Of a stretch of 64,000 nucleotides of DNA, positions 1 to 64,000 are shown piece by piece. The position numbers and the translations under genes were made by a program. Location: positions 5,609,501-5,673,500 of the forward strand of contig NZ_JAJLMN010000001.1 of the NCBI RefSeq assembly GCF_021730615.1, read 5' to 3'. This DNA comes from Lichenibacterium dinghuense. Its GTDB lineage: Bacteria; Pseudomonadota; Alphaproteobacteria; Rhizobiales; Beijerinckiaceae. Positions within the stretch are counted from its first letter, which is position 1. Each line of letters starts with the position of its first letter. Below the pieces are notes generated by a model. It was not told the origin of the DNA and made no database searches. It was given only the letters and a program-made list of their open reading frames with translations.

Positions 1-1
1 G

Positions 2-82
2 GTCCGCCCCGTGCGCGACGCCGTCCCGCCCCTGCATCCGGCCGGCTTCACCTTCCCCGCGCCGTACCGCTGTCCGGCCTGA
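2..82 (+). CDS. C-terminal end of an unidentified protein (cut by left edge)
   Basis: An open frame enters from the left edge and stops at TGA 80-82. Only 26 residues are visible, ending [15 protein letters not shown], too little to name a family. An inverted repeat CCGGCC/GGCCGG (74-79 and 84-89) straddles the stop codon and could form a small hairpin, but no T-run follows. The next gene, cysS, starts 157 bases later on the same strand. The call rests only on frame and a plausible C-terminus, so it could be a chance open frame. Confidence 0.35.
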
Positions 83-239
83 GGGCCGGGCGGGGCGAGG
101 GAGCCGCGCGCTGGACGCTCGGCGCACGCCTGTTCTAGACGCTGTCGGGAAGACGGCGGGCCGGGAGGGCGGGCGACGAGGCGGGACACCCCATCGGTCG
201 AGGCCGCCTTCGGGCCGTGGCATCGATCGAGGGACCGGG

Positions 240-1631
240 ATGGCTCTGCGCCTGTACAACACGCTGACGCGCCGCAAGGACGACTTCTCCCCGCTCGATC
301 CGGAGCGGGTACGGCTCTACGTCTGCGGCCCCACCGTCTACGACCGCGCCCACATCGGCAACGCCCGGCCGGTCATCGTCTTCGACGTGCTGTTCCGCCT
401 GCTCCGCCACCTCTACGGGGCGGACCACGTGGTCTACGCGCGCAACATCACCGACATCGACGACAAGATCATCGACCGGGCGGCGGAGCGCGGCATCACC
501 ATCCGCGAGCTGACCGAGGGCACGGCGCGCGGCTTCGCCGAGGACGTCGACGCGCTGGGCTGCCTCCGCCCCACCGTCGAGCCCCGCGCGACCGACCACA
601 TCCCCGAGATGATCGCCGTCGTGGAGCGCCTGGTGGCGGGCGGCCACGCCTACGCACCGACGGAGGACGGCGGCGCTGGCCACGTGCTCTTCGCCGTGGG
701 CTCGATGCCGGACTACGGCCGCCTGTCGAACCGCACGCTCGACGAGATGGTGGCGGGGGCCCGCGTCGAAGTCGCGCCCTACAAGCGCGCCGACGGCGAC
801 TTCGTGCTGTGGAAGCCCTCCGCGCTGCACGAGCCGGGCTGGGACAGCCCTTGGGGCCGCGGCCGGCCGGGCTGGCACCTCGAATGCTCGGCCATGAGCT
901 GGAAGCACCTCGGCGAAACCTTCGACATCCACGGCGGCGGGCTCGACCTCATCTTCCCGCACCACGAGAACGAGCTGGCTCAAAGCTGCTGCGCCTTCCA
1001 CCGGCCCGTGATGGCGCAGGTGTGGATGCACAACGGCTTCCTGCAGGTCGAGGGGCAGAAGATGTCGAAGAGCCTCGGCAACTTCGTCACGATCCGCGAC
1101 CTGCTCGGCACCGAGAGCTTCGGCGGCAGACGCTGGCCCGGCGAGGTGCTGCGCCTCGCCATGCTGCGCACCCACTACCGCCAGCCGATCGACTGGACCG
1201 CCAAGGCGCTGGAGGAGTCGGAGCGCACGCTCGACCGCTGGTACGCGGCCGCGGAGGGCGTGGCGCCGGGCGAGCCGGCGCAGGGGTTCCTCGACGAGCT
1301 GTCCGACGACCTCAACACGCCGGGCGCCATCGCGACGCTGCACGGGCTGATGGGCGAATCGAACACGCGCGGCGCGGGGATCGCCTCCGCGCGGCTGCTC
1401 GGCCTGCTCCAGGCCGCGCCGTCCGACTGGGCGGCGCGGCGCGAGGCCGAGGCGGGCGTCGACGCCGCGGCGGTCGAGACGCTGATCGCGGAGCGCCTCG
1501 CGGCGCGGCGCGAGAAGCGCTGGGCCGACTCGGACCGCATCCGCGGCGAACTCGCGGCCCTGGGCGTCGTTCTCAAGGACAACAAGGACGGCACCACGAG
1601 CTGGGACGTGGGCCGGAAGGGAACCGCGTGA
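240..1631 (+). CDS. cysS: Cysteinyl-tRNA synthetase
   Basis: Charges tRNA-Cys with cysteine in the cytoplasm as a class I synthetase. The 463 residues match the usual bacterial length of about 460. Visible signatures are the HIGH-type motif HIGN at residues 38-41, preceded by YVCGPTVYD whose Cys29 is a family zinc ligand, further zinc-site residues in LECSAMS and the HHENE segment, and KMSKS at about 274-278. The ATG at 240 follows a GAGGGA ribosome-binding sequence. The gene ends in TGATG, so the stop codon shares one base with the next start, which suggests translational coupling to the GNAT gene. Confidence 0.97.
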
Positions 1632-2140
1632 TGGCCGACCGAGACGAGACCGCCCTGAAGCCGACGCTCCGCCCCATGCTGCCCGCCGACGCCCCCGCGC
1701 TGGCCGCCATCTTCGGCGCCAGCGTCGACGAGCTCACGGCCGACGACTACGACGAGGACCAGCGCGCCGCCTGGATGGCGACGGCCGAGGATGAGGCCGC
1801 CTTCGGGGCGCGCCTCGGCGCCATGCTGACGCTGGTGGCGGTGGTGGAGGGCGCGCCGGCCGGCTTCGCCTCTCTGAAGGACAACGCGCGGGTCGACATG
1901 CTCTTCGTCGACCCGGCGCTGGCGCGGCGCGGCATCGGCACCCTGCTGGTGGACGCGCTGGAGAAGCTCGCCAAGGCGCGCGGCGCGAAGGCGCTGACCG
2001 TCGACGCGCCCGATGCCGCGCGCCCCTTCTTCGAGCGGCGGCGCTACGCGGCGCAGAGCCGGCAGTCCGTGCCGGTCAACGGCGAGTGGCTGGCGAGCAC
2101 GCGGCTGGAGCTGAAGGTCGAGGGAGCGCCGGCCGCCTGA
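1631..2140 (+). CDS. GNAT-family N-acetyltransferase
   Basis: A 169-residue acetyl-CoA-dependent acetyltransferase; the substrate cannot be inferred. The acetyl-CoA-binding motif A is clear at FVDPALARRGIGTLLVDAL (R-R-G-I-G-T loop), followed by a C-terminal FFERRRYAA segment typical of the family. I chose ATG 1631 because it overlaps the cysS stop in TGATG; the open frame continues upstream only as a shadow inside cysS. Co-transcription with cysS is likely, but nothing shows a functional link to cysteine or tRNA. The next gene starts 67 bases downstream. Confidence 0.85.
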   Translation: MADRDETALKPTLRPMLPADAPALAAIFGASVDELTADDYDEDQRAAWMATAEDEAAFGARLGAMLTLVAVVEGAPAGFASLKDNARVDMLFVDPALARRGIGTLLVDALEKLAKARGAKALTVDAPDAARPFFERRRYAAQSRQSVPVNGEWLASTRLELKVEGAPAA

Positions 2141-2207
2141 CCCCGCCGCCTTGCCACCGTCACACCCCCCGCCTATCTCCGGCGCGCCATCCCTCTGAGA
2201 GCACGCC

Positions 2208-2765
2208 ATGATCCTGCGCCGCCGCGATCTCCTCCTGTCTTCGGCCGCCCTCGCCGCCGGCGCGGCGCTCGGCGCCCTCCCGGCCTTCGCCGACGACGCC
2301 AACACGGTCGTGATGACCACCAAGGACGGCAAGATCACCATCCAGCTCGAGCCGAACCTCGCCCCCAACCACGTCAAGCAGATCGAGACGCTGGTGAAGG
2401 ACCATTTCTACGACGGCATCGTGTTCCACCGCGTGATCGGCGGCTTCATGGCCCAGACCGGCGATCCCACCGGCACCGGCATGGGCGGCTCCAAGCTGCC
2501 CGACCTCAAGGCCGAGTTCACCTCGACGCCCTTCACCCGCGGCACGGTCGGCATGGCGCGCTCGTCTGACCCCGATTCGGCGAACTCGCAGTTCTTCATC
2601 TGCCTCGGCGACGCGCCCTTCCTGAACAACCAGTACACGGTGGTGGGCCACGTCACGGCCGGCATGGACGTGGTCGACAAGATCAAGAAGGGTGCGGCCG
2701 ACGACAACGGCAAGGTGACCAACCCGGACAAGATCGTCAGCATGCGCATGGCCTCGGCCAAGTAG
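2208..2765 (+). CDS. Exported cyclophilin-type peptidyl-prolyl isomerase
   Basis: A 185-residue cyclophilin that should catalyse proline cis/trans isomerisation outside the cytoplasm. It opens with RRRDLLLSS followed by an alanine-rich hydrophobic stretch ending PAFADDA. This is a signal peptide with a twin-arginine look, so Tat export is possible. The catalytic core is present: FHRVIGGFMAQTGDP and NSQFFICLGDAPFLNNQYTV. The gene is followed immediately by a secreted-protein gene and a second, cytoplasmic cyclophilin, all on one strand and probably one transcript. Confidence 0.93.
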   Translation: MILRRRDLLLSSAALAAGAALGALPAFADDANTVVMTTKDGKITIQLEPNLAPNHVKQIETLVKDHFYDGIVFHRVIGGFMAQTGDPTGTGMGGSKLPDLKAEFTSTPFTRGTVGMARSSDPDSANSQFFICLGDAPFLNNQYTVVGHVTAGMDVVDKIKKGAADDNGKVTNPDKIVSMRMASAK

Positions 2766-3458
2766 TTGGGCGCGCGGCGGGCCGGAGCCGTCGCGCGGGC
2801 GGCGCTCGCCGCAGCGGCGATGGCCTGCCCGGCCTCCGCCGCACCGGTCCGGGTCGGGCCGCCCGCCGTGCGGGCGCCGGCCGCACGGCTGCCCGCCCTC
2901 CGGCCGCGCGTCCCGTTCCGCATCGGGCCGCGGCTGGAGTTCCGGCGCTGGCGCTACGGGTTCCGCCCCTACCTGAGGCGATATCCGCCGACCGTGCCGC
3001 CGCTGCTGCTGCCCCCGCCGCCGCCCGACGAGTTCATCCAGCCCGAGGGGCCGGGCACCTCGCCGCTGATCGAGGGCACGCCCGGCGACCTCCCGGCGCT
3101 GTCGCACGGCTTCCACCTCAACGTGTCGGTCGGCGCCGGCCGGACCTTCGCGGCGCCGCCGATCCTGAACCGCTTCGTTGAGGTCGGCCAGGCGCTCGGC
3201 CGCTGCTTCGCCCTCCCGGCGGGCGTCGCCTTCGGCTCGATCACGCTGCGTGTCGCCTTCAAGCGCGACGGCTCGGTCTTCGGCCTGCCGCGCGTGCCCT
3301 ACAGCGATGCCGCGACCCCGGACCAGAAGACCGAGCTTGCGCGTTCGCTGCTCGCGGGGCTTAAAAGCTGCACACCCTTGCCGCTGTCGCCGTCGCTCGG
3401 CGCGGCGGTGGCCGGCGAGATCTTCGCCATCCGCTTCATCCACGAGGACAAGAGATGA
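2766..3458 (+). CDS. Secreted proline-rich hypothetical protein
   Basis: 230 residues if translation begins at TTG 2766, directly after the previous stop. This start is chosen because it gives a full signal peptide (alanine-rich, ending ASA-AP). An in-frame ATG at 2820 would remove most of it. The middle is rich in Pro and Arg, including runs of prolines near residues 75-85. The last 90 residues form a compact domain (VRVAFKRDGSVFGLPRV) that loosely recalls TonB C-terminal-like folds. Its stop overlaps the next start as ATGA (3455-3458), indicating translational coupling to the second cyclophilin. I do not know its function. Confidence 0.75.
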   Translation: MGARRAGAVARAALAAAAMACPASAAPVRVGPPAVRAPAARLPALRPRVPFRIGPRLEFRRWRYGFRPYLRRYPPTVPPLLLPPPPPDEFIQPEGPGTSPLIEGTPGDLPALSHGFHLNVSVGAGRTFAAPPILNRFVEVGQALGRCFALPAGVAFGSITLRVAFKRDGSVFGLPRVPYSDAATPDQKTELARSLLAGLKSCTPLPLSPSLGAAVAGEIFAIRFIHEDKR

Positions 3459-3907
3459 CCGACACCAACACGCTGACGCTCGACACCACGCAGGGGCCCG
3501 TCGTCATCAAGATGCGCCCCGACCTCGCGCCCAAGCACGTCGAGCACATCAAGAAGCTGGTGAACGAGAAGTTCTACGACGGCATCGTCTTCCACCGCGT
3601 CATCGACGGCTTCATGGCGCAGACCGGCTGTCCGCACGGCACCGGCACGGGCGGCTCGAAGTACCCGAACCTGAAGCAGGAGTTCAACGCCGAGCACCAC
3701 AAGCGCGGCACCTGCTCGATGGCCCGCGCCCAGAACCCCGATTCGGCCAACTCGCAGTTCTTCATCTGCTTCGGCGACGCCGGCTTCCTGGACCGCCAGT
3801 ACACGGTCTGGGGCGAGGTGACCTCCGGCATGGAGAACGTCGACAAGATCAAGCGCGGCGAGCCCGTGCGCGACCCCGACTCGATCAAGACCGCGACGAT
3901 CAGCTGA
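3455..3907 (+). CDS. ppiB: Cytoplasmic cyclophilin-type peptidyl-prolyl isomerase
   Basis: A 150-residue single-domain cyclophilin without a signal peptide, so it should act in the cytoplasm on folding proteins. Core motifs are FHRVIDGFMAQTGCP and NSQFFICFGDAGFLDRQYTV. It is closely similar in sequence to the exported cyclophilin 700 bases upstream, which suggests duplication. Its start overlaps the preceding stop by four bases. A strong hairpin (3930-3960) follows the gene and probably ends the transcript before queA. Confidence 0.95.
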   Translation: MTDTNTLTLDTTQGPVVIKMRPDLAPKHVEHIKKLVNEKFYDGIVFHRVIDGFMAQTGCPHGTGTGGSKYPNLKQEFNAEHHKRGTCSMARAQNPDSANSQFFICFGDAGFLDRQYTVWGEVTSGMENVDKIKRGEPVRDPDSIKTATIS

Positions 3908-3929
3908 TCCGCTCCGCCTGAACCTCCCT

Positions 3930-3960
3930 GGCCCGGCCCGCATTCGGCGGGCCGGGCCTT
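3930..3960 (+). terminator. Rho-independent-like terminator after ppiB
   Basis: A perfect 12-base inverted repeat (3930-3941 and 3947-3958) with a five-base loop lies 22 bases after the ppiB stop and is followed by only two T residues. The stem is strong and placed as expected for a terminator between ppiB and queA. The short T-tract makes its efficiency uncertain. Confidence 0.7.
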
Positions 3961-3976
3961 CGCACATCTCCGCGCC

Positions 3977-5074
3977 ATGCTGGTCGACGCCTTCGATTTC
4001 ACCCTGCCGGACTCCGCCATCGCGCTGCGGCCGGCCTCGCCGCGCGACGCCGCGCGCCTGCTCACCGTTGACCCCGGCGCCCCCGTGCCCTTCGGCGACC
4101 GCGCCGTGCGCGATCTGCCGGCGCTGCTCCAGCCCGGCGACGCCCTGGTGGTCAACGACACCCGCGTCGTTCCGGCCCGCCTCTTCGGCCTGCGCCGCCG
4201 CGGCGACAACGTCGCCCGCATCGAGGTGACGCTGCACCGGCGCGACGCCGCCGACCGCTGGCGCGCCTTCGTCCGCCCGGCCAAGCGCGTGGCCGACGGC
4301 GAGACGCTCGCCTTCGAGGCGGACGGCGCGACCGTCCTCTCCGCCGTCGCCTCCGATCGGGACGGCGGCGAGGTGAGCCTCACCTTCGACCGCGCGGGCG
4401 AGGCGCTCGACGCCGCCTGCGCCCGCGTCGGCCAGATGCCGCTGCCGCCCTACATCGAGCACCGCCGCGCCGGCGACGCCGCCGACGCCGCGGACTACCA
4501 GACGCTGTTCGCCGCGCGCCCCGGCGCCGTCGCGGCCCCCACCGCCGGCCTGCACTTCACGCCGGCCCTCGTCGAGGCGCTCGCGGCCCGCGGCGTGGAG
4601 CTCCACCGGGTCACGCTCCACGTCGGCGCCGGCACTTTCCTGCCCGTGAAGTCGGACACGGTCGAGGGCCACCGCATGCACGGCGAGATCGGCACGGTGT
4701 CGGCCGAGACTGCAGCGGCGCTCAACGCCGTGCGGCGCCGCGGCGGGCGGCTCGTGGCGGTCGGCACGACGTCGCTGCGCATCCTCGAATCCGCGGCGGG
4801 CGAGGACGGGCTCGTCCGGCCCTTCGCGGGCGAGACGAGCATCTTCATCACGCCGGGCTACCGGTTCCGCTGCGTCGATCGGCTGATGACCAACTTCCAC
4901 CTGCCGCGCTCGACGCTGTTCATGCTGGTGTCGGCCTTCTGCGGGCTCGACGCGATGCGCGCCGCCTACGCGCATGCCATAGCGACGGGCTACCGCTTCT
5001 ATTCCTACGGCGACGCGAGCCTCCTCACGGCCGCCGCCGACAGCGCCGCGCCGCGGCCGGACCCGCTCCCATGA
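3977..5074 (+). CDS. queA: S-adenosylmethionine:tRNA ribosyltransferase-isomerase
   Basis: Transfers and rearranges the ribosyl part of S-adenosylmethionine onto 7-aminomethyl-7-deazaguanine in tRNA, giving epoxyqueuosine. The 365 residues fit the family. Recognisable conserved blocks are [15 protein letters not shown] near residue 55, [16 protein letters not shown] near 180 and the HRMHGEIG segment near 232. The gene overlaps tgt by four bases (ATGA at 5071-5074), so two successive enzymes of the queuosine pathway are translated together. The preQ1-forming genes are not in this window. Confidence 0.96.
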
Positions 5075-6195
5075 CCGCCGACTTCCATTATGAGCACCTC
5101 GGCCAGGACGGTGCGGCCCGCACCGGGCTGGTCCACACCGGCCGCGGCGCCATCCGCACGCCGGCCTTCATGCCGGTCGGCACCGCCGGCACCGTCAAGG
5201 CCATGTACATGGGCCAGGTGCGCGAGCTCGGCGCCGACATCGTGCTCGGCAACACCTACCACCTGATGGTGAGGCCGGGCGCCGAGCGCGTGGCCGAACT
5301 CGGCGGGCTCCACAAATTCAGCACCTGGTCCGGGCCCATGCTGACCGATTCGGGCGGGTTCCAGGTCATGTCGCTCGCCAAGCTGCGTAAGCTCGACGAG
5401 CGCGGCGTCACCTTCCAGTCTCACATCGACGGCTCGAAGCACGCGCTCACCCCCGAGCGCTCGATGGAGATCCAGGCGCTGCTCGGCTCAGACATCCAGA
5501 TGCAGCTCGACGAATGCGTGCGCCTGCCGGCCTCCGACAGCGAGGTCGAGCGCGCCATGCTGCTGTCGCTGCGCTGGGCCGAGCGGTCGCTCAAGGCCTT
5601 CGACGCCCGGCCGGGCCGCGCCTGTTTCGGCATCGTGCAGGGCGGCACCGTGGCGGCGCTGCGGGCCGAGAGCGCGCGCCAGCTCGCGGCCCTGCCGTTC
5701 GGCGGCATCGCCATCGGCGGGCTCGCTGTGGGCGAGCCCCAGGCCGACATGCTCGCCGCCATCGAGACCGTCGAGCCGCACCTGCCGGCCGGCAAGCCGC
5801 GCTACCTCATGGGCGTCGGCACGCCCGACGACATCGTCGAGGCCGTGCGCCGCGGCGTCGACATGTTCGACTGCGTGATGCCGACCCGCGCCGGCCGCCA
5901 CGGCCAGGCCTTCACCCGCTTCGGCAAGGTCAACCTGCGCAACGCCCGCCACGCCGCCGATCCCCGGCCGATCGATGAGGCCTCCGACTGCCCGGCCGCG
6001 CGGGACTACTCGCGCGCCTACCTGCACCACCTCGTCAAGTCGGACGAGATCCTCGGCATGATGCTGCTGACCTGGGTGAACCTCAGCTATTACCAGACGC
6101 TGATGGCCGGGCTGCGGAGCGCCATCGCGGCGCGGCGGCTCGACGACTTCGTCGCCGAGACCAAGGCCGGCTGGGCGGCCGGCCTCGGCGAGTAG
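5071..6195 (+). CDS. tgt: tRNA-guanine transglycosylase, with a degenerate zinc site
   Basis: Exchanges guanine-34 of GUN-anticodon tRNAs for preQ1, the step before QueA. The 374 residues carry the [11 protein letters not shown] block with the catalytic-site Asp and the [19 protein letters not shown] block with the nucleophile Asp. The structural zinc site of the Zymomonas enzyme (Cys318, Cys320, Cys323, His349) aligns here with Ser305, Cys307, Ala310 and Val336. Three of four ligands are therefore replaced, although the surrounding YSRAYLHHL and EILGMMLLT segments align well. The enzyme probably folds without zinc. Coupled to queA through a four-base overlap. Confidence 0.95.
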
Positions 6196-6395
6196 CCGGA
6201 TGTGATCCGTCGGGCGCCGCCGCACGAGGCCGGCGCCTTGAACGTCCTTGTCGGTTTCCACCGCAGAACCGCCACGCTGCCCCGGCAAGCTCCGCGCGAG
6301 GTGGCTGTCGCCTTGTGTTTTCGGCGACGCCCGCGTTTATCGGCCCCGCCGGCACGGCGTTTCGGCCGTGCCCCGTTCCAGAGACGATTCCCACG

Positions 6396-7739
6396 ATGCG
6401 CTCCAGCCGATACTTCATGCCGATCCTGCGCGAGACGCCGAAGGAAGCTGAGATCGTGTCGCATCGCCTCATGCTGCGCGCCGGCATGATCCGCCAGGAG
6501 GCGGCCGGCATCTACGCCTGGCTGCCGCTCGGCCTGCGCGTGCTGGAGAAGGTCAGCGCGATCGTCCGCGAGGAGCAGAACCGCGCGGGCGCGATCGAGA
6601 TCAAGATGCCCACCGTGCAGTCCGCCGACCTGTGGCGCGAGTCCGGCCGCTACGACGACTACGGCAAGGAGATGCTGCGCATCAAGGACCGGCACGAGCG
6701 CGAGATGCTCTACGGGCCGACCAACGAGGAGATGGTGACGGAGATCTTCCGCGCCTCGGTCCGCTCCTACAAGGACCTGCCGCTGAACCTCTACCACATC
6801 CAGTGGAAGTTCCGCGACGAGGTGCGCCCGCGCTTCGGCGTGATGCGCTCGCGCGAGTTCCTGATGAAGGACGCCTACTCGTTCGATCTCGACGCCGCCG
6901 GCGCCCGCCATTCCTACAACCGCATGTTCGTGGCCTACTTGCGCACCTTTGCGCGGCTCGGCGTCACCGCCATCCCCATGGTGGCCGACACGGGCCCGAT
7001 CGGCGGCGACCTCAGCCACGAGTTCATCATCCTCGCCTCGACGGGCGAGAGCGAGGTGTTTTGCCACCGCGACTACCTCGGCCTCCCGCCGCCGGCCGCC
7101 GACATCGACTTCGACGACGCGGCCGCGCTGCAGGACGCCGTCGACGGCTGGACGAGCCGCTTCGCGGCCACGAGCGAGAAGTTCGACGAGGCCGCGTTCC
7201 TGGCCGTGCCTGAGGCGGACCGCGTCTCCGCCCGCGGCATTGAGGTCGGCCACATCTTCTATTTCGGCACGAAATATTCCGAGCCCATGAAGGCGGTCGT
7301 CAGCGGGCCGGACGGGGCGACCGTGCCGGTCCACATGGGCTCCTACGGCATCGGCCCGTCGCGCGTCGTCGCGGCGCTGATCGAGGCCGGGCACGACGAG
7401 GCGGGCATCGTTTGGCCGGACGCGGTCGCGCCCTTCACGGTCGGCATCGCCAACCTGAAGGCCGGCAACCCCGACACCGACGCCGCCTGCGAGACGCTCT
7501 ACAAGGGACTGCTCGCCGCCGGGGTCGACGCCCTCTACGACGACCGCGACGAGCGGCCGGGCGCCAAATTCGCGACGCTCGACCTCATCGGCGTGCCCTA
7601 TCAGGTGCTGGTCGGCCCCAAGGGTCTCGCCGAGGGCAGGGTGGAGCTGAAGCATCGCCGCACGGGCGAGAAGGAGCTCCTCGCCCCCGGCGAGGCCCTG
7701 GCCAAGCTGACGAGCCTCGCCGCGCCGGCGCGGCGCTGA
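6396..7739 (+). CDS. proS: Prolyl-tRNA synthetase (short, insertion-lacking type)
   Basis: Charges tRNA-Pro with proline. Class II motif 2 is visible in [20 protein letters not shown] and motif 3 in [16 protein letters not shown]. At 447 residues it lacks room for the roughly 180-residue editing insertion of the E. coli type, as is usual in alphaproteobacteria. The start is ATG 6396 ([15 protein letters not shown]); the frame stays open further upstream to 6315, but those residues are not conserved-looking. About 200 bases separate it from tgt, and no convincing promoter is visible there. lolC follows 18 bases after the stop. Confidence 0.95.
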
Positions 7740-7757
7740 CATGACGAGGATCGCCGC

Positions 7758-9065
7758 ATGACGATGGCTCAAGCCCGGTCGGCCGCGGCGGCGCCGCGCG
7801 CCGCCGCGCGGACGACGCGCGCCTTTTCGGCCTTCGAGTGGATCGTGGCGGCCCGCTACCTGCGGGCGCGGCGGGCCAAGAGCTTCGTGTCGGTGATCGC
7901 CGGCTTCTCCTTCGCCGGCATCCTGCTCGGCGTCGCGACGCTGATCGTCGTCATGTCGGTGATGAACGGCTTCCGGCAGGAGCTGCTGAACAAGATCGTC
8001 GGCATCAACGGCCACGTCTTCGTGCAGGCCACGGACACGCCCTTCACCGACTACGACGCCGTGACGAAGCGGCTCGAAGCCGTGCCGGGCGTCAAGCTCG
8101 TGATCCCGATGATCGAGGGCGCGGCCGGCGTGTCCTCGCCCTTCAACCAGTCGGGCGCGCTGGTGCGCGGCATCTCGGGCGCGGACCTTCGCCGGCTGCC
8201 CGGCATAGAGGGCCACGTCGTCCAGGGCACGCTCGACGACTTCGACAAGTCCGGCGGCGTCGCCATCGGCCAGCGGCTGGCCGAATCGCTCGGCCTGTCG
8301 ATCGGCGATCAGATGTCGGTGCTCACTGCCAAGGGCGCGCAGACCCCGTTCGGCGTCGCGCCGCGCATCAAGAGCTACCCCGTGGTCGCCATCTTCCAGA
8401 TCGGCATGTCGGAGTTCGACTCCTCCTTCGTCTACATGCCGATGGCGGAAGCGCAGAGCTACTTCAACAAGGACGGGGAGGCATCCGTCATCGAGGTCTT
8501 CGTCGACGACCCCGACCACATGGACGCGGTGCGCCTGCAGCTCGACCGCGCCATCGAGCGGCCGGCCGTGATGACGGACTGGCGCCAGCGCAACAAGACC
8601 TTCTTCGACGCGCTGAACGTCGAGCGCAACGTCATGTTCATCATCCTGACGCTGATCGTGCTGGTGGCGGCGCTGAACATCGTGTCGGGCCTCATCATGC
8701 TCGTGAAGGATAAGAGTTCCGACATCGCGATCCTGCGCACCATGGGGGCGTCGCGCGGCTCGATCCTCCGCATCTTCCTCATCGCCGGGGCCTCGATCGG
8801 CGTGTGCGGCACGCTCGCGGGCCTCGTGCTGGGCGTGCTGGTCGCGAGCAACATCGAGCGCATCCGCGCCTTCCTGAACGCGGTGCTGCACACTGACCTG
8901 TTCCCCTCGGAGCTGTACTTCCTGTCCCACCTCCCGTCCGTCATCCGGCCCGCCGACGTGCTCGCCGTGACCGCGATGGCGCTCGCCCTGTCGCTGCTCG
9001 CCACGGTGTATCCGTCGTGGCGCGCCGCCAACCTCGATCCCGTCGAAGCGCTCCGGTACGAATGA
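7758..9065 (+). CDS. lolC: Lipoprotein-releasing ABC transporter permease (LolC/LolE family)
   Basis: Inner-membrane permease that extracts lipoproteins for transfer to LolA on the way to the outer membrane. The 435 residues show the MacB/FtsX-like layout: one N-terminal membrane segment (about residues 45-70), a long periplasmic domain, then three C-terminal membrane segments from about residue 295 onward. Only one permease gene is seen, so the transporter may be a homodimer rather than the LolC/LolE pair of E. coli (inference). It overlaps lolD by four bases. Confidence 0.93.
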
Positions 9066-9751
9066 TGGCCTCCGCTCCGGCCCTGACGCTCGCGGGCGTC
9101 GTCCGCACCTACCGGCAGGGCGAGGCGACGCTCTCCATCCTGCGCGGCGCCGACCTCACGCTCTGGCCCGGCCAGTCGGTGGCCCTGGTAGCGCCGTCGG
9201 GCGCCGGCAAGTCGACGCTGCTCCACGTGGCCGGCCTGCTGGAGAAGCCGGACGGCGGCGAGGTCTACGTCGGGTCGTCCCCGACGGCCGGCATGGGCGA
9301 CCCTGAGCGCACCGCGCTGCGCCGCACGGCCATCGGCTTCGTGTACCAGGCCCATCACCTCCTGCCCGAGTTCACCGCGCTCGAGAACGTGGTGATGCCG
9401 CAGATGATCGCGGGCCTGTCGAAGCGCGAGGCGGCCGAGCGGGGCAGGGAGTTGCTGTCCTTCCTCGGGCTCGGGCAGCGCACCGGCCACCGTCCGGCGG
9501 AACTGTCGGGCGGCGAACAGCAGCGCGTCGCCATCGCGCGCGCGGTGGCCAACGCGCCCGGCATGCTGCTGGCCGACGAACCCACGGGCAACCTCGACCC
9601 CCACACGGCCGACCACGTCTTCGCGACGCTCACGTCGCTGATCCGCGCCACCGGGCTCGCCGCCCTGATCGCAACCCACAACATGGACCTCGCGGCGCGC
9701 ATGGACCGGCGCGTGACGCTGCACGAGGGGCTCGTGGTCGAGCTCGACTGA
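9062..9751 (+). CDS. lolD: Lipoprotein-releasing ABC transporter ATP-binding protein
   Basis: The ATPase of the lipoprotein-release transporter. The 229 residues show a Walker A motif APSGAGKST, the ABC signature [14 protein letters not shown] and Walker [13 protein letters not shown]. The start at ATG 9062 overlaps the lolC stop as ATGA; a second ATG follows directly at 9065. The tight coupling with the permease supports the LolCD assignment over a generic MacB-type exporter. Confidence 0.95.
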
Positions 9752-10012
9752 GGTGCCGCGCACGGCTCGACGGTCCGACCTTGAGCTGTGCCGTAATTAG
9801 ACCTCATTCTGAGGGCGTTTCCGGGGCGGGCAGGGGGCCCGCGCGGTCGCGCGCCGGGCCCGCTTAAGCCGATCGAAAGCAGCGGGGCGGAAAATGCGGT
9901 GCATGAGCAGTCCGGCCCGCCCGCCGCGGCGCGCATCGTCCTTCGCGGGGCGGGCGTGTGAGGCGGGACGCGGCCGGGGCGTCTGCGTCCGAGTCGGGTC
10001 CCGCAACGAACC

Positions 10013-11080
10013 ATGAAGCTTCCGGCCGTCGCGCTCCCGCTCCCCGTCGCCCCCGCCCGCCCCCTAGCGCTCGCCGATGTTCTGCGCTGGAGCGCCCTCG
10101 CGGCCTGCGCGGCGGTGCTGGCGGGCTGCGCCAGCCAGACCGCCGTCGGGCCCGGCCGACCGGGCCCGGGCGGCCGCTACTTCGATCCCATCCTCGGCGT
10201 GTGGGCGAGCCCGCGCGTCGTCGACGACGGCGAAGCGGTGCCGCGCGGCGGCGGCGGCTTCCTCGTCGGGCGGCCCTACACGATCGGCGGCCACCTCTAC
10301 GTGCCGAACGCCGATCCGCGCGGCTACGTGGCGGTCGGCACCGCGTCCTGGTACGGCGACGCCTTCCACGGCCGCCGCACCGCCAACGGCGAGATCTTCG
10401 ACAAGGGATCGATCTCGGCCGCGCATCCCACGCTGCCGCTGCCGAGCTACGTCCGCGTCACCAACCTCAAGAACGGCCGCTCGCTGATCGTGCGCGTCAA
10501 CGACCGCGGCCCCTACCACGGCGGCCGCGTGATGGACGTGTCGCAGCGCGTCGCCGAGGCCCTCGCGTTCCGCAACGAGGGGACGGGGCGCGTCCGCATC
10601 GAATATGTCGGCCGCGCCACGCTCGCGGGCGACGACGACGAGCGCTTGCTCGCCACCCTGACCACCGACGGGCGTCCCGCGCGGCTCGACGGCGTCGCCG
10701 AGCCCGTCCAGGTGGCCGATGCCGCGCTGCCGCCGCGGCCGACCGGCCCCTCGCCGCTGCCCAATTTCCCGGCGCGGGTGGCCTCGCTGCCGATCTTCCG
10801 GCGCGGCCCCCCGGCGGAAGGCCCGGTCCCGGCCGCACCGCCGGTCGAGCCCGTCGCGGCGCCGGCGCCGCCCCGCGCGACGCGCGCCCTCGCGGCTCCG
10901 GTCGAAGCCTCGCCGCGCCGTGCCGCGCCGGCCCGCACCGGCCCGGTCCCGCGCGATCCCTTCTTCAAGCCCCTGTTCCCGCCGCCGAAGCGCGAAGCCG
11001 CGCCGCGGGCCACCATCAGCTTCGGCGGGCCGGCGCGACGCCCCGTGCCGCCGAGGCGGAGTCCGGACGAGGCGCGCTGA
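10013..11080 (+). CDS. rlpA: RlpA-family septal lytic transglycosylase, lipoprotein
   Basis: A 355-residue envelope lipoprotein of the RlpA family, which cleaves glycan strands lacking stem peptides at the division site. The N-terminus has a hydrophobic segment ending in a lipobox, LAGC, near residue 42. The double-psi beta-barrel domain is clear: GTASWYGDAFHGRRTANGE and VRVNDRGPYHGGRVMDVS, carrying the expected catalytic Glu and Asp. The C-terminal 130 residues are a Pro/Ala/Arg-rich, probably disordered tail in which I see no SPOR domain. A 260-base gap precedes it, and a carboxypeptidase gene follows, giving a small peptidoglycan locus. Confidence 0.92.
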   Translation: MKLPAVALPLPVAPARPLALADVLRWSALAACAAVLAGCASQTAVGPGRPGPGGRYFDPILGVWASPRVVDDGEAVPRGGGGFLVGRPYTIGGHLYVPNADPRGYVAVGTASWYGDAFHGRRTANGEIFDKGSISAAHPTLPLPSYVRVTNLKNGRSLIVRVNDRGPYHGGRVMDVSQRVAEALAFRNEGTGRVRIEYVGRATLAGDDDERLLATLTTDGRPARLDGVAEPVQVADAALPPRPTGPSPLPNFPARVASLPIFRRGPPAEGPVPAAPPVEPVAAPAPPRATRALAAPVEASPRRAAPARTGPVPRDPFFKPLFPPPKREAAPRATISFGGPARRPVPPRRSPDEAR

Positions 11081-11169
11081 TCGGCGCATCGGCGCGCTTT
11101 GGCGGGCGCCGCACCCGCGGTACGATCCACCGCGCCCTCCCGCCCCGCAGCGAGTCCCCCGTGCCCAAG

Positions 11170-12408
11170 ATGCCAAAGCGCAAGCTGCTCTACGCCCTGC
11201 TCCTGTGCTGTGCCGCCCTGCCGGCGCGCGCGGCCGAGTCGTTCCAGACCATCGCGCCCTTCGCGCTGCTGGTGGACGCCGAGACCGGCTCCGTCCTGTT
11301 CGACCGCAACGCCGACAAGCAGATGGCGCCGGCCTCGACCACGAAGATCCTCACCGCCGAGATCGTCTTCCGCGAGATCAGGGAGGGGCGCCTCAAGCTC
11401 GACGACACGTTCCTCGTGTCCGAGAACGCGTGGCGCTCGGGCGGCGCCAAGTCGGGCGGCTCGACCATGTTCGCGGCCCTGAACAGCCGCATCCCGGTCG
11501 TGGACCTCATCCAGGGGCTCGTGGTGCAGTCCGGCAACGACGCCGCCATCGCGCTCGCGGAGGGCATCTCGGGCTCGGAGGACAGCTTCGCCGCCCTGAT
11601 GAACCGCCGGGCGCGCGAGATCGGCATGGCGCATTCCGAGTTCCAGAACCCGTGGGGCAGGGGGGACCCCGGCCAGCGGGTGACGCCGCGCGACATGGCG
11701 ACCCTGGCCCGCTACGTCATCCACACCTACCCGGAGTTCTACCGCTACTTCGGCGAGCGCGAGTTCACCTGGAACAAGGTGCGCCAGCTCAACCGCAACC
11801 CGCTGCTCGCCATGAACATCGGCGCGGACGGTCTGAAGACCGGCGACATCGCGGAAAGCGGCTACGGCCTCGTCGGCTCGGCCGTGCAGGACGGCGAGCG
11901 CCTGATCGTCGTGGTCAACGGCCTGCGCACCGCCAAGGACCGCGCGGCCGAGAGCTTCAAGCTGCTGAGCTGGGGCTTCCGCAATTTCGAGGCGCGCGAG
12001 CTCTACGCCGCCGGCGAGCCGGTGGGCAGCGCCAAGGTGTTCGGCGGCGACGCGTCCTCGGTGCCGCTCGTCGCCGCCGGTCCGGTCAAGCTGCTGGTGC
12101 CGCGCGGCTCCGGCGACGCGCTGGCGGGCCGCATCACCTACAGCGGGCCCCTGCAGGCGCCGGTCGCCGCGGGCGCCTTGGTGGCGGAGCTGCACGTGAC
12201 CCGCGACGGTTCGGACGTGCTCACGGTGCCGCTGAAGACGGCCTCGGCCGTCGGCGTGGGCTCGCTGCCGCGCCGCGCCCTCGACGCCGGCTGGGAGCTC
12301 GGCGCGACGCTGATCCGCCGCAACTTCGGGCGCCCGCCGGCCCAGGCGGCCGAGGCCGCGAGGGTGGGACCGACGGCGGATGCCGCGAAGGGGAGCAAGG
12401 CGCCGTGA
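11170..12408 (+). CDS. D-alanyl-D-alanine carboxypeptidase (PBP5/6 type)
   Basis: A periplasmic low-molecular-weight penicillin-binding protein that trims the terminal D-Ala of peptidoglycan stem peptides. The 412 residues begin with a signal peptide (MPKRKLLYALLLCC... ending ARA). The three active-site motifs are present: S-T-T-K in ASTTKIL, S-G-N in QSGNDAA and K-T-G in GLKTGD. A C-terminal beta-rich domain follows. ATG 11170 is used; an in-frame GTG at 11161 would add three residues. The stop overlaps the tmk start (GTGA), linking this envelope gene to a nucleotide and replication cluster. Confidence 0.93.
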   Translation: MPKRKLLYALLLCCAALPARAAESFQTIAPFALLVDAETGSVLFDRNADKQMAPASTTKILTAEIVFREIREGRLKLDDTFLVSENAWRSGGAKSGGSTMFAALNSRIPVVDLIQGLVVQSGNDAAIALAEGISGSEDSFAALMNRRAREIGMAHSEFQNPWGRGDPGQRVTPRDMATLARYVIHTYPEFYRYFGEREFTWNKVRQLNRNPLLAMNIGADGLKTGDIAESGYGLVGSAVQDGERLIVVVNGLRTAKDRAAESFKLLSWGFRNFEARELYAAGEPVGSAKVFGGDASSVPLVAAGPVKLLVPRGSGDALAGRITYSGPLQAPVAAGALVAELHVTRDGSDVLTVPLKTASAVGVGSLPRRALDAGWELGATLIRRNFGRPPAQAAEAARVGPTADAAKGSKAP

Positions 12409-13076
12409 CGGCGGGGCAGGGCAGTTTCATCACGCTCGAAGGCGGGGAGGGCACCGGCAAGTCGACCCAGGCGCGCCGCCTCGTGGACCGCATCGCCGCG
12501 CTCGGCCTCGACGCGGTGGCGACCCGCGAGCCCGGCGGCTCGCCCCGCGCGGAAGCGATCCGCGACGCGCTCCTGTCGGGCGCGATCAAGCCGCTCGGCC
12601 CGGTCGCGGAGGCGCTGATGTTCGCCGCCGCCCGCATCGACCACCTCGACGCGACGATCCGGCCGGCCCTCGCGCGCGGCGCCTTCGTGGTCTGCGACCG
12701 CTTCATCGATTCGACGCGCGTCTACCAGGGCGCGCTGGAGGGCGTCGACCCGGCGCTGCTCGCCGGGCTCGAGCGCGTCGCCGTCGGCGCCACGGTGCCG
12801 GACCTGACGCTGGTGCTCGACCTCGACGTCGCGACCGGCCTCGCGCGCGCCCGGTCGCGGCGCGGCGGCGCCGCGGCGGACCGGTTCGAGCGCGAGGCGG
12901 AGGGATTCCACGAGGGCCTGCGCCGCGCCTTCCTGGCGAATGCCGAGCAGGAGCCGGAGCGCTGCCTCGTGGTCGACGCGTCGGGCGAGGCCGACGCCGT
13001 GGCCGACACGCTGTGGCTCATCGTGCGGGCGCGCTTTCCCGCGCTGCGGCGGGCCGGGCAGGGGACGCGGCCGTGA
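12405..13076 (+). CDS. tmk: Thymidylate kinase
   Basis: Phosphorylates dTMP to dTDP. The 223 residues open with the P-loop ITLEGGEGTGKSTQA. The DR(F/Y) substrate motif is seen in VVCDRFIDSTRVYQG, and a LID-like Arg-rich segment follows near residue 145. The start is GTG 12405, chosen because it overlaps the previous stop by four bases and places the P-loop at residue 12. The stop overlaps the holB start in the same way (GTGA at 13073-13076). Confidence 0.96.
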   Translation: MTAGQGSFITLEGGEGTGKSTQARRLVDRIAALGLDAVATREPGGSPRAEAIRDALLSGAIKPLGPVAEALMFAAARIDHLDATIRPALARGAFVVCDRFIDSTRVYQGALEGVDPALLAGLERVAVGATVPDLTLVLDLDVATGLARARSRRGGAAADRFEREAEGFHEGLRRAFLANAEQEPERCLVVDASGEADAVADTLWLIVRARFPALRRAGQGTRP

Positions 13077-14131
13077 GGGAGGGCGAGGCCGCGCCCGAGA
13101 GCGACCGCGCCGAGGGCGCACCGCACCCGCGCGAGACGGCGGTGCTGTTCGGCCAGGCGCGGGCCGAGCGCGAGCTCCTCGACGCCTATCGGGCCGGGCG
13201 GCTCCACCACGCCTGGCTGATCGGCGGCGCGCCGGGCACCGGCAAGGCGACGCTGGCCTGGCGGTTCGCCCGCTTCCTCATGGCCCACCCGGACCCGGAC
13301 GACGACGCGGTCCGCGCCGCCGCCGACCTGTCGGTGCCGCCTGACCATCCCGCGGCGCGGCGGGTCGCCGGCGGCGCGCCGGGCGACGTCGCGGTGCTGC
13401 GGCGCGCCTGGAACGACAAGACCGGGAAATTCTTCTCGGAGATCCGCGTCGACGAGGTGCGCCGCATGTCCGGCCTGTTCCAGCAGGCGAGCCGGGCAGG
13501 GGGCTACCGCATCTGCATCATCGACACGGCCGAGGACCTCAACACCAACAGCGCCAACGCGCTCCTCAAGCTGATTGAGGAGCCGCCCTCGCGCTCGCTG
13601 TTCCTGCTGCTGGCGCACCATCCCGCCCAGGCGCTGCCGACGCTGCGCTCGCGCTGCCGCAAGCTCGCCCTCGACCCGCTCGCGCCCGCGGACGCCGCGG
13701 CGGCGCTCCGCGCGCTGGGGCGGCCCTGGTCGGAGACCGAGCCCGCCGCGCTCGACGAGGCCCTGCGCCGGGCCGGCGGCTCGGTCTCGGGCGCCCTGCC
13801 CTATCTCGGCGGCGAGCGGCTGATCCTCGACCGCGAGACGGCGCGCCTGCTCGCGCGCCTGCCAGAGGTCGACTGGGCCGGGCTGCACCGCCTCGCCGAC
13901 AAGGTCGGCTCGGACGAGGACGACTTCGCGGTGCTGACCGGCGCGATCCTCGACTGGCTCCACGGCCGGCTCGGGGCCGGCGCGACCGAGCCGCGCCGCC
14001 TTGCACCCCTGGCCGAGGTATGGGAGAAAGTGCGCCGCTCCGCGCGCGACACGCTGGCGCTCAACCTCGACAAGAAGACCTTTCTGTTCTCGACCTTCGC
14101 GGATCTCGCCCAGGCGACGCGCGCGCTTTGA
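13073..14131 (+). CDS. holB: DNA polymerase III delta-prime subunit
   Basis: Clamp-loader subunit of the replicative polymerase. The 352 residues contain a P-loop-like [13 protein letters not shown], the clamp-loader block [20 protein letters not shown] and the SRC motif in [10 protein letters not shown] see no four-cysteine zinc module. The GTG start overlaps tmk. The tmk-holB-metG-tatD-MBL order is common in this bacterial group and supports the call. Confidence 0.94.
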
Positions 14132-14148
14132 TCCCAAGAAGAGGCTTC

Positions 14149-15702
14149 ATGGCCCCGCGCCCGACCTACTGCATCTCCTCCGCCATCCCCTACGCCAACG
14201 GCGCCCCGCACATCGGCCACGCCTACGAGCGCATCGCCCAGGACGCTTTCGCGCGGTTCAAGCGGCTCGACGGCTTCGACGTGCTGAGCCTGTCCGGCAT
14301 GGACGAGCACGGGCAGAAGATGCAGCAGACGGCCGCGCGCGAGGGCCTGACGCCTCAGGGGCTCGCCGACCGCACGGCCGCGCAGTTCCTCGCCATGAAC
14401 CGGCTGCTCGGCACCGAGGCCGACGACGTTGTGCGCACCACCGAGCCGCGCCACCGCGCGGCCGCGCAGGAGATCTGGCGGCGCATGGAGGCGCGCGGCG
14501 ACGTCTACCTGTCGAGCTACGAGGGCTGGTACTCGGTCCGCGACGAGGCCTTCCACGACGAGGCCGACCTCGTCGACGGGCCGGACGGCACGCGCCTCGC
14601 GCCCACGGGCACGCCGGTCGAGTGGGTCGCCGAGGAGAGCTGGTTCTTCCGCCTGTCGGCCTACGGCGACCGGCTGCTCGCCCATTACGCCGCCCACCCC
14701 GACTTCGTCGTGCCGGACAAGTACTTCAACGAGGTCCGCTCCTTCGTGTCGCGCGGCCTCAAGGACCTGTCGATCAGCCGCACGGCCTTCGACTGGGGCG
14801 TGCCGGTGCCGGGCGACCCGAAGCACGTCATGTACGTGTGGGTCGACGCGCTGACCAACTACCTGACCGGGACCGGCTTCCCGGACGCCGCGGACCCGCG
14901 CGGACGATTCTGGCCGGCCGACGCGCACGTGATCGGCAAGGACATCTCGCGCTTCCACGCCGTGTTCTGGCCCGCCTTCCTGATGTCGGCCGGGCTGCCG
15001 CTGCCGCGCCGGATCGTGGTGCACGGCTTCCTGTTCAACAAGGGCGAGAAGATGTCGAAGTCCGTCGGCAACGTCATCTCGCCGGCGACCCTGGCCGAGC
15101 ATTACGGCGTCGACCCGCTGCGCTACTTCTTCCTGCGCGAGGTGCCGTTCGGCCAGGACGGCAGCTACTCGCACGAGGCCATCGTGGCGCGCATCAACGC
15201 CGACCTCGCCAACGGCATCGGCAATCTCGCGCAGCGCTCGCTGTCCATGATCGCCAAGAACTGCGGGGGCAGGGTGCCGGAGCGCGGCGACCTGAGCGAG
15301 GCCGACCAGGCCCTCCTGGCCGAGGCCGACGCCCTCCTCCCGCAGGCGCGGGACGCCATGGACCGCCACGCCCCGCACGACTACCTCGCCGCCGCATGGC
15401 GCGTGATCGCCTCGGCGGACCGCTACTTCGCGGGCGAGGAGCCCTGGGTGAAGCGCAAGACCGACCCGGCCCGCATGGCGACCGTGCTGGCCGTGGTGGC
15501 CGAGGTGGTGCGCGAGCTCGCCATCCTGCTCCAGCCCGCCATGCCGGGCGCGATGGCGCGGCTGCTCGACTTCCTCGCCGTGCCGGCCGACGCCCGCGAC
15601 TTCGCCCACCTCGAGGCCGACCACCGCCTGGCGTCCGGCACCGCCCTGCCCGCGCCCTCCGGCGTGTTCCCCCGCTACGTCGAGGCGGAGCCGGCCGCGT
15701 GA
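14149..15702 (+). CDS. metG: Methionyl-tRNA synthetase
   Basis: Charges tRNA-Met, needed for initiation and elongation. The 517 residues hold the class I motifs: PHIGHAY near residue 20 and KMSKSVGN near 302. The frame is open further upstream, but ATG 14149 is preceded by AAGAAGAGG and starts just before the conserved [14 protein letters not shown] see no CxxC zinc knuckle in the connective-peptide region and no C-terminal dimerisation domain, so this is the compact form. The stop overlaps the GTG of tatD. Confidence 0.96.
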
Positions 15703-16496
15703 ACCTGACCGATAGCCACTGCCACCTCGACTTCCCCGAGTTCTCGCCCGAGCTCGACGCCGTGGTGGAGCGCGCCCGCGCGGCGGGCGTGACGCGCATC
15801 ATCACGATCTCGACCCGCGTGGCCAGGCACGCCGACATCGCCGCGATCGCCGAGCGGTTCCCGGACGTGTTCTTCACGGTCGGCACCCATCCGCTCCAGG
15901 CGGGCGAGGAGCCGGACGTTCCGGTCGAGCGGCTGGTGGAGCTGTCGCGCCATCCGAAATGCGTCGGCATCGGCGAGGCCGGGCTCGACTACCACTACGA
16001 CGCCGCGCCGCGCGACGTGGCCGACCGCGTCTTTCGCACGCACATCCGGGCGGCGCGCGAGTCGGGCCTGCCGCTCGTGATCCACTCGCGCGACGCCGAC
16101 GCCGACATGGCCGCGACCCTCGAGGACGAGATGGCCCGCGGGCGCTTCGAGGCGGTGCTGCACTGCTTCACCTCGTCGATGGAGCTGGCGCGGACCGGGC
16201 TGGAGCTCGGCCTCTTCGTCTCCTTCTCGGGCGTCGCGACCTTCAAGAACTCGGAAGCCCTGCGCGACGTCGCGCGCACGGTGCCGCTCGACCGCATGCT
16301 GGTGGAGACCGACGCGCCCTTCCTCGCGCCGGTGCCGCACCGGGGCAAGCGCAACGAGCCGGCCTTCGTGGCCCAAACGGCGCGCGTCCTCGCCGAGGTG
16401 AAGGGCGTCGATCCGGAGACCTTCGCCGCGGCCACCAGCGCCAACGTGGACAGGCTCTTCTCCAAGCTGCCGGCTCGGCTCGGGGCGGCCGCGTGA
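15699..16496 (+). CDS. tatD: TatD-family metal-dependent hydrolase
   Basis: A 265-residue TIM-barrel hydrolase of the TatD family, generally a 3'-5' deoxyribonuclease with roles in DNA repair. Metal-binding positions are visible: DSHCHLDF at residue 5, GEAGLDYHY near 92, the HSRDAD segment, HCFTSS and VETDAPFL. The GTG start overlaps metG by four bases, and the stop overlaps the next GTG, so all three are probably translationally coupled. The exact substrate cannot be told. Confidence 0.93.
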
Positions 16497-17290
16497 CCGG
16501 CACACTCACGATCCTCGGCTGCGGCTCCTCCGGCGGCGTGCCGCGGGTGGGGCAGGGGTGGGGCGCCTGCGACCCCGCCGAGCCGAAGAACGAGCGCCAG
16601 CGCTGCTCGGTGCTGCTGGAGCGGCGCGGCGGCGCCGGCACCACGCGCGTGCTGGTCGACACGGGCCCGGACCTGCGCCGGCAACTCTTAGCCCACGCTG
16701 TGCCGTCGCTCGACGCGATCGTGCTGACCCACGCCCACGCCGATCACGTGCACGGCATCGACGACGTGCGGCCGCTGGTGCTCGGCGCCCAGCGGCGCAT
16801 CGCCGCCTACATGGACGCGCCGACCTCGCGCGATGTGGCGGGCAAGTTCGGCTACATCTTCCACACGCCGCCCGGCAGCTCCTACCCGCCGTTGCTCGAC
16901 GAGCACCGCCTCGTGCCCGGGTGCCCGCAGGCCTTCGACGGGGCAGGGGGGACGATCGAGGTGACGCCGTTCCGCCTGGAGCACGGCGAGATCGACGCGC
17001 TGGGACTGCGCGTCGGCGGCATCGCCTACACGCCGGACCTGAACGGCATCCCGCGCGAGAGCGAGCGCTTCCTCGACGCCCTCGACCTCTGGATCATCGA
17101 CGCGCTGCGCTACAAGCCGCATCCGAGCCACTTCTCGCTCGACGAGGCCTTGGCCGCCATCCGCCGTTTCCGTCCCAAGCGCGCCGTGCTCACCAACCTC
17201 CACAACGACCTCGACTATGCCACGCTCCGCGCCGACCTGCCGGACGGCGTGGTGCCGGCCTATGACGGGATGGCGCTGCCGTTCGACTGA
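16493..17290 (+). CDS. MBL-fold metallohydrolase (PhnP-like)
   Basis: A 265-residue metallo-beta-lactamase-fold phosphodiesterase. The metal motif THAHADHVHGIDD is present, with a downstream HPSHFS and other conserved His positions. The N-terminal GCGSSGGVPR is typical of the PhnP/RNase Z-like branch that cleaves cyclic phosphate or phosphodiester bonds. No phosphonate genes are nearby, so a PhnP role is only a family guess. This is the last gene of the plus-strand run before the dif region. Confidence 0.88.
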   Translation: MTGTLTILGCGSSGGVPRVGQGWGACDPAEPKNERQRCSVLLERRGGAGTTRVLVDTGPDLRRQLLAHAVPSLDAIVLTHAHADHVHGIDDVRPLVLGAQRRIAAYMDAPTSRDVAGKFGYIFHTPPGSSYPPLLDEHRLVPGCPQAFDGAGGTIEVTPFRLEHGEIDALGLRVGGIAYTPDLNGIPRESERFLDALDLWIIDALRYKPHPSHFSLDEALAAIRRFRPKRAVLTNLHNDLDYATLRADLPDGVVPAYDGMALPFD

Positions 17291-18599
17291 CCGGCTGATC
17301 GCCGGGCAGGGAGGATGGTCGACCGCCCTGCCCTCGTCCGACGTGGCGCCCCGCGTTGCCATGGCGGCGCCGAGCGAAGGACGCCCTCTGTCCTGGACGC
17401 AGGAGGTTCGAGCCGAGCGGAGCGCGTCGTCGGCGTAGCGCTCGGCGCGAGGAGACCAGCACGCAAGGCCGAGCATCTCCGCCGTCGGTGTCTCGACCCC
17501 GATCGAGGCCTGATCGCCGATGTGCACCCGTCAAGGGCGGATCGGCAAGGGGGCCGAAAAGCGGTAGCCGATCAGGGCGTGGGATCCGTCGAGCCGAGGA
17601 TTTTGGTCCTCCGAGGCTGGTGTCCGTCGCACCACAGGGGCGCCGCGAAGCGAGCGGTGCACCGCATCGAAGTCACTCGGTCGTCGACATCGAGCCGCAC
17701 CGGAGGCATGGGCTCGGGGCAGGGCGTGTCTGGCAGGGTCGAAACCTCGAAGGCCGGGCCGCCCCTGCCCTAGCTGGAGTTCGCCCTCGGGCGGCTCCGC
17801 GGCGGATCGACCGTTGCGACGGTGACGCGATCGAAAGGTCGACCTGCGAAGGTCGCTCCGCACCGCCGAGAATCCGGCGGGCTGGGCTGAACCGACCCGC
17901 AACAGCGATACGAGAGTGTGACCAGGGGCTTGGCTCCGCCCCGAGGTGGACCGTGTACGTTCCATAATATAGATTATGCGAATATTTCGCTCTTCGGCGC
18001 CTGAACCGATCTTCCGTCTCTGGCACCGTACTCGTCGTCGCGCGTCTCCGCTCGAGCGCTTTCGGCCACCCTTCCGATGGTCGAACACAGGCCCGCTGGA
18101 CTCCTGCCGACGCGACATCGCTGATGCCGCTCGTCCGTGGCTCAGATCCGGGTCGAGACCGGCCACCCTATCCACTTCCAGCTCAGCAACGGCGCTCGCG
18201 GCCGGGGCCGCCGCTCCGTCGTCCTGATCCCGCCGTGCTCAGAAAAGGCGCGGTTTCGCCCCGGAATAGCGGTGGCGAACGGGCGAAAAATGCGTTAGCG
18301 TTCGGTCAAGACGTGGGCTCCGCAGGTCCCCTCCCGCGTCGTCATCGGCTCCCGAAGGGGAACGGAGCTGCGATGGTTGGTTGCGCCGCCGTCGTCGCTG
18401 AAAGGTGTAGGCGCACGCCAAGGCGGGGTCGCTTTGGCCGGGTTTCGTGAAGACAATGCCCAGCCACGGTTGTACGCTGAGGGCCCGCGAGAGCGATCGT
18501 CGCGGGATTGTGAGACGTGACCATCGAGGGCGCGACATCGGGTCTGCGGTCCGGTCACGGTGTGGGCGGTTGGGTTGAAGGCAAAGACGAGCTGGCGAC
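17291..18599. other. Low-coding terminus region containing the dif-like site
   Basis: About 1.3 kb between the MBL gene and the cold-shock gene. The open frames here overlap each other on both strands and have shuffled Arg/Ser/Gly-rich products with no recognisable motif. It holds the dif-like site at 17957-17984, two GGGCAGGG octamers (17304, 17717) and two inverted copies (17326, 17763). The 17304/17326 pair can form a hairpin with an 8-base stem just after the MBL gene. Base composition is locally less GC-rich around 17955-17995. The last few hundred bases are probably promoter and leader of the cold-shock gene, but I cannot place a promoter confidently. Confidence 0.7.
17957..17984 (-). 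other. dif-like XerC/XerD chromosome dimer resolution site
   Basis: On the minus strand the site reads as an 11-base arm ending CGCATAA, a 6-base centre TCTATA, and an 11-base arm beginning TTATGGAA. E. coli dif has CGCATAA, TGTATA and TTATG at the same positions. By hand count 20 of 28 bases match: 8 of 11 in the XerC-type arm, 5 of 6 in the centre, 7 of 11 in the XerD-type arm. The inner arms CATAA/TTATG form the expected imperfect palindrome. The site sits in a gene-free, locally AT-rich patch and exactly where GGGCAGGG polarity switches. Assignment of which arm binds XerC is inferred from the E. coli alignment. Confidence 0.87.
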
Positions 18600-19271
18600 A
18601 TGAGCAAAGGTAGAGATTTCCGGGGACCGAGGAAGCGGGGCTTCGACGACGACATGCCGTCGTCCCCCTATGAGTCCCGCCCGTCGCGGCCGCCTTCGCG
18701 CCCCTTCGGCAGCGGCGCCCCGAGCGGCTTCGGCGGCGGCGGCGGTGACATGATGTCCGCCCCCCCGGCCGGTCCCACCGTCGATGCCGTCGTCAAGTGG
18801 TTCAAGGCCGACAAGGGCTTCGGCTTCGTCGAGCTGCAGAACGGCCAGGGCGACGCCTTCCTTCACATCGGCGCGATCCAGTCGGCCGGCTACGAGACGG
18901 TGCCCCCGGGCGCCAAGCTCAAGGTCCTGGTCGGCAACGGCGCCAAGGGTGCCCAGGTGACCCGCGTCGTCGAGGTCGACACGACGGGTGCCCAGGAGCG
19001 CGCGCCGCAGCGCTCGTTCGACAGCCCGCGCCCCGCCCGCCGCGCCCCCGATCCGTCGACCGCGGTGTCGGTGTCCGGCAAGGTGAAGTGGTTCGACGAC
19101 ACCAAGGGCTTCGGCTTCGTGTCGAGCAACGATGGCGGCAAGGACATCTTCGTCCACATCTCCATCCTCGGCCCGGCCGGCCTGTCCCACCTCGCGGAGG
19201 GCCAGCCCGTCTCGATGCGCGTCGTCGACACCCCGAAGGGCCGCGAAGCCCTTTCGATCTCGGCCGACTGA
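18600..19271 (+). CDS. Double cold-shock-domain protein
   Basis: A 223-residue RNA/DNA-binding protein with two cold-shock domains, at about residues 62-128 and 157-222. Each has RNP1-like KGFGFV and an RNP2-like motif (DAFLHI and DIFVHI). The first 60 residues are an Arg/Pro/Ser/Gly-rich, probably disordered tail with a run of glycines, and a second Pro/Arg-rich linker joins the domains. Two-domain cold-shock proteins are typical of alphaproteobacteria and serve as RNA chaperones or growth and stress regulators. The ATG at 18600 follows GACGAGCTGGCGAC. A strong terminator follows at 19310. Regulation by a structured leader is possible but not shown. Confidence 0.93.
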   Translation: MSKGRDFRGPRKRGFDDDMPSSPYESRPSRPPSRPFGSGAPSGFGGGGGDMMSAPPAGPTVDAVVKWFKADKGFGFVELQNGQGDAFLHIGAIQSAGYETVPPGAKLKVLVGNGAKGAQVTRVVEVDTTGAQERAPQRSFDSPRPARRAPDPSTAVSVSGKVKWFDDTKGFGFVSSNDGGKDIFVHISILGPAGLSHLAEGQPVSMRVVDTPKGREALSISAD

Positions 19272-19309
19272 GCCGATCCGGCGTCCTCGGGAGCCGATCC
19301 TGACATCCG

Positions 19310-19339
19310 ATGCCCGCGGATCGCCTCCGCGGGCATTTT
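19310..19339 (+). terminator. Rho-independent terminator after the cold-shock gene
   Basis: A perfect 10-base inverted repeat (19310-19319 and 19327-19336) with a seven-base loop, followed by TTT. It lies 38 bases after the stop and 22 bases before the mazG start, so mazG is likely transcribed mainly by read-through or its own promoter. Confidence 0.8.
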
Positions 19340-19360
19340 CGCGTGTGAACGAGAGTGCCC

Positions 19361-20173
19361 ATGACGCCGTCCCGCGACATAGCCCGCCTGATCGAGATCA
19401 TGGCGGCGCTGCGCCACCCGGAGACGGGTTGCTCCTGGGACTTGGCGCAGAGCTTCGCTAGCGTGGCGCCCTACGCCGTCGAGGAAGCCTACGAGGTGGC
19501 GGACGCCGTCGAGCGCGGCGACCGCGAGGACTTGCGCGAGGAACTGGGCGACCTGTTGCTCCAGGTCGTGTTCCAGGCCCGCATCGCCGAGGAGGAAGGC
19601 AGCTTCGACTTCGGCGGCGTCGTCGAGGCCATCACGGCCAAGCTGGTGCGCCGTCACCCGCACATCTTCGGCGACCGGCGCGACCTCACGCCCGCCGAGG
19701 TGAAGGCCGCCTGGGGCCGGATCAAGGCCGAGGAGAAGGCCGAGCGCGAGTGCCGCGCTGGACCGGGGCAGGGCGCACCGGGGCTGCTGAGCCGCGTCGG
19801 GACCGGCATCGCCCCCCTGCCCCGCGCCGTGAAGCTCCAGCGCGTCGCCGGCACGGTCGGCTTCGATTGGAACGACACCCGCGCGGTGCTCGAGAAGATC
19901 CGCGAGGAGGCCGACGAGGTCGAAGCCGCGCTCGGCGACCGCACGGCCGTCGCGGACGAGATCGGCGACCTGCTCTTCGCCGTGGCCAACCTCGCGCGGC
20001 ACGCGGGCGTCGACCCCGAAGTCGCGCTGCACGGCGCGAATCGCAAGTTCGAGCGGCGCTTCGGCCACATCGAGCGGTCACTGGCCTCGCGCGGGTCGAG
20101 CCTGCAGGAGGCCGACCTCGACGCCATGGAGGCGCTGTGGACCGAGGCGAAAGCGCTGGAACGGCAGGCCTGA
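19361..20173 (+). CDS. mazG: Nucleoside triphosphate pyrophosphohydrolase MazG
   Basis: Hydrolyses (d)NTPs to monophosphates, cleaning aberrant nucleotides. The 270 residues contain two tandem MazG domains: VEEAYEVADAVE with REELGDLLLQVVF near residues 35-70, and REEADEVEAAL with ADEIGDLLFAVANL near residues 180-215. Both show the ExxE and ExxD metal positions. ATG 19361 is used; an in-frame GTG at 19355 is an alternative. It is the last plus-strand gene and converges on hflX across a 141-base gap. Confidence 0.95.
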   Translation: MTPSRDIARLIEIMAALRHPETGCSWDLAQSFASVAPYAVEEAYEVADAVERGDREDLREELGDLLLQVVFQARIAEEEGSFDFGGVVEAITAKLVRRHPHIFGDRRDLTPAEVKAAWGRIKAEEKAERECRAGPGQGAPGLLSRVGTGIAPLPRAVKLQRVAGTVGFDWNDTRAVLEKIREEADEVEAALGDRTAVADEIGDLLFAVANLARHAGVDPEVALHGANRKFERRFGHIERSLASRGSSLQEADLDAMEALWTEAKALERQA

Positions 20174-20314
20174 ACAGGTCCAGGGCAGGGCGCCCTTCGG
20201 CGCCGCCGCTCCGGCCTGGATTCTCGGTAGTCCGCACTCTGTCGTATTTGGAGGAGGCGCGAGAGCTGCCCTCGAGGGCTTCGCCCTGCCCCCGACGGGC
20301 TTGGGCAACCCGCC

Positions 20315-21688
20315 TCAGTGCGTCTCGGCCGGGACGCGCTCGGCCTGAGGGAAGCGGTTCTGCACCCGCTCCATGCGCTCCGGCGCCACGCGGACCGTGA
20401 GGTGGATCGTGCCGTCCTCGCCGTCCTGCCGGGCCAGGATCTCGGTGGTCTCGTAGAGCCAGTTCAGGCCGCGCCCGTCGCTCGGGTCGAGATCGACGTG
20501 GAGCGAGGTCGCGTGGGTGGCGAGCCGACGCTCCACCGTGGCGAGGAGGTCGTCGACCCCCTGCCCCGTCAGGGCCGACACCACCGCGGGCCGCTCGTCC
20601 GCACGCTTGTGCGCGGCAGCGTCGAGCGTCGCGGCGAGCCGGTCCTCGTCGAGCAGGTCGGCCTTGTTCCACACCTCGACCACGCGCTCGCGGTCTTCGG
20701 CGTCGACGCCGAGCTCGCGCAGGATCGCCAGCACGTCGGCGCTCTGCGCCTGCGTGTCCTCGTGGGCGACGTCGCGCACGTGCAGGATCACGTCGGCCGA
20801 CACGACCTCCTCCAGCGTCGCCCGAAAGGCGGAGACCAGCATGGTCGGGAGATCGGAAATGAAGCCCACCGTGTCGGACAGGATCACCTTGCCCCGGTGC
20901 GGCAACCGCACGACGCGCAGCGTCGGGTCCAGGGTGGCGAAGACCATGTCGTCGGCCAGCACGGCGGCCTTGGTCAGACGATTGAAGAGCGTGGACTTGC
21001 CGGCGTTGGTGTAGCCGACCAGCGCCACGGTCGGGAACGGCACGTCGACGCGCGTCTTCCGGTTGGTCGCGCGGGTCTGCTTCACGTGGTCGAGGTCCCG
21101 CTCGATCCGCGCCATCCGCTCCTCGATCAGGCGGCGGTCGGTCTCGATCTGCGTCTCGCCGGGCCCGCCGAGGAAGCCGAAGCCGCCGCGCTGGCGCTCC
21201 AGGTGTGTCCAGGATCGCACGAGGCGGGACTTTTGGTAGGCGAGGTGGGCCAGTTCCACCTGTAGCGTCCCCTCCTTGGTGCGCGCGCGCCGACCGAAGA
21301 TCTCCAGGATCAGGCCGGTGCGGTCGATCACCTTGGTGCCGAACGCCTTCTCGAGGTTGCGCTGCTGGACCGGCGACAGGGCGCAGTCCATCACCACGAG
21401 ACCGATCTCCAGTTCCTCGCAGACCTCCGCGAGTTCCTCGACCTTGCCCTTGCCGAGGTAGGTCGAGGGCCGCACGGCTCCGAGGTTGACGATGACGTCG
21501 CGGCGGACGTCGAGGTCGATGGCGTCGCCGAGCGCCACGGCCTCGCCGATGCGCGCCTCGGGCGAGCGCGCCTCGCGCGCGGCAGAGCCCCGCCCGGTCG
21601 GGTAGGGCCCGACCACCAGCGTGCGGGTGGCCTCGGCGGCGGTCTTCTCGACGGCGTCCGTGCCGTCGTCCCCGTGTTTCGACTTCAA
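20315..21688 (-). CDS. hflX: GTPase HflX
   Basis: A ribosome-associated GTPase that can split stalled or stress-inactivated ribosomes. The 457 residues show the HflX N-terminal domain, a glycine-rich linker followed by [14 protein letters not shown], and the GTPase motifs GYTNAGKST (G1), DTVGFI (G3) and NKADL (G4). It lies directly downstream of hfq on the minus strand, with 43 bases between, the usual hfq-hflX pairing. It is convergent with mazG. Confidence 0.96.
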
Positions 21689-21731
21689 TCGCGTGTCCCG
21701 ATGGCTCGTCCGATGCCGCCGGGGACCGCGC

Positions 21732-22019
21732 TCACCGCAGGCGTTCGGCGGCCGGGGCGGCGGCGGCCGCGGCGGCCGGCACGTCCTCGGGCGACTCGAA
21801 CATCTGGATGGGCTGTCCCGGCATCACGGTCGATATGGCGTGTTTGTAGACCAGTTGCGAGTGGCCGTCCCGGCGCAGGAGGACGCAGAAATTGTCGAAC
21901 CACGTCACCACACCCTGCAGCTTGACCCCGTTGACCAGGAAGATGGTGAGGGGGACCTTGTTCTTGCGCACGTAGTTGAGGAACGTGTCCTGCAGGTTCT
22001 GTGTTCGTTCAGCCGCCAT
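21732..22019 (-). CDS. hfq: RNA chaperone Hfq
   Basis: A hexameric Sm-like protein that pairs small RNAs with mRNAs. The 95 residues contain the Sm1 region ([19 protein letters not shown]), the Sm2 signature YKHAISTV, and a short alanine-rich tail. ATG 22019 is chosen because it gives the conserved [10 protein letters not shown] start and has an AGGA ribosome-binding sequence; a GTG at 22031 would add four residues. A promoter candidate lies at 22217-22246. Hfq in this group influences nitrogen control, and ntrX lies just upstream. Confidence 0.97.
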
Positions 22020-22216
22020 GGTCCTGTCCACTGCTCGTCGCCGCTTGTTCGCGGTCTCGATGCCGCGGCCTCGCCCCCGCGCGACGGATCCGTCCTCGGC
22101 CCGTCAAGGCGTCGTCCGGGCGTTCCCGCGGGTGAGGTCGCGCCCGCGCCCCGTCGCCCCGAGGGCGCGCCGCGCGGGCCGCCCGATCCGTCGCCGGGCC
22201 GCCTGCATCCCGCCGC

Positions 22217-22246
22217 ATTAGAGGCAGGAACAAGCAGAAGTCGCAA
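22217..22246 (-). promoter_or_regulatory. Candidate promoter for hfq-hflX
   Basis: On the minus strand TTGCGA (22241-22246), an 18-base spacer and TCTAAT (22217-22222) resemble a housekeeping promoter, with 4 of 6 and 5 of 6 consensus matches. The predicted start leaves a leader of about 190 bases before hfq. Pattern match only. Confidence 0.45.
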
Positions 22247-22272
22247 GCGGGATTTCCCTCGCGTCCCCCGGA

Positions 22273-23640
22273 TCAGTCGATGGCGAGGGACTTCAGCTTC
22301 CGATGCAGGGCCGAGCGCTCCATGCCGATGAACTCGGCCGTGCGCGAGATGTTGCCGCCGAAGCGGCTGATCTGGGCGACGAGGTACTCGCGCTCGAACA
22401 CCTCGCGGGCTTCGCGCAGCGGCAGGCTCATCAGCTTCTCGCCCCCTGCCCCGTTGGGCGTCGCCGGCACCAGCGCGCCGATCTCGGAGGGGAGCATGTC
22501 GGCGGTGATCTCGGCCTCGGGGTCTCCGGTCGCCAAGATCATCAGCCGCTCGACGTTGTTGCGGAGCTGCCGGATGTTGCCGGGCCAGTCGTGCGACTGC
22601 AGCACTGCCATGGCGTCCGCCCCGATCCGGCGCTTGGGCAGCCCGGTGTTGGCCGACACCTGATCCATGAAGAAGGCGACGAGCTCGGGGATGTCGTCGC
22701 GGCGCTCCGACAGCGCCGGCACCCGCACCGGCACCACGGCGAGGCGGTGGAACAGGTCCTCGCGGAAGTGGCCCTCCGCGATCAGCGCCGGCAGGTCGCG
22801 GGCGGTCGAGGAGATGATGCGGACGTCGACGTGGACGCGCGCCGTGCCGCCGACGCGCTGGAAGTTCTGGTCCACCAGGACGCGCAGGATGCGGCTCTGG
22901 GTTTCGCGGGGCATGTCCGCGACCTCGTCGATGAAGAGCGTGCCGCCGTGCGCCTCCTCCAGCGCGCCGACCTTGCGGCCGCGCCCGTCCGCCCCTTCGA
23001 CGCCGAACAGCTCCGTCTCCATGGCCTCGGGCAGCATGGTGGCGGCGTTGATGACCACGAAGGGGGAGGCCGCGCGGCTGGACCCGGCGTGCACCATGCG
23101 GGCTGCCAGCTCCTTGCCGGTGCCGGGCGCGCCCGCGATCAGCACGCGGGAGTTGGCCGGCCCGACCTTGTCGATCACCTGGCGGAGCTGGTTGGCGCTG
23201 GTCGAGCGGCCCACCACGCGGTCCGTCGTGAGCGAGCGCGTCTTCAGCTCGACGTTCTCGCGCCTCAGCCGCGACGTTTCGAGCGCCCGCTCGGCCACCA
23301 GAACCAGCCGGTCGGCCTTGAAGGGCTTCTCGATGAAGTCGTAGGCGCCCATCTTGATCGCGGAGACGGCCGTCTCGATGTTGCCGTGGCCCGAGATCAT
23401 CACCACCGGCAGCGTCGGGTGCTGCTCCTTGATGATCTCCAGCAGCTGCAGCCCGTCGAGACGCGAGCCCTGCAGCCAGATGTCCAGGAACATCAGGTGG
23501 GGCCGCCGCGCCGCGAGCAGGGCCAGGGCGTCGTCGGCGTCCTTGGCGACGCGCGTGCCGTGGCCCTCGTCCGACAGGATGCCGGAAACGATGTCGCGGA
23601 TGTCGGCTTCGTCGTCGACGATGAGGATATCCGTGGCCAT
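22273..23640 (-). CDS. ntrX: Response regulator NtrX, lacking the GAFTGA loop
   Basis: Response regulator of the NtrY/NtrX pair, involved in nitrogen, redox and envelope control. The 455 residues consist of a receiver domain (phospho-acceptor Asp53 in MFLDIWL), an AAA+ domain (Walker A AGAPGTGKE, Walker B GGTLFIDEV) and a C-terminal Fis-type helix-turn-helix (NISRTAEFIGMERSALHRKLK). The sigma-54-contacting GAFTGA loop is absent: the segment after ELFG reads VEGADGRGRKVGALEEA (residues 214-230). It therefore probably does not activate sigma-54 polymerase. Six bases separate it from ntrY upstream. Confidence 0.96.
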   Translation of the reverse strand: MATDILIVDDEADIRDIVSGILSDEGHGTRVAKDADDALALLAARRPHLMFLDIWLQGSRLDGLQLLEIIKEQHPTLPVVMISGHGNIETAVSAIKMGAYDFIEKPFKADRLVLVAERALETSRLRRENVELKTRSLTTDRVVGRSTSANQLRQVIDKVGPANSRVLIAGAPGTGKELAARMVHAGSSRAASPFVVINAATMLPEAMETELFGVEGADGRGRKVGALEEAHGGTLFIDEVADMPRETQSRILRVLVDQNFQRVGGTARVHVDVRIISSTARDLPALIAEGHFREDLFHRLAVVPVRVPALSERRDDIPELVAFFMDQVSANTGLPKRRIGADAMAVLQSHDWPGNIRQLRNNVERLMILATGDPEAEITADMLPSEIGALVPATPNGAGGEKLMSLPLREAREVFEREYLVAQISRFGGNISRTAEFIGMERSALHRKLKSLAID

Positions 23641-23646
23641 GGCGGG

Positions 23647-25923
23647 TCAGGCTTTCTCGGTGAGGGGGCCCGGCGCCGCGTCGACGCCGGTGGTGGCGTC
23701 GGCGCGGGCCGGCGCGTCGATGGGGAAATGCATCCGCACCCGGGCGCCGCGGCCGCCGGGCGCGTCGAGCAGTTCGATGCCGCCGCCGTGATCTTCCAGG
23801 ATCTTGGCCACGATGGCGAGGCCGAGCCCGGTGCCCTCGGCCCGCGTGGTCATATAGGGCTCCAGCAGGCGCTGGCGGTTCTCGGTCGGGAAGCCCTTGC
23901 CGTTGTCGACCACGTCGATGACGGCCTGCCCGTCGGGCGCGCGGTGGAGCGACACGGCGATCCGGCCCTGCTCCCGGTCCTCGGGCGGCAGGGTCGCCAT
24001 GTGGGCGGCCACGCCCTCGGTCGCGTTCTTGACGATGTTGGTCAGGGCCTGGCTGAGGAGCCGACGGTCGAAGCGGGCGATCAGCGGCGCCGAGGGCAGG
24101 TCCTCGTCGAGCACGACCTCCGGGTTGCCGACGCGCATCAGGAAGGCCACCTGCCCGAGGCATTTGGCGAGGTCGTCCTCGGCCAGCAGGGCCTTTGGCA
24201 TGCGGGCGAAGGACGAGAACTCGTCCACCATCCGCTTCATGTCGTCGACCTGGCGGATGATCGTGTCGGTGCACTGGTCGAAGACGTCGCGGCCCTCGGT
24301 GATGACCTTGCTGTAGCGCCGCTTCAGCCGCTCGGCGGAGAGCTGGATCGGCGTCAGCGGGTTCTTGATCTCGTGGGCGATGCGGCGCGCAACGTCGGCC
24401 CAGGCCGAGGTCCGCTGGGCTGACACGAGGTCGGTGATGTCGTCGAGCGTGACCACGGAGTTGCGCTCGGCTTTCCCGGACAGCTCGCTGGCCACGCGCA
24501 CGTTGAAGGTCCGCTCCCGGCCCGCGCGGGTCAGCGTCACCTGTCCCTGCTGGAGGCGGGGGCGGCCGCCGCGCTCCGCGAGGATCGGGCCGAGCTCCGG
24601 CACCGCCTCGCCGAGCGCCCGGCCCACCGCGGGCGTGCCTGCGGTTTCGACGAGCTTCTGCGCGGAAGCGTTCAGCACCGTCATGTCGCCCCTGGCGTCG
24701 ATGCCGATCACGGCCGCCGGCACGCCGGACAGCACCGCCTCGGTGAAGAGGCGGCGCGCGTCGATGGTTTCGCGCGCCGCGATCAGCCGGTTCTGCTGGA
24801 GCCGCAGGTCAGCGATCATCTTGTTGAAGGTTTCGCCGAGCCGCGCGAGGTCGCCTTCCGAGCGGCGGATCGGCACCTGGACGTAGAGGTTGCCGGAGGA
24901 CACCTGGTCGGTCGCGTCGATGAGGCGGCGGATCGGCGCCACCAGCAGGTTGGCGAAGGACAGCCCGAGCCAGATCGCCGACAGCAGCATGATGGCGGCG
25001 AGCAGGCCGAACATGACGATGAAGGCGAACTGGATCGACTGCCGGTAGTTGTCGAAGGTCGCGAAGGCGCGGGTGATCTCCTCGGCGTGCTGCTGGAAGC
25101 CGATGGTGAAGGGGTCGAGCGGCCGCGCGACGTAGAGGAAGCCGTTGTCGAAGCTCGGCAGGTAGCGCAGAGCCACGAAGGTGCGGGCGTTGTCGACATG
25201 GTAGCAGATCTGCTCGCCGCGGCGGACGCCTTCGAGCACCTCCGCGTTCGGTATGACCACTTGGGGCGGCTTGCCGGTGTCGACCTTCTCGACCACGGTC
25301 CCGCTCGGCGCCATGATCACGGCCGTGGTGAAGCCGAGCGACTGGACGCGCGAGTCGAAAAAGTTTTGGAAGAAGCTGCGGTTGCCGTAGCCGACCCGCG
25401 CGCGGGCGAGGTCGAGCGCCGCGAGATCCGCGTCGCGCTGCAGCGAGTCGCACTGCTTGGAGCGGATCAGCTTCCCGGCGTTCGTGGTCTCGCCGATGAA
25501 GCTGCCGACCTGATCCATGAACCCGGGGTAGAGGCCCCGCTCCAGCGCCACACCCCCGACGATGGCCATGATGACGCCCGGGACGAGCGCCGTGATGGTG
25601 AACAGGCCCACGATGTAGGCGTGCAGCCGCGCGCCCGCCTGCTTGGCCCGCCAAGCCGCGAGCAGCTTCCAAGCTTCCCGCGCCACCAGGGCGCAGAGCA
25701 CGAGGGCGATCAGCCCGTCCGCCACGAAGACGTCGAGCACCACCGGCCCCTTCGGGGGATCGGTCGGGATGGTGGAGGTGTAGCTCGTGAAGACCGCGAA
25801 GCTCGCGAGCGCCGCCACGAGCGAGAGGGCCACCACGATGGGCGCGATGCGCAGGTTGAACCGCCTGTCATCCCGCTTGATCGACGCGTGGTCGAGGCCG
25901 TCCCTGCCCGTCGATTCCGTCAA
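23647..25923 (-). CDS. ntrY: Sensor histidine kinase NtrY
   Basis: A membrane sensor kinase for NtrX. The 758 residues begin with three membrane segments in the first 130 residues, a periplasmic loop, another membrane segment near 305-330, a HAMP linker (PIRRLIDATDQVSSGNLYV), a PAS domain, the H-box [17 protein letters not shown] and an ATPase domain (N-box NIVKNATEGV, G-boxes DNGKGFP and GTGLGLAIV). This architecture is diagnostic of NtrY. The gap to ntrC (25924-26077) contains TATAAA on the minus strand at 26009-26014, a possible -10 box without a good -35. Confidence 0.96.
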   Translation of the reverse strand: MTESTGRDGLDHASIKRDDRRFNLRIAPIVVALSLVAALASFAVFTSYTSTIPTDPPKGPVVLDVFVADGLIALVLCALVAREAWKLLAAWRAKQAGARLHAYIVGLFTITALVPGVIMAIVGGVALERGLYPGFMDQVGSFIGETTNAGKLIRSKQCDSLQRDADLAALDLARARVGYGNRSFFQNFFDSRVQSLGFTTAVIMAPSGTVVEKVDTGKPPQVVIPNAEVLEGVRRGEQICYHVDNARTFVALRYLPSFDNGFLYVARPLDPFTIGFQQHAEEITRAFATFDNYRQSIQFAFIVMFGLLAAIMLLSAIWLGLSFANLLVAPIRRLIDATDQVSSGNLYVQVPIRRSEGDLARLGETFNKMIADLRLQQNRLIAARETIDARRLFTEAVLSGVPAAVIGIDARGDMTVLNASAQKLVETAGTPAVGRALGEAVPELGPILAERGGRPRLQQGQVTLTRAGRERTFNVRVASELSGKAERNSVVTLDDITDLVSAQRTSAWADVARRIAHEIKNPLTPIQLSAERLKRRYSKVITEGRDVFDQCTDTIIRQVDDMKRMVDEFSSFARMPKALLAEDDLAKCLGQVAFLMRVGNPEVVLDEDLPSAPLIARFDRRLLSQALTNIVKNATEGVAAHMATLPPEDREQGRIAVSLHRAPDGQAVIDVVDNGKGFPTENRQRLLEPYMTTRAEGTGLGLAIVAKILEDHGGGIELLDAPGGRGARVRMHFPIDAPARADATTGVDAAPGPLTEKA

Positions 25924-26077
25924 GCGCGTCCATCCATCGATCGGCCGTGCCGAGCGCTCTCGCCGCCCGTCCCCGCCGCGCTGCCGTGCCGGGCCGAGGC
26001 CCGTTGCATTTATACAGCACTGTTGCCGGATTGCAGCGAATTCAGGGCGCGAGGGCCCAGGCGGATCGGGACGGGGT

Positions 26078-27562
<1,485 letters not shown>

Positions 27563-27597
27563 CGCCGGTACTTCCCTTTACGCTGTGCGCCGCGAGC

Positions 27598-28743
27598 TCA
27601 CGCTTCGCCGCCACCCCGTCCGTCGCGCGCGGCGAACATGGGCAGGAGGACGCGGAAGGTCGTGCGGCGCGGATAGGACTCGCATTCCACGGTCCCGCCG
27701 TGGTCGCCGATCACCTTGGCCACCAGTGCAAGTCCAAGGCCAGTTCCGGACGATTTCGTCGTCACGAAGGGGTCGAACAGATGCGCGGCGATGTCGGACG
27801 GCACGCCGGGGCCGTTGTCCCGCACGCAGAACTCGAGTGGAAGGCTGACCGGCGTCGGCGACCCCGGCGTGCGCAGCCGCACCCCGGGCCGGAAGGCCGT
27901 GGTCAGCTCGATCGTGCCGTCGATCGTGTCGGGGCCGAGGGCCTCGGCGGCGTTCTTGACGAGGTTGAGGAACACCTGGACCAGCTGGTCGCGGTTGCCG
28001 AAGACCGGCGGCAGCGACGGATCGTAGGTTTCGGCGAAGCGGATGTGGCGCGCGAAGCCGGCCTGCGCCACGCGCTTCACGTGGTCGAGCACGGCGTGGA
28101 TGTTGACGCTCTCGCGCTCGATGGGCCGGAGGTCTGAGAAGGCCTCCATGCGGTCGACCAGCTTCACGATGCGGTCGGTCTCCTCACAGATGAGGCTCGT
28201 CAGCGCGCGGTCCTCGTCGCCCACCGCGGTTTCCAGGAGCTGGGCCGCGCCGCGGATGCCGGACAGCGGGTTCTTGATCTCGTGAGCCAGCATGGCCGCA
28301 AGGGCAGAAACCGAGCGCGCTGCTCCTCGATGGGTCAGCTGCCTGTCGAATTTTGCGGCAATCGACCGTTCCTGCAGCAGGATCATCACGCGGCCGCGCG
28401 GCTCCCCCATCGGGCTGACGTGGATGTCGACCACGCGGTCGGGGCCGAGCTTGGGGTTGCCGAGGTCGACCTGGTATTCGTTCAGCGCCGCGCCGCGCTT
28501 CACCGCCTGGTCGAGCAGCGCCAGCAGCGGCGACGCGAAGGGCACGACGTCGCCGAGGCGGTGGCGCCTGAGCACCGCGCGGCTCATGTCGAAGAAGGAT
28601 TCGGCGGCCGCGTTGGCCTCGACGATGGCGCCGTCGGCCTCGACCGTCAGCACGGCGTGCGGCAGGAGGTTCAGCACGTCGCCGGCCTGGGCAAAGCCGC
28701 CGTGGGCGCGGGGATCCGGCGACCTCGGTTCGGGCGTGGTCAT
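27598..28743 (-). CDS. ntrB: Nitrogen sensor kinase/phosphatase NtrB
   Basis: A cytoplasmic histidine kinase that phosphorylates or dephosphorylates NtrC, normally under PII control. The 381 residues have a PAS domain (residues 20-130), the H-box [16 protein letters not shown] and an ATPase domain (N-box [26 protein letters not shown]). No membrane segments are seen. ATG 28743 overlaps the dusB stop by four bases; the longer open frame upstream is a shadow of dusB. Confidence 0.96.
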
Positions 28744-29810
28744 GCGGCGATGTCCAGGTCGGCATTCAGGTCGAACAGCTCGGCCAGCATACGGCGCGTC
28801 GCCCGGTGGTCGCCGCTGGTCGCCATCGCGGCCCGCAGCGTCCCGCAGGCGGCCGCCGCGCCGGGGTCGCCCCGCAGCTCGGCCGCGCGGTGCTCCGCGT
28901 AGGCGACGAGGTGCTTGCGGGCGTGCCGGTTGCCGTTCTCGGGGCCGAAACACGCGACGAGCGCATCGAAGTGCTCCAGCGCCGCGTCGCGTCGATCGAC
29001 GAGGCACGGCATCGTCCAGGCCTCGCCGCGCAGCGCCGCCGCGATCTCGCCGACGAGCCAGGGGCGCCCGACCGCAGCCCGGCCGACCATCACGGCGTCG
29101 GCGCCCGACGCGCGCAGCATGGCGCGCGCGTCGGCCACGGAGGCGCAGTCGCCGTTGACCACCACGGGGATCGACACGGCGCGCTTGACGGCCGCCACCG
29201 CGGCCCAGTCGGCTCGGCCCTTGTAGAACTGCTGGCGCGTGCGGCCGTGAACGGTGACGAGCGCGACGCCCTCGGCCTCGGCCCGGCGCGCGAGCTCCGG
29301 CGCGTTGCGGGCCGCGTCGTCCCAGCCGAGCCGCATCTTGACGGTGACCGGCACCGTCACCGCGGCCACCGTCGCGCGGATCAACTCCACGGCGGCGTCG
29401 AGGTCCCGCATCAGCGCGGAGCCGGCGAGGCCGCCCGTCACCTTCTTGGCGGGGCAGCCCATGTTGATGTCGACCGCTACGGCGCCCCCTTCCGCCGCGG
29501 CGCGGGCGCCCTCGGCCAGCGCCTCGGCGCGACAGCCCGCGATCTGCACCACGTGGGGGTCGAGCCCGGCGCCGGCGGCCCGCGCGAGGCTCGCCGCCTC
29601 CCCGCGCGCCAGATGATCCCCGACCACCATCTCGGACACGGTGAGGGACGCGCCGAAGCGCTGTGCGGCGCGGCGCATGCCGAGATCGGTGACGCCGGCC
29701 ATCGGCGCCAGGAGCGCGCGGCCGCTCAGCGTGCGCGGCCCGAGGCGGATCGGCGCTCCATCGTGCCCCGCGATCGTTCGATCGGCGGCCGCGTCGGCGG
29801 GTGATGTCAT
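28740..29810 (-). CDS. dusB: tRNA-dihydrouridine synthase DusB
   Basis: An FMN-dependent enzyme reducing uridine to dihydrouridine in tRNA. The 356 residues show [10 protein letters not shown] at the N-terminus, the catalytic-cysteine motif [32 protein letters not shown] and NGDCAS. ATG 29810 ([11 protein letters not shown]) is chosen just before the conserved core. As in many alphaproteobacteria and in E. coli dusB-fis, it is the first gene of an operon with a DNA-binding regulator, here ntrB-ntrC. A promoter candidate lies 76 bases upstream. Confidence 0.95.
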
Positions 29811-29885
29811 CGTGGTCCGGCACCCGGCGCGCCCGCGACCGCGGGAGGCGGTGCCGCTTCGCGCGCCAATCGAAGAACTGCTCAC

Positions 29886-29913
29886 ATCATAATCATCGGG
29901 CGCACGACGGCAA
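29886..29913 (-). promoter_or_regulatory. Candidate promoter for dusB-ntrBC
   Basis: On the minus strand TTGCCG (29908-29913), a 16-base spacer and TATGAT (29886-29891) give a housekeeping-type promoter, with 5 of 6 matches in the -10. It lies in the only gap of the minus-strand run upstream of dusB, leaving a leader of about 70 bases. Confidence 0.5.
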
Positions 29914-29947
29914 CTCCACCGATCCGCGGGGCAGATCCGACCATCGT

Positions 29948-30700
29948 TCAGAACGGTGGCACGGTTCCGGGCAGCCACCGCCCGCGCATCCACCGCCGCG
30001 CGACCGCTTCGACGCGTCGAGCGTAGTCCGGGAGGACGGGACCGAGGAGCGGAAGCTCCATCGCTTCCGCCATGTCCGAGACGCCGCGGGGATCGATGTC
30101 CCGCCTGGCCGCGGCGGCGTGCCGGGCGATCTCCAATTCCTGTCCCCAGAAATAGACGGCGTCGGCTCGCACGTTGGCCTGCATGCGTCGGACCTCTTCG
30201 ACGCGCCCGTCCGACACCAACGGCAGCCATATATCGGGCATCAGCAGGTCCACGCGCGCGCGGGCCGTCCACGCATAGGCGTCGCCGTGCTCGATCCGGA
30301 CCTTGTCGCGGGCGTGGTCCGGAAGCTGTGCGAAGACGGCGAGGTCGCGATGCAGGTCCAGCACGTCCTCGTCGCGCTCGACCACGGTCACGGCGGTCAC
30401 CTCCGGTCGGAGCGCGCAGGCGGCCGCGGCCCAACCCATCCCGAGCCCGAAGATAAGGACGTGGCCGCGAGCGTGGCGGACGCCGATCTCCTGGCTCTCG
30501 ATCTCGAGCGGCGTGGTCGACATCCACGTTTTCCCGCCGCGCATGAGGGCGGCCATGCCCCGCACGAGGCTCGGCGGAGACCAGTATCCGGGGCAGAGCA
30601 CGGCCTCCACGATCCGGAGATCCCAGGCGCCCCGGCGCATCGGCCTGTAGACGGGCACGAAAAGGTCGGTCTGGAAGAAGGGCAGGTCCGGTGCGGTCAT
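29948..30700 (-). CDS. Putative class I SAM-dependent methyltransferase-like protein
   Basis: A 250-residue protein with a Rossmann-type core: VLIFGLGMGWAAAACAL matches motif I of class I methyltransferases and spermidine synthases, followed by VTVVERDEDVLDL, where the acidic residue would bind the ligand ribose. A tryptophan- and proline-rich N-terminal region (residues 10-70) precedes it. The start is taken at ATG 30700 (MTAPDLPFFQTD); the frame stays open to 30928 but with low-complexity residues. It lies between dusB and the divergent ispDF. I do not recognise its substrate; spermidine-synthase-like or methyltransferase activity are both possible. Confidence 0.7.
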   Translation of the reverse strand: MTAPDLPFFQTDLFVPVYRPMRRGAWDLRIVEAVLCPGYWSPPSLVRGMAALMRGGKTWMSTTPLEIESQEIGVRHARGHVLIFGLGMGWAAAACALRPEVTAVTVVERDEDVLDLHRDLAVFAQLPDHARDKVRIEHGDAYAWTARARVDLLMPDIWLPLVSDGRVEEVRRMQANVRADAVYFWGQELEIARHAAAARRDIDPRGVSDMAEAMELPLLGPVLPDYARRVEAVARRWMRGRWLPGTVPPF

Positions 30701-30948
30701 CGCGGGCCCTTTCTGTCCGACGCCGCGCGCCGGTCGTTGCGGTGCGGATCGCGGCGCAGGGATGCGCGATCGGGGATTGTGGCGGACCGGATCGGGTCTG
30801 GATCCCGGTCGGGAGTCAAGGGCCTGCCTCGACTCAGGCAGCGGTGGACGAGAAGCGGCCGTCCCGGCCCGGGAGGCCCACCGCCGTTTGACGGCGCGGC
30901 CGAAAGGCTGGAGATAGAACCGCTTCAAAGAGGAGCCGCGACGGGTCT

Positions 30949-32148
30949 ATGATGGAACGAGTTCACGTGCTGGTGGTGGCGGCGGGGCGAGGGTCCCGCG
31001 CCGGGGAAGGGCTGCCCAAGCAGTACCGTTCCCTCGCCGGCCGGACGGTCCTGGCTCGCACGCTGCAGGCCTTCTTCGACCGCGATGACATCGCGGACGT
31101 CGTGACGGTGATCCACCCCGACGATCGCCACCTTTATGACGGCGCCGTCGCGGAGCTTCCGGCGCGCGGCCGGCTGGTCGAGCCCGTCATGGGCGGGGCG
31201 ACGCGGCAGGACAGCGTCCGCGCGGGGCTCGAAGCCCTGTCGGCGCGCGGCGCGACGGACGACGACCTCGTGCTGATCCACGACGGCGCGCGCCCCTTCG
31301 CGACGCCCGACCTCGTGTCGCGCGCCGTCGCGGCGGCGGCCCGGTCCGGCGCCACGGTTCCCGGCTGCCCGATCTTCGACACCGTCAAGGTGATCGACGT
31401 CGAGGGCCGCATCGCAGGCACGGCCGACCGCAACGCCATGCGGACCGTCCAGACGCCACAGTCCTTCCGGTTCGGCCTGATCCGCGCCGCCCATGCCCGC
31501 GCCGCGGCCGAGGACCGCCACGACCTCACCGACGACGCCGCCGTGGCGGAGTTCGCCGGCCACCGCGTCACGGTGTTCGAGGGCGACCCCGGCAACATCA
31601 AGATCACGACCCTGTCCGACTTCCGAGCCGCGGAGCTCCGCTTGACCCACGACCTCCTCGACATCCGCACGGGCCAGGGCTTCGACGTCCATTCCTTCGT
31701 CGAGGGCGACCACGTATGGCTCGGGGGCGTGAGGATCCCGCACACGCGCAAGCTCAGCGGCCATTCCGACGCCGACGTCGTGCTCCACGCCCTCACCGAC
31801 GCGCTGCTGGCGACGATCGGCGACGGCGACATCGGCTCGCACTTTCCGCCTTCCGACATGCAGTGGAAGGGGGCCTCGTCGGACCGCTTCCTGCGCCACG
31901 CGGCCGAGCGCGTGCGGGCGCGCGGCGGCATGATCGCCAACATCAACGCAACCATCGTCTGCGAGGCGCCGCGCATCGGCCCGCATCGCGACGCCATGCA
32001 GAGGCGGATCGCCGAGATCGCCGGCATCGACCTCGACCGCGTCGGCATCACGGCCGGCACGTCGGAGCGGATGGGGTTCACGGGACGCGAGGAGGGCATC
32101 GTCGCCTGGGGCCTCGCCACCGTGCGCCTTCCCCTCGCGGCGGACTGA
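30949..32148 (+). CDS. ispDF: Bifunctional IspD/IspF isoprenoid synthesis enzyme
   Basis: A fusion that catalyses two non-consecutive steps of the methylerythritol phosphate pathway. The N-terminal IspD domain (residues 1-230) makes CDP-methylerythritol and shows VVAAGRGSRAGEGLPKQY and DGARPF. The C-terminal IspF domain (from about 242) cyclises the CDP intermediate and shows GQGFDVHSF, SGHSDADVVLHALTDALL and the terminal TSERMGFTGREEG. The fusion is usual in alphaproteobacteria. The 399 residues are full length. The start is ATG 30949, with a second ATG next to it. The stop is three bases from the next gene. Confidence 0.97.
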   Translation: MMERVHVLVVAAGRGSRAGEGLPKQYRSLAGRTVLARTLQAFFDRDDIADVVTVIHPDDRHLYDGAVAELPARGRLVEPVMGGATRQDSVRAGLEALSARGATDDDLVLIHDGARPFATPDLVSRAVAAAARSGATVPGCPIFDTVKVIDVEGRIAGTADRNAMRTVQTPQSFRFGLIRAAHARAAAEDRHDLTDDAAVAEFAGHRVTVFEGDPGNIKITTLSDFRAAELRLTHDLLDIRTGQGFDVHSFVEGDHVWLGGVRIPHTRKLSGHSDADVVLHALTDALLATIGDGDIGSHFPPSDMQWKGASSDRFLRHAAERVRARGGMIANINATIVCEAPRIGPHRDAMQRRIAEIAGIDLDRVGITAGTSERMGFTGREEGIVAWGLATVRLPLAAD

Positions 32149-32151
32149 GCC

Positions 32152-32640
32152 GTGTTGCCGCCTCCTCTGCTCGACCGCGCCGCCGCCCTCGTCGCCGCCT
32201 GCCGGGCGCGCGGCCTCGCGCTCGCCACGGCCGAGTCCTGCACGGGTGGCCTCGTGTCGGCGCTGCTGACCGAGGTGCCGGGGTCGTCCGCCGCCTTCGA
32301 CCGCGGCTTCGCGACCTACTCGAACGAGGCTAAGACGGAGATGCTGGGCGTCCCCGCCGACCTGATCGCGGCCGAAGGCGCCGTGTCGGAGGCCGTGGCG
32401 CGCGTCATGGCGGCTGGCGCGCTGGCCCGCTCGCGCGCCGACGCGGCGGTGGCGATCACCGGCGTGGCGGGGCCGGGCGGCGGCACCGCGGCGAAGCCCG
32501 TGGGCCTCGTGCATTTCGCCCTCGCGCGCCGCGGCGAGGGCGTCATCGCGGTGGAGCGCCGCTTCGGCGCTCTCGGCCGTTCGGAGGTGCGCCTCGCCTC
32601 GGTCGCGCAGGCGCTGGATCTGTTCGAGCGCGTTTTATGA
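32152..32640 (+). CDS. pncC: CinA C-terminal / PncC-type nicotinamide-nucleotide amidohydrolase
   Basis: A 162-residue stand-alone CinA C-terminal domain, a family that deamidates nicotinamide mononucleotide in NAD recycling. Conserved blocks are LATAESCTGGLVSALLTEVPGSS near residue 23, TYSNEAKTEMLGV, and ITGVAGPGGGTAAKPVGLV. The N-terminal MoaB-like half of full CinA is absent. The start is GTG 32152, with a TTG directly after it as an alternative. It follows ispDF by three bases and converges on the RatA-type gene. Confidence 0.9.
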   Translation: MLPPPLLDRAAALVAACRARGLALATAESCTGGLVSALLTEVPGSSAAFDRGFATYSNEAKTEMLGVPADLIAAEGAVSEAVARVMAAGALARSRADAAVAITGVAGPGGGTAAKPVGLVHFALARRGEGVIAVERRFGALGRSEVRLASVAQALDLFERVL

Positions 32641-32658
32641 GGAGCGCGGGCGCACGCC

Positions 32659-33120
32659 TCAGCCGTAGACTTTGTCGGCGCGCTCCTCGAAGGCCTCGGC
32701 GAAGCGGCTGAAGGCGCCCTCGAACATCGAGCCCATCAGCAGGCCCAGCATGCGGCTCTTGAATTCGTAGGTGATGAAGAACTCCACCGTGCATCCGGCC
32801 GAGCCGTCGCCCGGCGGGCGGTCGCGGAAGGTCCAGCGGTTCTCCAGGCTGCGGAACGGCCCGTCGATATACTCGGCCGTGATGACGTTCGCGGCGCGGT
32901 CCAGCGTCACCCGGCTCGTGAAGCTCTCGCGGATGGCCTTGAAGCCGACCCGCATGTCCGCCACCAGCACCTCGCGCCCGTCCGGCAGGGTCGAGCGCCG
33001 CTTGACGGTCAGCCCCTGGCAGAGCGGCAGGAAGCCCGGATATTTCTCCACGTCCGCCACGAGGTCGAACATCCTGGCGGCCGGGTGGGCCACCCTTCGG
33101 GTCGTGCGGAACGATGGCAT
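32659..33120 (-). CDS. RatA/COQ10-type START-domain protein
   Basis: A 153-residue member of the polyketide cyclase/START family. Typical blocks are MPSFRTTRRVAHPAARMFDL, DVEKYPGFLPLC and ITYEFKSRMLGLLMG. Alphaproteobacterial and mitochondrial relatives (COQ10) bind ubiquinone or assist its use; the E. coli relative RatA was described as blocking ribosome subunit joining. In this bacterial group a ubiquinone-related role is more likely (inference). ATG 33120 is chosen at the conserved start; the longer frame upstream is non-conserved. Confidence 0.88.
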   Translation of the reverse strand: MPSFRTTRRVAHPAARMFDLVADVEKYPGFLPLCQGLTVKRRSTLPDGREVLVADMRVGFKAIRESFTSRVTLDRAANVITAEYIDGPFRSLENRWTFRDRPPGDGSAGCTVEFFITYEFKSRMLGLLMGSMFEGAFSRFAEAFEERADKVYG

Positions 33121-33288
33121 GGCGGTGACGCGCGGCTCCAGCTTCGAAGGGGCGTGCGACGCGAGATCCGCGCCCGACCCCGGCTCACGCCGATATGGTG
33201 ACGGGCCGCGACCGCAGTAGCGCCCTCCGGGTTGCCGCGGCAAGCCGCCCGCCGTCGGAGCGCGCCGCCGGCCCGCCGCTCCCGTCGT

Positions 33289-33318
33289 TTGGCGTTTCGT
33301 TAACCCTAACTCTCTATT
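33289..33318 (+). promoter_or_regulatory. Candidate promoter for the polysaccharide genes
   Basis: TTGGCG (33289-33294), an 18-base spacer and TCTATT (33313-33318) lie in an unusually AT-rich patch of the divergent gap, about 60 bases before the export-protein start. The spacer contains GTTAACCCTAAC, which partly resembles a CtrA half-site, but the full TTAA-N7-TTAA pattern is not met. Confidence 0.4.
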
Positions 33319-33379
33319 GCTGGGCCCCAGTCTTCCCCCGCCGCGACGAACCGTCGGGGCCTCCTGCCCGGGCCATCCC

Positions 33380-33940
33380 ATGCGCCGTATCGCCCTCGCC
33401 CTCTGCCTCGCCGGCGTCGCCGCGCTCGGCGGCTGCGCCAATCCGATCTACCGCACCGACGTGTTCAAGGCGCAGCTCACCGCCCCCTACACGCTGGCGA
33501 GCGGCGACCGCATCCGCGTGATCGTCTTCGGCCAGGATGCGCTCTCGAACTCCTACGCCATCAACGGGTCCGGCATGATCTCGATGCCGCTGATCGGCGA
33601 CGTCCCGGTCGGCGGGCTCACCACCGCGGACGCGCAGCGCGTCATCGAAACGAAGCTGCGCTCCGGCTTCCTGCGCGACCCCCACGTGGCGATCGAGGTC
33701 GAAGCTTACCGCCCGTTCTTCGTGCTGGGCGAGATCACCACCGCGGGCCAGTATCCCTTCATCAACGGCATGACGGTCCAGAAGGCCATCGCGGTCGCGG
33801 GCGGCTTCGGCCCGCGCGCGGACCGCGGCTCGGCCGCCATCACCCGCATGGTCAACGGCGTCCAGGTCACCGCGCGCGTCCCCCTGGCCTATCCGGTTCG
33901 GCCCGGCGACACCATCAACGTCGAGGAACGCTTCTTTTAA
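33380..33940 (+). CDS. Polysaccharide export lipoprotein (Wza-like, short form)
   Basis: An envelope lipoprotein of the polysaccharide export family. The 186 residues start with a signal peptide ending in lipobox LGGC (residue 19), followed by the export domain (YTLASGDRIRVIVFGQD, GMISMPLIGDVPVGGLTTADA) and one SLBB-type domain (FVLGEITTAGQYPFINGMTV). It is about half the length of E. coli Wza and lacks the second SLBB repeat and the C-terminal amphipathic helix. It may need a partner to form an outer-membrane pore. First gene of a plus-strand run with glycosyltransferases. Confidence 0.9.
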   Translation: MRRIALALCLAGVAALGGCANPIYRTDVFKAQLTAPYTLASGDRIRVIVFGQDALSNSYAINGSGMISMPLIGDVPVGGLTTADAQRVIETKLRSGFLRDPHVAIEVEAYRPFFVLGEITTAGQYPFINGMTVQKAIAVAGGFGPRADRGSAAITRMVNGVQVTARVPLAYPVRPGDTINVEERFF

Positions 33941-33984
33941 GATTGGGAACCCATGGTGGGGCATCGCAGGAGCGGGGCTCGACC

Positions 33985-35187
33985 ATGGCGCACGGCAACG
34001 GGCAGGATCATCGTCCCCTCGGGGTGATGCACGTCCTCCGGGCCCCGCTGGGCGGCCTCTATCGCCACGTCCTCGACCTCGCGCGGGAGCAGGCCCGGCG
34101 CGGGCATGCTGTGGGCCTGATCGTCGATTCCACCACCGGCGGCGAGAGCGCGGACCGCACCCTGGCGGCCCTGGAGCCGAGCCTCGCCCTCGGCCTGTCG
34201 CGCGTGCCCATGCACCGCGAGCCCCATCCGACGGACGCACTGGTGCTCGCCCACGTGACGAGGCGCCTCGCCGCGGCGGCGCCGGATGTCGTCCACGGGC
34301 ACGGCTCGAAGGGCGGCCTCTTCGCCCGCCTGCCCGGCTTCCTGCCCGGCGCGTCGCGGAGCGTACGGGCCTACACGCCGCACGGCGGCAGCCTCAACCA
34401 TCGTCCGGGGACGCGCGTCCACCGCACCTACATGGGCGTCGAGCGGCTGCTCGGGCGCCGCACCGACGTCCTGCTGTTCGAGAGCGCCTTCATCGGCTCG
34501 CGATACCGCGAGTTGGTCGGCACGCCCCGCGGGCTGGCCCGCGTCGTCCACAACGGCATCGATGACCACGAGTTCGAGCCCGTGGTGCCGGAGGCGGATG
34601 CCGCCGACTTCGCCTACGTGGGCGAGCTCCGCGCCGCCAAGGGCATCGACGTGCTGTTGCGGGCGCTCGACGCCACCGGCCGCGCGCTCGGCAGGCCGCT
34701 CACTGCCGTGCTGGTCGGCTCGGGGCCCGACCGCGAGGTCCTGGAACGGCTCGCGGCCGACCTCGGACTCGGCGAGCGGGTGCGCTTTCCCGGCCCCATG
34801 CCGGCGCGGCGGGCCTTCGCCCTCGGGCGCACGCTGGTGGTGCCGTCTCGCGCCGAATCGCTGCCCTACATCGTCCTCGAAGCCGCCGCGGCCCGCGTGC
34901 CCCTGATCTCGACGGACGTGGGCGGCATCCCCGAGATCTTCGGTCGCTACCGCGACCGGCTGATCCCCGCCGACGACGTGGCGCGCCTCGGCGGCGCCAT
35001 GGCGGCGGCGCTCGCGGCCTCGCCCGAGCGCCGCGCGCGGGACGCCGCCGACCTCGCGGCCGCCGTGCTCGACGGGTTCTCGATCGAGACCATGGTGGAC
35101 GCCGTCACGGCGGCCTACCGCGAAGCCCTCGCGTCGCGCGACCGCCCCGCGGCGTCCCGCCCGCGCGAGGTCGCCCTCTCCCCCTGA
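33985..35187 (+). CDS. Family 4 (GT-B) glycosyltransferase
   Basis: A 400-residue retaining glycosyltransferase. The N-terminal half has the acceptor-side GGLYRHVLDLAREQARRGH and VVHGHGSKGG. The C-terminal half has the nucleotide-sugar site: AYVGELRAAKGIDVLLRA, VLVGSGPDRE and PSRAESLPYIVLEAAAA with the E-x7-E motif. ATG 33985 is preceded by AGGAGCGG; the frame is open 14 residues further upstream. It probably adds a sugar to the lipid-linked repeat unit. The sugar cannot be told from sequence. Confidence 0.92.
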   Translation: MAHGNGQDHRPLGVMHVLRAPLGGLYRHVLDLAREQARRGHAVGLIVDSTTGGESADRTLAALEPSLALGLSRVPMHREPHPTDALVLAHVTRRLAAAAPDVVHGHGSKGGLFARLPGFLPGASRSVRAYTPHGGSLNHRPGTRVHRTYMGVERLLGRRTDVLLFESAFIGSRYRELVGTPRGLARVVHNGIDDHEFEPVVPEADAADFAYVGELRAAKGIDVLLRALDATGRALGRPLTAVLVGSGPDREVLERLAADLGLGERVRFPGPMPARRAFALGRTLVVPSRAESLPYIVLEAAAARVPLISTDVGGIPEIFGRYRDRLIPADDVARLGGAMAAALAASPERRARDAADLAAAVLDGFSIETMVDAVTAAYREALASRDRPAASRPREVALSP

Positions 35188-35222
35188 ACCCTCCTGATCC
35201 CCCGAACAGCAGGCACGACCCC

Positions 35223-36788
35223 GTGAAACTGTCCAAGACTAGCGCGGCCGCCTTCACGCCGGACGACCTGCGGCAGATGGGCCCGGACGCGGCACCCGAG
35301 GCCATCGCGCGCGAGGGCGCCGACCCCGCCCGCGCGCTGCTGTCCCTCGCCGAGACCATGGGCCACCTCGACGCCCGCCCGCATTATTCCCCGCTCGTGA
35401 TGGCGGGGCTGGTGCGGGCGATCGAGTTCAGCCTGCTCTGCGCGACGGGCGTGCTGGTCCACCTCGCCTACGTGGTGCCCCAGGTCGGCTTCAGCGCCGT
35501 CTACGAGGTCGCCATCCCGCTGATGTCGGCCGTCACGATCTTCGCCTTCCAGGCCCTGCGCATCAACAACGTCGCGGCCTATCGCGCGCCCATCACCCAG
35601 GGGTTCCGGCTGGCCGGCGGCTGGAGCTTGGTGGTGCTGTCGACGCTGGCCGTGATCTTCTTTCTCAAGCTCGACGCCACCTTCTCCCGCGTGTGGATGG
35701 TGGGCTGGTACGTGCTGGCGCTGGGGGCCCTGCTGGTCGAGCGCGGGATCCTGTCCCTCGTCACCGCGCATATGACGCGCACCGGGCGGCTCGACCGGCG
35801 AACCGTCGTGGTGGGCGGAGGCCCGGCGGGCGCGGCCCTTCTGGAGGAGCTGTCCAAGCAGAAGGACACGGACCTGCGCATCATCGGCGTCTTCGACGAC
35901 CGCACCGACGCGCGCTCGCCCGACGTCGTCGCCGGCTACCCCAAGCTCGGCCGCGTGGACGACCTCGTGGCGCTGGCCCGCCACACCCGCATCGACCTCA
36001 TCATCTTCACGCTGCCCATCACCGCCGAGGGCCGGCTGCTGACCATGCTGCGCAAGCTGTGGGTCCTGCCGATCGACATCCGCCTCGCGGCCCACACCAA
36101 CAAGCTGAAGTTCCGCCCGCGCTCCTATTCCTACATCGGCTCCGTGCCGGTGCTCGACGTCTTCGACAAGCCCATCGCGGACTGGGACGTCGTGATGAAG
36201 ACGATCTTCGACCGCGTCGTGGGCTCCCTGGCCCTGATCGCACTCTCGCCGCTGCTGCTCGCCGTGGCGGTCGCGGTCAAGCTCGACTCGAAGGGCCCCG
36301 TGTTCTTCAAGCAGAAGCGCTACGGCTTCAACAACGAGCCGGTCGAGGTGTTCAAGTTTCGCTCGATGTACACCGACAAGCTGGACTTCACGGCCTCGAA
36401 GCAGGTGACCCGCGACGACCCGCGCGTGACGCGCGTCGGCCGCTTCATCCGCAAGACCTCGATGGACGAGCTGCCGCAGCTGTTCAACGTGGTGTTCAAG
36501 GGCAACCTGTCGCTCGTCGGGCCCCGTCCCCACGCGGTGCACGCCAAGGCGGCCGACCGGCAGTACGACGACGTCGTCGACGGCTACTTCGCCCGCCACC
36601 GCGTGAAGCCGGGCATCACCGGATGGGCTCAGATCAACGGCTGGCGCGGCGAGACCGACACCCCCATCAAGATCCAGCGGCGCGTCGAGCACGACCTTGC
36701 CTACATCGAGAACTGGTCGCTGTTCTTCGACATGTACATCCTGCTCATCACGCCCTTCGCGCTGCTGAAGACCGAGAATGCGTACTGA
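35223..36788 (+). CDS. Polyprenyl-phosphate sugar phosphotransferase (WbaP/ExoY-like)
   Basis: Starts the lipid-linked repeat unit by moving a sugar-1-phosphate onto undecaprenyl phosphate. The 521 residues have four or five membrane segments in the first 180 residues, a Rossmann-like middle domain ([16 protein letters not shown]), another membrane segment near 335-355, and the catalytic sugar-transferase domain with [38 protein letters not shown] and [18 protein letters not shown]. The start is GTG 35223. It overlaps the next gene by 11 bases. Confidence 0.94.
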
Positions 36789-38064
36789 GGCGCTCCGCCC
36801 GCCCCTCGCCCGGCCGCGGCCCGCGGCCGGGTGGCGGCTCGACTACGGGCGGCTCGTCAACTGGAGCTTCGCGCTCTTCGTGTTCTGCGGCTCGGTCGCC
36901 ATCGTCGAGCCCTCGCCCTACGACTTCGCCTCCCTCGTGGCGATCCCGATCTGGTTCGTCGGCGGCTTCCGGGTGCACCGCACCTTCCTGCCCCTGTTCG
37001 CGCTCATCTTCCTCTACAATCTCGGCGGCTTCATCGGGCTGATCCCCTACGTGGTGGAACACGACCCGACGCTGTTCATGCTCCAGTCGCTGTACCTCGC
37101 CCTGACGACGCTGGTCTTCGCGCTGTTCTTCGCCGAGGACACCGAGCGGCGGGCCGAGATCGTCCTGCGGTTCTACGCCGCCAGCACGGTCTTCGCCGCG
37201 CTCGCGGGCATCGTGGGATACTTCAACGTCGCGGGCCTCGGCGACCTGCTGTCGCGCTATGGCCGCGCCTCCGGCACCTTCAAGGACCCGAACGTGCTGG
37301 GGTCCTACCTCGTGATGGGCGCGGTCTACTACGTCCAGGCGATCGTCCTCGGCCGCACCCGACACGTGGTGGCGACCGGCCTCGCGCTGCTCGTGGTCGT
37401 GGCCGGCATCCTCCTGTCCTTCTCGCGCGGCTCGTGGGGCGCCTTCGTGGTCGCGACGGTGCTCAGCATCGGCCTGACGTTCCTGACCAGCGCCGAAGCG
37501 AGGCTGCGCCGGCGCATCCTGCTCGTGACCTTCGCAGCGGCCGCGGTAGCCGCGCTCGTGATCCTGCTCCTGCTCGCGCTGCCCAACACCCGCGACTTCT
37601 TCCTGCAGCGCGCCGCGCTGGAGCAGGACTACGACGAGGGCGTGACCGGGCGCTTCGGCAACCAAATCCGCTCGATCCCGATGCTGCTCGGCCTGCCGAA
37701 CGGGTTCGGGCCGCTCCGCTTCCGCCTGATCTTCGGGCTGGAGCCGCACAACTCCTACATCAACGCCTTCGCGTCCTACGGCTGGCTGGGGGGCTTCGCG
37801 TTCCTGGCCCTGGTCGGGCTCACCGTCTACGTCGGCTTCCGCGTCGCCTGGGTGCCGTCGCCCTACCGGCGCGCCGCGCAGGTCTATTGGCCGTCGCTGC
37901 TGGTGTTCCTGCTGCAGGGCTTCCAGATTGACATCGACCACTGGCGCCACGTATTCCTCATGCTCGGCGCCGTGTGGGGCATCGAGACCGCGAGGGTGCG
38001 CTGGCTGGAGCGGGGCGGCGACGCGGGACCGGTCAGCCGGCGGGCGCCCCCGCTCAGGCCGTGA
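36778..38064 (+). CDS. O-antigen ligase/polymerase-like membrane protein
   Basis: A 428-residue integral membrane protein with about ten membrane segments. The Wzy/WaaL-type signature region is visible: GTFKDPNVLGSYLV near residue 160, SFSRGSWGAF near 220, then a periplasmic loop and the histidine motif GLEPHNSYINAFASYG near 320. It probably polymerises or ligates the repeat units made by the preceding genes. It starts inside the end of the sugar transferase (11-base overlap) and ends convergent with the minus-strand glycosyltransferase, overlapping its end by 11 bases. Confidence 0.88.
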   Translation: MRTEALRPPLARPRPAAGWRLDYGRLVNWSFALFVFCGSVAIVEPSPYDFASLVAIPIWFVGGFRVHRTFLPLFALIFLYNLGGFIGLIPYVVEHDPTLFMLQSLYLALTTLVFALFFAEDTERRAEIVLRFYAASTVFAALAGIVGYFNVAGLGDLLSRYGRASGTFKDPNVLGSYLVMGAVYYVQAIVLGRTRHVVATGLALLVVVAGILLSFSRGSWGAFVVATVLSIGLTFLTSAEARLRRRILLVTFAAAAVAALVILLLLALPNTRDFFLQRAALEQDYDEGVTGRFGNQIRSIPMLLGLPNGFGPLRFRLIFGLEPHNSYINAFASYGWLGGFAFLALVGLTVYVGFRVAWVPSPYRRAAQVYWPSLLVFLLQGFQIDIDHWRHVFLMLGAVWGIETARVRWLERGGDAGPVSRRAPPLRP

Positions 38065-39340
38065 GGCGGAGTTCGGCCGCGGCCGGCAGCAGGCCGCGGT
38101 AAAGCGCCACGATGGCGGCCACGTGCCGCTCCAGCGTGGCGGGCGCCGCCCAGTAGCTGTCGTAGGCGGCGCGCGACAGGGCGTCGACGTCGGCCTCCCC
38201 GAACCGCCGGATGGCCTGCGCGAGGTTGTCCGCGTCGTTGCGGCGGAACCACAGCCCGTCGACCCCGTCCGCGATGCAGTCTCGGCCCGCGCAGCCGTCC
38301 GAAACGATCACGGGCGTGCCGAGCGCCTTGGCTTCGAGCACCGTGAGGGGCTGGCCCTCGTACCAGATCGACGGGAACACCAGCGCGCCGGCCTCGCGCA
38401 GGTAGCGCTGCACTGCCTCCGGCCCCTGCCAGCCGACGGTGCGGACCTCGGGGTAGCGCCGCTTCAGCTCGGGAAGCAGCGGGCCGTCGCCGACGAACAG
38501 AGCGTCCACGCCGGCGCGGCGCGCCGCCTCGGCGAACAGCAGCGGCCCCTTCTCGGGCGAGATGCGCCCGACGAACGTGAGCGGGCCCCGCGCGCCCGCC
38601 GGCTTCGGGCCCATTGGCTCGACGCCGATCGGGTTCGACACGAGGTGCACCCGCGCGCCGGCCGGCAGGTGCCGCGACACCGCCGCGACCTGGAAGCGCG
38701 AGATGGCCACGATGTCGGGGAAGGCCGCGGGCAGCCTGGCCACGCGCTCCATCACGGCGTGGCGGGCCGCCCGCCACAGCTTGCGGCTGTAGCCCCGCGA
38801 ATCGCAGTGCGTCGCCAGACAGGCCGCACCCAGGGGCTTCAGGCTGCAGGGCGTCTCCGTGCGGTAGTTGAAGAAGCCGCCGTTCGGGCACATCAGCGAA
38901 TATTCGTGCAGCGTATAGACCGCCGGCAGGCCGGACTCCGCGATCGGGCGCGCGATGGCGGGCGACAGCGCCTTGGCCCAGCCGTGCACGTGGATCACGC
39001 TTCTGCCCGCCGGCAGGGTGGCGAGCAGCTCGCGCAAGGCATCGGCGGCGGCGCCGTTCCACACGCCCTGGACCGCGGCTGCCGCGATCGAGCGATGGCC
39101 GAGGAGGTCGGCCTGCCCGAGGCAGACGGTCCGCACGCCGGCTGCGACGAGCTCGGGCGCCACCGGGCCCACGGCGGCGAAGACGATCGACTCGTGGCCG
39201 GCGCGCTTGAGGCCGATCGCGCTGTCGAAGGCCACGCGCGCCTGCCCGCCCGTCACCGACGCGTGGTCGAGCACGATGACGACGGTCAGGGGATCGGGGG
39301 CTCGCAGCATGGCGCAGGCAACTCGCGGAGGGGCCGACAT
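38054..39340 (-). CDS. Family 4 (GT-B) glycosyltransferase, convergent with the cluster
   Basis: A retaining glycosyltransferase of 428 residues from ATG 39340; ATG 39310 would give 418. Motifs are DHASVTGGQARVAFDSAIGL (acceptor side), VHGWAKALSP, FVGRISPEKGPLLFAEAA and PSIWYEGQPLTVLEAKALG with the E-x7-E motif. The middle has several cysteines (CPNGGFFNYRTETPC, CLATHC), a pattern seen in some family members. It faces the polysaccharide operon and probably adds a side sugar to the same polymer. Confidence 0.88.
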   Translation of the reverse strand: MSAPPRVACAMLRAPDPLTVVIVLDHASVTGGQARVAFDSAIGLKRAGHESIVFAAVGPVAPELVAAGVRTVCLGQADLLGHRSIAAAAVQGVWNGAAADALRELLATLPAGRSVIHVHGWAKALSPAIARPIAESGLPAVYTLHEYSLMCPNGGFFNYRTETPCSLKPLGAACLATHCDSRGYSRKLWRAARHAVMERVARLPAAFPDIVAISRFQVAAVSRHLPAGARVHLVSNPIGVEPMGPKPAGARGPLTFVGRISPEKGPLLFAEAARRAGVDALFVGDGPLLPELKRRYPEVRTVGWQGPEAVQRYLREAGALVFPSIWYEGQPLTVLEAKALGTPVIVSDGCAGRDCIADGVDGLWFRRNDADNLAQAIRRFGEADVDALSRAAYDSYWAAPATLERHVAAIVALYRGLLPAAAELRLTA

Positions 39341-39447
39341 CGCTGCGGTCCACCATCGCTCCGGGTCGTCCGGACGGCGAGCGCCGTTTCGGCGCATGGT
39401 GAACCGCGTCGGGCACGGCCGGCTCGCGCGATTTCACGAGCGCCGCT

Positions 39448-39474
39448 GAAACTCTCGGCGCAGTGCCCCGTAAC
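39448..39474 (+). promoter_or_regulatory. Candidate ECF-type promoter for the fasciclin gene
   Basis: GAAACT (39448-39453), a 15-base spacer and CGTAAC (39469-39474) show the AAC and CGT elements common in promoters read by ECF sigma factors. The ATG at 39522 is about 48 bases further. An ECF sigma gene lies 1.2 kb downstream, so auto-regulation of the module is a reasonable guess. Pattern match only. Confidence 0.35.
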
Positions 39475-39521
39475 TGCGCGGTCCCCGATGCAGGGGTCCA
39501 ATCGGTCAATTGGAGAACCTG

Positions 39522-40082
39522 ATGTCCATCCTGTCCAGCAAGCGCCTCGTCGGCGTCGCCCTCGCCCTGTCGCTGTCGGCCGCCCCCGCCCTCGCGAAGA
39601 ACCCGATGGTCGGCGGCGCGCCGATGTATCCCGACAAGCCCATCGCGGTGAACGCCAGCCACGCCAAGAACCTGACGACGCTGGTGGCCGCCGTCAAAGC
39701 CGCGGGCCTCGTCGACACGCTGGCCGGCCCCGGCCCGTTCACCGTGTTCGCGCCCACCAACGCGGCCTTCAAGGCTCTGCCGAAGGGCACGGTCGAGACG
39801 CTGCTCAAGCCCGAGAACGTGGAGAAGCTGAAAGGCATCCTGCTCGGCCACGTGGTGCCCGGCGACCTCAGCCCGGCCGACCTCGACAACCAGATCAAGG
39901 ACGGCGGAGGCAAGGCGGTGCTGAAGACCGCGAACGGCGACGCGCTCACGGTGATGAAGAGCGGCAAGGGCTTCAGCGTGACGGACGGCGCCGGCGGCAC
40001 CGCCAAGGTCGAGATCTCCGACGTGAAGCAGTCGAACGGCGTGGTCTATGTTATCAACAAGGTCCTGCTGCCCGCCGGCTGA
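39522..40082 (+). CDS. Exported fasciclin (FAS1)-domain protein
   Basis: A 186-residue secreted protein: signal peptide (ending PALAKNP) and one FAS1 domain with the H1 box GPFTVFAPTNAAFKALP and the H2-like block VYVINKVLLPA. FAS1 proteins mediate adhesion or matrix contacts. ATG 39522 has a GGAG ribosome-binding sequence. It stands upstream of an ECF sigma/anti-sigma pair. In mycobacteria the FAS1 proteins MPT70/MPT83 are controlled by SigK/RskA, so a similar link is plausible here. Confidence 0.93.
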   Translation: MSILSSKRLVGVALALSLSAAPALAKNPMVGGAPMYPDKPIAVNASHAKNLTTLVAAVKAAGLVDTLAGPGPFTVFAPTNAAFKALPKGTVETLLKPENVEKLKGILLGHVVPGDLSPADLDNQIKDGGGKAVLKTANGDALTVMKSGKGFSVTDGAGGTAKVEISDVKQSNGVVYVINKVLLPAG

Positions 40083-40093
40083 TCGGACCCGCC

Positions 40094-40528
40094 ATGCTCG
40101 ACCGCCCCACCGCCGCCGACGCGACCCTGGACGGGCCGGCCGAGCGCGTCTCCCCGCGATGGCCCCTCGCCTTCGTCGGTCTGGCGGGCCTGCTCGGCGC
40201 CGGGGGGGTGGCGGTGGGCGCGGCGGGCGCGCATGTGGGCGGGGGCGACCTCGCCCGCACCTCGTCGGAGTTCCTGATGGTCCACGCCGCGGCCGTCCTG
40301 GGCGGGGCCGCCGCGGGTCTGGCGCTGCTGCGTTCTTCGGTTCTGCTGATCGCGGCGCTCGGCCTGCTCACGGTCGGCGCGGCGCTGTTCGGCGGCGAGC
40401 TGGCCGTCGCGGCCCTCCTCGACTGGCGTCCCCTGCCCCTCGCGGCGCCGACGGGCGGCCTCTGCCTCATCGCGGGCTGGCTGTGCCTGGCCGTCGCGGG
40501 CGCCGCCGCGGCGGGCGGACGCCGGTGA
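40094..40528 (+). CDS. DUF423-family small membrane protein
   Basis: A 144-residue inner-membrane protein with four predicted membrane segments. The start of the second quarter (GAAGAHVGG ... SEFLMVHAAAVL) matches the DUF423/YgdD pattern of a glycine-rich first helix, a short hydrophilic turn and a conserved His in the second helix. Function is unknown in this family. It lies 11 bases after the fasciclin gene and is probably co-transcribed with it and the following sigma factor. Confidence 0.78.
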   Translation: MLDRPTAADATLDGPAERVSPRWPLAFVGLAGLLGAGGVAVGAAGAHVGGGDLARTSSEFLMVHAAAVLGGAAAGLALLRSSVLLIAALGLLTVGAALFGGELAVAALLDWRPLPLAAPTGGLCLIAGWLCLAVAGAAAAGGRR

Positions 40529-40676
40529 GGCGGGCCTTCCGGGTCGCGGAGCGGTGAGCGGGGCGTCGCTCGATCCCGAGCCGGAGCCGTCGGGGTTGGA
40601 ACGCCCGGCGCGGCGGGACATCATCCCGGAGGCGGGCCGACCGATTCTCGGTGCCCTCCGCCGGGGTGGGGGTCAG

Positions 40677-41225
40677 ATGCTGAACAACAGGCCTGACCTG
40701 GTCGACCTCATGAGCCGGGTCGCGACGCGCGATCGGGAAGCGTTCGAGGATCTGTACCGGGCCACCAGCGCCAAGCTCTACGGCGTGGTGGTCGGCATCC
40801 TGGTGCGGCGCAGCCTCGCCGACGAAGCCCTGCAGGACGTCTACGCCCGGATCTGGGAGCGGGCCGGCGATTTCGATCCCGCCAAGGGATCGCCGATCGC
40901 CTGGATGGCCGCCATCGCGCGCAACCGGGCGCTCGACGACCTCCGGCGCGCGAGGGCGGCCCCGGTCGCCGCGCTGCCCGACGGGTTCGACGTGGCCTCG
41001 GAGGGCGGCAGCGCCCTCGACGGCCTGGAGAAGACCGACGGCCTGCGGGCGCTGATCGCCTGCCTCGACCGCCTCGACGGCGAGAAGCGCGAAGCCGTGC
41101 TCCTCGCCTACTACCGCGGCTGCAGCCGGGAAGCGCTGTCGCAGCGCTTCGGCCGCCCCGTCCCCACGATCAAGACCTGGCTCCACCGCAGCCTGCTCCA
41201 ACTGAGACTCTGTTTGAGCCGATGA
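40677..41225 (+). CDS. ECF sigma factor (SigK-like, paired with RskA-type anti-sigma)
   Basis: A 182-residue extracytoplasmic-function sigma factor. Region 2 (RDREAFEDLYRATSAKLYGV, EALQDVYARIWERAGDFD) and region 4 (REAVLLAYYRGCSREALSQRF, VPTIKTWLHRSLLQL) are clear. ATG 40677 follows a GGTGGGGGT stretch and gives the usual ECF length; the frame is open back to a GTG at 40554. The stop overlaps the anti-sigma start by four bases, so the two are made in step. It probably controls the fasciclin gene upstream. Confidence 0.92.
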   Translation: MLNNRPDLVDLMSRVATRDREAFEDLYRATSAKLYGVVVGILVRRSLADEALQDVYARIWERAGDFDPAKGSPIAWMAAIARNRALDDLRRARAAPVAALPDGFDVASEGGSALDGLEKTDGLRALIACLDRLDGEKREAVLLAYYRGCSREALSQRFGRPVPTIKTWLHRSLLQLRLCLSR

Positions 41226-41944
41226 GTGACCCCGAAGACCCGGACATGCTCGCCGCCGAATACGTCCTCGGGACGTTGGACGGGGCGGAGCGCGAAGCGG
41301 TCGCGGCGCGGCTCGGCGCCGACGACGGGCTGGCGCTCGCGGTGCGGGCCTGGGAGGATCGGTTGTCCCCCCTCGTCGGCGCTGTCCCCGAGGTCGAGCC
41401 GCCCGCCGGGGCCTATGCGGCGATAGCGTCGCGGCTGTTCGGGTCGCCGGACGGGGCATCCGTCCCCGCGCCGGATCCGGCGATCGTCGTGCTGCGCCGG
41501 CGCGTCCGGCGCTGGCAGGGGGCGGCGGCCGGATTCGCGCTGCTGGCGGCCGCGATGCTCGGCTGGATCGCCCTACGCGAGGCCGCACCCGGCTACGCCC
41601 CCGCACGGTTCGCCGCCGTCCTGCAGCGGGACGCGGGCGCGCCCGCAATGCTGGTCGACGTCGATGTCGCGGCCCGGCGCCTTACCGTCCGCCCCCTCGC
41701 GGCCGCGGCCCCGGCCGGCCGGTCCTACGAGCTTTGGATCATCGATCCGTCGCTCGGCGCTCCGCGCTCGCTGGGTGTCCTGCCGGCCCACGGAGAGGCG
41801 CGGGATTCGCTGAAGGCGTTCGACGCCGCGGTGATCACCGGCGCCACCTACGCGGTCACCGTGGAGGCTCCCGGCGGCTCCCCGACGGGGCAACCCACCA
41901 CCTCGCCGGTGCTGAGCGGCCGGCTCACGCCCTTCGGGTCCTGA
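41222..41944 (+). CDS. RskA-family transmembrane anti-sigma factor
   Basis: A 240-residue anti-sigma factor. The N-terminal 80 residues carry the sigma-binding zinc-less anti-sigma fold (AAEYVLGTLDGAEREAVAARL). One membrane segment lies near residues 100-118, and the C-terminal RskA domain is outside (YELWIIDPSLGAPRSLGVLPA, ITGATYAVTVEAPGGSPTGQPT). It should hold the co-encoded ECF sigma factor at the membrane until proteolysis releases it. Confidence 0.93.
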   Translation: MSDPEDPDMLAAEYVLGTLDGAEREAVAARLGADDGLALAVRAWEDRLSPLVGAVPEVEPPAGAYAAIASRLFGSPDGASVPAPDPAIVVLRRRVRRWQGAAAGFALLAAAMLGWIALREAAPGYAPARFAAVLQRDAGAPAMLVDVDVAARRLTVRPLAAAAPAGRSYELWIIDPSLGAPRSLGVLPAHGEARDSLKAFDAAVITGATYAVTVEAPGGSPTGQPTTSPVLSGRLTPFGS

Positions 41945-41969
41945 CGGGTTGATTTCGCCTCCGAACCAT

Positions 41970-42036
41970 CCAATATCCGGCCCGACGCAGACACCTTCTG
42001 CCTCGGGCTTCGACACCGCGACCGGCCAATATCCGG
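41970..42036 (+). repeat. Two direct copies of CCAATATCCGG upstream of the second sigma gene
   Basis: The 11-mer occurs exactly at 41970-41980 and 42026-42036, with starts 56 bases apart, in the 170-base gap between the anti-sigma gene and the next sigma gene. The second copy is flanked by CCGG on both sides. The spacing is close to five helical turns, so they could be operator half-sites. No known regulator is assigned. Confidence 0.45.
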
Positions 42037-42114
42037 CGGCGGCCGGAGCCGGTTCCCGGTGACGACGACGTCCCGGGCGGTGCCTTCGTTCCAGCGTCAT
42101 CGAGGAAGATCGTC

Positions 42115-42732
42115 ATGAGCACGCCTACCGGAGGGGACCAGCCCGGCGCAGCCGTGGCCTTGTCCGCTGAAGCGGCGGCCAAGCGGCTCAAGGACGAGAT
42201 GCTCGGCACGATCCCGAGCCTGCGCGCCTTCGCGTTCTCGCTGTGCGGCAACGGCGACCGTGCCGACGATCTCGTGCAGGAGACGCTGATGAAGGCCTGG
42301 ATCAACCAGAACTCCTTCACGCATGGCACGAGCATGTCGGCCTGGCTGTTCACGATCCTGCGCAACGTCTTTTATTCCGAGTACCGGAAGCGGCGCCGCG
42401 AGGTCGAGGACGCCGAGGGCACGATGGCGGCCCGCCTCGTGTCGGTTCCGGAGCAGAACGGCCACATGGACCTGCAGGACCTGCGCAGCGCCCTGGCCAA
42501 GCTGCCGCCCGAGCAGCGCGAGGCGCTGATCCTGGTAGGGGGCTCGGGCTTCGCCTACGAGGAGGCCGCCCAGATCTGCGGCTGCGCGCTCGGCACGCTG
42601 AAGAGCCGTGTGAACCGCGCCCGCACCGCGATCGCCAATCTCATGGCGATCGAGTCCACGGGTGACGTCGGCCGGCCCGAATGGCACGCCATGGGCGACC
42701 TCGGCAGCATCATGATGTGGGAACGGAACTAG
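42115..42732 (+). CDS. ECF sigma factor, EcfG-like
   Basis: A 205-residue sigma factor resembling the EcfG general-stress group of alphaproteobacteria. Region 2 reads IPSLRAFAFSLCGNGDRADDLVQETLMKAW with the following HGTSMSAWLFTILRN, and region 4 reads LPPEQREALILVGGSGFAYEEAAQICGCALGTLKSRV. No phyR or nepR genes are in the window, so this may be an extra EcfG paralogue. Its TAG stop (42730-42732) lies inside the 4-base target duplication of the IS element that follows, so the protein itself is intact but anything once downstream in the transcript is separated. Confidence 0.9.
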   Translation: MSTPTGGDQPGAAVALSAEAAAKRLKDEMLGTIPSLRAFAFSLCGNGDRADDLVQETLMKAWINQNSFTHGTSMSAWLFTILRNVFYSEYRKRRREVEDAEGTMAARLVSVPEQNGHMDLQDLRSALAKLPPEQREALILVGGSGFAYEEAAQICGCALGTLKSRVNRARTAIANLMAIESTGDVGRPEWHAMGDLGSIMMWERN

Positions 42733-43508
42733 GCGGTGTGGACGAATTTGACCAAGCACAGTCCTGCGGCGAAAGCGACGATGGATCGGAAGTTTCTTGC
42801 GGTCTTCTCGCATCGGAGGGCGACGCGCTTGAAGCGCTTCAGCCGACCGATGCCCTGCTCGATGCGGGCCCGGGCCTTGTAAAGGGTGCGAGCGAAGAAG
42901 GCCGGCTTGTTCTTCTCGTTCGCTTTGTGGGGGATCACAGGGGCGATACCGCGCGTCCTCGCGGCGTCTCGGTTGGCTTTGCTGGCATAGCCCTTGTCGC
43001 AGATCACGGCACGGGGCTGAAGATCGGGGCCGATGTCGAGCAGGGTTTCGAAGTGTCGCCCGTCGGAAGCTTCACCGCCGGTCAGATCAAAGGCGATGAT
43101 GTCGCCGGAAGCGTCGGACTTGGCATGGATCTTCGTGGTGAAGCCGCCGCGAGAGCGACCGAGGGCTTGTCCGTGCTGCCCCTTTGCGCCGGCTGCCGAC
43201 ACATGGGCGCGCACGATAGTCGAGTCGAACATCTGAACGAGATGAGCGGTGTCGCTCATCGACGCGAGCGTGTCGAAGAAGGCTTCGAACACGCCGGCCT
43301 GGCTTAACCGATCAAACCGCTTCCACACGCTGTTCCACAAACCGAAGCGCTCGGGCAAAGCGCGCCAGCGAACATTTTCGACGCTGAAAAAATGAAGCGC
43401 TTCAAGAAAAAGCCGATCATCTGTTGCCTTCCGTCCCCGCCGGGGAAGGCAGGCGCGGAACACCGCGAGTGTATGCGTCCAGTCTTGCTCCGTCATTCGC
43501 GTCGACAT
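42729..43508 (-). CDS. IS5-family transposase
   Basis: A 259-residue DDE transposase from ATG 43508 (MSTRMTEQDW). The catalytic triad is visible: Asp95 (QMFDSTIVRAH), Asp171 (ICDKGYASKANR) and Glu217 (ARIEQGIGRLKRFKR). It is one continuous frame, unlike many IS427-type relatives that need frameshifting. The stop codon TAG (42729-42731) lies in the flanking CTAG duplication rather than in the element, so the insertion site supplied it. The reading frame is complete, so recent activity is plausible. Confidence 0.93.
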   Translation of the reverse strand: MSTRMTEQDWTHTLAVFRACLPRRGRKATDDRLFLEALHFFSVENVRWRALPERFGLWNSVWKRFDRLSQAGVFEAFFDTLASMSDTAHLVQMFDSTIVRAHVSAAGAKGQHGQALGRSRGGFTTKIHAKSDASGDIIAFDLTGGEASDGRHFETLLDIGPDLQPRAVICDKGYASKANRDAARTRGIAPVIPHKANEKNKPAFFARTLYKARARIEQGIGRLKRFKRVALRCEKTARNFRSIVAFAAGLCLVKFVHTA

Positions 43509-43605
43509 CGATCTCACCCCCCGAATGCCTCGGGGCATGAGAATCAGACCTGAGCCAGCAAGGGAATCCCCAAAAGCGTTGCTGCTCTAAATTCGTCCAC
43601 ACGGC
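42733..43605 (-). mobile_element. IS5-family insertion sequence, complete
   Basis: An 873-base element bounded by imperfect terminal inverted repeats: left GCGGTGTGGACGAATTT and right (complement) GCCGTGTGGACGAATTT, differing at one base. It is flanked on both sides by CTAG (42729-42732 and 43606-43609), a target duplication typical of the IS427 group of IS5. One transposase gene fills it on the minus strand. Removing the element and one CTAG restores an uninterrupted sequence across the sigma-factor stop codon. Confidence 0.92.
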
Positions 43606-43609
43606 CTAG

Positions 43610-44077
43610 GCTCTCGTCCGGCCCGATAACGTTCGGCGCATCGGTCGAGCGACGATCAGCACGTCGGTGACCGTCACTGCCCTCGCGAGCCCTGACGGTT
43701 GGCAGGTCTCGGCAGCGACTGCGGTGACGATGCGTCATCTCGTCTGACGGCAGCCGTCCGTCGGCCTGACGTCGCGACCCGAATCGTCCAACTCAGCCCG
43801 ACATCGTCGCCCGAGGATGGCCGACATGCGCCGCGCGAGCCCGCGGCGAGGCATCCCGCGATGCCGTGGCACGCGTTCCGAGAGATCGGCAGGCCCCCGG
43901 CGCTCGACCAACCTCATCCATCGTATCTCGCTCGGCTCATGATCGGGGCCGCGCAACAGGACGCCACGTCGAGACGATCTCGATGATCCCCATCGACCTG
44001 GCCGCCGTCTCGAAACCGAGAAGGGTCGGACAGGGCGTGCGGCCGTTGCCGGACGAGAGGTCGCGACAAACGGGGAA
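43610..44077. other. Gap between IS element and porin, no gene seen
   Basis: About 470 bases with no frame that looks coding. The open frames are Arg/Ser-rich and unrelated to any family I know. It is the former downstream flank of the EcfG-like gene and the 3' flank of the porin gene. Confidence 0.6.
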
Positions 44078-44101
44078 AGCCCGGCGATCGCTCGCCGGGC
44101 T
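44078..44101 (-). terminator. Terminator hairpin after the porin gene
   Basis: A perfect 10-base inverted repeat (44078-44087 and 44092-44101) with a four-base loop lies 25 bases past the porin stop. On the minus strand it is followed by TTT. It fits a rho-independent terminator for a highly expressed gene. Confidence 0.75.
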
Positions 44102-44126
44102 CCTTTGTCTGACAGACCCGATGGTC

Positions 44127-45626
44127 TCAGAAGTCGCGCTCGATGCGGAGGCGAGCCTCGAAGGAGTCGGGGTTCTTGCTCACACCGATCGGCAGGGCCG
44201 AAGCGGCCTGACCGGGGTTGTGGGCGAGGGTCTGGTCGAGGTGGGCGTAGTCGAACTCCAGACCGATCTCGAGGTTCTTCACGGGATCGTACAGGAACTG
44301 GTTGCCGATGCGGTACTCGCTGGAGTTGCCGATACCACCCTGCGTCCAGTCGATGTTGCGGGCGCGGCCGTAGTTCGTCTGGATGTAGGAGCCGAACAGC
44401 ACGTCGTGGAAGGTCGCCGTGAAGTAGTGGTTGATGGCAGCCATCACCGAGAAGCCCTCGCCGAGCTGCAGGTTGTAGTTGCCGATGGCGTTTCCGGGGA
44501 TGGCGATCGCGATGGCGTCGTGATCGATGTGCTGGAAGCCGCCCAGGTTGCGCGAGCTGAAGCCGGCGTTCGCGTAGCCGACGGAGTCGATGTAGGAGTA
44601 AGCGCCCTGCTCGTAGGCACCTTCGATCCACAGGTCGTCGCCCGCCGCGAGCATCGGCAGCTTCAGCTGGATGCCGCCCTGAACCGCGAAGCCGTCGGCA
44701 TCCTTGTGGGTGAGGCCGGAGTTCACGCCGAAGGTCGCGGCCGAGATCGTGTTGACCTGATGGTAGGCAGCCGACAGCTGAGCAGCGCCCCACGCCTGAT
44801 CGATGCGCAGGTTGCCGACGAGGTCGGGGATCGTCTCGCCGCCGTACTGTGCGCCGGCAAACACCGTGGGGTTCACGACCGAGTTATCGGCGCTGCCGAT
44901 ACCCACGCCGCCGAGGGAGTTCAGGTTACGGCCGTTGTGGTCTTCGAGCGAGAAGGTGGCCGAGAAGCCGCCCGCGCCGTTGTAGGTGTAGGCGAGGAGG
45001 TTCTGGCTCAGATCGGAGTTGGCGATGCCTTCGTAGTTGTAGTTGTCGGCGTAGAAGTCGAAGAACGACTGGAGGCGACCCGCCGAGATGCCGGCAAAGG
45101 TGATGAAGCCCTTGTCGAGATAGGCGTTGTTGTTGCCCTGGTTGGCAAAGGTGTTGGCGCCACCGGCCGAGCCACCGCCCGAGTACACGCCCTGGAGGCG
45201 GTCGATCTGGTAGCGGACGTAGGCGCGCAGCGTGCCGTAGGCGGTCTGCGTGCGGGTGTCGACCGCGATGCGGCCACGGGCGAAGAAGCCAGAAGCGTCC
45301 TCGTTGCGACCCGGGATGACGGTGCCCGGGCCGGCAACGGCGCGGTTGCCGAAGTTGAGCGCGGCGCCGGTGGCCTGGAGCGGAGCGGCCGACGGGAAGA
45401 ACTGGCGAGACTGGTTGATGAACGCCGCCTCGACGCGGACCAGGCCGCCGACCTGGATGCAGGTGTCGGTACCGGGGATGTAGAAGAAGCCGACGCCGGT
45501 CCAGTCGCAGACGCGGACGTAGTCGACAGGCGCAGCCTTCCGGACGGGAAGATCGGCAGCCTGGGCGCTGACGGTGGCAGCGATCGCGGCCGCCGAACCG
45601 AGAAGAAGGCTCTTACCGAGCTTCAT
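44127..45626 (-). CDS. Outer-membrane porin (rhizobial Omp2-like)
   Basis: A 499-residue trimeric-porin-type protein for diffusion of small hydrophilic solutes. The signal peptide (MKLGKSLLLGSAAAIAATVSAQA) is followed by ADLPVRKAAP and the family N-terminus VRVCDWTGVGFFYIPGTDTC with two cysteines. Alternating beta-strand patterns run to the end, which terminates in Phe as expected for barrel assembly. ATG 45626 has a perfect GGAGG ribosome-binding sequence; a frame extension to 45653 is ignored. Codon use looks strongly biased, with repeated GGC, AAC and TAC, consistent with high expression. Confidence 0.95.
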   Translation of the reverse strand: MKLGKSLLLGSAAAIAATVSAQAADLPVRKAAPVDYVRVCDWTGVGFFYIPGTDTCIQVGGLVRVEAAFINQSRQFFPSAAPLQATGAALNFGNRAVAGPGTVIPGRNEDASGFFARGRIAVDTRTQTAYGTLRAYVRYQIDRLQGVYSGGGSAGGANTFANQGNNNAYLDKGFITFAGISAGRLQSFFDFYADNYNYEGIANSDLSQNLLAYTYNGAGGFSATFSLEDHNGRNLNSLGGVGIGSADNSVVNPTVFAGAQYGGETIPDLVGNLRIDQAWGAAQLSAAYHQVNTISAATFGVNSGLTHKDADGFAVQGGIQLKLPMLAAGDDLWIEGAYEQGAYSYIDSVGYANAGFSSRNLGGFQHIDHDAIAIAIPGNAIGNYNLQLGEGFSVMAAINHYFTATFHDVLFGSYIQTNYGRARNIDWTQGGIGNSSEYRIGNQFLYDPVKNLEIGLEFDYAHLDQTLAHNPGQAASALPIGVSKNPDSFEARLRIERDF

Positions 45627-46247
45627 CGTCAAACCTCCAAAATGTTGACCCAACGGGAATGGTGTTGCTTCTTGAGCCGCAGCACTTTCGAGATTTGACC
45701 GTCTCCAAAGTCGCGTCGAACCTTTAGCGCCCCTTGCTCCCCGACTTCGGGCTCGATGAAACCGCCATTTGTACCGCTACCCATTCTGGAGCGACCGGCG
45801 TTGAGCATCGAGCCTTCGAATGCGTGGGGCGTTTCCCCTCCGCCCAGCCAACATACGCGGTGGCGCAGATTCGACAATTGTTAGAATGATCCCGGACCCC
45901 TTCCCGCCGCCTTTGGGACCGCGATGTGACATTCCCGCAACGATTGTTTCCGGCCCAGAAGAGAGGAGCCCGGCCGCCGGGAGGTCTCGGCCTTGCTCAA
46001 CAAAAGCCCAAGTCGGGCCTGCACGGCGCCACAGGCCGGCGTGCGCCTCCCCACACGCGCTCGACGCCGCGCTCGGGTGAGCCGGACCTGCGCCGGACGG
46101 CCGTGCGGCGCGACTTCGGCGCGGATTGCTGAACGGCACCGCGCCGGGGCCGTAACCTTCTCTCCGGCCGCGGTTCACGCCGGGACGGAGGTGTTCCTCA
46201 CCGCCTCCACGCCCTGCTCCAGCTTTCGCCCAAATCGCAGAGCATTC
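45627..46247. other. Long divergent gap between porin and tRNA-Ser
   Basis: About 620 bases with no convincing gene on either strand. It should contain the porin promoter and leader, but I cannot place a promoter with confidence. The stretch near 45870-45890 (GACAATTGTTAGAATG) is the most AT-rich. A small RNA or a silent regulatory region cannot be excluded. Confidence 0.5.
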
Positions 46248-46276
46248 TTGCATTATCGAACGGCGTGGGGCATAGC
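46248..46276 (+). promoter_or_regulatory. Candidate promoter for tRNA-Ser
   Basis: TTGCAT (46248-46253), a 17-base spacer and CATAGC (46271-46276). The -35 is good and the -10 is weak, and the placement about 50 bases before the tRNA is as expected. Confidence 0.4.
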
Positions 46277-46325
46277 TTGCCTCGCTCCAGCGAGCGGATG
46301 CGAGTTGCCCGGTTTCGGGCACGAC

Positions 46326-46419
46326 GGAGATGTGGCCGAGAGGCTGAAGGCGGCGGTTTGCTAAACCGTTATAGGGTTGTAAAGCCCTATCGAGGGTTCG
46401 AATCCCTCCGTCTCCGCCA
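46326..46419 (+). tRNA. tRNA-Ser (anticodon GCT)
   Basis: A 94-base tRNA with encoded CCA (46417-46419). The acceptor stem GGAGATG pairs with CGTCTCC, with one G-U pair. The D-arm region GTGGCCGAGAGGCTGAAGGC is typical of serine tRNAs, the anticodon loop TTTGCTAAAC carries GCT at 46360-46362, a long variable arm (ATAGGGTTGTAAAGCCCTAT) follows, and the T-arm reads GAGGGTTCGAATCCCTC. The long variable arm and anticodon together identify Ser for AGC/AGU codons. Confidence 0.98.
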
Positions 46420-46453
46420 TCGTCGCCGTTCTTCGCTGAAGAGTGACAGGGTG

Positions 46454-47020
46454 ATGATGGTCAGGGTGAATTATCTCGGGGTCGTCGGGGCTCTCGGTCT
46501 GGGTGCCCTCGGGTTGGGCCAGGCCGCGGCGGCCGAAGATCCGGCGGGCTACTGGGCGACCGAGAAGAACGAGTCGCAGATCCACATCACGCATTGCGGC
46601 GACAAGCTCTGCGGCAACATCTTCTGGATGAAGGAGCCCACGGACGCCAAGGGCTCCATGCGGCTCGACAAGGAGAACGAGGACGAGGCCAAGCGCAAGC
46701 GGACCCTCCTCGGCCTGCAGCTCATCAGCATGAAGCCCGAAGACGACTACTGGAAGGGCACGGTCTACAATCCTCAGAACGGCAAGACCTACGACGCGAC
46801 GCTGAAGATCCTCAGCCACAGTCAGGTCGAGCTGAAGGGCTGCGTGGCCTACATCCTCTGCGGCGGCCAGAAGTGGACGCGCGAGGAAGCCAAGACGACC
46901 AACACGGCCGACTCCGGCGTGGCGAAGCCCTCCGCGGCTCATCCCGATGCCACCCATCCCGCGGCGACCCCGGCGTCCCACAAGGCGCCTGCGGCTGGAG
47001 CCCCGACCACCGCCGAATGA
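46454..47020 (+). CDS. Exported DUF2147-family protein
   Basis: A 188-residue secreted protein of unknown function. After a signal peptide (ending AAAAEDPAG), the DUF2147 domain shows GYWATEKNESQIHITHCG, DKLCGNIFWMKEP, WKGTVYNPQNGKTYDATL and a C-terminal GGQKWTRE. The last 45 residues are a Pro/Ala/His/Thr-rich tail beyond the domain. ATG 46454 is used, with another ATG following. The gene begins 34 bases after tRNA-Ser and overlaps the next small gene by four bases. Confidence 0.9.
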   Translation: MMVRVNYLGVVGALGLGALGLGQAAAAEDPAGYWATEKNESQIHITHCGDKLCGNIFWMKEPTDAKGSMRLDKENEDEAKRKRTLLGLQLISMKPEDDYWKGTVYNPQNGKTYDATLKILSHSQVELKGCVAYILCGGQKWTREEAKTTNTADSGVAKPSAAHPDATHPAATPASHKAPAAGAPTTAE

Positions 47021-47322
47021 TGACGAGCCGAAAGACCCGCGCCGTTTCCGGGTGCCGAGCCGTGATCGCCGCGGCCCTGCTCCTCGGCTCGGGGTGGCAG
47101 GCCTCGGCCGCGCCCCCCGCCCCTTCATCGTCGCATCCAGCGGCGGTCAAGGCGCCCGATCAGCCGTCGCAGCACACCTCCGAAACTGATCCCACCCCGC
47201 GGAGCGCGGTCGCGCGGGCCCGCATGTTGGAATGCGGGCATCAGTGGAGCAGTCTGAAGCGGGCCGGGACCGCGTCCGGCACGTGGAAGGATTTCTCGCG
47301 CGGTTGCCTCGCCCAACGTTGA
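47017..47322 (+). CDS. Small secreted hypothetical protein
   Basis: 101 residues: a signal peptide (ending QASAAPPAP), a short Ser/Pro/His-rich linker and a C-terminal 35-residue module with CGHQWSSLKRAGTASGTWKDF then SRGCL. The two cysteines in this module recall PsiF-like small periplasmic proteins, but I cannot assign it. It overlaps the DUF2147 gene as ATGA and probably shares its transcript. Confidence 0.7.
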   Translation: MMTSRKTRAVSGCRAVIAAALLLGSGWQASAAPPAPSSSHPAAVKAPDQPSQHTSETDPTPRSAVARARMLECGHQWSSLKRAGTASGTWKDFSRGCLAQR

Positions 47323-47463
47323 TGGACTTGGCCGAGCTGTCGTGATCCGATCTCGGCACGGCGCGGGTTCGCTTGTGGTCCGCGCCCTATTCCATCGAGC
47401 CGTGCCGTGGTCCTGGGGGTCTTCGCGCCGATGCGGCGCGATCCAGATCGCTCGACCTGAAAC

Positions 47464-47495
47464 GAGAGCCCGAGGCGTGTCGCCATCGGGCTCTC
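47464..47495 (-). terminator. Terminator hairpin after gatB
   Basis: A 10-base perfect inverted repeat (47464-47473 and 47486-47495), extended inward by a GGCG/CGCC stem. It lies just after the gatB stop on the minus strand and is followed there by CGTTTC, a short T-tract. Confidence 0.6.
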
Positions 47496-47502
47496 TGCCG
47501 TT

Positions 47503-48996
47503 TCAGATCCCGAGCTTGCTCTTCAGCACCTCGTTCACCGCCTGGGGGTTGGCCTTGCCGCCGGTGGCCTTCATGGCCTGTCCGACGAACCAGCCCAGCA
47601 TGGTCGGCTTGGCCTGCACCTGCGCCACCTTGTCGGGGTTGGCGGCCATGATGGCGTCCACGGCCGCCTCGATCGCCCCCGTGTCGGTCACCTGCCGGAG
47701 GCCGCGGCGCTCGACGATGTCGCGCGGACTGGCGTCCCGCTCCTCGCCGGTCATGAGCGCGAGCACGTCCTTGGCGATCTTGCCCGAGATGGTGCCGTCG
47801 GCGATGAGGTCGACCAGGCCCGCCACCTGCTCCGGCGTGAGGTGCGTGTCCTGCACGGACAGGCCGACGGAGTTGGCGTAGGCGGCGATGTCGCCCGTCA
47901 CCCAGTTCGCGACGATCTTGGCGTCGCGCTTGGCGCCGCCCGTCCCGGCGGCCGCGACGGCGCGCTCGTAATAGGCGGCGAGATCGCGCTCGGCCACCAG
48001 CACGGAGGCGTCGTAGGCCGACAGGCCGTAGTCCGCCACGAAGCGCGCCTTCTTGGCGTCGGGCAGCTCCGGCAGGTCGGCCGCGAGGGCGTCCACGTAG
48101 GCCTGGTCGAATTCCAGCGGCAGCAGGTCCGGGTCGGGGAAGTAGCGGTAGTCGTGCGCCTCCTCCTTGGAGCGCATGGACCGGGTTTCGCCGCGGCCGG
48201 GGTCGAAGAGCCGCGTTTCCTGGTCGATCGTACCGCCGTCCTCGATGATCGCGATCTGGCGGCGCGCCTCGGTGTCGACCGCCTGCCCGATGAAGCGGAT
48301 GGAGTTGACGTTCTTGATCTCGCAGCGCGTGCCGAAGGGCGCGCCCGGGCGCCGCACCGACACGTTGACGTCGGCGCGCAGGCTGCCCTTCTCCATGTCG
48401 CCGTCGCAGGTGCCGAGGTAGCGCAGGATGGTCCGGAGCTTGGTCACATAGGCCTTGGCCTCATCGGCGGAGCGGATGTCCGGCCGCGACACGATCTCCA
48501 TCAGCGCGACGCCCGACCGGTTGAGGTCGACGAAGCTCTGGTCCGGCGACTGGTCGTGCGTCGACTTGCCGGCATCCTGCTCCAGATGCAGGCGCTCGAT
48601 GCCGACGCGGATCTGCTCGGTCGGCGTCACGTCGACCAGCACCTCGCCTTCGCCCACGATCGGGTGCTTGAACTGCGAGATCTGGTAGCCCTGCGGCAGG
48701 TCCGGATAGAAGTAGTTCTTCCGGTCGAAGACCGAGCGGTGGTTGATCTTGGCCTTGAGGCCGAGTCCGGTCCGCACGGCCTGCGCCACGCAAGCCTCGT
48801 TGATGACGGGCAGCATGCCCGGCATGGCGGCGTCGACGAAGGACACCTGGCTGTTGGGCTCGGCGCCGAAGCCCGTCGAGGCGCCGGAGAACAGCTTCGA
48901 GCGCGACGACACCTGGGCATGGATCTCCATGCCGACCACCACCTCCCAGTCGCCGGTGGCACCGGCGATGAGCTTGGATTCTGCTGCTTTTGCCAT
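47503..48996 (-). CDS. gatB: Asp/Glu-tRNA amidotransferase subunit B
   Basis: Subunit of GatCAB, which converts misacylated Asp-tRNA-Asn or Glu-tRNA-Gln to the amide form. The 497 residues show the family start [47 protein letters not shown]-like [24 protein letters not shown], and the C-terminal YqeY-like tail ending [13 protein letters not shown] 48996 lies 11 bases after the gatA stop. The longer frame upstream is a gatA shadow. Confidence 0.97.
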
Positions 48997-49007
48997 GCTG
49001 GGGCGGC

Positions 49008-50513
49008 CTATCGGGTCGGGGCGGAGGCGGTGGCGGACCACCAGTCGGACGGGAGTTCGATCTTCGGCGCGGAGCGTTCGATTACCTCGGCGAGCGCGAA
49101 CAGCGTCGCCTCGTCGAAGGGGCGGCCGATGAGCTGGAGCCCCAGCGGCAGGCCATCGGCGGAGCGTCCCGCCGGCACCGAGATCCCCGGCAGGCCCGCC
49201 ATGTTCACCGTCACCGTGAAGGCGTCGTTGAGGTACATCGCGATCGGGTCGTCGCCGGTCTTCTCCCCCACCGCGAAGGCGGCCGAGGGCGTGGCCGGCG
49301 TCAGGATCGCGTCGACGCCGCCCTCGAAGGCATTCTCGAAGTCCTGCCGCACCAGCGTGCGGATCTTCTGCGCCTTGAGGTAATAGGCGTCGTAGTAGCC
49401 GGCCGAGAGCACGTAGGTGCCGATCATGATGCGGCGGCGCACCTCCGGGCCGAAGCCGGCAGCCCGGGTGTTGCCGTACATCTCGGCGATGTCGCGGCCC
49501 GGCACGCGCAGGCCGTAGCGGACGCCGTCGTAGCGGGCGAGGTTCGAGGACGCCTCCGCGGGCGCCACGATGTAATAGGCCGGCAATGCGTAGCGCGTGT
49601 GCGGCAGGGCGATGTCCACCACCTTGACGCCTGCCGCCTTCAGCCAAGCGACACCTTCGGCCCACAGCGCGTCGATCTCGGCCGGCATGCCGTCGATGCG
49701 GTATTCCCGCGGGATGCCGATCGTCTTGCCCGCGACGGAAGAGCCGACGGCGGTTTCATAGTCCGGCACCGCGACGTCGACGGAGGTCGAATCCTTCGGG
49801 TCGTGGCCCGCCATGGAGCGCAGCAGGATGGCGGCGTCGCGCACCGTGCGGGTGATCGGCCCGGCCTGGTCCAGCGAGGACGCGAAGGCGACGACGCCCC
49901 AGCGCGAGCAGCGGCCGTAAGTGGGCTTGATGCCGACCGTGCCGGTGAAGGCCGCGGGCTGGCGGATGGAGCCGCCCGTGTCGGTGGCGGTGGCGCCGAG
50001 GCAGAGCCGCGCCGCGACGGCCGCGGCCGAGCCGCCCGACGAGCCGCCCGGCACCAGCGCCGCGTTGGAGCCCGGCCGGCGCCAGGGCGACACGGCGGCT
50101 CCGTAGTGGGAGGTCTCGTTCGACGAGCCCATGGCGAATTCGTCGAGGTTGAGCTTGCCGAGCATCACGGCGCCGTCGCGCCACAGCTGGGACGACACGG
50201 TCGACTCGTAGCCCGGCACGAAGCCTTCGAGGATGCGGCTGCCCGCCGTGGTCTGAACGCCCTCCGTGCAGTAGAGGTCCTTGACGCCGAGCGGCAGCCC
50301 CTCGAGCGGGCCGGCTTCGCCGCGGGCGATCCGGCCGTCGGCGGCCTCGGCCATGGCGAGCGCGCGCTCGGGCGTCTCGGTGATAAAGGCGTTGAGCGGC
50401 CGGGCGGCCGCCATGGCGGCGAGGTGTGCCTCGGTCAACTCGCGCGAGGACAGGCTCTTCGACCTGACGGCGTCGCGCGCCTCGGCGAGGGTCAGGCTGG
50501 TGAGATCGGACAT
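49008..50513 (-). CDS. gatA: Asp/Glu-tRNA amidotransferase subunit A
   Basis: The glutaminase subunit of GatCAB. The 501 residues hold the amidase Ser-cisSer-Lys triad: Lys in [11 protein letters not shown] (near residue 78) and the serines in [17 protein letters not shown], with [15 protein letters not shown] downstream. The gene lies between gatC and gatB on the minus strand, 48 bases after gatC. Confidence 0.97.
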
Positions 50514-50561
50514 GGAGACTCGGGCTGAAGCGGCGGGTGCGGCGGCGGGGACGGCGCCGGC

Positions 50562-50849
50562 CTATTCGATGACCTTGGGGACGGCGAAGAGGTTGTCCTC
50601 GCTCGCGGCCGCGTTGGCCACGACCGCGGCGGCGATGCCGCCGTCCGTCACCGCGTCGGGACGGCGGCGGAGCTGCATCGGCAGGACGGAGGTCATCGGC
50701 TCGACGCCCGCGACGTCGACGCCGTCGAGCTCCGCGACGAAGGACAGGATCGCGTTGAGCTCGCCACGCAGGTGCTCGACCTCGCCCTCCGCGAGCGTGA
50801 TGCGGGCGAGTTGGGCGACGCGCCGGACGGTCGCCTGATCGATGGACAT
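50562..50849 (-). CDS. gatC: Asp/Glu-tRNA amidotransferase subunit C
   Basis: A 95-residue structural subunit bridging GatA and GatB. Family pattern: [28 protein letters not shown] at the N-terminus, then [11 protein letters not shown] and a C-terminal [16 protein letters not shown]. First gene of the minus-strand gatCAB operon, divergent from ruvX across 135 bases. Confidence 0.95.
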
Positions 50850-50984
50850 GCTGGTTCCGCGGCTGGGGGAGATCAGCGGCGGGTTCTATCATCGCGCCGC
50901 GGCGGGAATCAACGAGGACGCCCGGACGGCATCCGGATAGGACTTCGGTGGGCGGCGCCGGGCCGCCGCGTGAAGGACCCCGCC

Positions 50985-51467
50985 ATGAGCGCCACCGTCG
51001 ACATCGCGGATCTGCCGCCCCTGCTCGGCCGCAACCAGAGGCTGATCGGACTCGACCTCGGGACCAAGACGATCGGCCTCGCGATGTCCGACGTCGAGCG
51101 CCGCATCGCGTCGCCGTTCCGCACCATCCGCCGGACCAAGTTCACGCGCGACGTGGCGGACCTCGGGCAGATCCTCGCCGACAACGCCGTCGCGGCCCTG
51201 GTGATCGGGCTGCCGCTCAACATGGACGGGTCCGAGGGACCGCGGGTGCAGTCGACCCGCGCCTTCGTGCGCCAAGCCCATCCGATCCTGAAGCTCCCCT
51301 TCGTCTTCTGGGACGAGCGCCTGTCCACCGCCGCCGTCACCCGGGCCCTCATCGACCAGGACGCGTCGCGGGCCCGGCGCGCCGAGGTCGTGGACCGCAT
51401 GGCCGCTGCCTACATCCTCCAGGGCGTGCTCGACCGCCTTTCCAGGATCGCGCGCGGCACAACTTGA
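50985..51467 (+). CDS. ruvX: Holliday-junction resolvase-like RuvX/YqgF
   Basis: A 160-residue RNase H-fold nuclease, implicated in ribosomal RNA 5' processing and possibly recombination. Motifs are [16 protein letters not shown] (first catalytic Asp), [16 protein letters not shown] and [11 protein letters not shown] with a later [13 protein letters not shown] 50985 is chosen after the leader; the longer frame covers antisense gatC. It is divergent from gatCAB. Confidence 0.95.
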
Positions 51468-51503
51468 ACGCGATTCCTCCGCTTGAGCATGTCGAAATAC
51501 GGG

Positions 51504-51532
51504 TTGAATTGCGAGAAATCAGCACTTATGGG
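51504..51532 (+). promoter_or_regulatory. Weak promoter candidate before the 68-residue gene
   Basis: TTGAAT (51504-51509), a 17-base spacer and TATGGG (51527-51532), about 60 bases upstream of the small gene. The -10 is poor. Notably AT-rich compared with its surroundings. Confidence 0.3.
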
Positions 51533-51589
51533 TTGCGTGTCCGAAAGCGCGATCGTTTCGGATCGATAGCAACCAGAAGGCGCATCGCG

Positions 51590-51796
51590 TTGAGCTCCAC
51601 CTCCGGCCATCCACCGTTCGACCCGACGAAACAACCGCCCTATTCGCCCAGCGACAAGCAGATCTGCCTCTACGTCGCCGAGATGTGCGTGGGGTTGCGG
51701 CAGCTCGCGACGCGGCATCGGCTCCGCACGATCACCTATCTCCTCGACATGGCGCGGCTCGAATCGGAGAGGACGGCCAAGGAACTCCCGGACTGA
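51590..51796 (+). CDS. Small conserved-looking hypothetical protein
   Basis: 68 residues from TTG 51590, chosen because AGAAGG lies about nine bases upstream and no ATG or GTG is available in frame before the conserved-looking part. The core DKQICLYVAEMCVGLRQLAT with RHRLRTITYLLDMARLESE looks like a two-helix soluble protein, with regular leucine spacing. I do not recognise a family. It faces dprA, with 13 bases between the two stops. Confidence 0.6.
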   Translation: MSSTSGHPPFDPTKQPPYSPSDKQICLYVAEMCVGLRQLATRHRLRTITYLLDMARLESERTAKELPD

Positions 51797-51809
51797 AGCC
51801 GGAGGAGCG

Positions 51810-53021
51810 CTAACGCGAGCGCCGCGCCACGCGGTTGCCGTCGTGCCTCTGCGCGATGCCGTCGATCTCGAGCTCGACGAGCGCCGCCTGGACGACGCAG
51901 GGGGCCAGCCCCGATGCGCGGATGAGTTCGTCGATCGACACCGGCGCGGGGCCGAGCAGCTCCGCGACGCGGGCCGTCGCCCCCTCGGGCCGGGCCGGCG
52001 GAACGGGCGCGTCCTCGGCGAAACTCCGCGGGGGGACGGGGTTGGCCTGATCGGGCAGGCCCTCGTCGAACAGGTCGAGTTCGTCCCAGAGCGGTTCGCT
52101 TTCGGGCTCGAAGCGGGGAGCCTCTCCCAGCGCGTCCGACGGGGTGCCGTCCCGCCGCGGCGCCAGCGCGGCGATCACGTCCTCGGCGGAGGTGCAGAGC
52201 GTGGCGCCCTGGCGGATCAGGTCGTTGGTGCCGTCCGCCCGCGCGTCGAGCGGCGATCCCGGCACGGCGAACACCTCGCGCCCCTGCTCGTTGGCGAAAC
52301 GTGCGGTGATGAGCGAGCCCGAGCGCCGGCTCGCCTCGACCACGACCACGCCGAGGCTCAGGCCCGACACGATGCGGTTGCGGCGCGGGAACTCGCGCGC
52401 GCGAGGCTCCCAGCCGAGCGGCATCTCGGAGATCAGGGCACCGCGCTCGCAGATGCGGCGTGCCAGCCCCTCGTGCTCGGCCGGGTAGATGTGGTCGTGG
52501 CCTCCCGCGAGGACCGCCACCGTGCCGGAGTCGATGCTGGCCATATGGGCCTTCACGTCGATGCCGCGGGCCAGGCCGGAGGCGACGACGTAGCCCGCGG
52601 CGGCGAGGCCTCGCGCCAGCCTTTCGGTGAAGACGAGGCCGGACGCGGAAGCGTTGCGCGACCCCACGATGCCGACGGTCGGCCGCGACAGGACGTCGAC
52701 CTGCCCCGCGACGGCGAGCACGGGCGGCGGGGCGTCGATCGCGCGGAGCGCGGGCGGGTAGGCGGGCTCGCAGGAGGCGACGAAGCGGATGTTGAGCTTG
52801 CGGGCCCGGTTCCACTCGGCCTCGGCGTCGGCCGCCGAAAAGATGCGGATCGGCCGGGCGGCGGCCTTCCTGGCCAGGGCCGGCAGCGCGTCCAGCGCGG
52901 CGCCGGCGGTCCCGTAGCGCTGGAGGAGCTTGGCGAAGGTGCGCGGGCCGACGTTCTCCGAGCGGGTCAGCCGGAGCCAATCCAGCTTCTCCGCGTCGGA
53001 CAGGTCGCGCCCGCCCTCCAT
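51810..53021 (-). CDS. dprA: DNA-processing protein DprA
   Basis: Binds incoming single-stranded DNA and loads RecA during transformation. The 403 residues contain an N-terminal helical domain (EKLDWLRLTRSENVGPRTF), the Rossmann core with VGIVGSRNASASG, VVASGLARGIDVKAH, VAVLAGGHDHIYPAEH and SGSLITARFANEQGREVFAVPGS, and a C-terminal winged-helix-like part (DELIRASGLAPCVVQAALVELEIDG). ATG 53021 overlaps the plsY stop. Presence does not prove competence, since most bacteria keep dprA. Confidence 0.96.
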   Translation of the reverse strand: MEGGRDLSDAEKLDWLRLTRSENVGPRTFAKLLQRYGTAGAALDALPALARKAAARPIRIFSAADAEAEWNRARKLNIRFVASCEPAYPPALRAIDAPPPVLAVAGQVDVLSRPTVGIVGSRNASASGLVFTERLARGLAAAGYVVASGLARGIDVKAHMASIDSGTVAVLAGGHDHIYPAEHEGLARRICERGALISEMPLGWEPRAREFPRRNRIVSGLSLGVVVVEASRRSGSLITARFANEQGREVFAVPGSPLDARADGTNDLIRQGATLCTSAEDVIAALAPRRDGTPSDALGEAPRFEPESEPLWDELDLFDEGLPDQANPVPPRSFAEDAPVPPARPEGATARVAELLGPAPVSIDELIRASGLAPCVVQAALVELEIDGIAQRHDGNRVARRSR

Positions 53022-53620
53022 CAGGCCTTGGCCCCGATGCGGCTCTCCGTGCCCTGCATGAGGCGCTGCAGGTTGGCGCGGTGCTTCCACCACAGCACCA
53101 GGGTCATCAGCGCGAAGGCGATGCCGTCGGTGATCCGCCCCGTGGAGAAGAACAGCAGCGGAGCCGCGATCGAACCGACCAGCGCCGCCGCCGACGACAG
53201 GCGCGTCGCGAAGGCCATGGCGAGCCACACGACCGCGAAGGCGAGAGCGCCCGGCCACCACAGGCCGATGAGGCACCCGAGATAGGTCGCCACGCCCTTG
53301 CCGCCGCTGAACTTCAGCCAGACCGGATAGATGTGGCCGAGGAAGGCCGCCACCCCGGCGAAGACCGCGGCGGCGTCGCCGAACAGCCAGCGCGCCAGCA
53401 GGACGGCCGCGGTGCCCTTCAGCGCGTCGAGCACCAGGGTCAGGGCGGCGAGGTCCTTGCGCCCGGTGCGCAGCACGTTCGTGGCGCCGATGTTGCCCGA
53501 GCCGATGGAGCGGAGGTCCGCGGTCCCGGCGACGCGCGTGATGAGGAGGCCGAAAGGGATCGAACCCAGGCCGTAGCCGAGCGCCAGCGCCGCGATTTCA
53601 CCCAGACCCGGCTCGTTCAT
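53021..53620 (-). CDS. plsY: Acyl-phosphate:glycerol-3-phosphate acyltransferase
   Basis: Membrane enzyme for the first step of phospholipid synthesis. The 199 residues have five membrane segments and the three family motifs: [30 protein letters not shown] and [16 protein letters not shown] 53620 is used; the frame is open to 53662. Its stop overlaps the dprA start by one base, the usual plsY-dprA arrangement. Confidence 0.95.
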
Positions 53621-53728
53621 CGCATCGTCCCGCCACCATCGAGCCTGGATCTTATGGATCAAAGCGCGCTACGGCAACGCGCGACCGGACCTGTCCCCGG
53701 CCTGCCCGCGGAGGCCCAACCCCACCCC

Positions 53729-54853
53729 ATGACGGCCGCCCCCCCACCCGTCCGGCCGTCGCCGCTCGTGTCGCTCCAGGTGCTGCGGGCCGCGGCGGCG
53801 TTGATGGTGTTGCTGCATCACGCCGGCCACGAGGCCGACCTGCGCGCGACCGACGGGGCGTTCGGCCTCGACCGCTTCTTCGACCTCGGCTTCGGGGTCC
53901 ACCTGTTCTTCGTCATCTCCGGCTTCATCATGCTGCTCACCGCGCGCGGCTTCGGCTCGGGCCGGGGGGCGCTCGTGTTCATGGCGCGGCGCGTGGTGCG
54001 CGTGGTCCCCCTCTACTGGCTTCTCACGAGCGCGACCCTTCTGGTCGCCGCGGCCTCGCCGCACCTCTTGAACGGCGCGTCGGGCGGGGCCGCCTGGGTG
54101 GCGGGCAGCTACCTCTTCATCCCCGTCGCGCGGGGGGACGGCACCCTCAACCCGGTGCTGGGGCAGGGCTGGACGCTCGACTACGAGATGTTCTTCTACG
54201 TCCTGTTCGCGCTCGCCATGGTGCTGCCGCGCCGCGCAGCCCTGCCCGCGCTGGCGCTGGCGCTCGTGGCCCTGGTGGCGCTGGGCCGCCTCGTCGCCCC
54301 GCCCTTCGCAGCGGCGGCCGTGTGGACGGACGGGCTGCTGCTGGAGTTCCTGCTCGGCCTCGGCGTCGGGCTCGCGGCGGAGCGCGGGGTGCATCTCCGC
54401 CCCAGGGCGGCGGCGGCCGTGGTCGGCGCCGGCGTCGGTGCGGCCGTGGCGCTCGGGCCCTGGACGGGGCGGTTCGACGCGCTCGGCCCCGCCCTCAGGG
54501 AGGGGGTGCCCGCGGCCCTGATCGTCGCCGGCTGCGTGCTCGGGCCGCGCTGGCGCGGAGCGTCGGCCGTCGCCGCCCTCGCCCTGATCGGGGACGCGTC
54601 CTACAGCCTGTACCTGTCGCACCCCTTCGCGGTGAGGCTCCTCGGCGTCGCCTGGACGGCCGCGATACCGGCCGGCGCGCCGCCGGTCCTGTTCCTCGCG
54701 TCGGCCTGCGCGGCCGCGGTCCTCGGCGCCCTGGCCCTGCACCGCTTCGTCGAGCGGCCGATGACCGAGGCGCTGCAGCGCCGCAGCCTCGCAGGGCGGG
54801 TCGTGCGGCCCATCCTGCCCGATTCGGCCGCGGGAGCAGCGCGCCGGAACTGA
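53729..54853 (+). CDS. Acyltransferase-3 family membrane protein
   Basis: A 374-residue integral membrane acyltransferase with about ten segments, of the type that O-acetylates surface sugars or other envelope molecules. The N-terminal signature SLQVLRAAAALMVLLHHAGH holds the conserved Arg and His, followed by FFVISGFIMLL. ATG 53729 is preferred to ATG 53654 because it sits just before the first conserved segment. The substrate may be the polysaccharide made at 33-39 kb, but nothing shows this directly. Confidence 0.87.
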   Translation: MTAAPPPVRPSPLVSLQVLRAAAALMVLLHHAGHEADLRATDGAFGLDRFFDLGFGVHLFFVISGFIMLLTARGFGSGRGALVFMARRVVRVVPLYWLLTSATLLVAAASPHLLNGASGGAAWVAGSYLFIPVARGDGTLNPVLGQGWTLDYEMFFYVLFALAMVLPRRAALPALALALVALVALGRLVAPPFAAAAVWTDGLLLEFLLGLGVGLAAERGVHLRPRAAAAVVGAGVGAAVALGPWTGRFDALGPALREGVPAALIVAGCVLGPRWRGASAVAALALIGDASYSLYLSHPFAVRLLGVAWTAAIPAGAPPVLFLASACAAAVLGALALHRFVERPMTEALQRRSLAGRVVRPILPDSAAGAARRN

Positions 54854-55008
54854 AGGACCGGCGGATCACGACCGCCGGCTGCACGGGCGGGCGCCGCCGA
54901 CCCCGTTTGACTTGGCCGGACCCCTCCCCCATTTTCCGCCGCACCCCGCCGCCCTGCCCCTCCCGTCCCCGCGACGGCCCGCCCCGGTTCACCGAGGATC
55001 ACCCATCC

Positions 55009-57717
55009 ATGAACGTCGTCATCGTCGAGTCCCCGGCGAAAGCGAAGACCATCAACGGCTATCTCGGCAAGGATTACGAGGTGCTGGCCTCCTTCGGCCA
55101 CGTGCGCGACCTGCCCGCCAAGGACGGCTCCGTCGACCCCGAGCAGGACTTCGCCATGCTGTGGGAGGTCGGCGACAAGTCGACCAAGCACATGAGCGAC
55201 ATCGTCCGCGCCGTGAAGGGCTCGGACAGGGTGATCCTGGCGACCGACCCGGACCGCGAGGGCGAGGCCATCTCCTGGCACGTGCTGGAGGTGCTGCGCG
55301 CCCGCAAGGTGCTGAAGGACAAGAAGGTCGAGCGCGTCACCTTCAACGCCATCACGAAGTCCGCGGTGCGGGACGCGATGCTGCACCCGCGCGAGCTCGA
55401 CCAGCCGCTGGTCGACGCCTACCTGGCGCGGCGCGCGCTCGACTACCTCGTCGGCTTCAACCTGTCGCCGGTGCTGTGGCGCAAGCTGCCGGGCTCGCGC
55501 TCGGCCGGCCGCGTCCAGTCGGTGACGCTGCGGCTCGTCTGCGCCCGCGAGCGCGAGATCGAGGAGTTCAAGAAGAGGGAATACTGGTCGCTCGTCGCCC
55601 ACCTACGCACGGCCGCCAACGTCGCCTTCGAGGCGCGGCTCGTCGGCGCCGACGGGCGCAAGATCACGCGGCTCGACATCGGAAACGGCGAGGAGGCGCA
55701 GGCGCTGCGGGCCGCGCTGGAGGCGGCGCGCTATTCCGTGACGGCCGTCGAGGCCAAGCCGGTCAAGCGCCACCCGCAGCCGCCGTTCCGCACCTCGACC
55801 CTGCAGCAGGACGCGTCGCGCAAGCTCGGCCTGTCGCCGGCCCGCACCATGCAGATCGCCCAGAAGCTCTACGAGGGCGTGACCATCAAGGGCGAGACCA
55901 CCGGCCTCATCACCTACATGCGGACCGACGGCATCGACATGGCGCCCGAGGCCATCGCGGGGGTGCGCCGCGTGATCGGCGACAACTACGGCGAGCGCTA
56001 CCTTCCCGGCGCGCCGCGCAAGTACAGCGTCAAGGCCAAGAACGCCCAGGAGGCGCACGAGGCCGTGCGCCCGACCGACCTGTCGCGCCTGCCGCGCGAC
56101 ATGGCGCCTTACCTCGATGCCGAGCAGCAGAGGCTCTACGAGCTGATCTGGAAGCGCACGGTGGCGAGCCAGATGGAATCGGCCGAGCTGGAGCGCACGA
56201 CCGTCGACATCCTGGCCGAGAGCGGCGGGCGCCGGTTCGAGCTGCGCGCCACCGGCCAGGTGGTCCGCTTCGACGGCTTCCTCGTGCTCTACGGCGTCGA
56301 CGACGATGACGAGGACCAGGAGGGCAAGCTGCCCGCAATGGCGGGCGGCGAGTCGCTCGGCCGCGACAAGGTCGACGCCGACCAGCACTTCACCGAGCCG
56401 CCGCCGCGCTACTCCGAGGACGCCCTCATCAAAAAGATGGAGGACCTCGGCATCGGCCGTCCGTCCACCTACTCGGCCACGCTGGCGACCCTGCGCGACC
56501 GCGAATACGTCCGCCTCGACAAGAAGAAGCTCGTGCCGGAGGACAAGGGGCGGCTGGTGACGGCCTTCCTCGAATCCTTTTTCGAGCGCTGGGTCGACTA
56601 CGACTTCACGGCGGGGCTGGAGGAGAGCCTCGATCGCGTGTCCAACGACGAGGTCGACTGGCGCCAGATCCTGCGCGATTTCTGGCGCGACTTCTCGGCC
56701 GCCATCGGCGAGACCAAGGAGCTGCGCACCACCGAGGTGCTGGACAACCTCAACGAGGTACTGGCGCCGCTGGTGTTCCCGCCGAAGGAGGACGGCTCCG
56801 ACCCGCGGGCCTGTCCGGTGTGCGGCGCGGGACGCCTGTCGCTCAAGCTCGGCAAGTTCGGCTCCTTCGTGGGCTGCTCGAACTACCCCGAGTGCAAGTT
56901 CACCCGCACCCTGTCGTCGGATCCCGACGCGCCGCCGATCGGCGACGCGGAGAAGCCCGGCCAGCGCCTGCTCGGCACTGACCTCGAATCGGGCCTGGAG
57001 GTGACGCTGCGCGACGGCCGGTTCGGCCCCTACCTGCAACTCGGCGAGGGCGAGAAGCCGAAGCGCTCCTCGCTGCCCAAGGGCATAAAGCCGGCCGACG
57101 TCGACATGGAGGCCGCGCTGGCGCTTCTGTCGCTGCCACGCGAGGTGGCCAAGCACCCGGCCACCGGCGAGCCCATCCTGGCCGGCATCGGCCGCTACGG
57201 CCCCTACGTCCAGCACGGCAAGACCTACGCGAACCTCGCCGACGACGACGACGTGCTGAGGATCGGCGCCAACCGCGCGATCGACCTCGTGGTCGCCAAG
57301 GAGGAGGGGCGCGGCGGCCGGCGCGGGGGCGGCGCGCCGGCCGGCACCGTGCTGGGCGAGCACCCGGACGGCGGGCCCGTGACGGTCCGCGACGGGCGTT
57401 TCGGCCCCTACGTCAACGCCGGCAAGGTCAACGCCACGCTGCCCAAGGGCACCGACCCGGCGACGCTGACGCTGGAGGACGCGCTGCGGATGATCGCCGC
57501 CAAGGCGGAGCAGACCGGCCTGTCGCCGGGCAAGAAGGCGCCGGCCCGCAAGGCGGCCGCGAAGCCGAAGACCGCCAAGGCGAAGGCCACCAAGGCCGAT
57601 GCTGCGGACCCGGAAGCGCCCGCGAAGCCGGCGAAGAAGGCTGCGGCGCCCAAGGCCGAGAAGGCCTCGCCGAAGCCCAAGGCCGCCGCGGCACCCCGGG
57701 CCAAGAAGACGGCCTGA
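55009..57717 (+). CDS. topA: DNA topoisomerase I
   Basis: Relaxes negative supercoils. The 902 residues contain the TOPRIM domain (VIVESPAKAKTINGYLG and ATDPDREGEAISWH), the catalytic tyrosine Tyr303 in LITYMRTDG, and PPRYSEDALIKKMEDLGIGRPSTYS. Only one four-cysteine zinc ribbon is seen (CPVCGAGRLSLK ... CSNYPEC, near residue 605), followed by three GPY-type repeats (RFGPYLQLG, RYGPYVQHG, RFGPYVNAG). The last 65 residues are a Lys/Ala/Pro-rich basic tail. ATG 55009 gives the conserved MNVVIVESP start. Confidence 0.97.
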   Translation: MNVVIVESPAKAKTINGYLGKDYEVLASFGHVRDLPAKDGSVDPEQDFAMLWEVGDKSTKHMSDIVRAVKGSDRVILATDPDREGEAISWHVLEVLRARKVLKDKKVERVTFNAITKSAVRDAMLHPRELDQPLVDAYLARRALDYLVGFNLSPVLWRKLPGSRSAGRVQSVTLRLVCAREREIEEFKKREYWSLVAHLRTAANVAFEARLVGADGRKITRLDIGNGEEAQALRAALEAARYSVTAVEAKPVKRHPQPPFRTSTLQQDASRKLGLSPARTMQIAQKLYEGVTIKGETTGLITYMRTDGIDMAPEAIAGVRRVIGDNYGERYLPGAPRKYSVKAKNAQEAHEAVRPTDLSRLPRDMAPYLDAEQQRLYELIWKRTVASQMESAELERTTVDILAESGGRRFELRATGQVVRFDGFLVLYGVDDDDEDQEGKLPAMAGGESLGRDKVDADQHFTEPPPRYSEDALIKKMEDLGIGRPSTYSATLATLRDREYVRLDKKKLVPEDKGRLVTAFLESFFERWVDYDFTAGLEESLDRVSNDEVDWRQILRDFWRDFSAAIGETKELRTTEVLDNLNEVLAPLVFPPKEDGSDPRACPVCGAGRLSLKLGKFGSFVGCSNYPECKFTRTLSSDPDAPPIGDAEKPGQRLLGTDLESGLEVTLRDGRFGPYLQLGEGEKPKRSSLPKGIKPADVDMEAALALLSLPREVAKHPATGEPILAGIGRYGPYVQHGKTYANLADDDDVLRIGANRAIDLVVAKEEGRGGRRGGGAPAGTVLGEHPDGGPVTVRDGRFGPYVNAGKVNATLPKGTDPATLTLEDALRMIAAKAEQTGLSPGKKAPARKAAAKPKTAKAKATKADAADPEAPAKPAKKAAAPKAEKASPKPKAAAAPRAKKTA

Positions 57718-57908
57718 CGCCGGCGCCCTCGCGCGGCCCCCGGTCCGCGACGTCGGGGCGCCGTGCCCTCCCCGTGCGGGACAGGAGGGCTGGCGAGGGA
57801 GGGCGGTCGGGGCGGAGCCGCCCCGCGACCCGCCATCGCGGCCGGCTCGCCTTCGCGGTCCGCCGCACCTATCTTTGGGGGCGACGACCTCCGGAACACC
57901 CGAGCCGA

Positions 57909-60254
57909 ATGCCCAAAAACGACAAGACGGTCTCCGCCCTGCCCTCCAAGGCCGAGATCCTGGCCTTCATGGCCCGCGAGGCCGCCCTCATCGCCGAGGG
58001 TAAGGGGTCGGTGGTGAAGAGCCGCAAGCGCGAGGTGGCGCGCGCCTTCAACATCAAGGGGTCCGACCGGATCGCGCTCAAGCGCATGCTGCGCGAACTG
58101 GAGGAGGAGGGGCAGATCGGGCGCCGCCGCTCCGCCAAGCGCGGCGAGGCGGCGGCCGGCGCCCTGCCCGCCATGGTGGTGGCCGACATCGTGTCCCGCG
58201 ACCGCGACGGCGACCTCGTCGCCAGGCCGATCGACTGGCCGCCCGAGCAGGGCCCCGCGCCGCGCATCCTGGTCCACGTGCCGAAGCTGCACCGGCCGGG
58301 CCGCGCCGTGCCGGGGGTCGGCGAGCGCGCCCTGCTCCGCCTGGAGCCGACCGCCGACGCCGGGCCGGACGACCCCGCGCTGACCGGCCGCGTGGTCAAG
58401 ATGATCGCGCGCGACCGCGCCCGCCTGCTCGGCGTCGTGCGGCTCGACCGCGACGGCTCCGGCCGCCACAACGGCGCCCGCGTCCAGGCCGTCGACAAGA
58501 AGAACGCCTCGGAGGAGTATTTCCTGCCCGAGGAGGAGCTGGCCGGCGCCGAGGATGGCGAGCTCGTCGCCATCGAGCCGATCGGCCGTCAGCGCGTGCT
58601 GGGGTTGCAGTCGGTGCGCGTCGCGGAGCGGCTGGGCTCGCTCAAGGGCGAGCGCGCGGTCAGCACCATCGCGATCCTGACCCACGGCATCCCGCACGTG
58701 TTCCGGCCCGAGACGCTGGCGGAGGCGGGGCGCGTCGAGGCGCCCGGCCTCGCCGGCCGCGAGGACTGGCGCGCCCTGCCCCTGATCACCATCGACCCGC
58801 CCGACGCCAAGGACCACGACGACGCCGTCCACGCGGCCATGGACGACGCGGCCGACAACCCCGGCGGCATGGTGGTCACGGTGGCGATCGCCGACGTCGC
58901 GTCGCTGGTCGCGCCCGGCTCCGCGATGGACCGCGAGGCCGTCGACCGCGGCAATTCCGTCTACTTCCCCGACCGCGTCGTGCCGATGCTGCCCGAGCGC
59001 GTGTCGACCGACCTCGGCTCGCTACGGCCCGGCGTCGACCGGCCCGCGCTGGCGGTGCGCCTCGTGCTCTCGGCCGACGGCGAGAAGCGCCGCCACTCGT
59101 TCCATCGCGTGATGATCCGCTCGGCCGCCAAATTGTCCTACGCCCAGGCGCAGGCGGCGATCGACGGCACGGTCGACGACGCGACCGCGCCCCTGCTCGA
59201 CCCCGTGCTGCGGCCGCTGTGGGAGGCCTATCGCCTGGCCCACCGCGCGCGGGAGGGCCGCTCGCCGCTCGACCTCGACCTGCCCGAGCGCAAGCTCGTG
59301 CTGAACCGCGACGGCACGGTCGACCGCGTGGCGGTGCCCGAGCGCCTCGACTCGCACCGGCTGATCGAGGAGTTCATGATCCTCGCCAACGTCGCCGCGG
59401 CCGAGACGCTGGAGGACAAGCGCCAGGTGCTGGTCTATCGGGTGCACGACGAGCCGTCGCTGACCAAGCTCAACGCCCTGTCCGAGTTCCTGCAGACCAT
59501 CGGCATCAAGCTCGCCAAGGGGCAGGTGCTCCGGCCGGCGCAGTTCAACGGCATCCTCGGGCGGGTCAAGGACACGGAACACGAGCACCTCGTGAACGAG
59601 GTGGTGCTGCGATCGCAGGCCCAGGCCGAATATGCCGTGGAGAACTACGGGCATTTCGGCCTCAACCTGCGCCGCTACGCCCACTTCACGTCGCCGATCC
59701 GCCGCTACGCCGATCTCGTGGTGCATCGCGCGCTGATCCGCGCGCTAGGCCTCGGCTCCGACGGGCTGCCCGACACGACGCCACAGGAGCTCGGCGAGAC
59801 GGCGGCGCGCATCTCCGCCGCGGAGCGGCGCGCCATGGCGGCCGAGCGCGAGACCATCGACCGGCTCATCGCGGGCTTCCTGTCGGAGAAGATCGGCGCG
59901 ACCTTCGCGGGGCGCCTGTCGGGCGTCACCAAGGCGGGGCTTTTCGTGCGCCTCGTCGAGACGGGTGCCGACGGCTTCGTGCCGGCCGCGCACCTCGGCG
60001 ACGAGTATTTCTCCTTCGACGAGCCCGGCCGCGCCATGGTGGGCACGCGCACCGGCACGACCTACCGGCTCGGCGACGAGATCGAGGTGAGGCTGGTGGA
60101 AGTCGCACCCGTGGCCGGCGCCCTGCGCTTCGAGGTGGTCGGCGGCGGCCAGCGCCGGGCGCGGCGCGGCGGGAACGGGCCTCGCGCCGACCGCGCCGCC
60201 GGCAGGCCGTCGTCGGAGCCCCTGCCCTGGCGCCGCTCCCGCCGCCACCGCTGA
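57909..60254 (+). CDS. rnr: Ribonuclease R
   Basis: A processive 3'-5' exoribonuclease for structured RNA and quality control. The 781 residues comprise an N-terminal helix-turn-helix-like region, cold-shock domains, the RNB catalytic domain with ITIDPPDAKDHDDAVHA carrying the metal-binding Asp cluster, FTSPIRRYADLVVHRAL, an S1 domain (FAGRLSGVTKAGLFVRLVE) and a basic tail rich in Arg. ATG 57909 gives the natural MPKNDKTVSALPSKAEIL start. It follows topA by 191 bases. Confidence 0.96.
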   Translation: MPKNDKTVSALPSKAEILAFMAREAALIAEGKGSVVKSRKREVARAFNIKGSDRIALKRMLRELEEEGQIGRRRSAKRGEAAAGALPAMVVADIVSRDRDGDLVARPIDWPPEQGPAPRILVHVPKLHRPGRAVPGVGERALLRLEPTADAGPDDPALTGRVVKMIARDRARLLGVVRLDRDGSGRHNGARVQAVDKKNASEEYFLPEEELAGAEDGELVAIEPIGRQRVLGLQSVRVAERLGSLKGERAVSTIAILTHGIPHVFRPETLAEAGRVEAPGLAGREDWRALPLITIDPPDAKDHDDAVHAAMDDAADNPGGMVVTVAIADVASLVAPGSAMDREAVDRGNSVYFPDRVVPMLPERVSTDLGSLRPGVDRPALAVRLVLSADGEKRRHSFHRVMIRSAAKLSYAQAQAAIDGTVDDATAPLLDPVLRPLWEAYRLAHRAREGRSPLDLDLPERKLVLNRDGTVDRVAVPERLDSHRLIEEFMILANVAAAETLEDKRQVLVYRVHDEPSLTKLNALSEFLQTIGIKLAKGQVLRPAQFNGILGRVKDTEHEHLVNEVVLRSQAQAEYAVENYGHFGLNLRRYAHFTSPIRRYADLVVHRALIRALGLGSDGLPDTTPQELGETAARISAAERRAMAAERETIDRLIAGFLSEKIGATFAGRLSGVTKAGLFVRLVETGADGFVPAAHLGDEYFSFDEPGRAMVGTRTGTTYRLGDEIEVRLVEVAPVAGALRFEVVGGGQRRARRGGNGPRADRAAGRPSSEPLPWRRSRRHR

Positions 60255-60276
60255 CCGATCGGCCCCTGAGTCGCGG

Positions 60277-60304
60277 TTGACATCGCGGCCGGGCCGACTA
60301 GTGT
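60277..60304 (+). promoter_or_regulatory. Promoter for rpmG
   Basis: A consensus TTGACA (60277-60282), a 16-base spacer and TAGTGT (60299-60304) about 100 bases before the L33 start. The perfect -35 box in the gap between rnr and rpmG makes this the best promoter match in the window. Confidence 0.6.
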
Positions 60305-60401
60305 CCGGGCCGACGATCAGCGTGGCTCACGGCCGGCGCCGGTCTCCTGTTTCCGTATCATCACCCGTCGCCTCGCGCGGCGGCACGCGCGAGGACCCGC
60401 C

Positions 60402-60569
60402 ATGGCCAAGGCCGCCACCATCAAGATCAAGCTGCTGTCGACGGCCGACACGGGCTTCTTCTACGTCACCGAGAAGAACGCCCGCACCAAGACGGACAAG
60501 TTCACCTTCAAGAAGTACGATCCCGTCGTGCGCAAGCACGTCGAGTTCAAGGAAACCAAGATCAAGTGA
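60402..60569 (+). CDS. rpmG: 50S ribosomal protein L33
   Basis: A 55-residue ribosomal protein: [18 protein letters not shown] then [20 protein letters not shown] and a [17 protein letters not shown] end. It has no zinc cysteines, so it is the cysteine-free form. The gene has its own promoter candidate and a strong terminator (60622), so it is a single-gene unit. Confidence 0.96.
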
Positions 60570-60621
60570 TCCGCGAGGTTCGGGCGCCGGCGCGAGCCGG
60601 CGATCCGGGCACCCGCGCATG

Positions 60622-60652
60622 AAAAAAGCCGCCCGTCGCCGGGCGGCTTTTT
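60622..60652 (+). terminator. Rho-independent terminator after rpmG
   Basis: A run of A, a perfect 9-base stem (60627-60635 and 60640-60648) with a four-base loop, then TTTT. This is the clearest intrinsic terminator in the window and is A-rich on its left side, so it may work in both directions. Confidence 0.92.
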
Positions 60653-60967
60653 CGTTGGCCATCGCGAGATGGTGGCCGGTCGGAAGTGGCGATCGAGGAG
60701 GCCACTCTAGCCACTTCCGAACCGGCCGACCCCACGGACCCAGGAGATGCGGCGGACCTGAGCACTCCGTAGGGTTTCGATGGACGGCGTCTCCGCCGTC
60801 CGAACCCTGCCGCCGATCCGGACTGTGAGCCCGTCCGGCGACATTGATGAAAATACGGGGCAAACCTTTACATCATCTCACCGTCTGTCAAGCTGTCCGG
60901 ACGAAAAGGTCGAAATGTTCGGTGGACAGGCGGCGAAGGATGTGAGCCGCGCGCAGGGCCGGATGCG
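60653..60967. other. Gap between rpmG terminator and pleD, with inverted repeats
   Basis: No gene is seen. It contains a long inverted repeat (60674-60690 and 60710-60726, one bulged base) and a shorter hairpin (60782-60789 and 60794-60801). The part near 60840-60890 is AT-rich. The two hairpins could end pleD transcripts from the other strand, although neither has a T-run. Confidence 0.55.
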
Positions 60968-62341
60968 TCAGGCGGCGTCGGCGGACACGCGGTTGCGGCC
61001 AGCGGCCTTGGACCGGTACAGCGCGCGGTCGGCGCGCTTCAGCATGGCCTCGGCCTCGCGGCCGTTGCGCCTCTCGGCGAGCCCGATCGACACCGTGACC
61101 GCGATCTGCCGCGCGCCCTTGTCGATCGGGAAGTCGGTGCCCCCGACCGTCTGCCGGATGCGCTCGGCCACGCGCCCGGCGGTGTCCAGCGACGTGTCCG
61201 GCATCACGATGATGAACTCCTCGCCGCCCAGCCGGCAGAACACGTCGACGCCGCGGATGGCCGTCCTGACGCGCTCGGCGAAGCCGCGCAGCACCTCGTC
61301 GCCGACGTCGTGGCCGAAGGTGTCGTTCACCGACTTGAAGTGATCGATGTCGAGGATCATCAGCGACAACGGCTTGTCGCCGTCGGCGGCCGCGTCGATC
61401 AGCTCCCCGAGGTGCGATTCGAGGTAACGGCGGTTGTGGAGGCCGGTCAGCGGGTCCGTCACGGCCATCTGCAGGGAGGCCTGCATGATCTCGCGCAGCC
61501 GGTCCGCGTAGCGCTTGCGGCGGAGCTGGCTGCGCACGCGTGCCATCAGCTCGTTCCGGTCGACGGGGCGCAGGAGATAGTCGTTCACGCCGAGGTCGAG
61601 CCCGCGCACGATCCGCGCGCGGTCCTCGCCCTCGGCCAGGAGCAGGATCGGCAGGTCGCGGGTCCGTTCCAGCGAGCGGAGCTGGCTGCACACGCGGAGC
61701 GAATCGTAGTCCTTGAGCGTCGAGCTCAGCACCACGAGGTCGTAGCCGCCGGTGGCGGCGCGGAACAGCGCGTCGTCGGCCACGGCCTCGAGGTCGACCG
61801 TGTGGGACTCCGACAGCGTCTTGGCCAGCCGCTCGGCCGACACCTGGCGGTCCTCGACCAGCAGCACGCGCCCGCGACCGCCCTCGTCGACCAGCGGCGC
61901 GTCCTTGCCCGACGACGGCAGGCCGATGGTGGCCGAGGTGGCGACCTGTCGGCGCAGCTCGTCCACCACGTGCTTGAACCGGACGAGCGAGCGCACGCGG
62001 GCCACCAGCGCCAGCTCGTCGACCGGCTTGGTGAGGAAGTCGTCGGCGCCCGCTTCGAGGCCGCGAACGCGGTCGGCCGTGCCGTCGAGCGCCGTGATCA
62101 GCACCACGGGGATGTGCGCCGTGGCGGGGGCGGCCTTGAGGCGGCGGCAGACCTCGAAACCGTCCATGCCCGGCATCATGACGTCGCACAGCACGACGTC
62201 GAAGGAGCCGCGGGCGCACAGGTTCAGGGCCTCGATGCCGTCCGAGGCGGTGCGGACGTCGAAATACTCGGCCGACAGCCGCGCTTCGAGCAGCTTCACG
62301 TTGGCGAGGACGTCGTCGACGACCAGGATGCGCGCCGTCAT
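60968..62341 (-). CDS. pleD: Response regulator / diguanylate cyclase PleD
   Basis: Makes cyclic di-GMP when phosphorylated, controlling pole development in Caulobacter-type bacteria. The 457 residues are receiver 1 (Asp53 in VVLCDVMMPGMDG), receiver 2 (about 155-280, where the acceptor position reads VVLSST, so it is an adaptor), and a GGDEF domain with DPLTGLHNRRYL, the inhibitory-site RGVD and the active site RLGGEEF. It follows divK by 10 bases on the minus strand, the classic divK-pleD operon. Confidence 0.96.
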   Translation of the reverse strand: MTARILVVDDVLANVKLLEARLSAEYFDVRTASDGIEALNLCARGSFDVVLCDVMMPGMDGFEVCRRLKAAPATAHIPVVLITALDGTADRVRGLEAGADDFLTKPVDELALVARVRSLVRFKHVVDELRRQVATSATIGLPSSGKDAPLVDEGGRGRVLLVEDRQVSAERLAKTLSESHTVDLEAVADDALFRAATGGYDLVVLSSTLKDYDSLRVCSQLRSLERTRDLPILLLAEGEDRARIVRGLDLGVNDYLLRPVDRNELMARVRSQLRRKRYADRLREIMQASLQMAVTDPLTGLHNRRYLESHLGELIDAAADGDKPLSLMILDIDHFKSVNDTFGHDVGDEVLRGFAERVRTAIRGVDVFCRLGGEEFIIVMPDTSLDTAGRVAERIRQTVGGTDFPIDKGARQIAVTVSIGLAERRNGREAEAMLKRADRALYRSKAAGRNRVSADAA

Positions 62342-62351
62342 GTCGGGTCCT

Positions 62352-62723
62352 TCAGGCGTCGCCGAGGTAGTTGCGGACGGTCTCCAGGAACTTCACCACG
62401 GAGATGGGCTTCGACAGGTAGGCCTCGCAGCCGCCCTGCCGGATCTTCTCCTCGTCGCCCTTCATGGCGAAGGCCGTGATGGCGATGACCGGGATGGCGC
62501 GCAGGTCGTCGTCGTCCTTCAGCCACTGCGTCACCTGCAGGCCCGACACCTCCGGGAGCTGGATGTCCATCAGGATCAGGTCGGGCCGGTGCTGCCGCGC
62601 CAGGCCCACGGCCTCGACCCCGTTGCGGGTCTGCACGGTCGCGTAGCCGTTGGCCTCCAGCAGGTCGCTGAAGAGTTTCATGTTGAGTTCGTTGTCTTCG
62701 ACGATCAGGATCGTTTTGGACAT
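62352..62723 (-). CDS. divK: Single-domain response regulator DivK
   Basis: A 123-residue receiver that relays cell-cycle signals, acting on DivJ/PleC kinases and on the CtrA pathway. The acidic patch ED (residues 9-10), phospho-acceptor Asp53 in [13 protein letters not shown], the Thr/Ala region [11 protein letters not shown] and Lys in YLSKPI are all present. No output domain. First gene of the divK-pleD operon. Confidence 0.95.
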
Positions 62724-62845
62724 TCTCGGCGCCTCGGTGGCTTCAGGCCTGCGCCTGGGTCGGGCGAAACTCGCCGGGGGCGGCTCGCTTCGTCCGGCCA
62801 GGGTTAGCCGAAGGTGAACGACACCAGCACGGGAAAAGCATCAAC

Positions 62846-63142
62846 ATGAGAAACGGCCCGACCGGTCCATCGCGGCGGAAGGCTCCGGCCGTCGACCCCG
62901 ACTTCATTGCCATTCAAGCCTTAACATTCATCGCGGGCAATCCCGACCACGCCGAGCGCTTCCTGGCCCTGTCCGGGATCGGCTCCGGCGACCTCCGGCA
63001 GGCGGCCGCCGATCCGGGGTTCCTGCTCGGCGTCATGGACCACGTCGTGAGCGACGAGCCGCTGCTGCTGCTCGTCGCCGCCGAGATCGGCGTCAGCCCC
63101 GAAGACGTGGTCCAGGCCCACGAGCGCCTGTCGCGCCGCTGA
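62846..63142 (+). CDS. DUF3572-family protein
   Basis: A 98-residue small protein. The pattern AIQALTFIAGNPDHAERFLALSG with a later GFLLGVMDHVVSDEPLLL is the family core, all-helical by appearance. It is divergent from divK across 122 bases, a neighbourhood conserved in Hyphomicrobiales. Function unknown. The TTAACA inside its early coding region is not a CtrA match. Confidence 0.88.
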   Translation: MRNGPTGPSRRKAPAVDPDFIAIQALTFIAGNPDHAERFLALSGIGSGDLRQAAADPGFLLGVMDHVVSDEPLLLLVAAEIGVSPEDVVQAHERLSRR

Positions 63143-63199
63143 GGCGGACGGCGATCGGGCGGGAGCAGGCGACCGCGCGCCGCCGCTCGCCCCGCCGCG

Positions 63200-64000
63200 T
63201 CACTTCTTGCACGGCCCGGCCGGCGGCGCGACCGTGAGCTGGTCGAGGGCGCCGGCCAGCACGAAGTCGCCGTAGTCGAGCTTCAGCGCGCGCGACACGC
63301 CGTTCTCGTAGAGGTCGGAGGACAGCACGTAGTCGGGCTGGTCCTTGCCGTCCTCGAAGTAGCTGATCACCACGGGCCAGCGGCGCAGGCCCTTCATGGC
63401 CTCGGTCCGGCCGGCCGGATCGTCCGGCGTGTCGGTCAGCGGGGCGCCGATCACCGTCAGCGTGTGGAACAGCTTCTTGCCGGTCTCGGAGCCGTCGAAG
63501 ATGTCGGCCGACAGGATCTTGTCGCCGTGCTCCGCCGCGGCGATGATCCGCCGCAGATGCTGGGTGGGGAAGAGCACGTCGGCGCCGAAGTCGGCGCGGC
63601 CCGTCGGCGTCTTGACGTCGACCGCGATCTTGCCGTCCGGGCCGCGCTGGGCCTTGCCGGCCACCGTGTCCGGCGTGTCGTCGTCGGCGGAGGTCTTGGT
63701 GTTGAACGTATAGTCGGTGGCGGCGTCGTTCTCGAAGGTGTTCGACGTCATGTCGTTGAGCTTCGAGTCCCCCTCCGTCGGCTGCATCTCGACGATCTGG
63801 CGGAAGTTGGTCGTGTAGCCGTCGCAGGCCGAGCCGGTGAAGTCGTAGTCGATGCCGCCCTGTGCCGAGGCCGGCGCGTTGGTGCCCTTGGCGGTCTTGA
63901 GCGTCAGCTTGTAGACCGCGTGATGCGCCGCCATGACCACGGGCGCGTCCTCGGCCAGGGCGGGGGCCGCTGCAGTGGCCGCGACGGCGAGGGCGGTGAG
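63200..64000 (-). CDS. eipB: EipB (DUF1849) cell-envelope integrity protein, partial
   Basis: The gene runs off the right edge, so the first residues of its signal peptide are missing; 266 residues are visible. The signal region ends APALAEDAP, followed by VVMAAHHAVYKLTLK. Conserved features of the EipB family are seen: SACDGYTTNFRQ and the C-terminal PPAGPCKK, whose cysteines form a disulfide in the Brucella protein. EipB is a periplasmic spiral-shaped protein needed for envelope integrity. It converges on DUF3572. Confidence 0.93.
   Translation of the reverse strand, partial: LTALAVAATAAAPALAEDAPVVMAAHHAVYKLTLKTAKGTNAPASAQGGIDYDFTGSACDGYTTNFRQIVEMQPTEGDSKLNDMTSNTFENDAATDYTFNTKTSADDDTPDTVAGKAQRGPDGKIAVDVKTPTGRADFGADVLFPTQHLRRIIAAAEHGDKILSADIFDGSETGKKLFHTLTVIGAPLTDTPDDPAGRTEAMKGLRRWPVVISYFEDGKDQPDYVLSSDLYENGVSRALKLDYGDFVLAGALDQLTVAPPAGPCKK

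Follow-up and report, generated by a model that had tools for sequence, protein, structure and literature searches.

Dif is the short site at which joined daughter chromosomes are separated at cell division, and the 64,000-nucleotide stretch of the Lichenibacterium dinghuense genome analysed here (the window, taken as a whole) raises the question of whether it carries this site, whether it spans the replication terminus, and whether relatives share the genes that stand around the site. A preliminary description had proposed a dif-like XerC/XerD site in a gene-free patch at a polarity switch of the window, and our results confirm such a site by the match of its arms, its uniqueness on the chromosome and the switch of KOPS orientation; this site (Table 1) is almost certainly the chromosomal dif of the L. 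dinghuense genome, marking the junction of the replichores. Indeed, two 11-bp arms enclose a 6-bp centre, with CATAA and TTATG as inner arm sequences, and alignment to E. coli dif reproduced the 20/28 identical positions counted before, with mismatches at positions 1, 2, 4, 13, 23, 24, 26 and 27, i.e., a single mismatch among positions 5-22, in line with the near-perfect inner positions first described. The attribution of the arms to XerC and XerD was set by this same alignment, and the E. coli centre is TGTATA vs TCTATA in the window. The patch is gene-free as claimed, since the site lies in the gap 17291-18599, between an MBL-fold ORF and a cold-shock gene, and the two ORFs that overlap it (one per strand) matched zero Pfam families at E 1e-5. 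Elsewhere, the window also holds an EcpR1 sRNA and a tRNA-Ser gene.

Table 1. Features of the window, with positions counted from its first nucleotide
Feature	Position	Strand	Sequence or basis
12 KOPS directed at dif, left of dif	7634..17724	plus	GGGCAGGG; 4 opposed in same stretch
12 KOPS directed at dif, right of dif	19815..60227	minus	GGGCAGGG; 3 opposed right of dif: 19766, 20183, 54161
Convergent KOPS pairs	17304-17333, 17717-17770, 19766-19822, 20183-20291		GGGCAGGG/CCCTGCCC
dif site, 28 bp	17957..17984	minus	TATTCGCATAATCTATATTATGGAACGT
XerC-side arm of dif	17974..17984	minus	TATTCGCATAA
dif central region	17968..17973	minus	TCTATA
XerD-side arm of dif	17957..17967	minus	TTATGGAACGT
DNA polymerase III delta-prime ORF (holB)	12380..14131	plus	Pfam PF13177, residues 259-434; true start probably further in than 12380
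Methionyl-tRNA synthetase (metG)	14020..15702	plus	Pfam PF09334
265-aa ORF	15699..16496	plus	Open reading frame; presumed TatD-like from its N-terminal sequence
MBL-fold hydrolase ORF, left dif neighbour	15959..17290	plus	Pfam PF12706, residues 229-412
Cold-shock protein (two CSD stretches), right dif neighbour	18600..19271	plus	Pfam PF00313
MazG nucleotide pyrophosphohydrolase	19355..20173	plus	Pfam PF03819
HflX GTPase	20315..21688	minus	Pfam PF16360, PF13167, PF19275
Sigma-54-dependent response regulator	22273..23640	minus	Pfam PF00158, PF00072; taken to be NtrX-like
tRNA-Ser (GCT)	46326-46419	plus	
EcpR1 (Atu_C6) sRNA	60669-60777	minus	Rfam, 102 bits

With the arms fixed and the centre left free, the site is the sole zero-mismatch match in the window, and the 6.1-Mb genome holds only two such exact-arm matches, one on the 5.86-Mb chromosome C1 (C1:5,627,463-5,627,480) and one on the replicon C4 (C4:104,537-104,554). 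The genome-wide pattern search found zero exact-arm matches on C2, C3 and C5; the expectation of one copy per replicon therefore stands for C1 and C4 and not for these three, and the window site has no second exact-arm copy on its own replicon. That the match is no more than an AT-rich palindrome formed by chance is practically inconceivable: with as many as two mismatches allowed, arm patterns are indeed common (42 in the genome, the two exact ones included, vs 29 for the reversed control), but only 0.03 exact-arm matches per genome are expected from base composition, whereas the two observed lie one on each of two replicons, both at a KOPS convergence, and the exact 23-mer is present in 26 other contigs.

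The polarity of KOPS provides the main evidence for the terminus. The motif GGGCAGGG occurs 31 times in the window vs 5.0 expected, and its local switch is not clean, with 12 plus and 4 minus on the left of dif and 12 minus and 3 plus on the right, two of these last three falling within 2.3 kb of dif; the change from plus to minus is best placed within 17.0-20.5 kb of the window, a stretch over which the optimum is flat and which includes dif. For the chromosome, the window was read completely and the remainder was sampled (1,263,500 bases of C1, i.e., 21.6%, with 192 motifs), and a two-break fit sought the terminus in 5.3-5.86 Mb and the origin in 1.8-3.6 Mb only, on grids of 2 kb and 20 kb, respectively. 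The best fit places the terminus at 5.628-5.630 Mb and the origin at 2.42 Mb, explains 162/192 motifs (30/192 opposing it) and predicts replichores of about 3.2 and 2.65 Mb. By arm, we counted 50 plus and 5 minus at 2.55-5.60 Mb, and 10 plus and 60 minus from 5.66 Mb round to 2.3 Mb. In addition, in 40 evenly spread stretches that span the whole of C1 in 150-kb steps, plus dominates from ~2.85 to 5.57 Mb and minus from 5.70 Mb round to 2.1 Mb. Closer to the window, there are 13 plus and 0 minus on its left (five stretches, 5.45-5.61 Mb) and 2 plus and 12 minus on its right (two stretches, 5.67-5.72 Mb), while at 5.76-5.86 Mb the polarity is invisible because three stretches hold 2 plus and 1 minus. 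Thus, the polarity switch first claimed for this site appears clearly in the sampled KOPS, though locally it is not clean, and the claim that the window spans the replication terminus is supported by KOPS convergence at dif in the 21.6% of C1 sampled. A terminus away from dif was considered and rejected, since the KOPS read on both strands of the C1 stretches converge on dif. GC skew is too weak to mark the terminus in this genome and gives no significant support for dif: its value differs between the sampled arms by 0.005, with the sign expected (permutation p = 0.20, 40 stretches), and in the 18 kb left of dif it is negative, opposite to expectation. KOPS polarity shows the terminus in a genome where GC skew fails, and dif fixes its position.

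This location also bears on the idea that a Xer-exploiting mobile element uses the site for attachment, or that the site is an integrated plasmid-type XerCD site, and not a native dif. Such an origin, which we regard as extremely unlikely, could be argued from the other dif-like site, carried by the 158-kb repABC replicon C4, and from three relatives (G074, G100 and G140) in which a single contig bears two exact sites that differ in their centres; yet C1 has no other exact-arm site, the window site lies at the KOPS switch, the housekeeping synteny around it is common to relatives, and an integrase or prophage gene was found in 0/10 nearby ORFs tested with Pfam.

The genome encodes proteins resembling those that would act at a native dif. 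Two of its 20 tyrosine-recombinase matches were scored against the NCBIfam Xer models: the XerD-like protein reached 317.8 bits as XerD (TIGR02225) vs 253.7 as XerC, and the XerC-like protein 293.9 bits as XerC (TIGR02224) vs 213.3 as XerD, both scores being under the NCBIfam equivalog cut-offs (329.6 and 335.15). FtsK-gamma (PF09397) gave 2 genome matches above cut-off. By analogy with known Xer biology, from which binding, strand exchange and FtsK dependence at this site are predicted, XerC and XerD would bind the two 11-bp arms, septal FtsK would load on GGGCAGGG and pump both chromosome arms towards dif, and its contact at dif would activate strand exchange over the 6-bp centre, by XerD first and by XerC next, so that the chromosome dimer would be resolved into two monomers.

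The site is conserved well beyond this genome. When one mismatch was allowed, the dif pattern matched in 146/149 family genomes and the reversed control in 32/149, a sign that this loose pattern picks up chance sites too. Unaltered, the 23-mer is present in 26 named contigs; Kiloniella is among them, but most carry the name of Rhizobiales, Hyphomicrobiales or one of the families in that order. The closest is Lichenibacterium minor (L115), in which six flanking proteins are 82-98% identical. In a profile of 51 sites, all picked because their arms are exact and roughly half because they carry the complete 23-mer, conservation reaches 3 bases upstream and ~10 bases downstream from the 18-bp core; farther out it is near background, except for a weak A at -10 (61%). 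The block of ~28 bp conserved among relatives corresponds to the dif footprint.

Dif as such is an ordinary, known kind of site, and its shared address is the part that a specialist may not expect. In the window, dif stands between holB-metG-MBL hydrolase and mazG-hflX-ntrX (12380-23640). Searches in the order and the class allowed no mismatch to a pattern with a terminal AA, a demand that the window genome itself fails (GAAC), and the dif sites found in at least 38/120 genomes of the order and at least 46/115 of the class are therefore lower bounds. All address counts below are tallies over loci. With flanks of ~1.5 kb, at least one of the seven flanking proteins was found at 17/24 family loci that hold an exact-arm site (another 6 hold none and are not counted), 17/30 order loci and 16/30 class loci, and with flanks of up to 8 kb at 21/26 named loci. 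Side and strand were as in the window at all such loci except L121 and L179, the only match of the latter being a discordant HflX. In L121, dif (127-149) is inverted relative to MBL-metG-holB, the sole such exception among the 26 named loci, which reflects either a local inversion or an assembly error of the MAG.

For the wider class, 40 of 47 places were taken with flanks of up to 10 kb (leaving out G364 twice, G368, G351, G349, G370 and G353), giving 40 loci (L230-L269) outside this order and from 38 families. HolB was found at 25 of these loci, MetG at 21, the MBL hydrolase at 25, MazG at 26, HflX at 18, NtrX at 16 and the cold-shock protein Csp at 0, vs 11/26 named loci for the last. Side and strand agreed with the window for HolB (25/25), MBL (25/25), MazG (26/26), HflX (18/18), MetG (20/21) and NtrX (14/16), and match midpoints lay 0.4-7.4 kb from dif for MBL and 0.4-8.5 kb for mazG. 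Expected neighbours stood on both sides at 22 loci and on one side at 10 (32/40 with at least one), and at neither side in 8 (L230, L237, L243, L248, L253, L254, L264 and L266). As controls, proteins encoded at 35 and 57 kb in the window matched at 0 and 1 of the 40 loci; those from 26 and 61 kb matched at 17 and 7, which we take to be paralogue or near-cluster matches, and are not clean controls. In the 32 loci with neighbours, 97 GGGCAGGG motifs point towards dif and 4 away.

The address was also approached from the side of mazG, in 67 genomes of the class that lack the strict dif motif. MazG was detected at E 1e-20 in 38/67, with one match each, i.e., as a single-copy gene in these searches, and a dif profile was scanned around mazG in 37 genomes, keeping the two best matches per locus and using mononucleotide shuffles for comparison. 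A diverged dif upstream of mazG scored above all 47 shuffled loci (maximum 21.0) in 19/37 genomes, lying 34 to 2402 bases upstream of the mazG match, with the window-like strand the better one in 19/19. The remaining 18/37 gave no score above the shuffles, with upstream DNA of at most 1.5 kb in 10 of them and 2.4-14.6 kb in 8; where the upstream DNA exceeded 1.5 kb (16 genomes), such a site was seen in 8 and not seen in 8. Note that a random point in a 3.5-Mb genome would fall within 10 kb of a single-copy mazG in ~0.6% of cases, by simple arithmetic.

Dif and its two flanking gene groups thus look inherited together through much of Alphaproteobacteria, with clear exceptions. We consider it rather likely that the dif locus is a vertically inherited landmark of fixed orientation, in which the junction holB-metG-MBL / dif / mazG-hflX-ntrX goes back to an ancestor of much of the class and has since survived in most cases because inversions and translocations near dif upset the register between KOPS and FtsK. 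An inversion with one breakpoint beside dif would flip a KOPS-rich stretch of one arm, and breaks within a few kb of dif would put KOPS polarity out of register with FtsK; this architectural mechanism fits the reported observation that inversions are rarer and smaller towards the terminus (PMC5993296). We infer both the ancestry of the address and its selective upkeep by KOPS polarity. It is also possible, if on the doubtful side, that each gene group is a conserved operon and that dif is a passive rider in the gap between them, the architecture of the terminus exerting no selection. Indeed, the gene runs holB-metG and hflX-ntrX are seen at many loci, which would be enough to keep each side intact, and dif and the gene groups do separate, given the 8 class loci without neighbours, where KOPS still point 12 to 0 towards the site, and six mazG genomes in which the ~14 kb scanned upstream hold no dif-like site. 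From the same 12 to 0 count, several of the 8 neighbour-free sites may be true dif at other addresses or on other replicons. Passive riding nevertheless leaves unexplained why the two groups lie on opposite sides of dif, with variable gaps and a fixed side and strand, and E. coli MG1655, in which 0/11 query proteins were found in the 20 kb around dif, also counts against it.

The terminus is usually regarded as fluid, and if the ancestral and selected address is true, the core of the terminus would rank with the chromosome's more stable regions, and mazG would in many cases lead to dif. The shared address then offers an independent way to seek dif in draft alphaproteobacterial genomes, and makes testable whether KOPS, FtsK and dif slow the loss of gene order beside dif. 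According to the main text of Carnoy & Roten 2009 (PMC2731167), the genes flanking 161 dif sites include mobility genes and unknown ORFs, and the terminus, dif especially, facilitates DNA mobility (section 8); a neighbourhood common to families would be a useful counterweight to this mobility view. The word 'mazG' is absent from that main text (supplements apart), and no published report of a linkage between dif and these neighbours was found in the titles and abstract openings among the matches listed, a scope that leaves aside supplements and most subscription papers.

Beside the chromosome, the 158-kb repABC replicon C4 carries a dif of its own (104537-104554, L002) with the centre TATAAA. 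Its repA, a match far above cut-off, is at 109.9 kb, and the orientation of 20/22 C4 KOPS agrees with a dif at 104.5 kb when the origin is placed at repA, as the fit assumes; since this dif is ~5 kb from repA, the two C4 arms would be very unequal. The 60 family genomes in which the loose pattern matched twice or more were searched again; 59 of them gave 108 exact dif sites, 33 genomes having two or more, and identical centres within a genome were found in 0/71 pairs without G037 and in 1/72 with it, its second copy lying at a contig end. Replicon-specific centres were rejected as an exclusion rule, because random dealing of the centres over these genomes expects 0.87 identical pairs (P = 0.41), and with fewer than one coincidence expected by chance, an avoidance of shared centres cannot be shown; the idea as such has already been published (PMC2533119). 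Two exact dif sites with different centres stand on each of the contigs G074:C2, G074:C3, G100:C203 and G140:C2, which are possibly fused replicons.

In the window, four convergent GGGCAGGG/CCCTGCCC pairs, forming inverted repeats, are found no farther than 2.5 kb from dif. Of the 26 named loci, L115 has three such pairs and L099, L107, L113 and L118 have one each; the 40 loci of the class have zero, and no pair closer than 150 bp turned up in the 40 stretches of C1.

On the origin side of C1, the KOPS switch from minus to plus at about 2.411-2.416 Mb. A search of the sampled C1 stretches with a parS consensus (up to 3 mismatches) gave 6 parS-like sites, 4 of which fall at 2.405-2.419 Mb, close to rho, mnmG, rsmG and a ParB gene. 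A dense KOPS cluster extends over 2.389-2.448 Mb (L150, L023, L151 and L152), with its divergence point amid the four parS-like sites and 17 motifs in 20 kb at 2.40-2.42 Mb vs a genome mean of ~3 per 20 kb (852 in 6.1 Mb). The best DnaA match, at 474 kb, is away from this switch. An AT-rich gap with one DnaA box (C1 2.3872-2.3879 Mb) was tried as oriC and rejected, and no exact oriC is named, since the KOPS switch and the four parS-like sites lie 18-32 kb beyond this gap.

Altogether, these observations can be set beside the known dif and KOPS systems. Dif of XerCD-FtsK systems has been surveyed before (Carnoy & Roten 2009, PMC2731167; Kono et al. 2011, PMC3025954), and the Agrobacterium tumefaciens dif listed in Table 1 of the former shares both inner arms and the outer GGAAC with the window dif, whereas the centres differ (TCTATA here, GATATA in Agrobacterium). 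KOPS are known as GGGNAGGG, and Vibrio cholerae FtsK is reported to recognise GGGCAGGG (PMC2533119); the KOPS of L. dinghuense have the same motif and the same polarity from origin to dif but, unlike those known, are dense at the origin as well as the terminus. The same source describes divergent dif centres on non-homologous chromosomes (dif1/dif2 of V. cholerae), and KOPS switching at dif is described for large extrachromosomal replicons (PMC13342612) and enterobacterial megaplasmids (PMC11724359). Like these replicon-specific systems as described there, C4 has its own dif, another centre and KOPS polarity to match; unlike them, it is only 158 kb in size and its dif stands ~5 kb from repA. 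Finally, the L. dinghuense chromosome resembles the E. coli dif/XerCD-FtsK system in its 28-bp two-arm site with a 6-bp centre, intergenic, present once per chromosome and placed at the terminus, and in a genome that encodes XerC-like, XerD-like and FtsK-gamma proteins.
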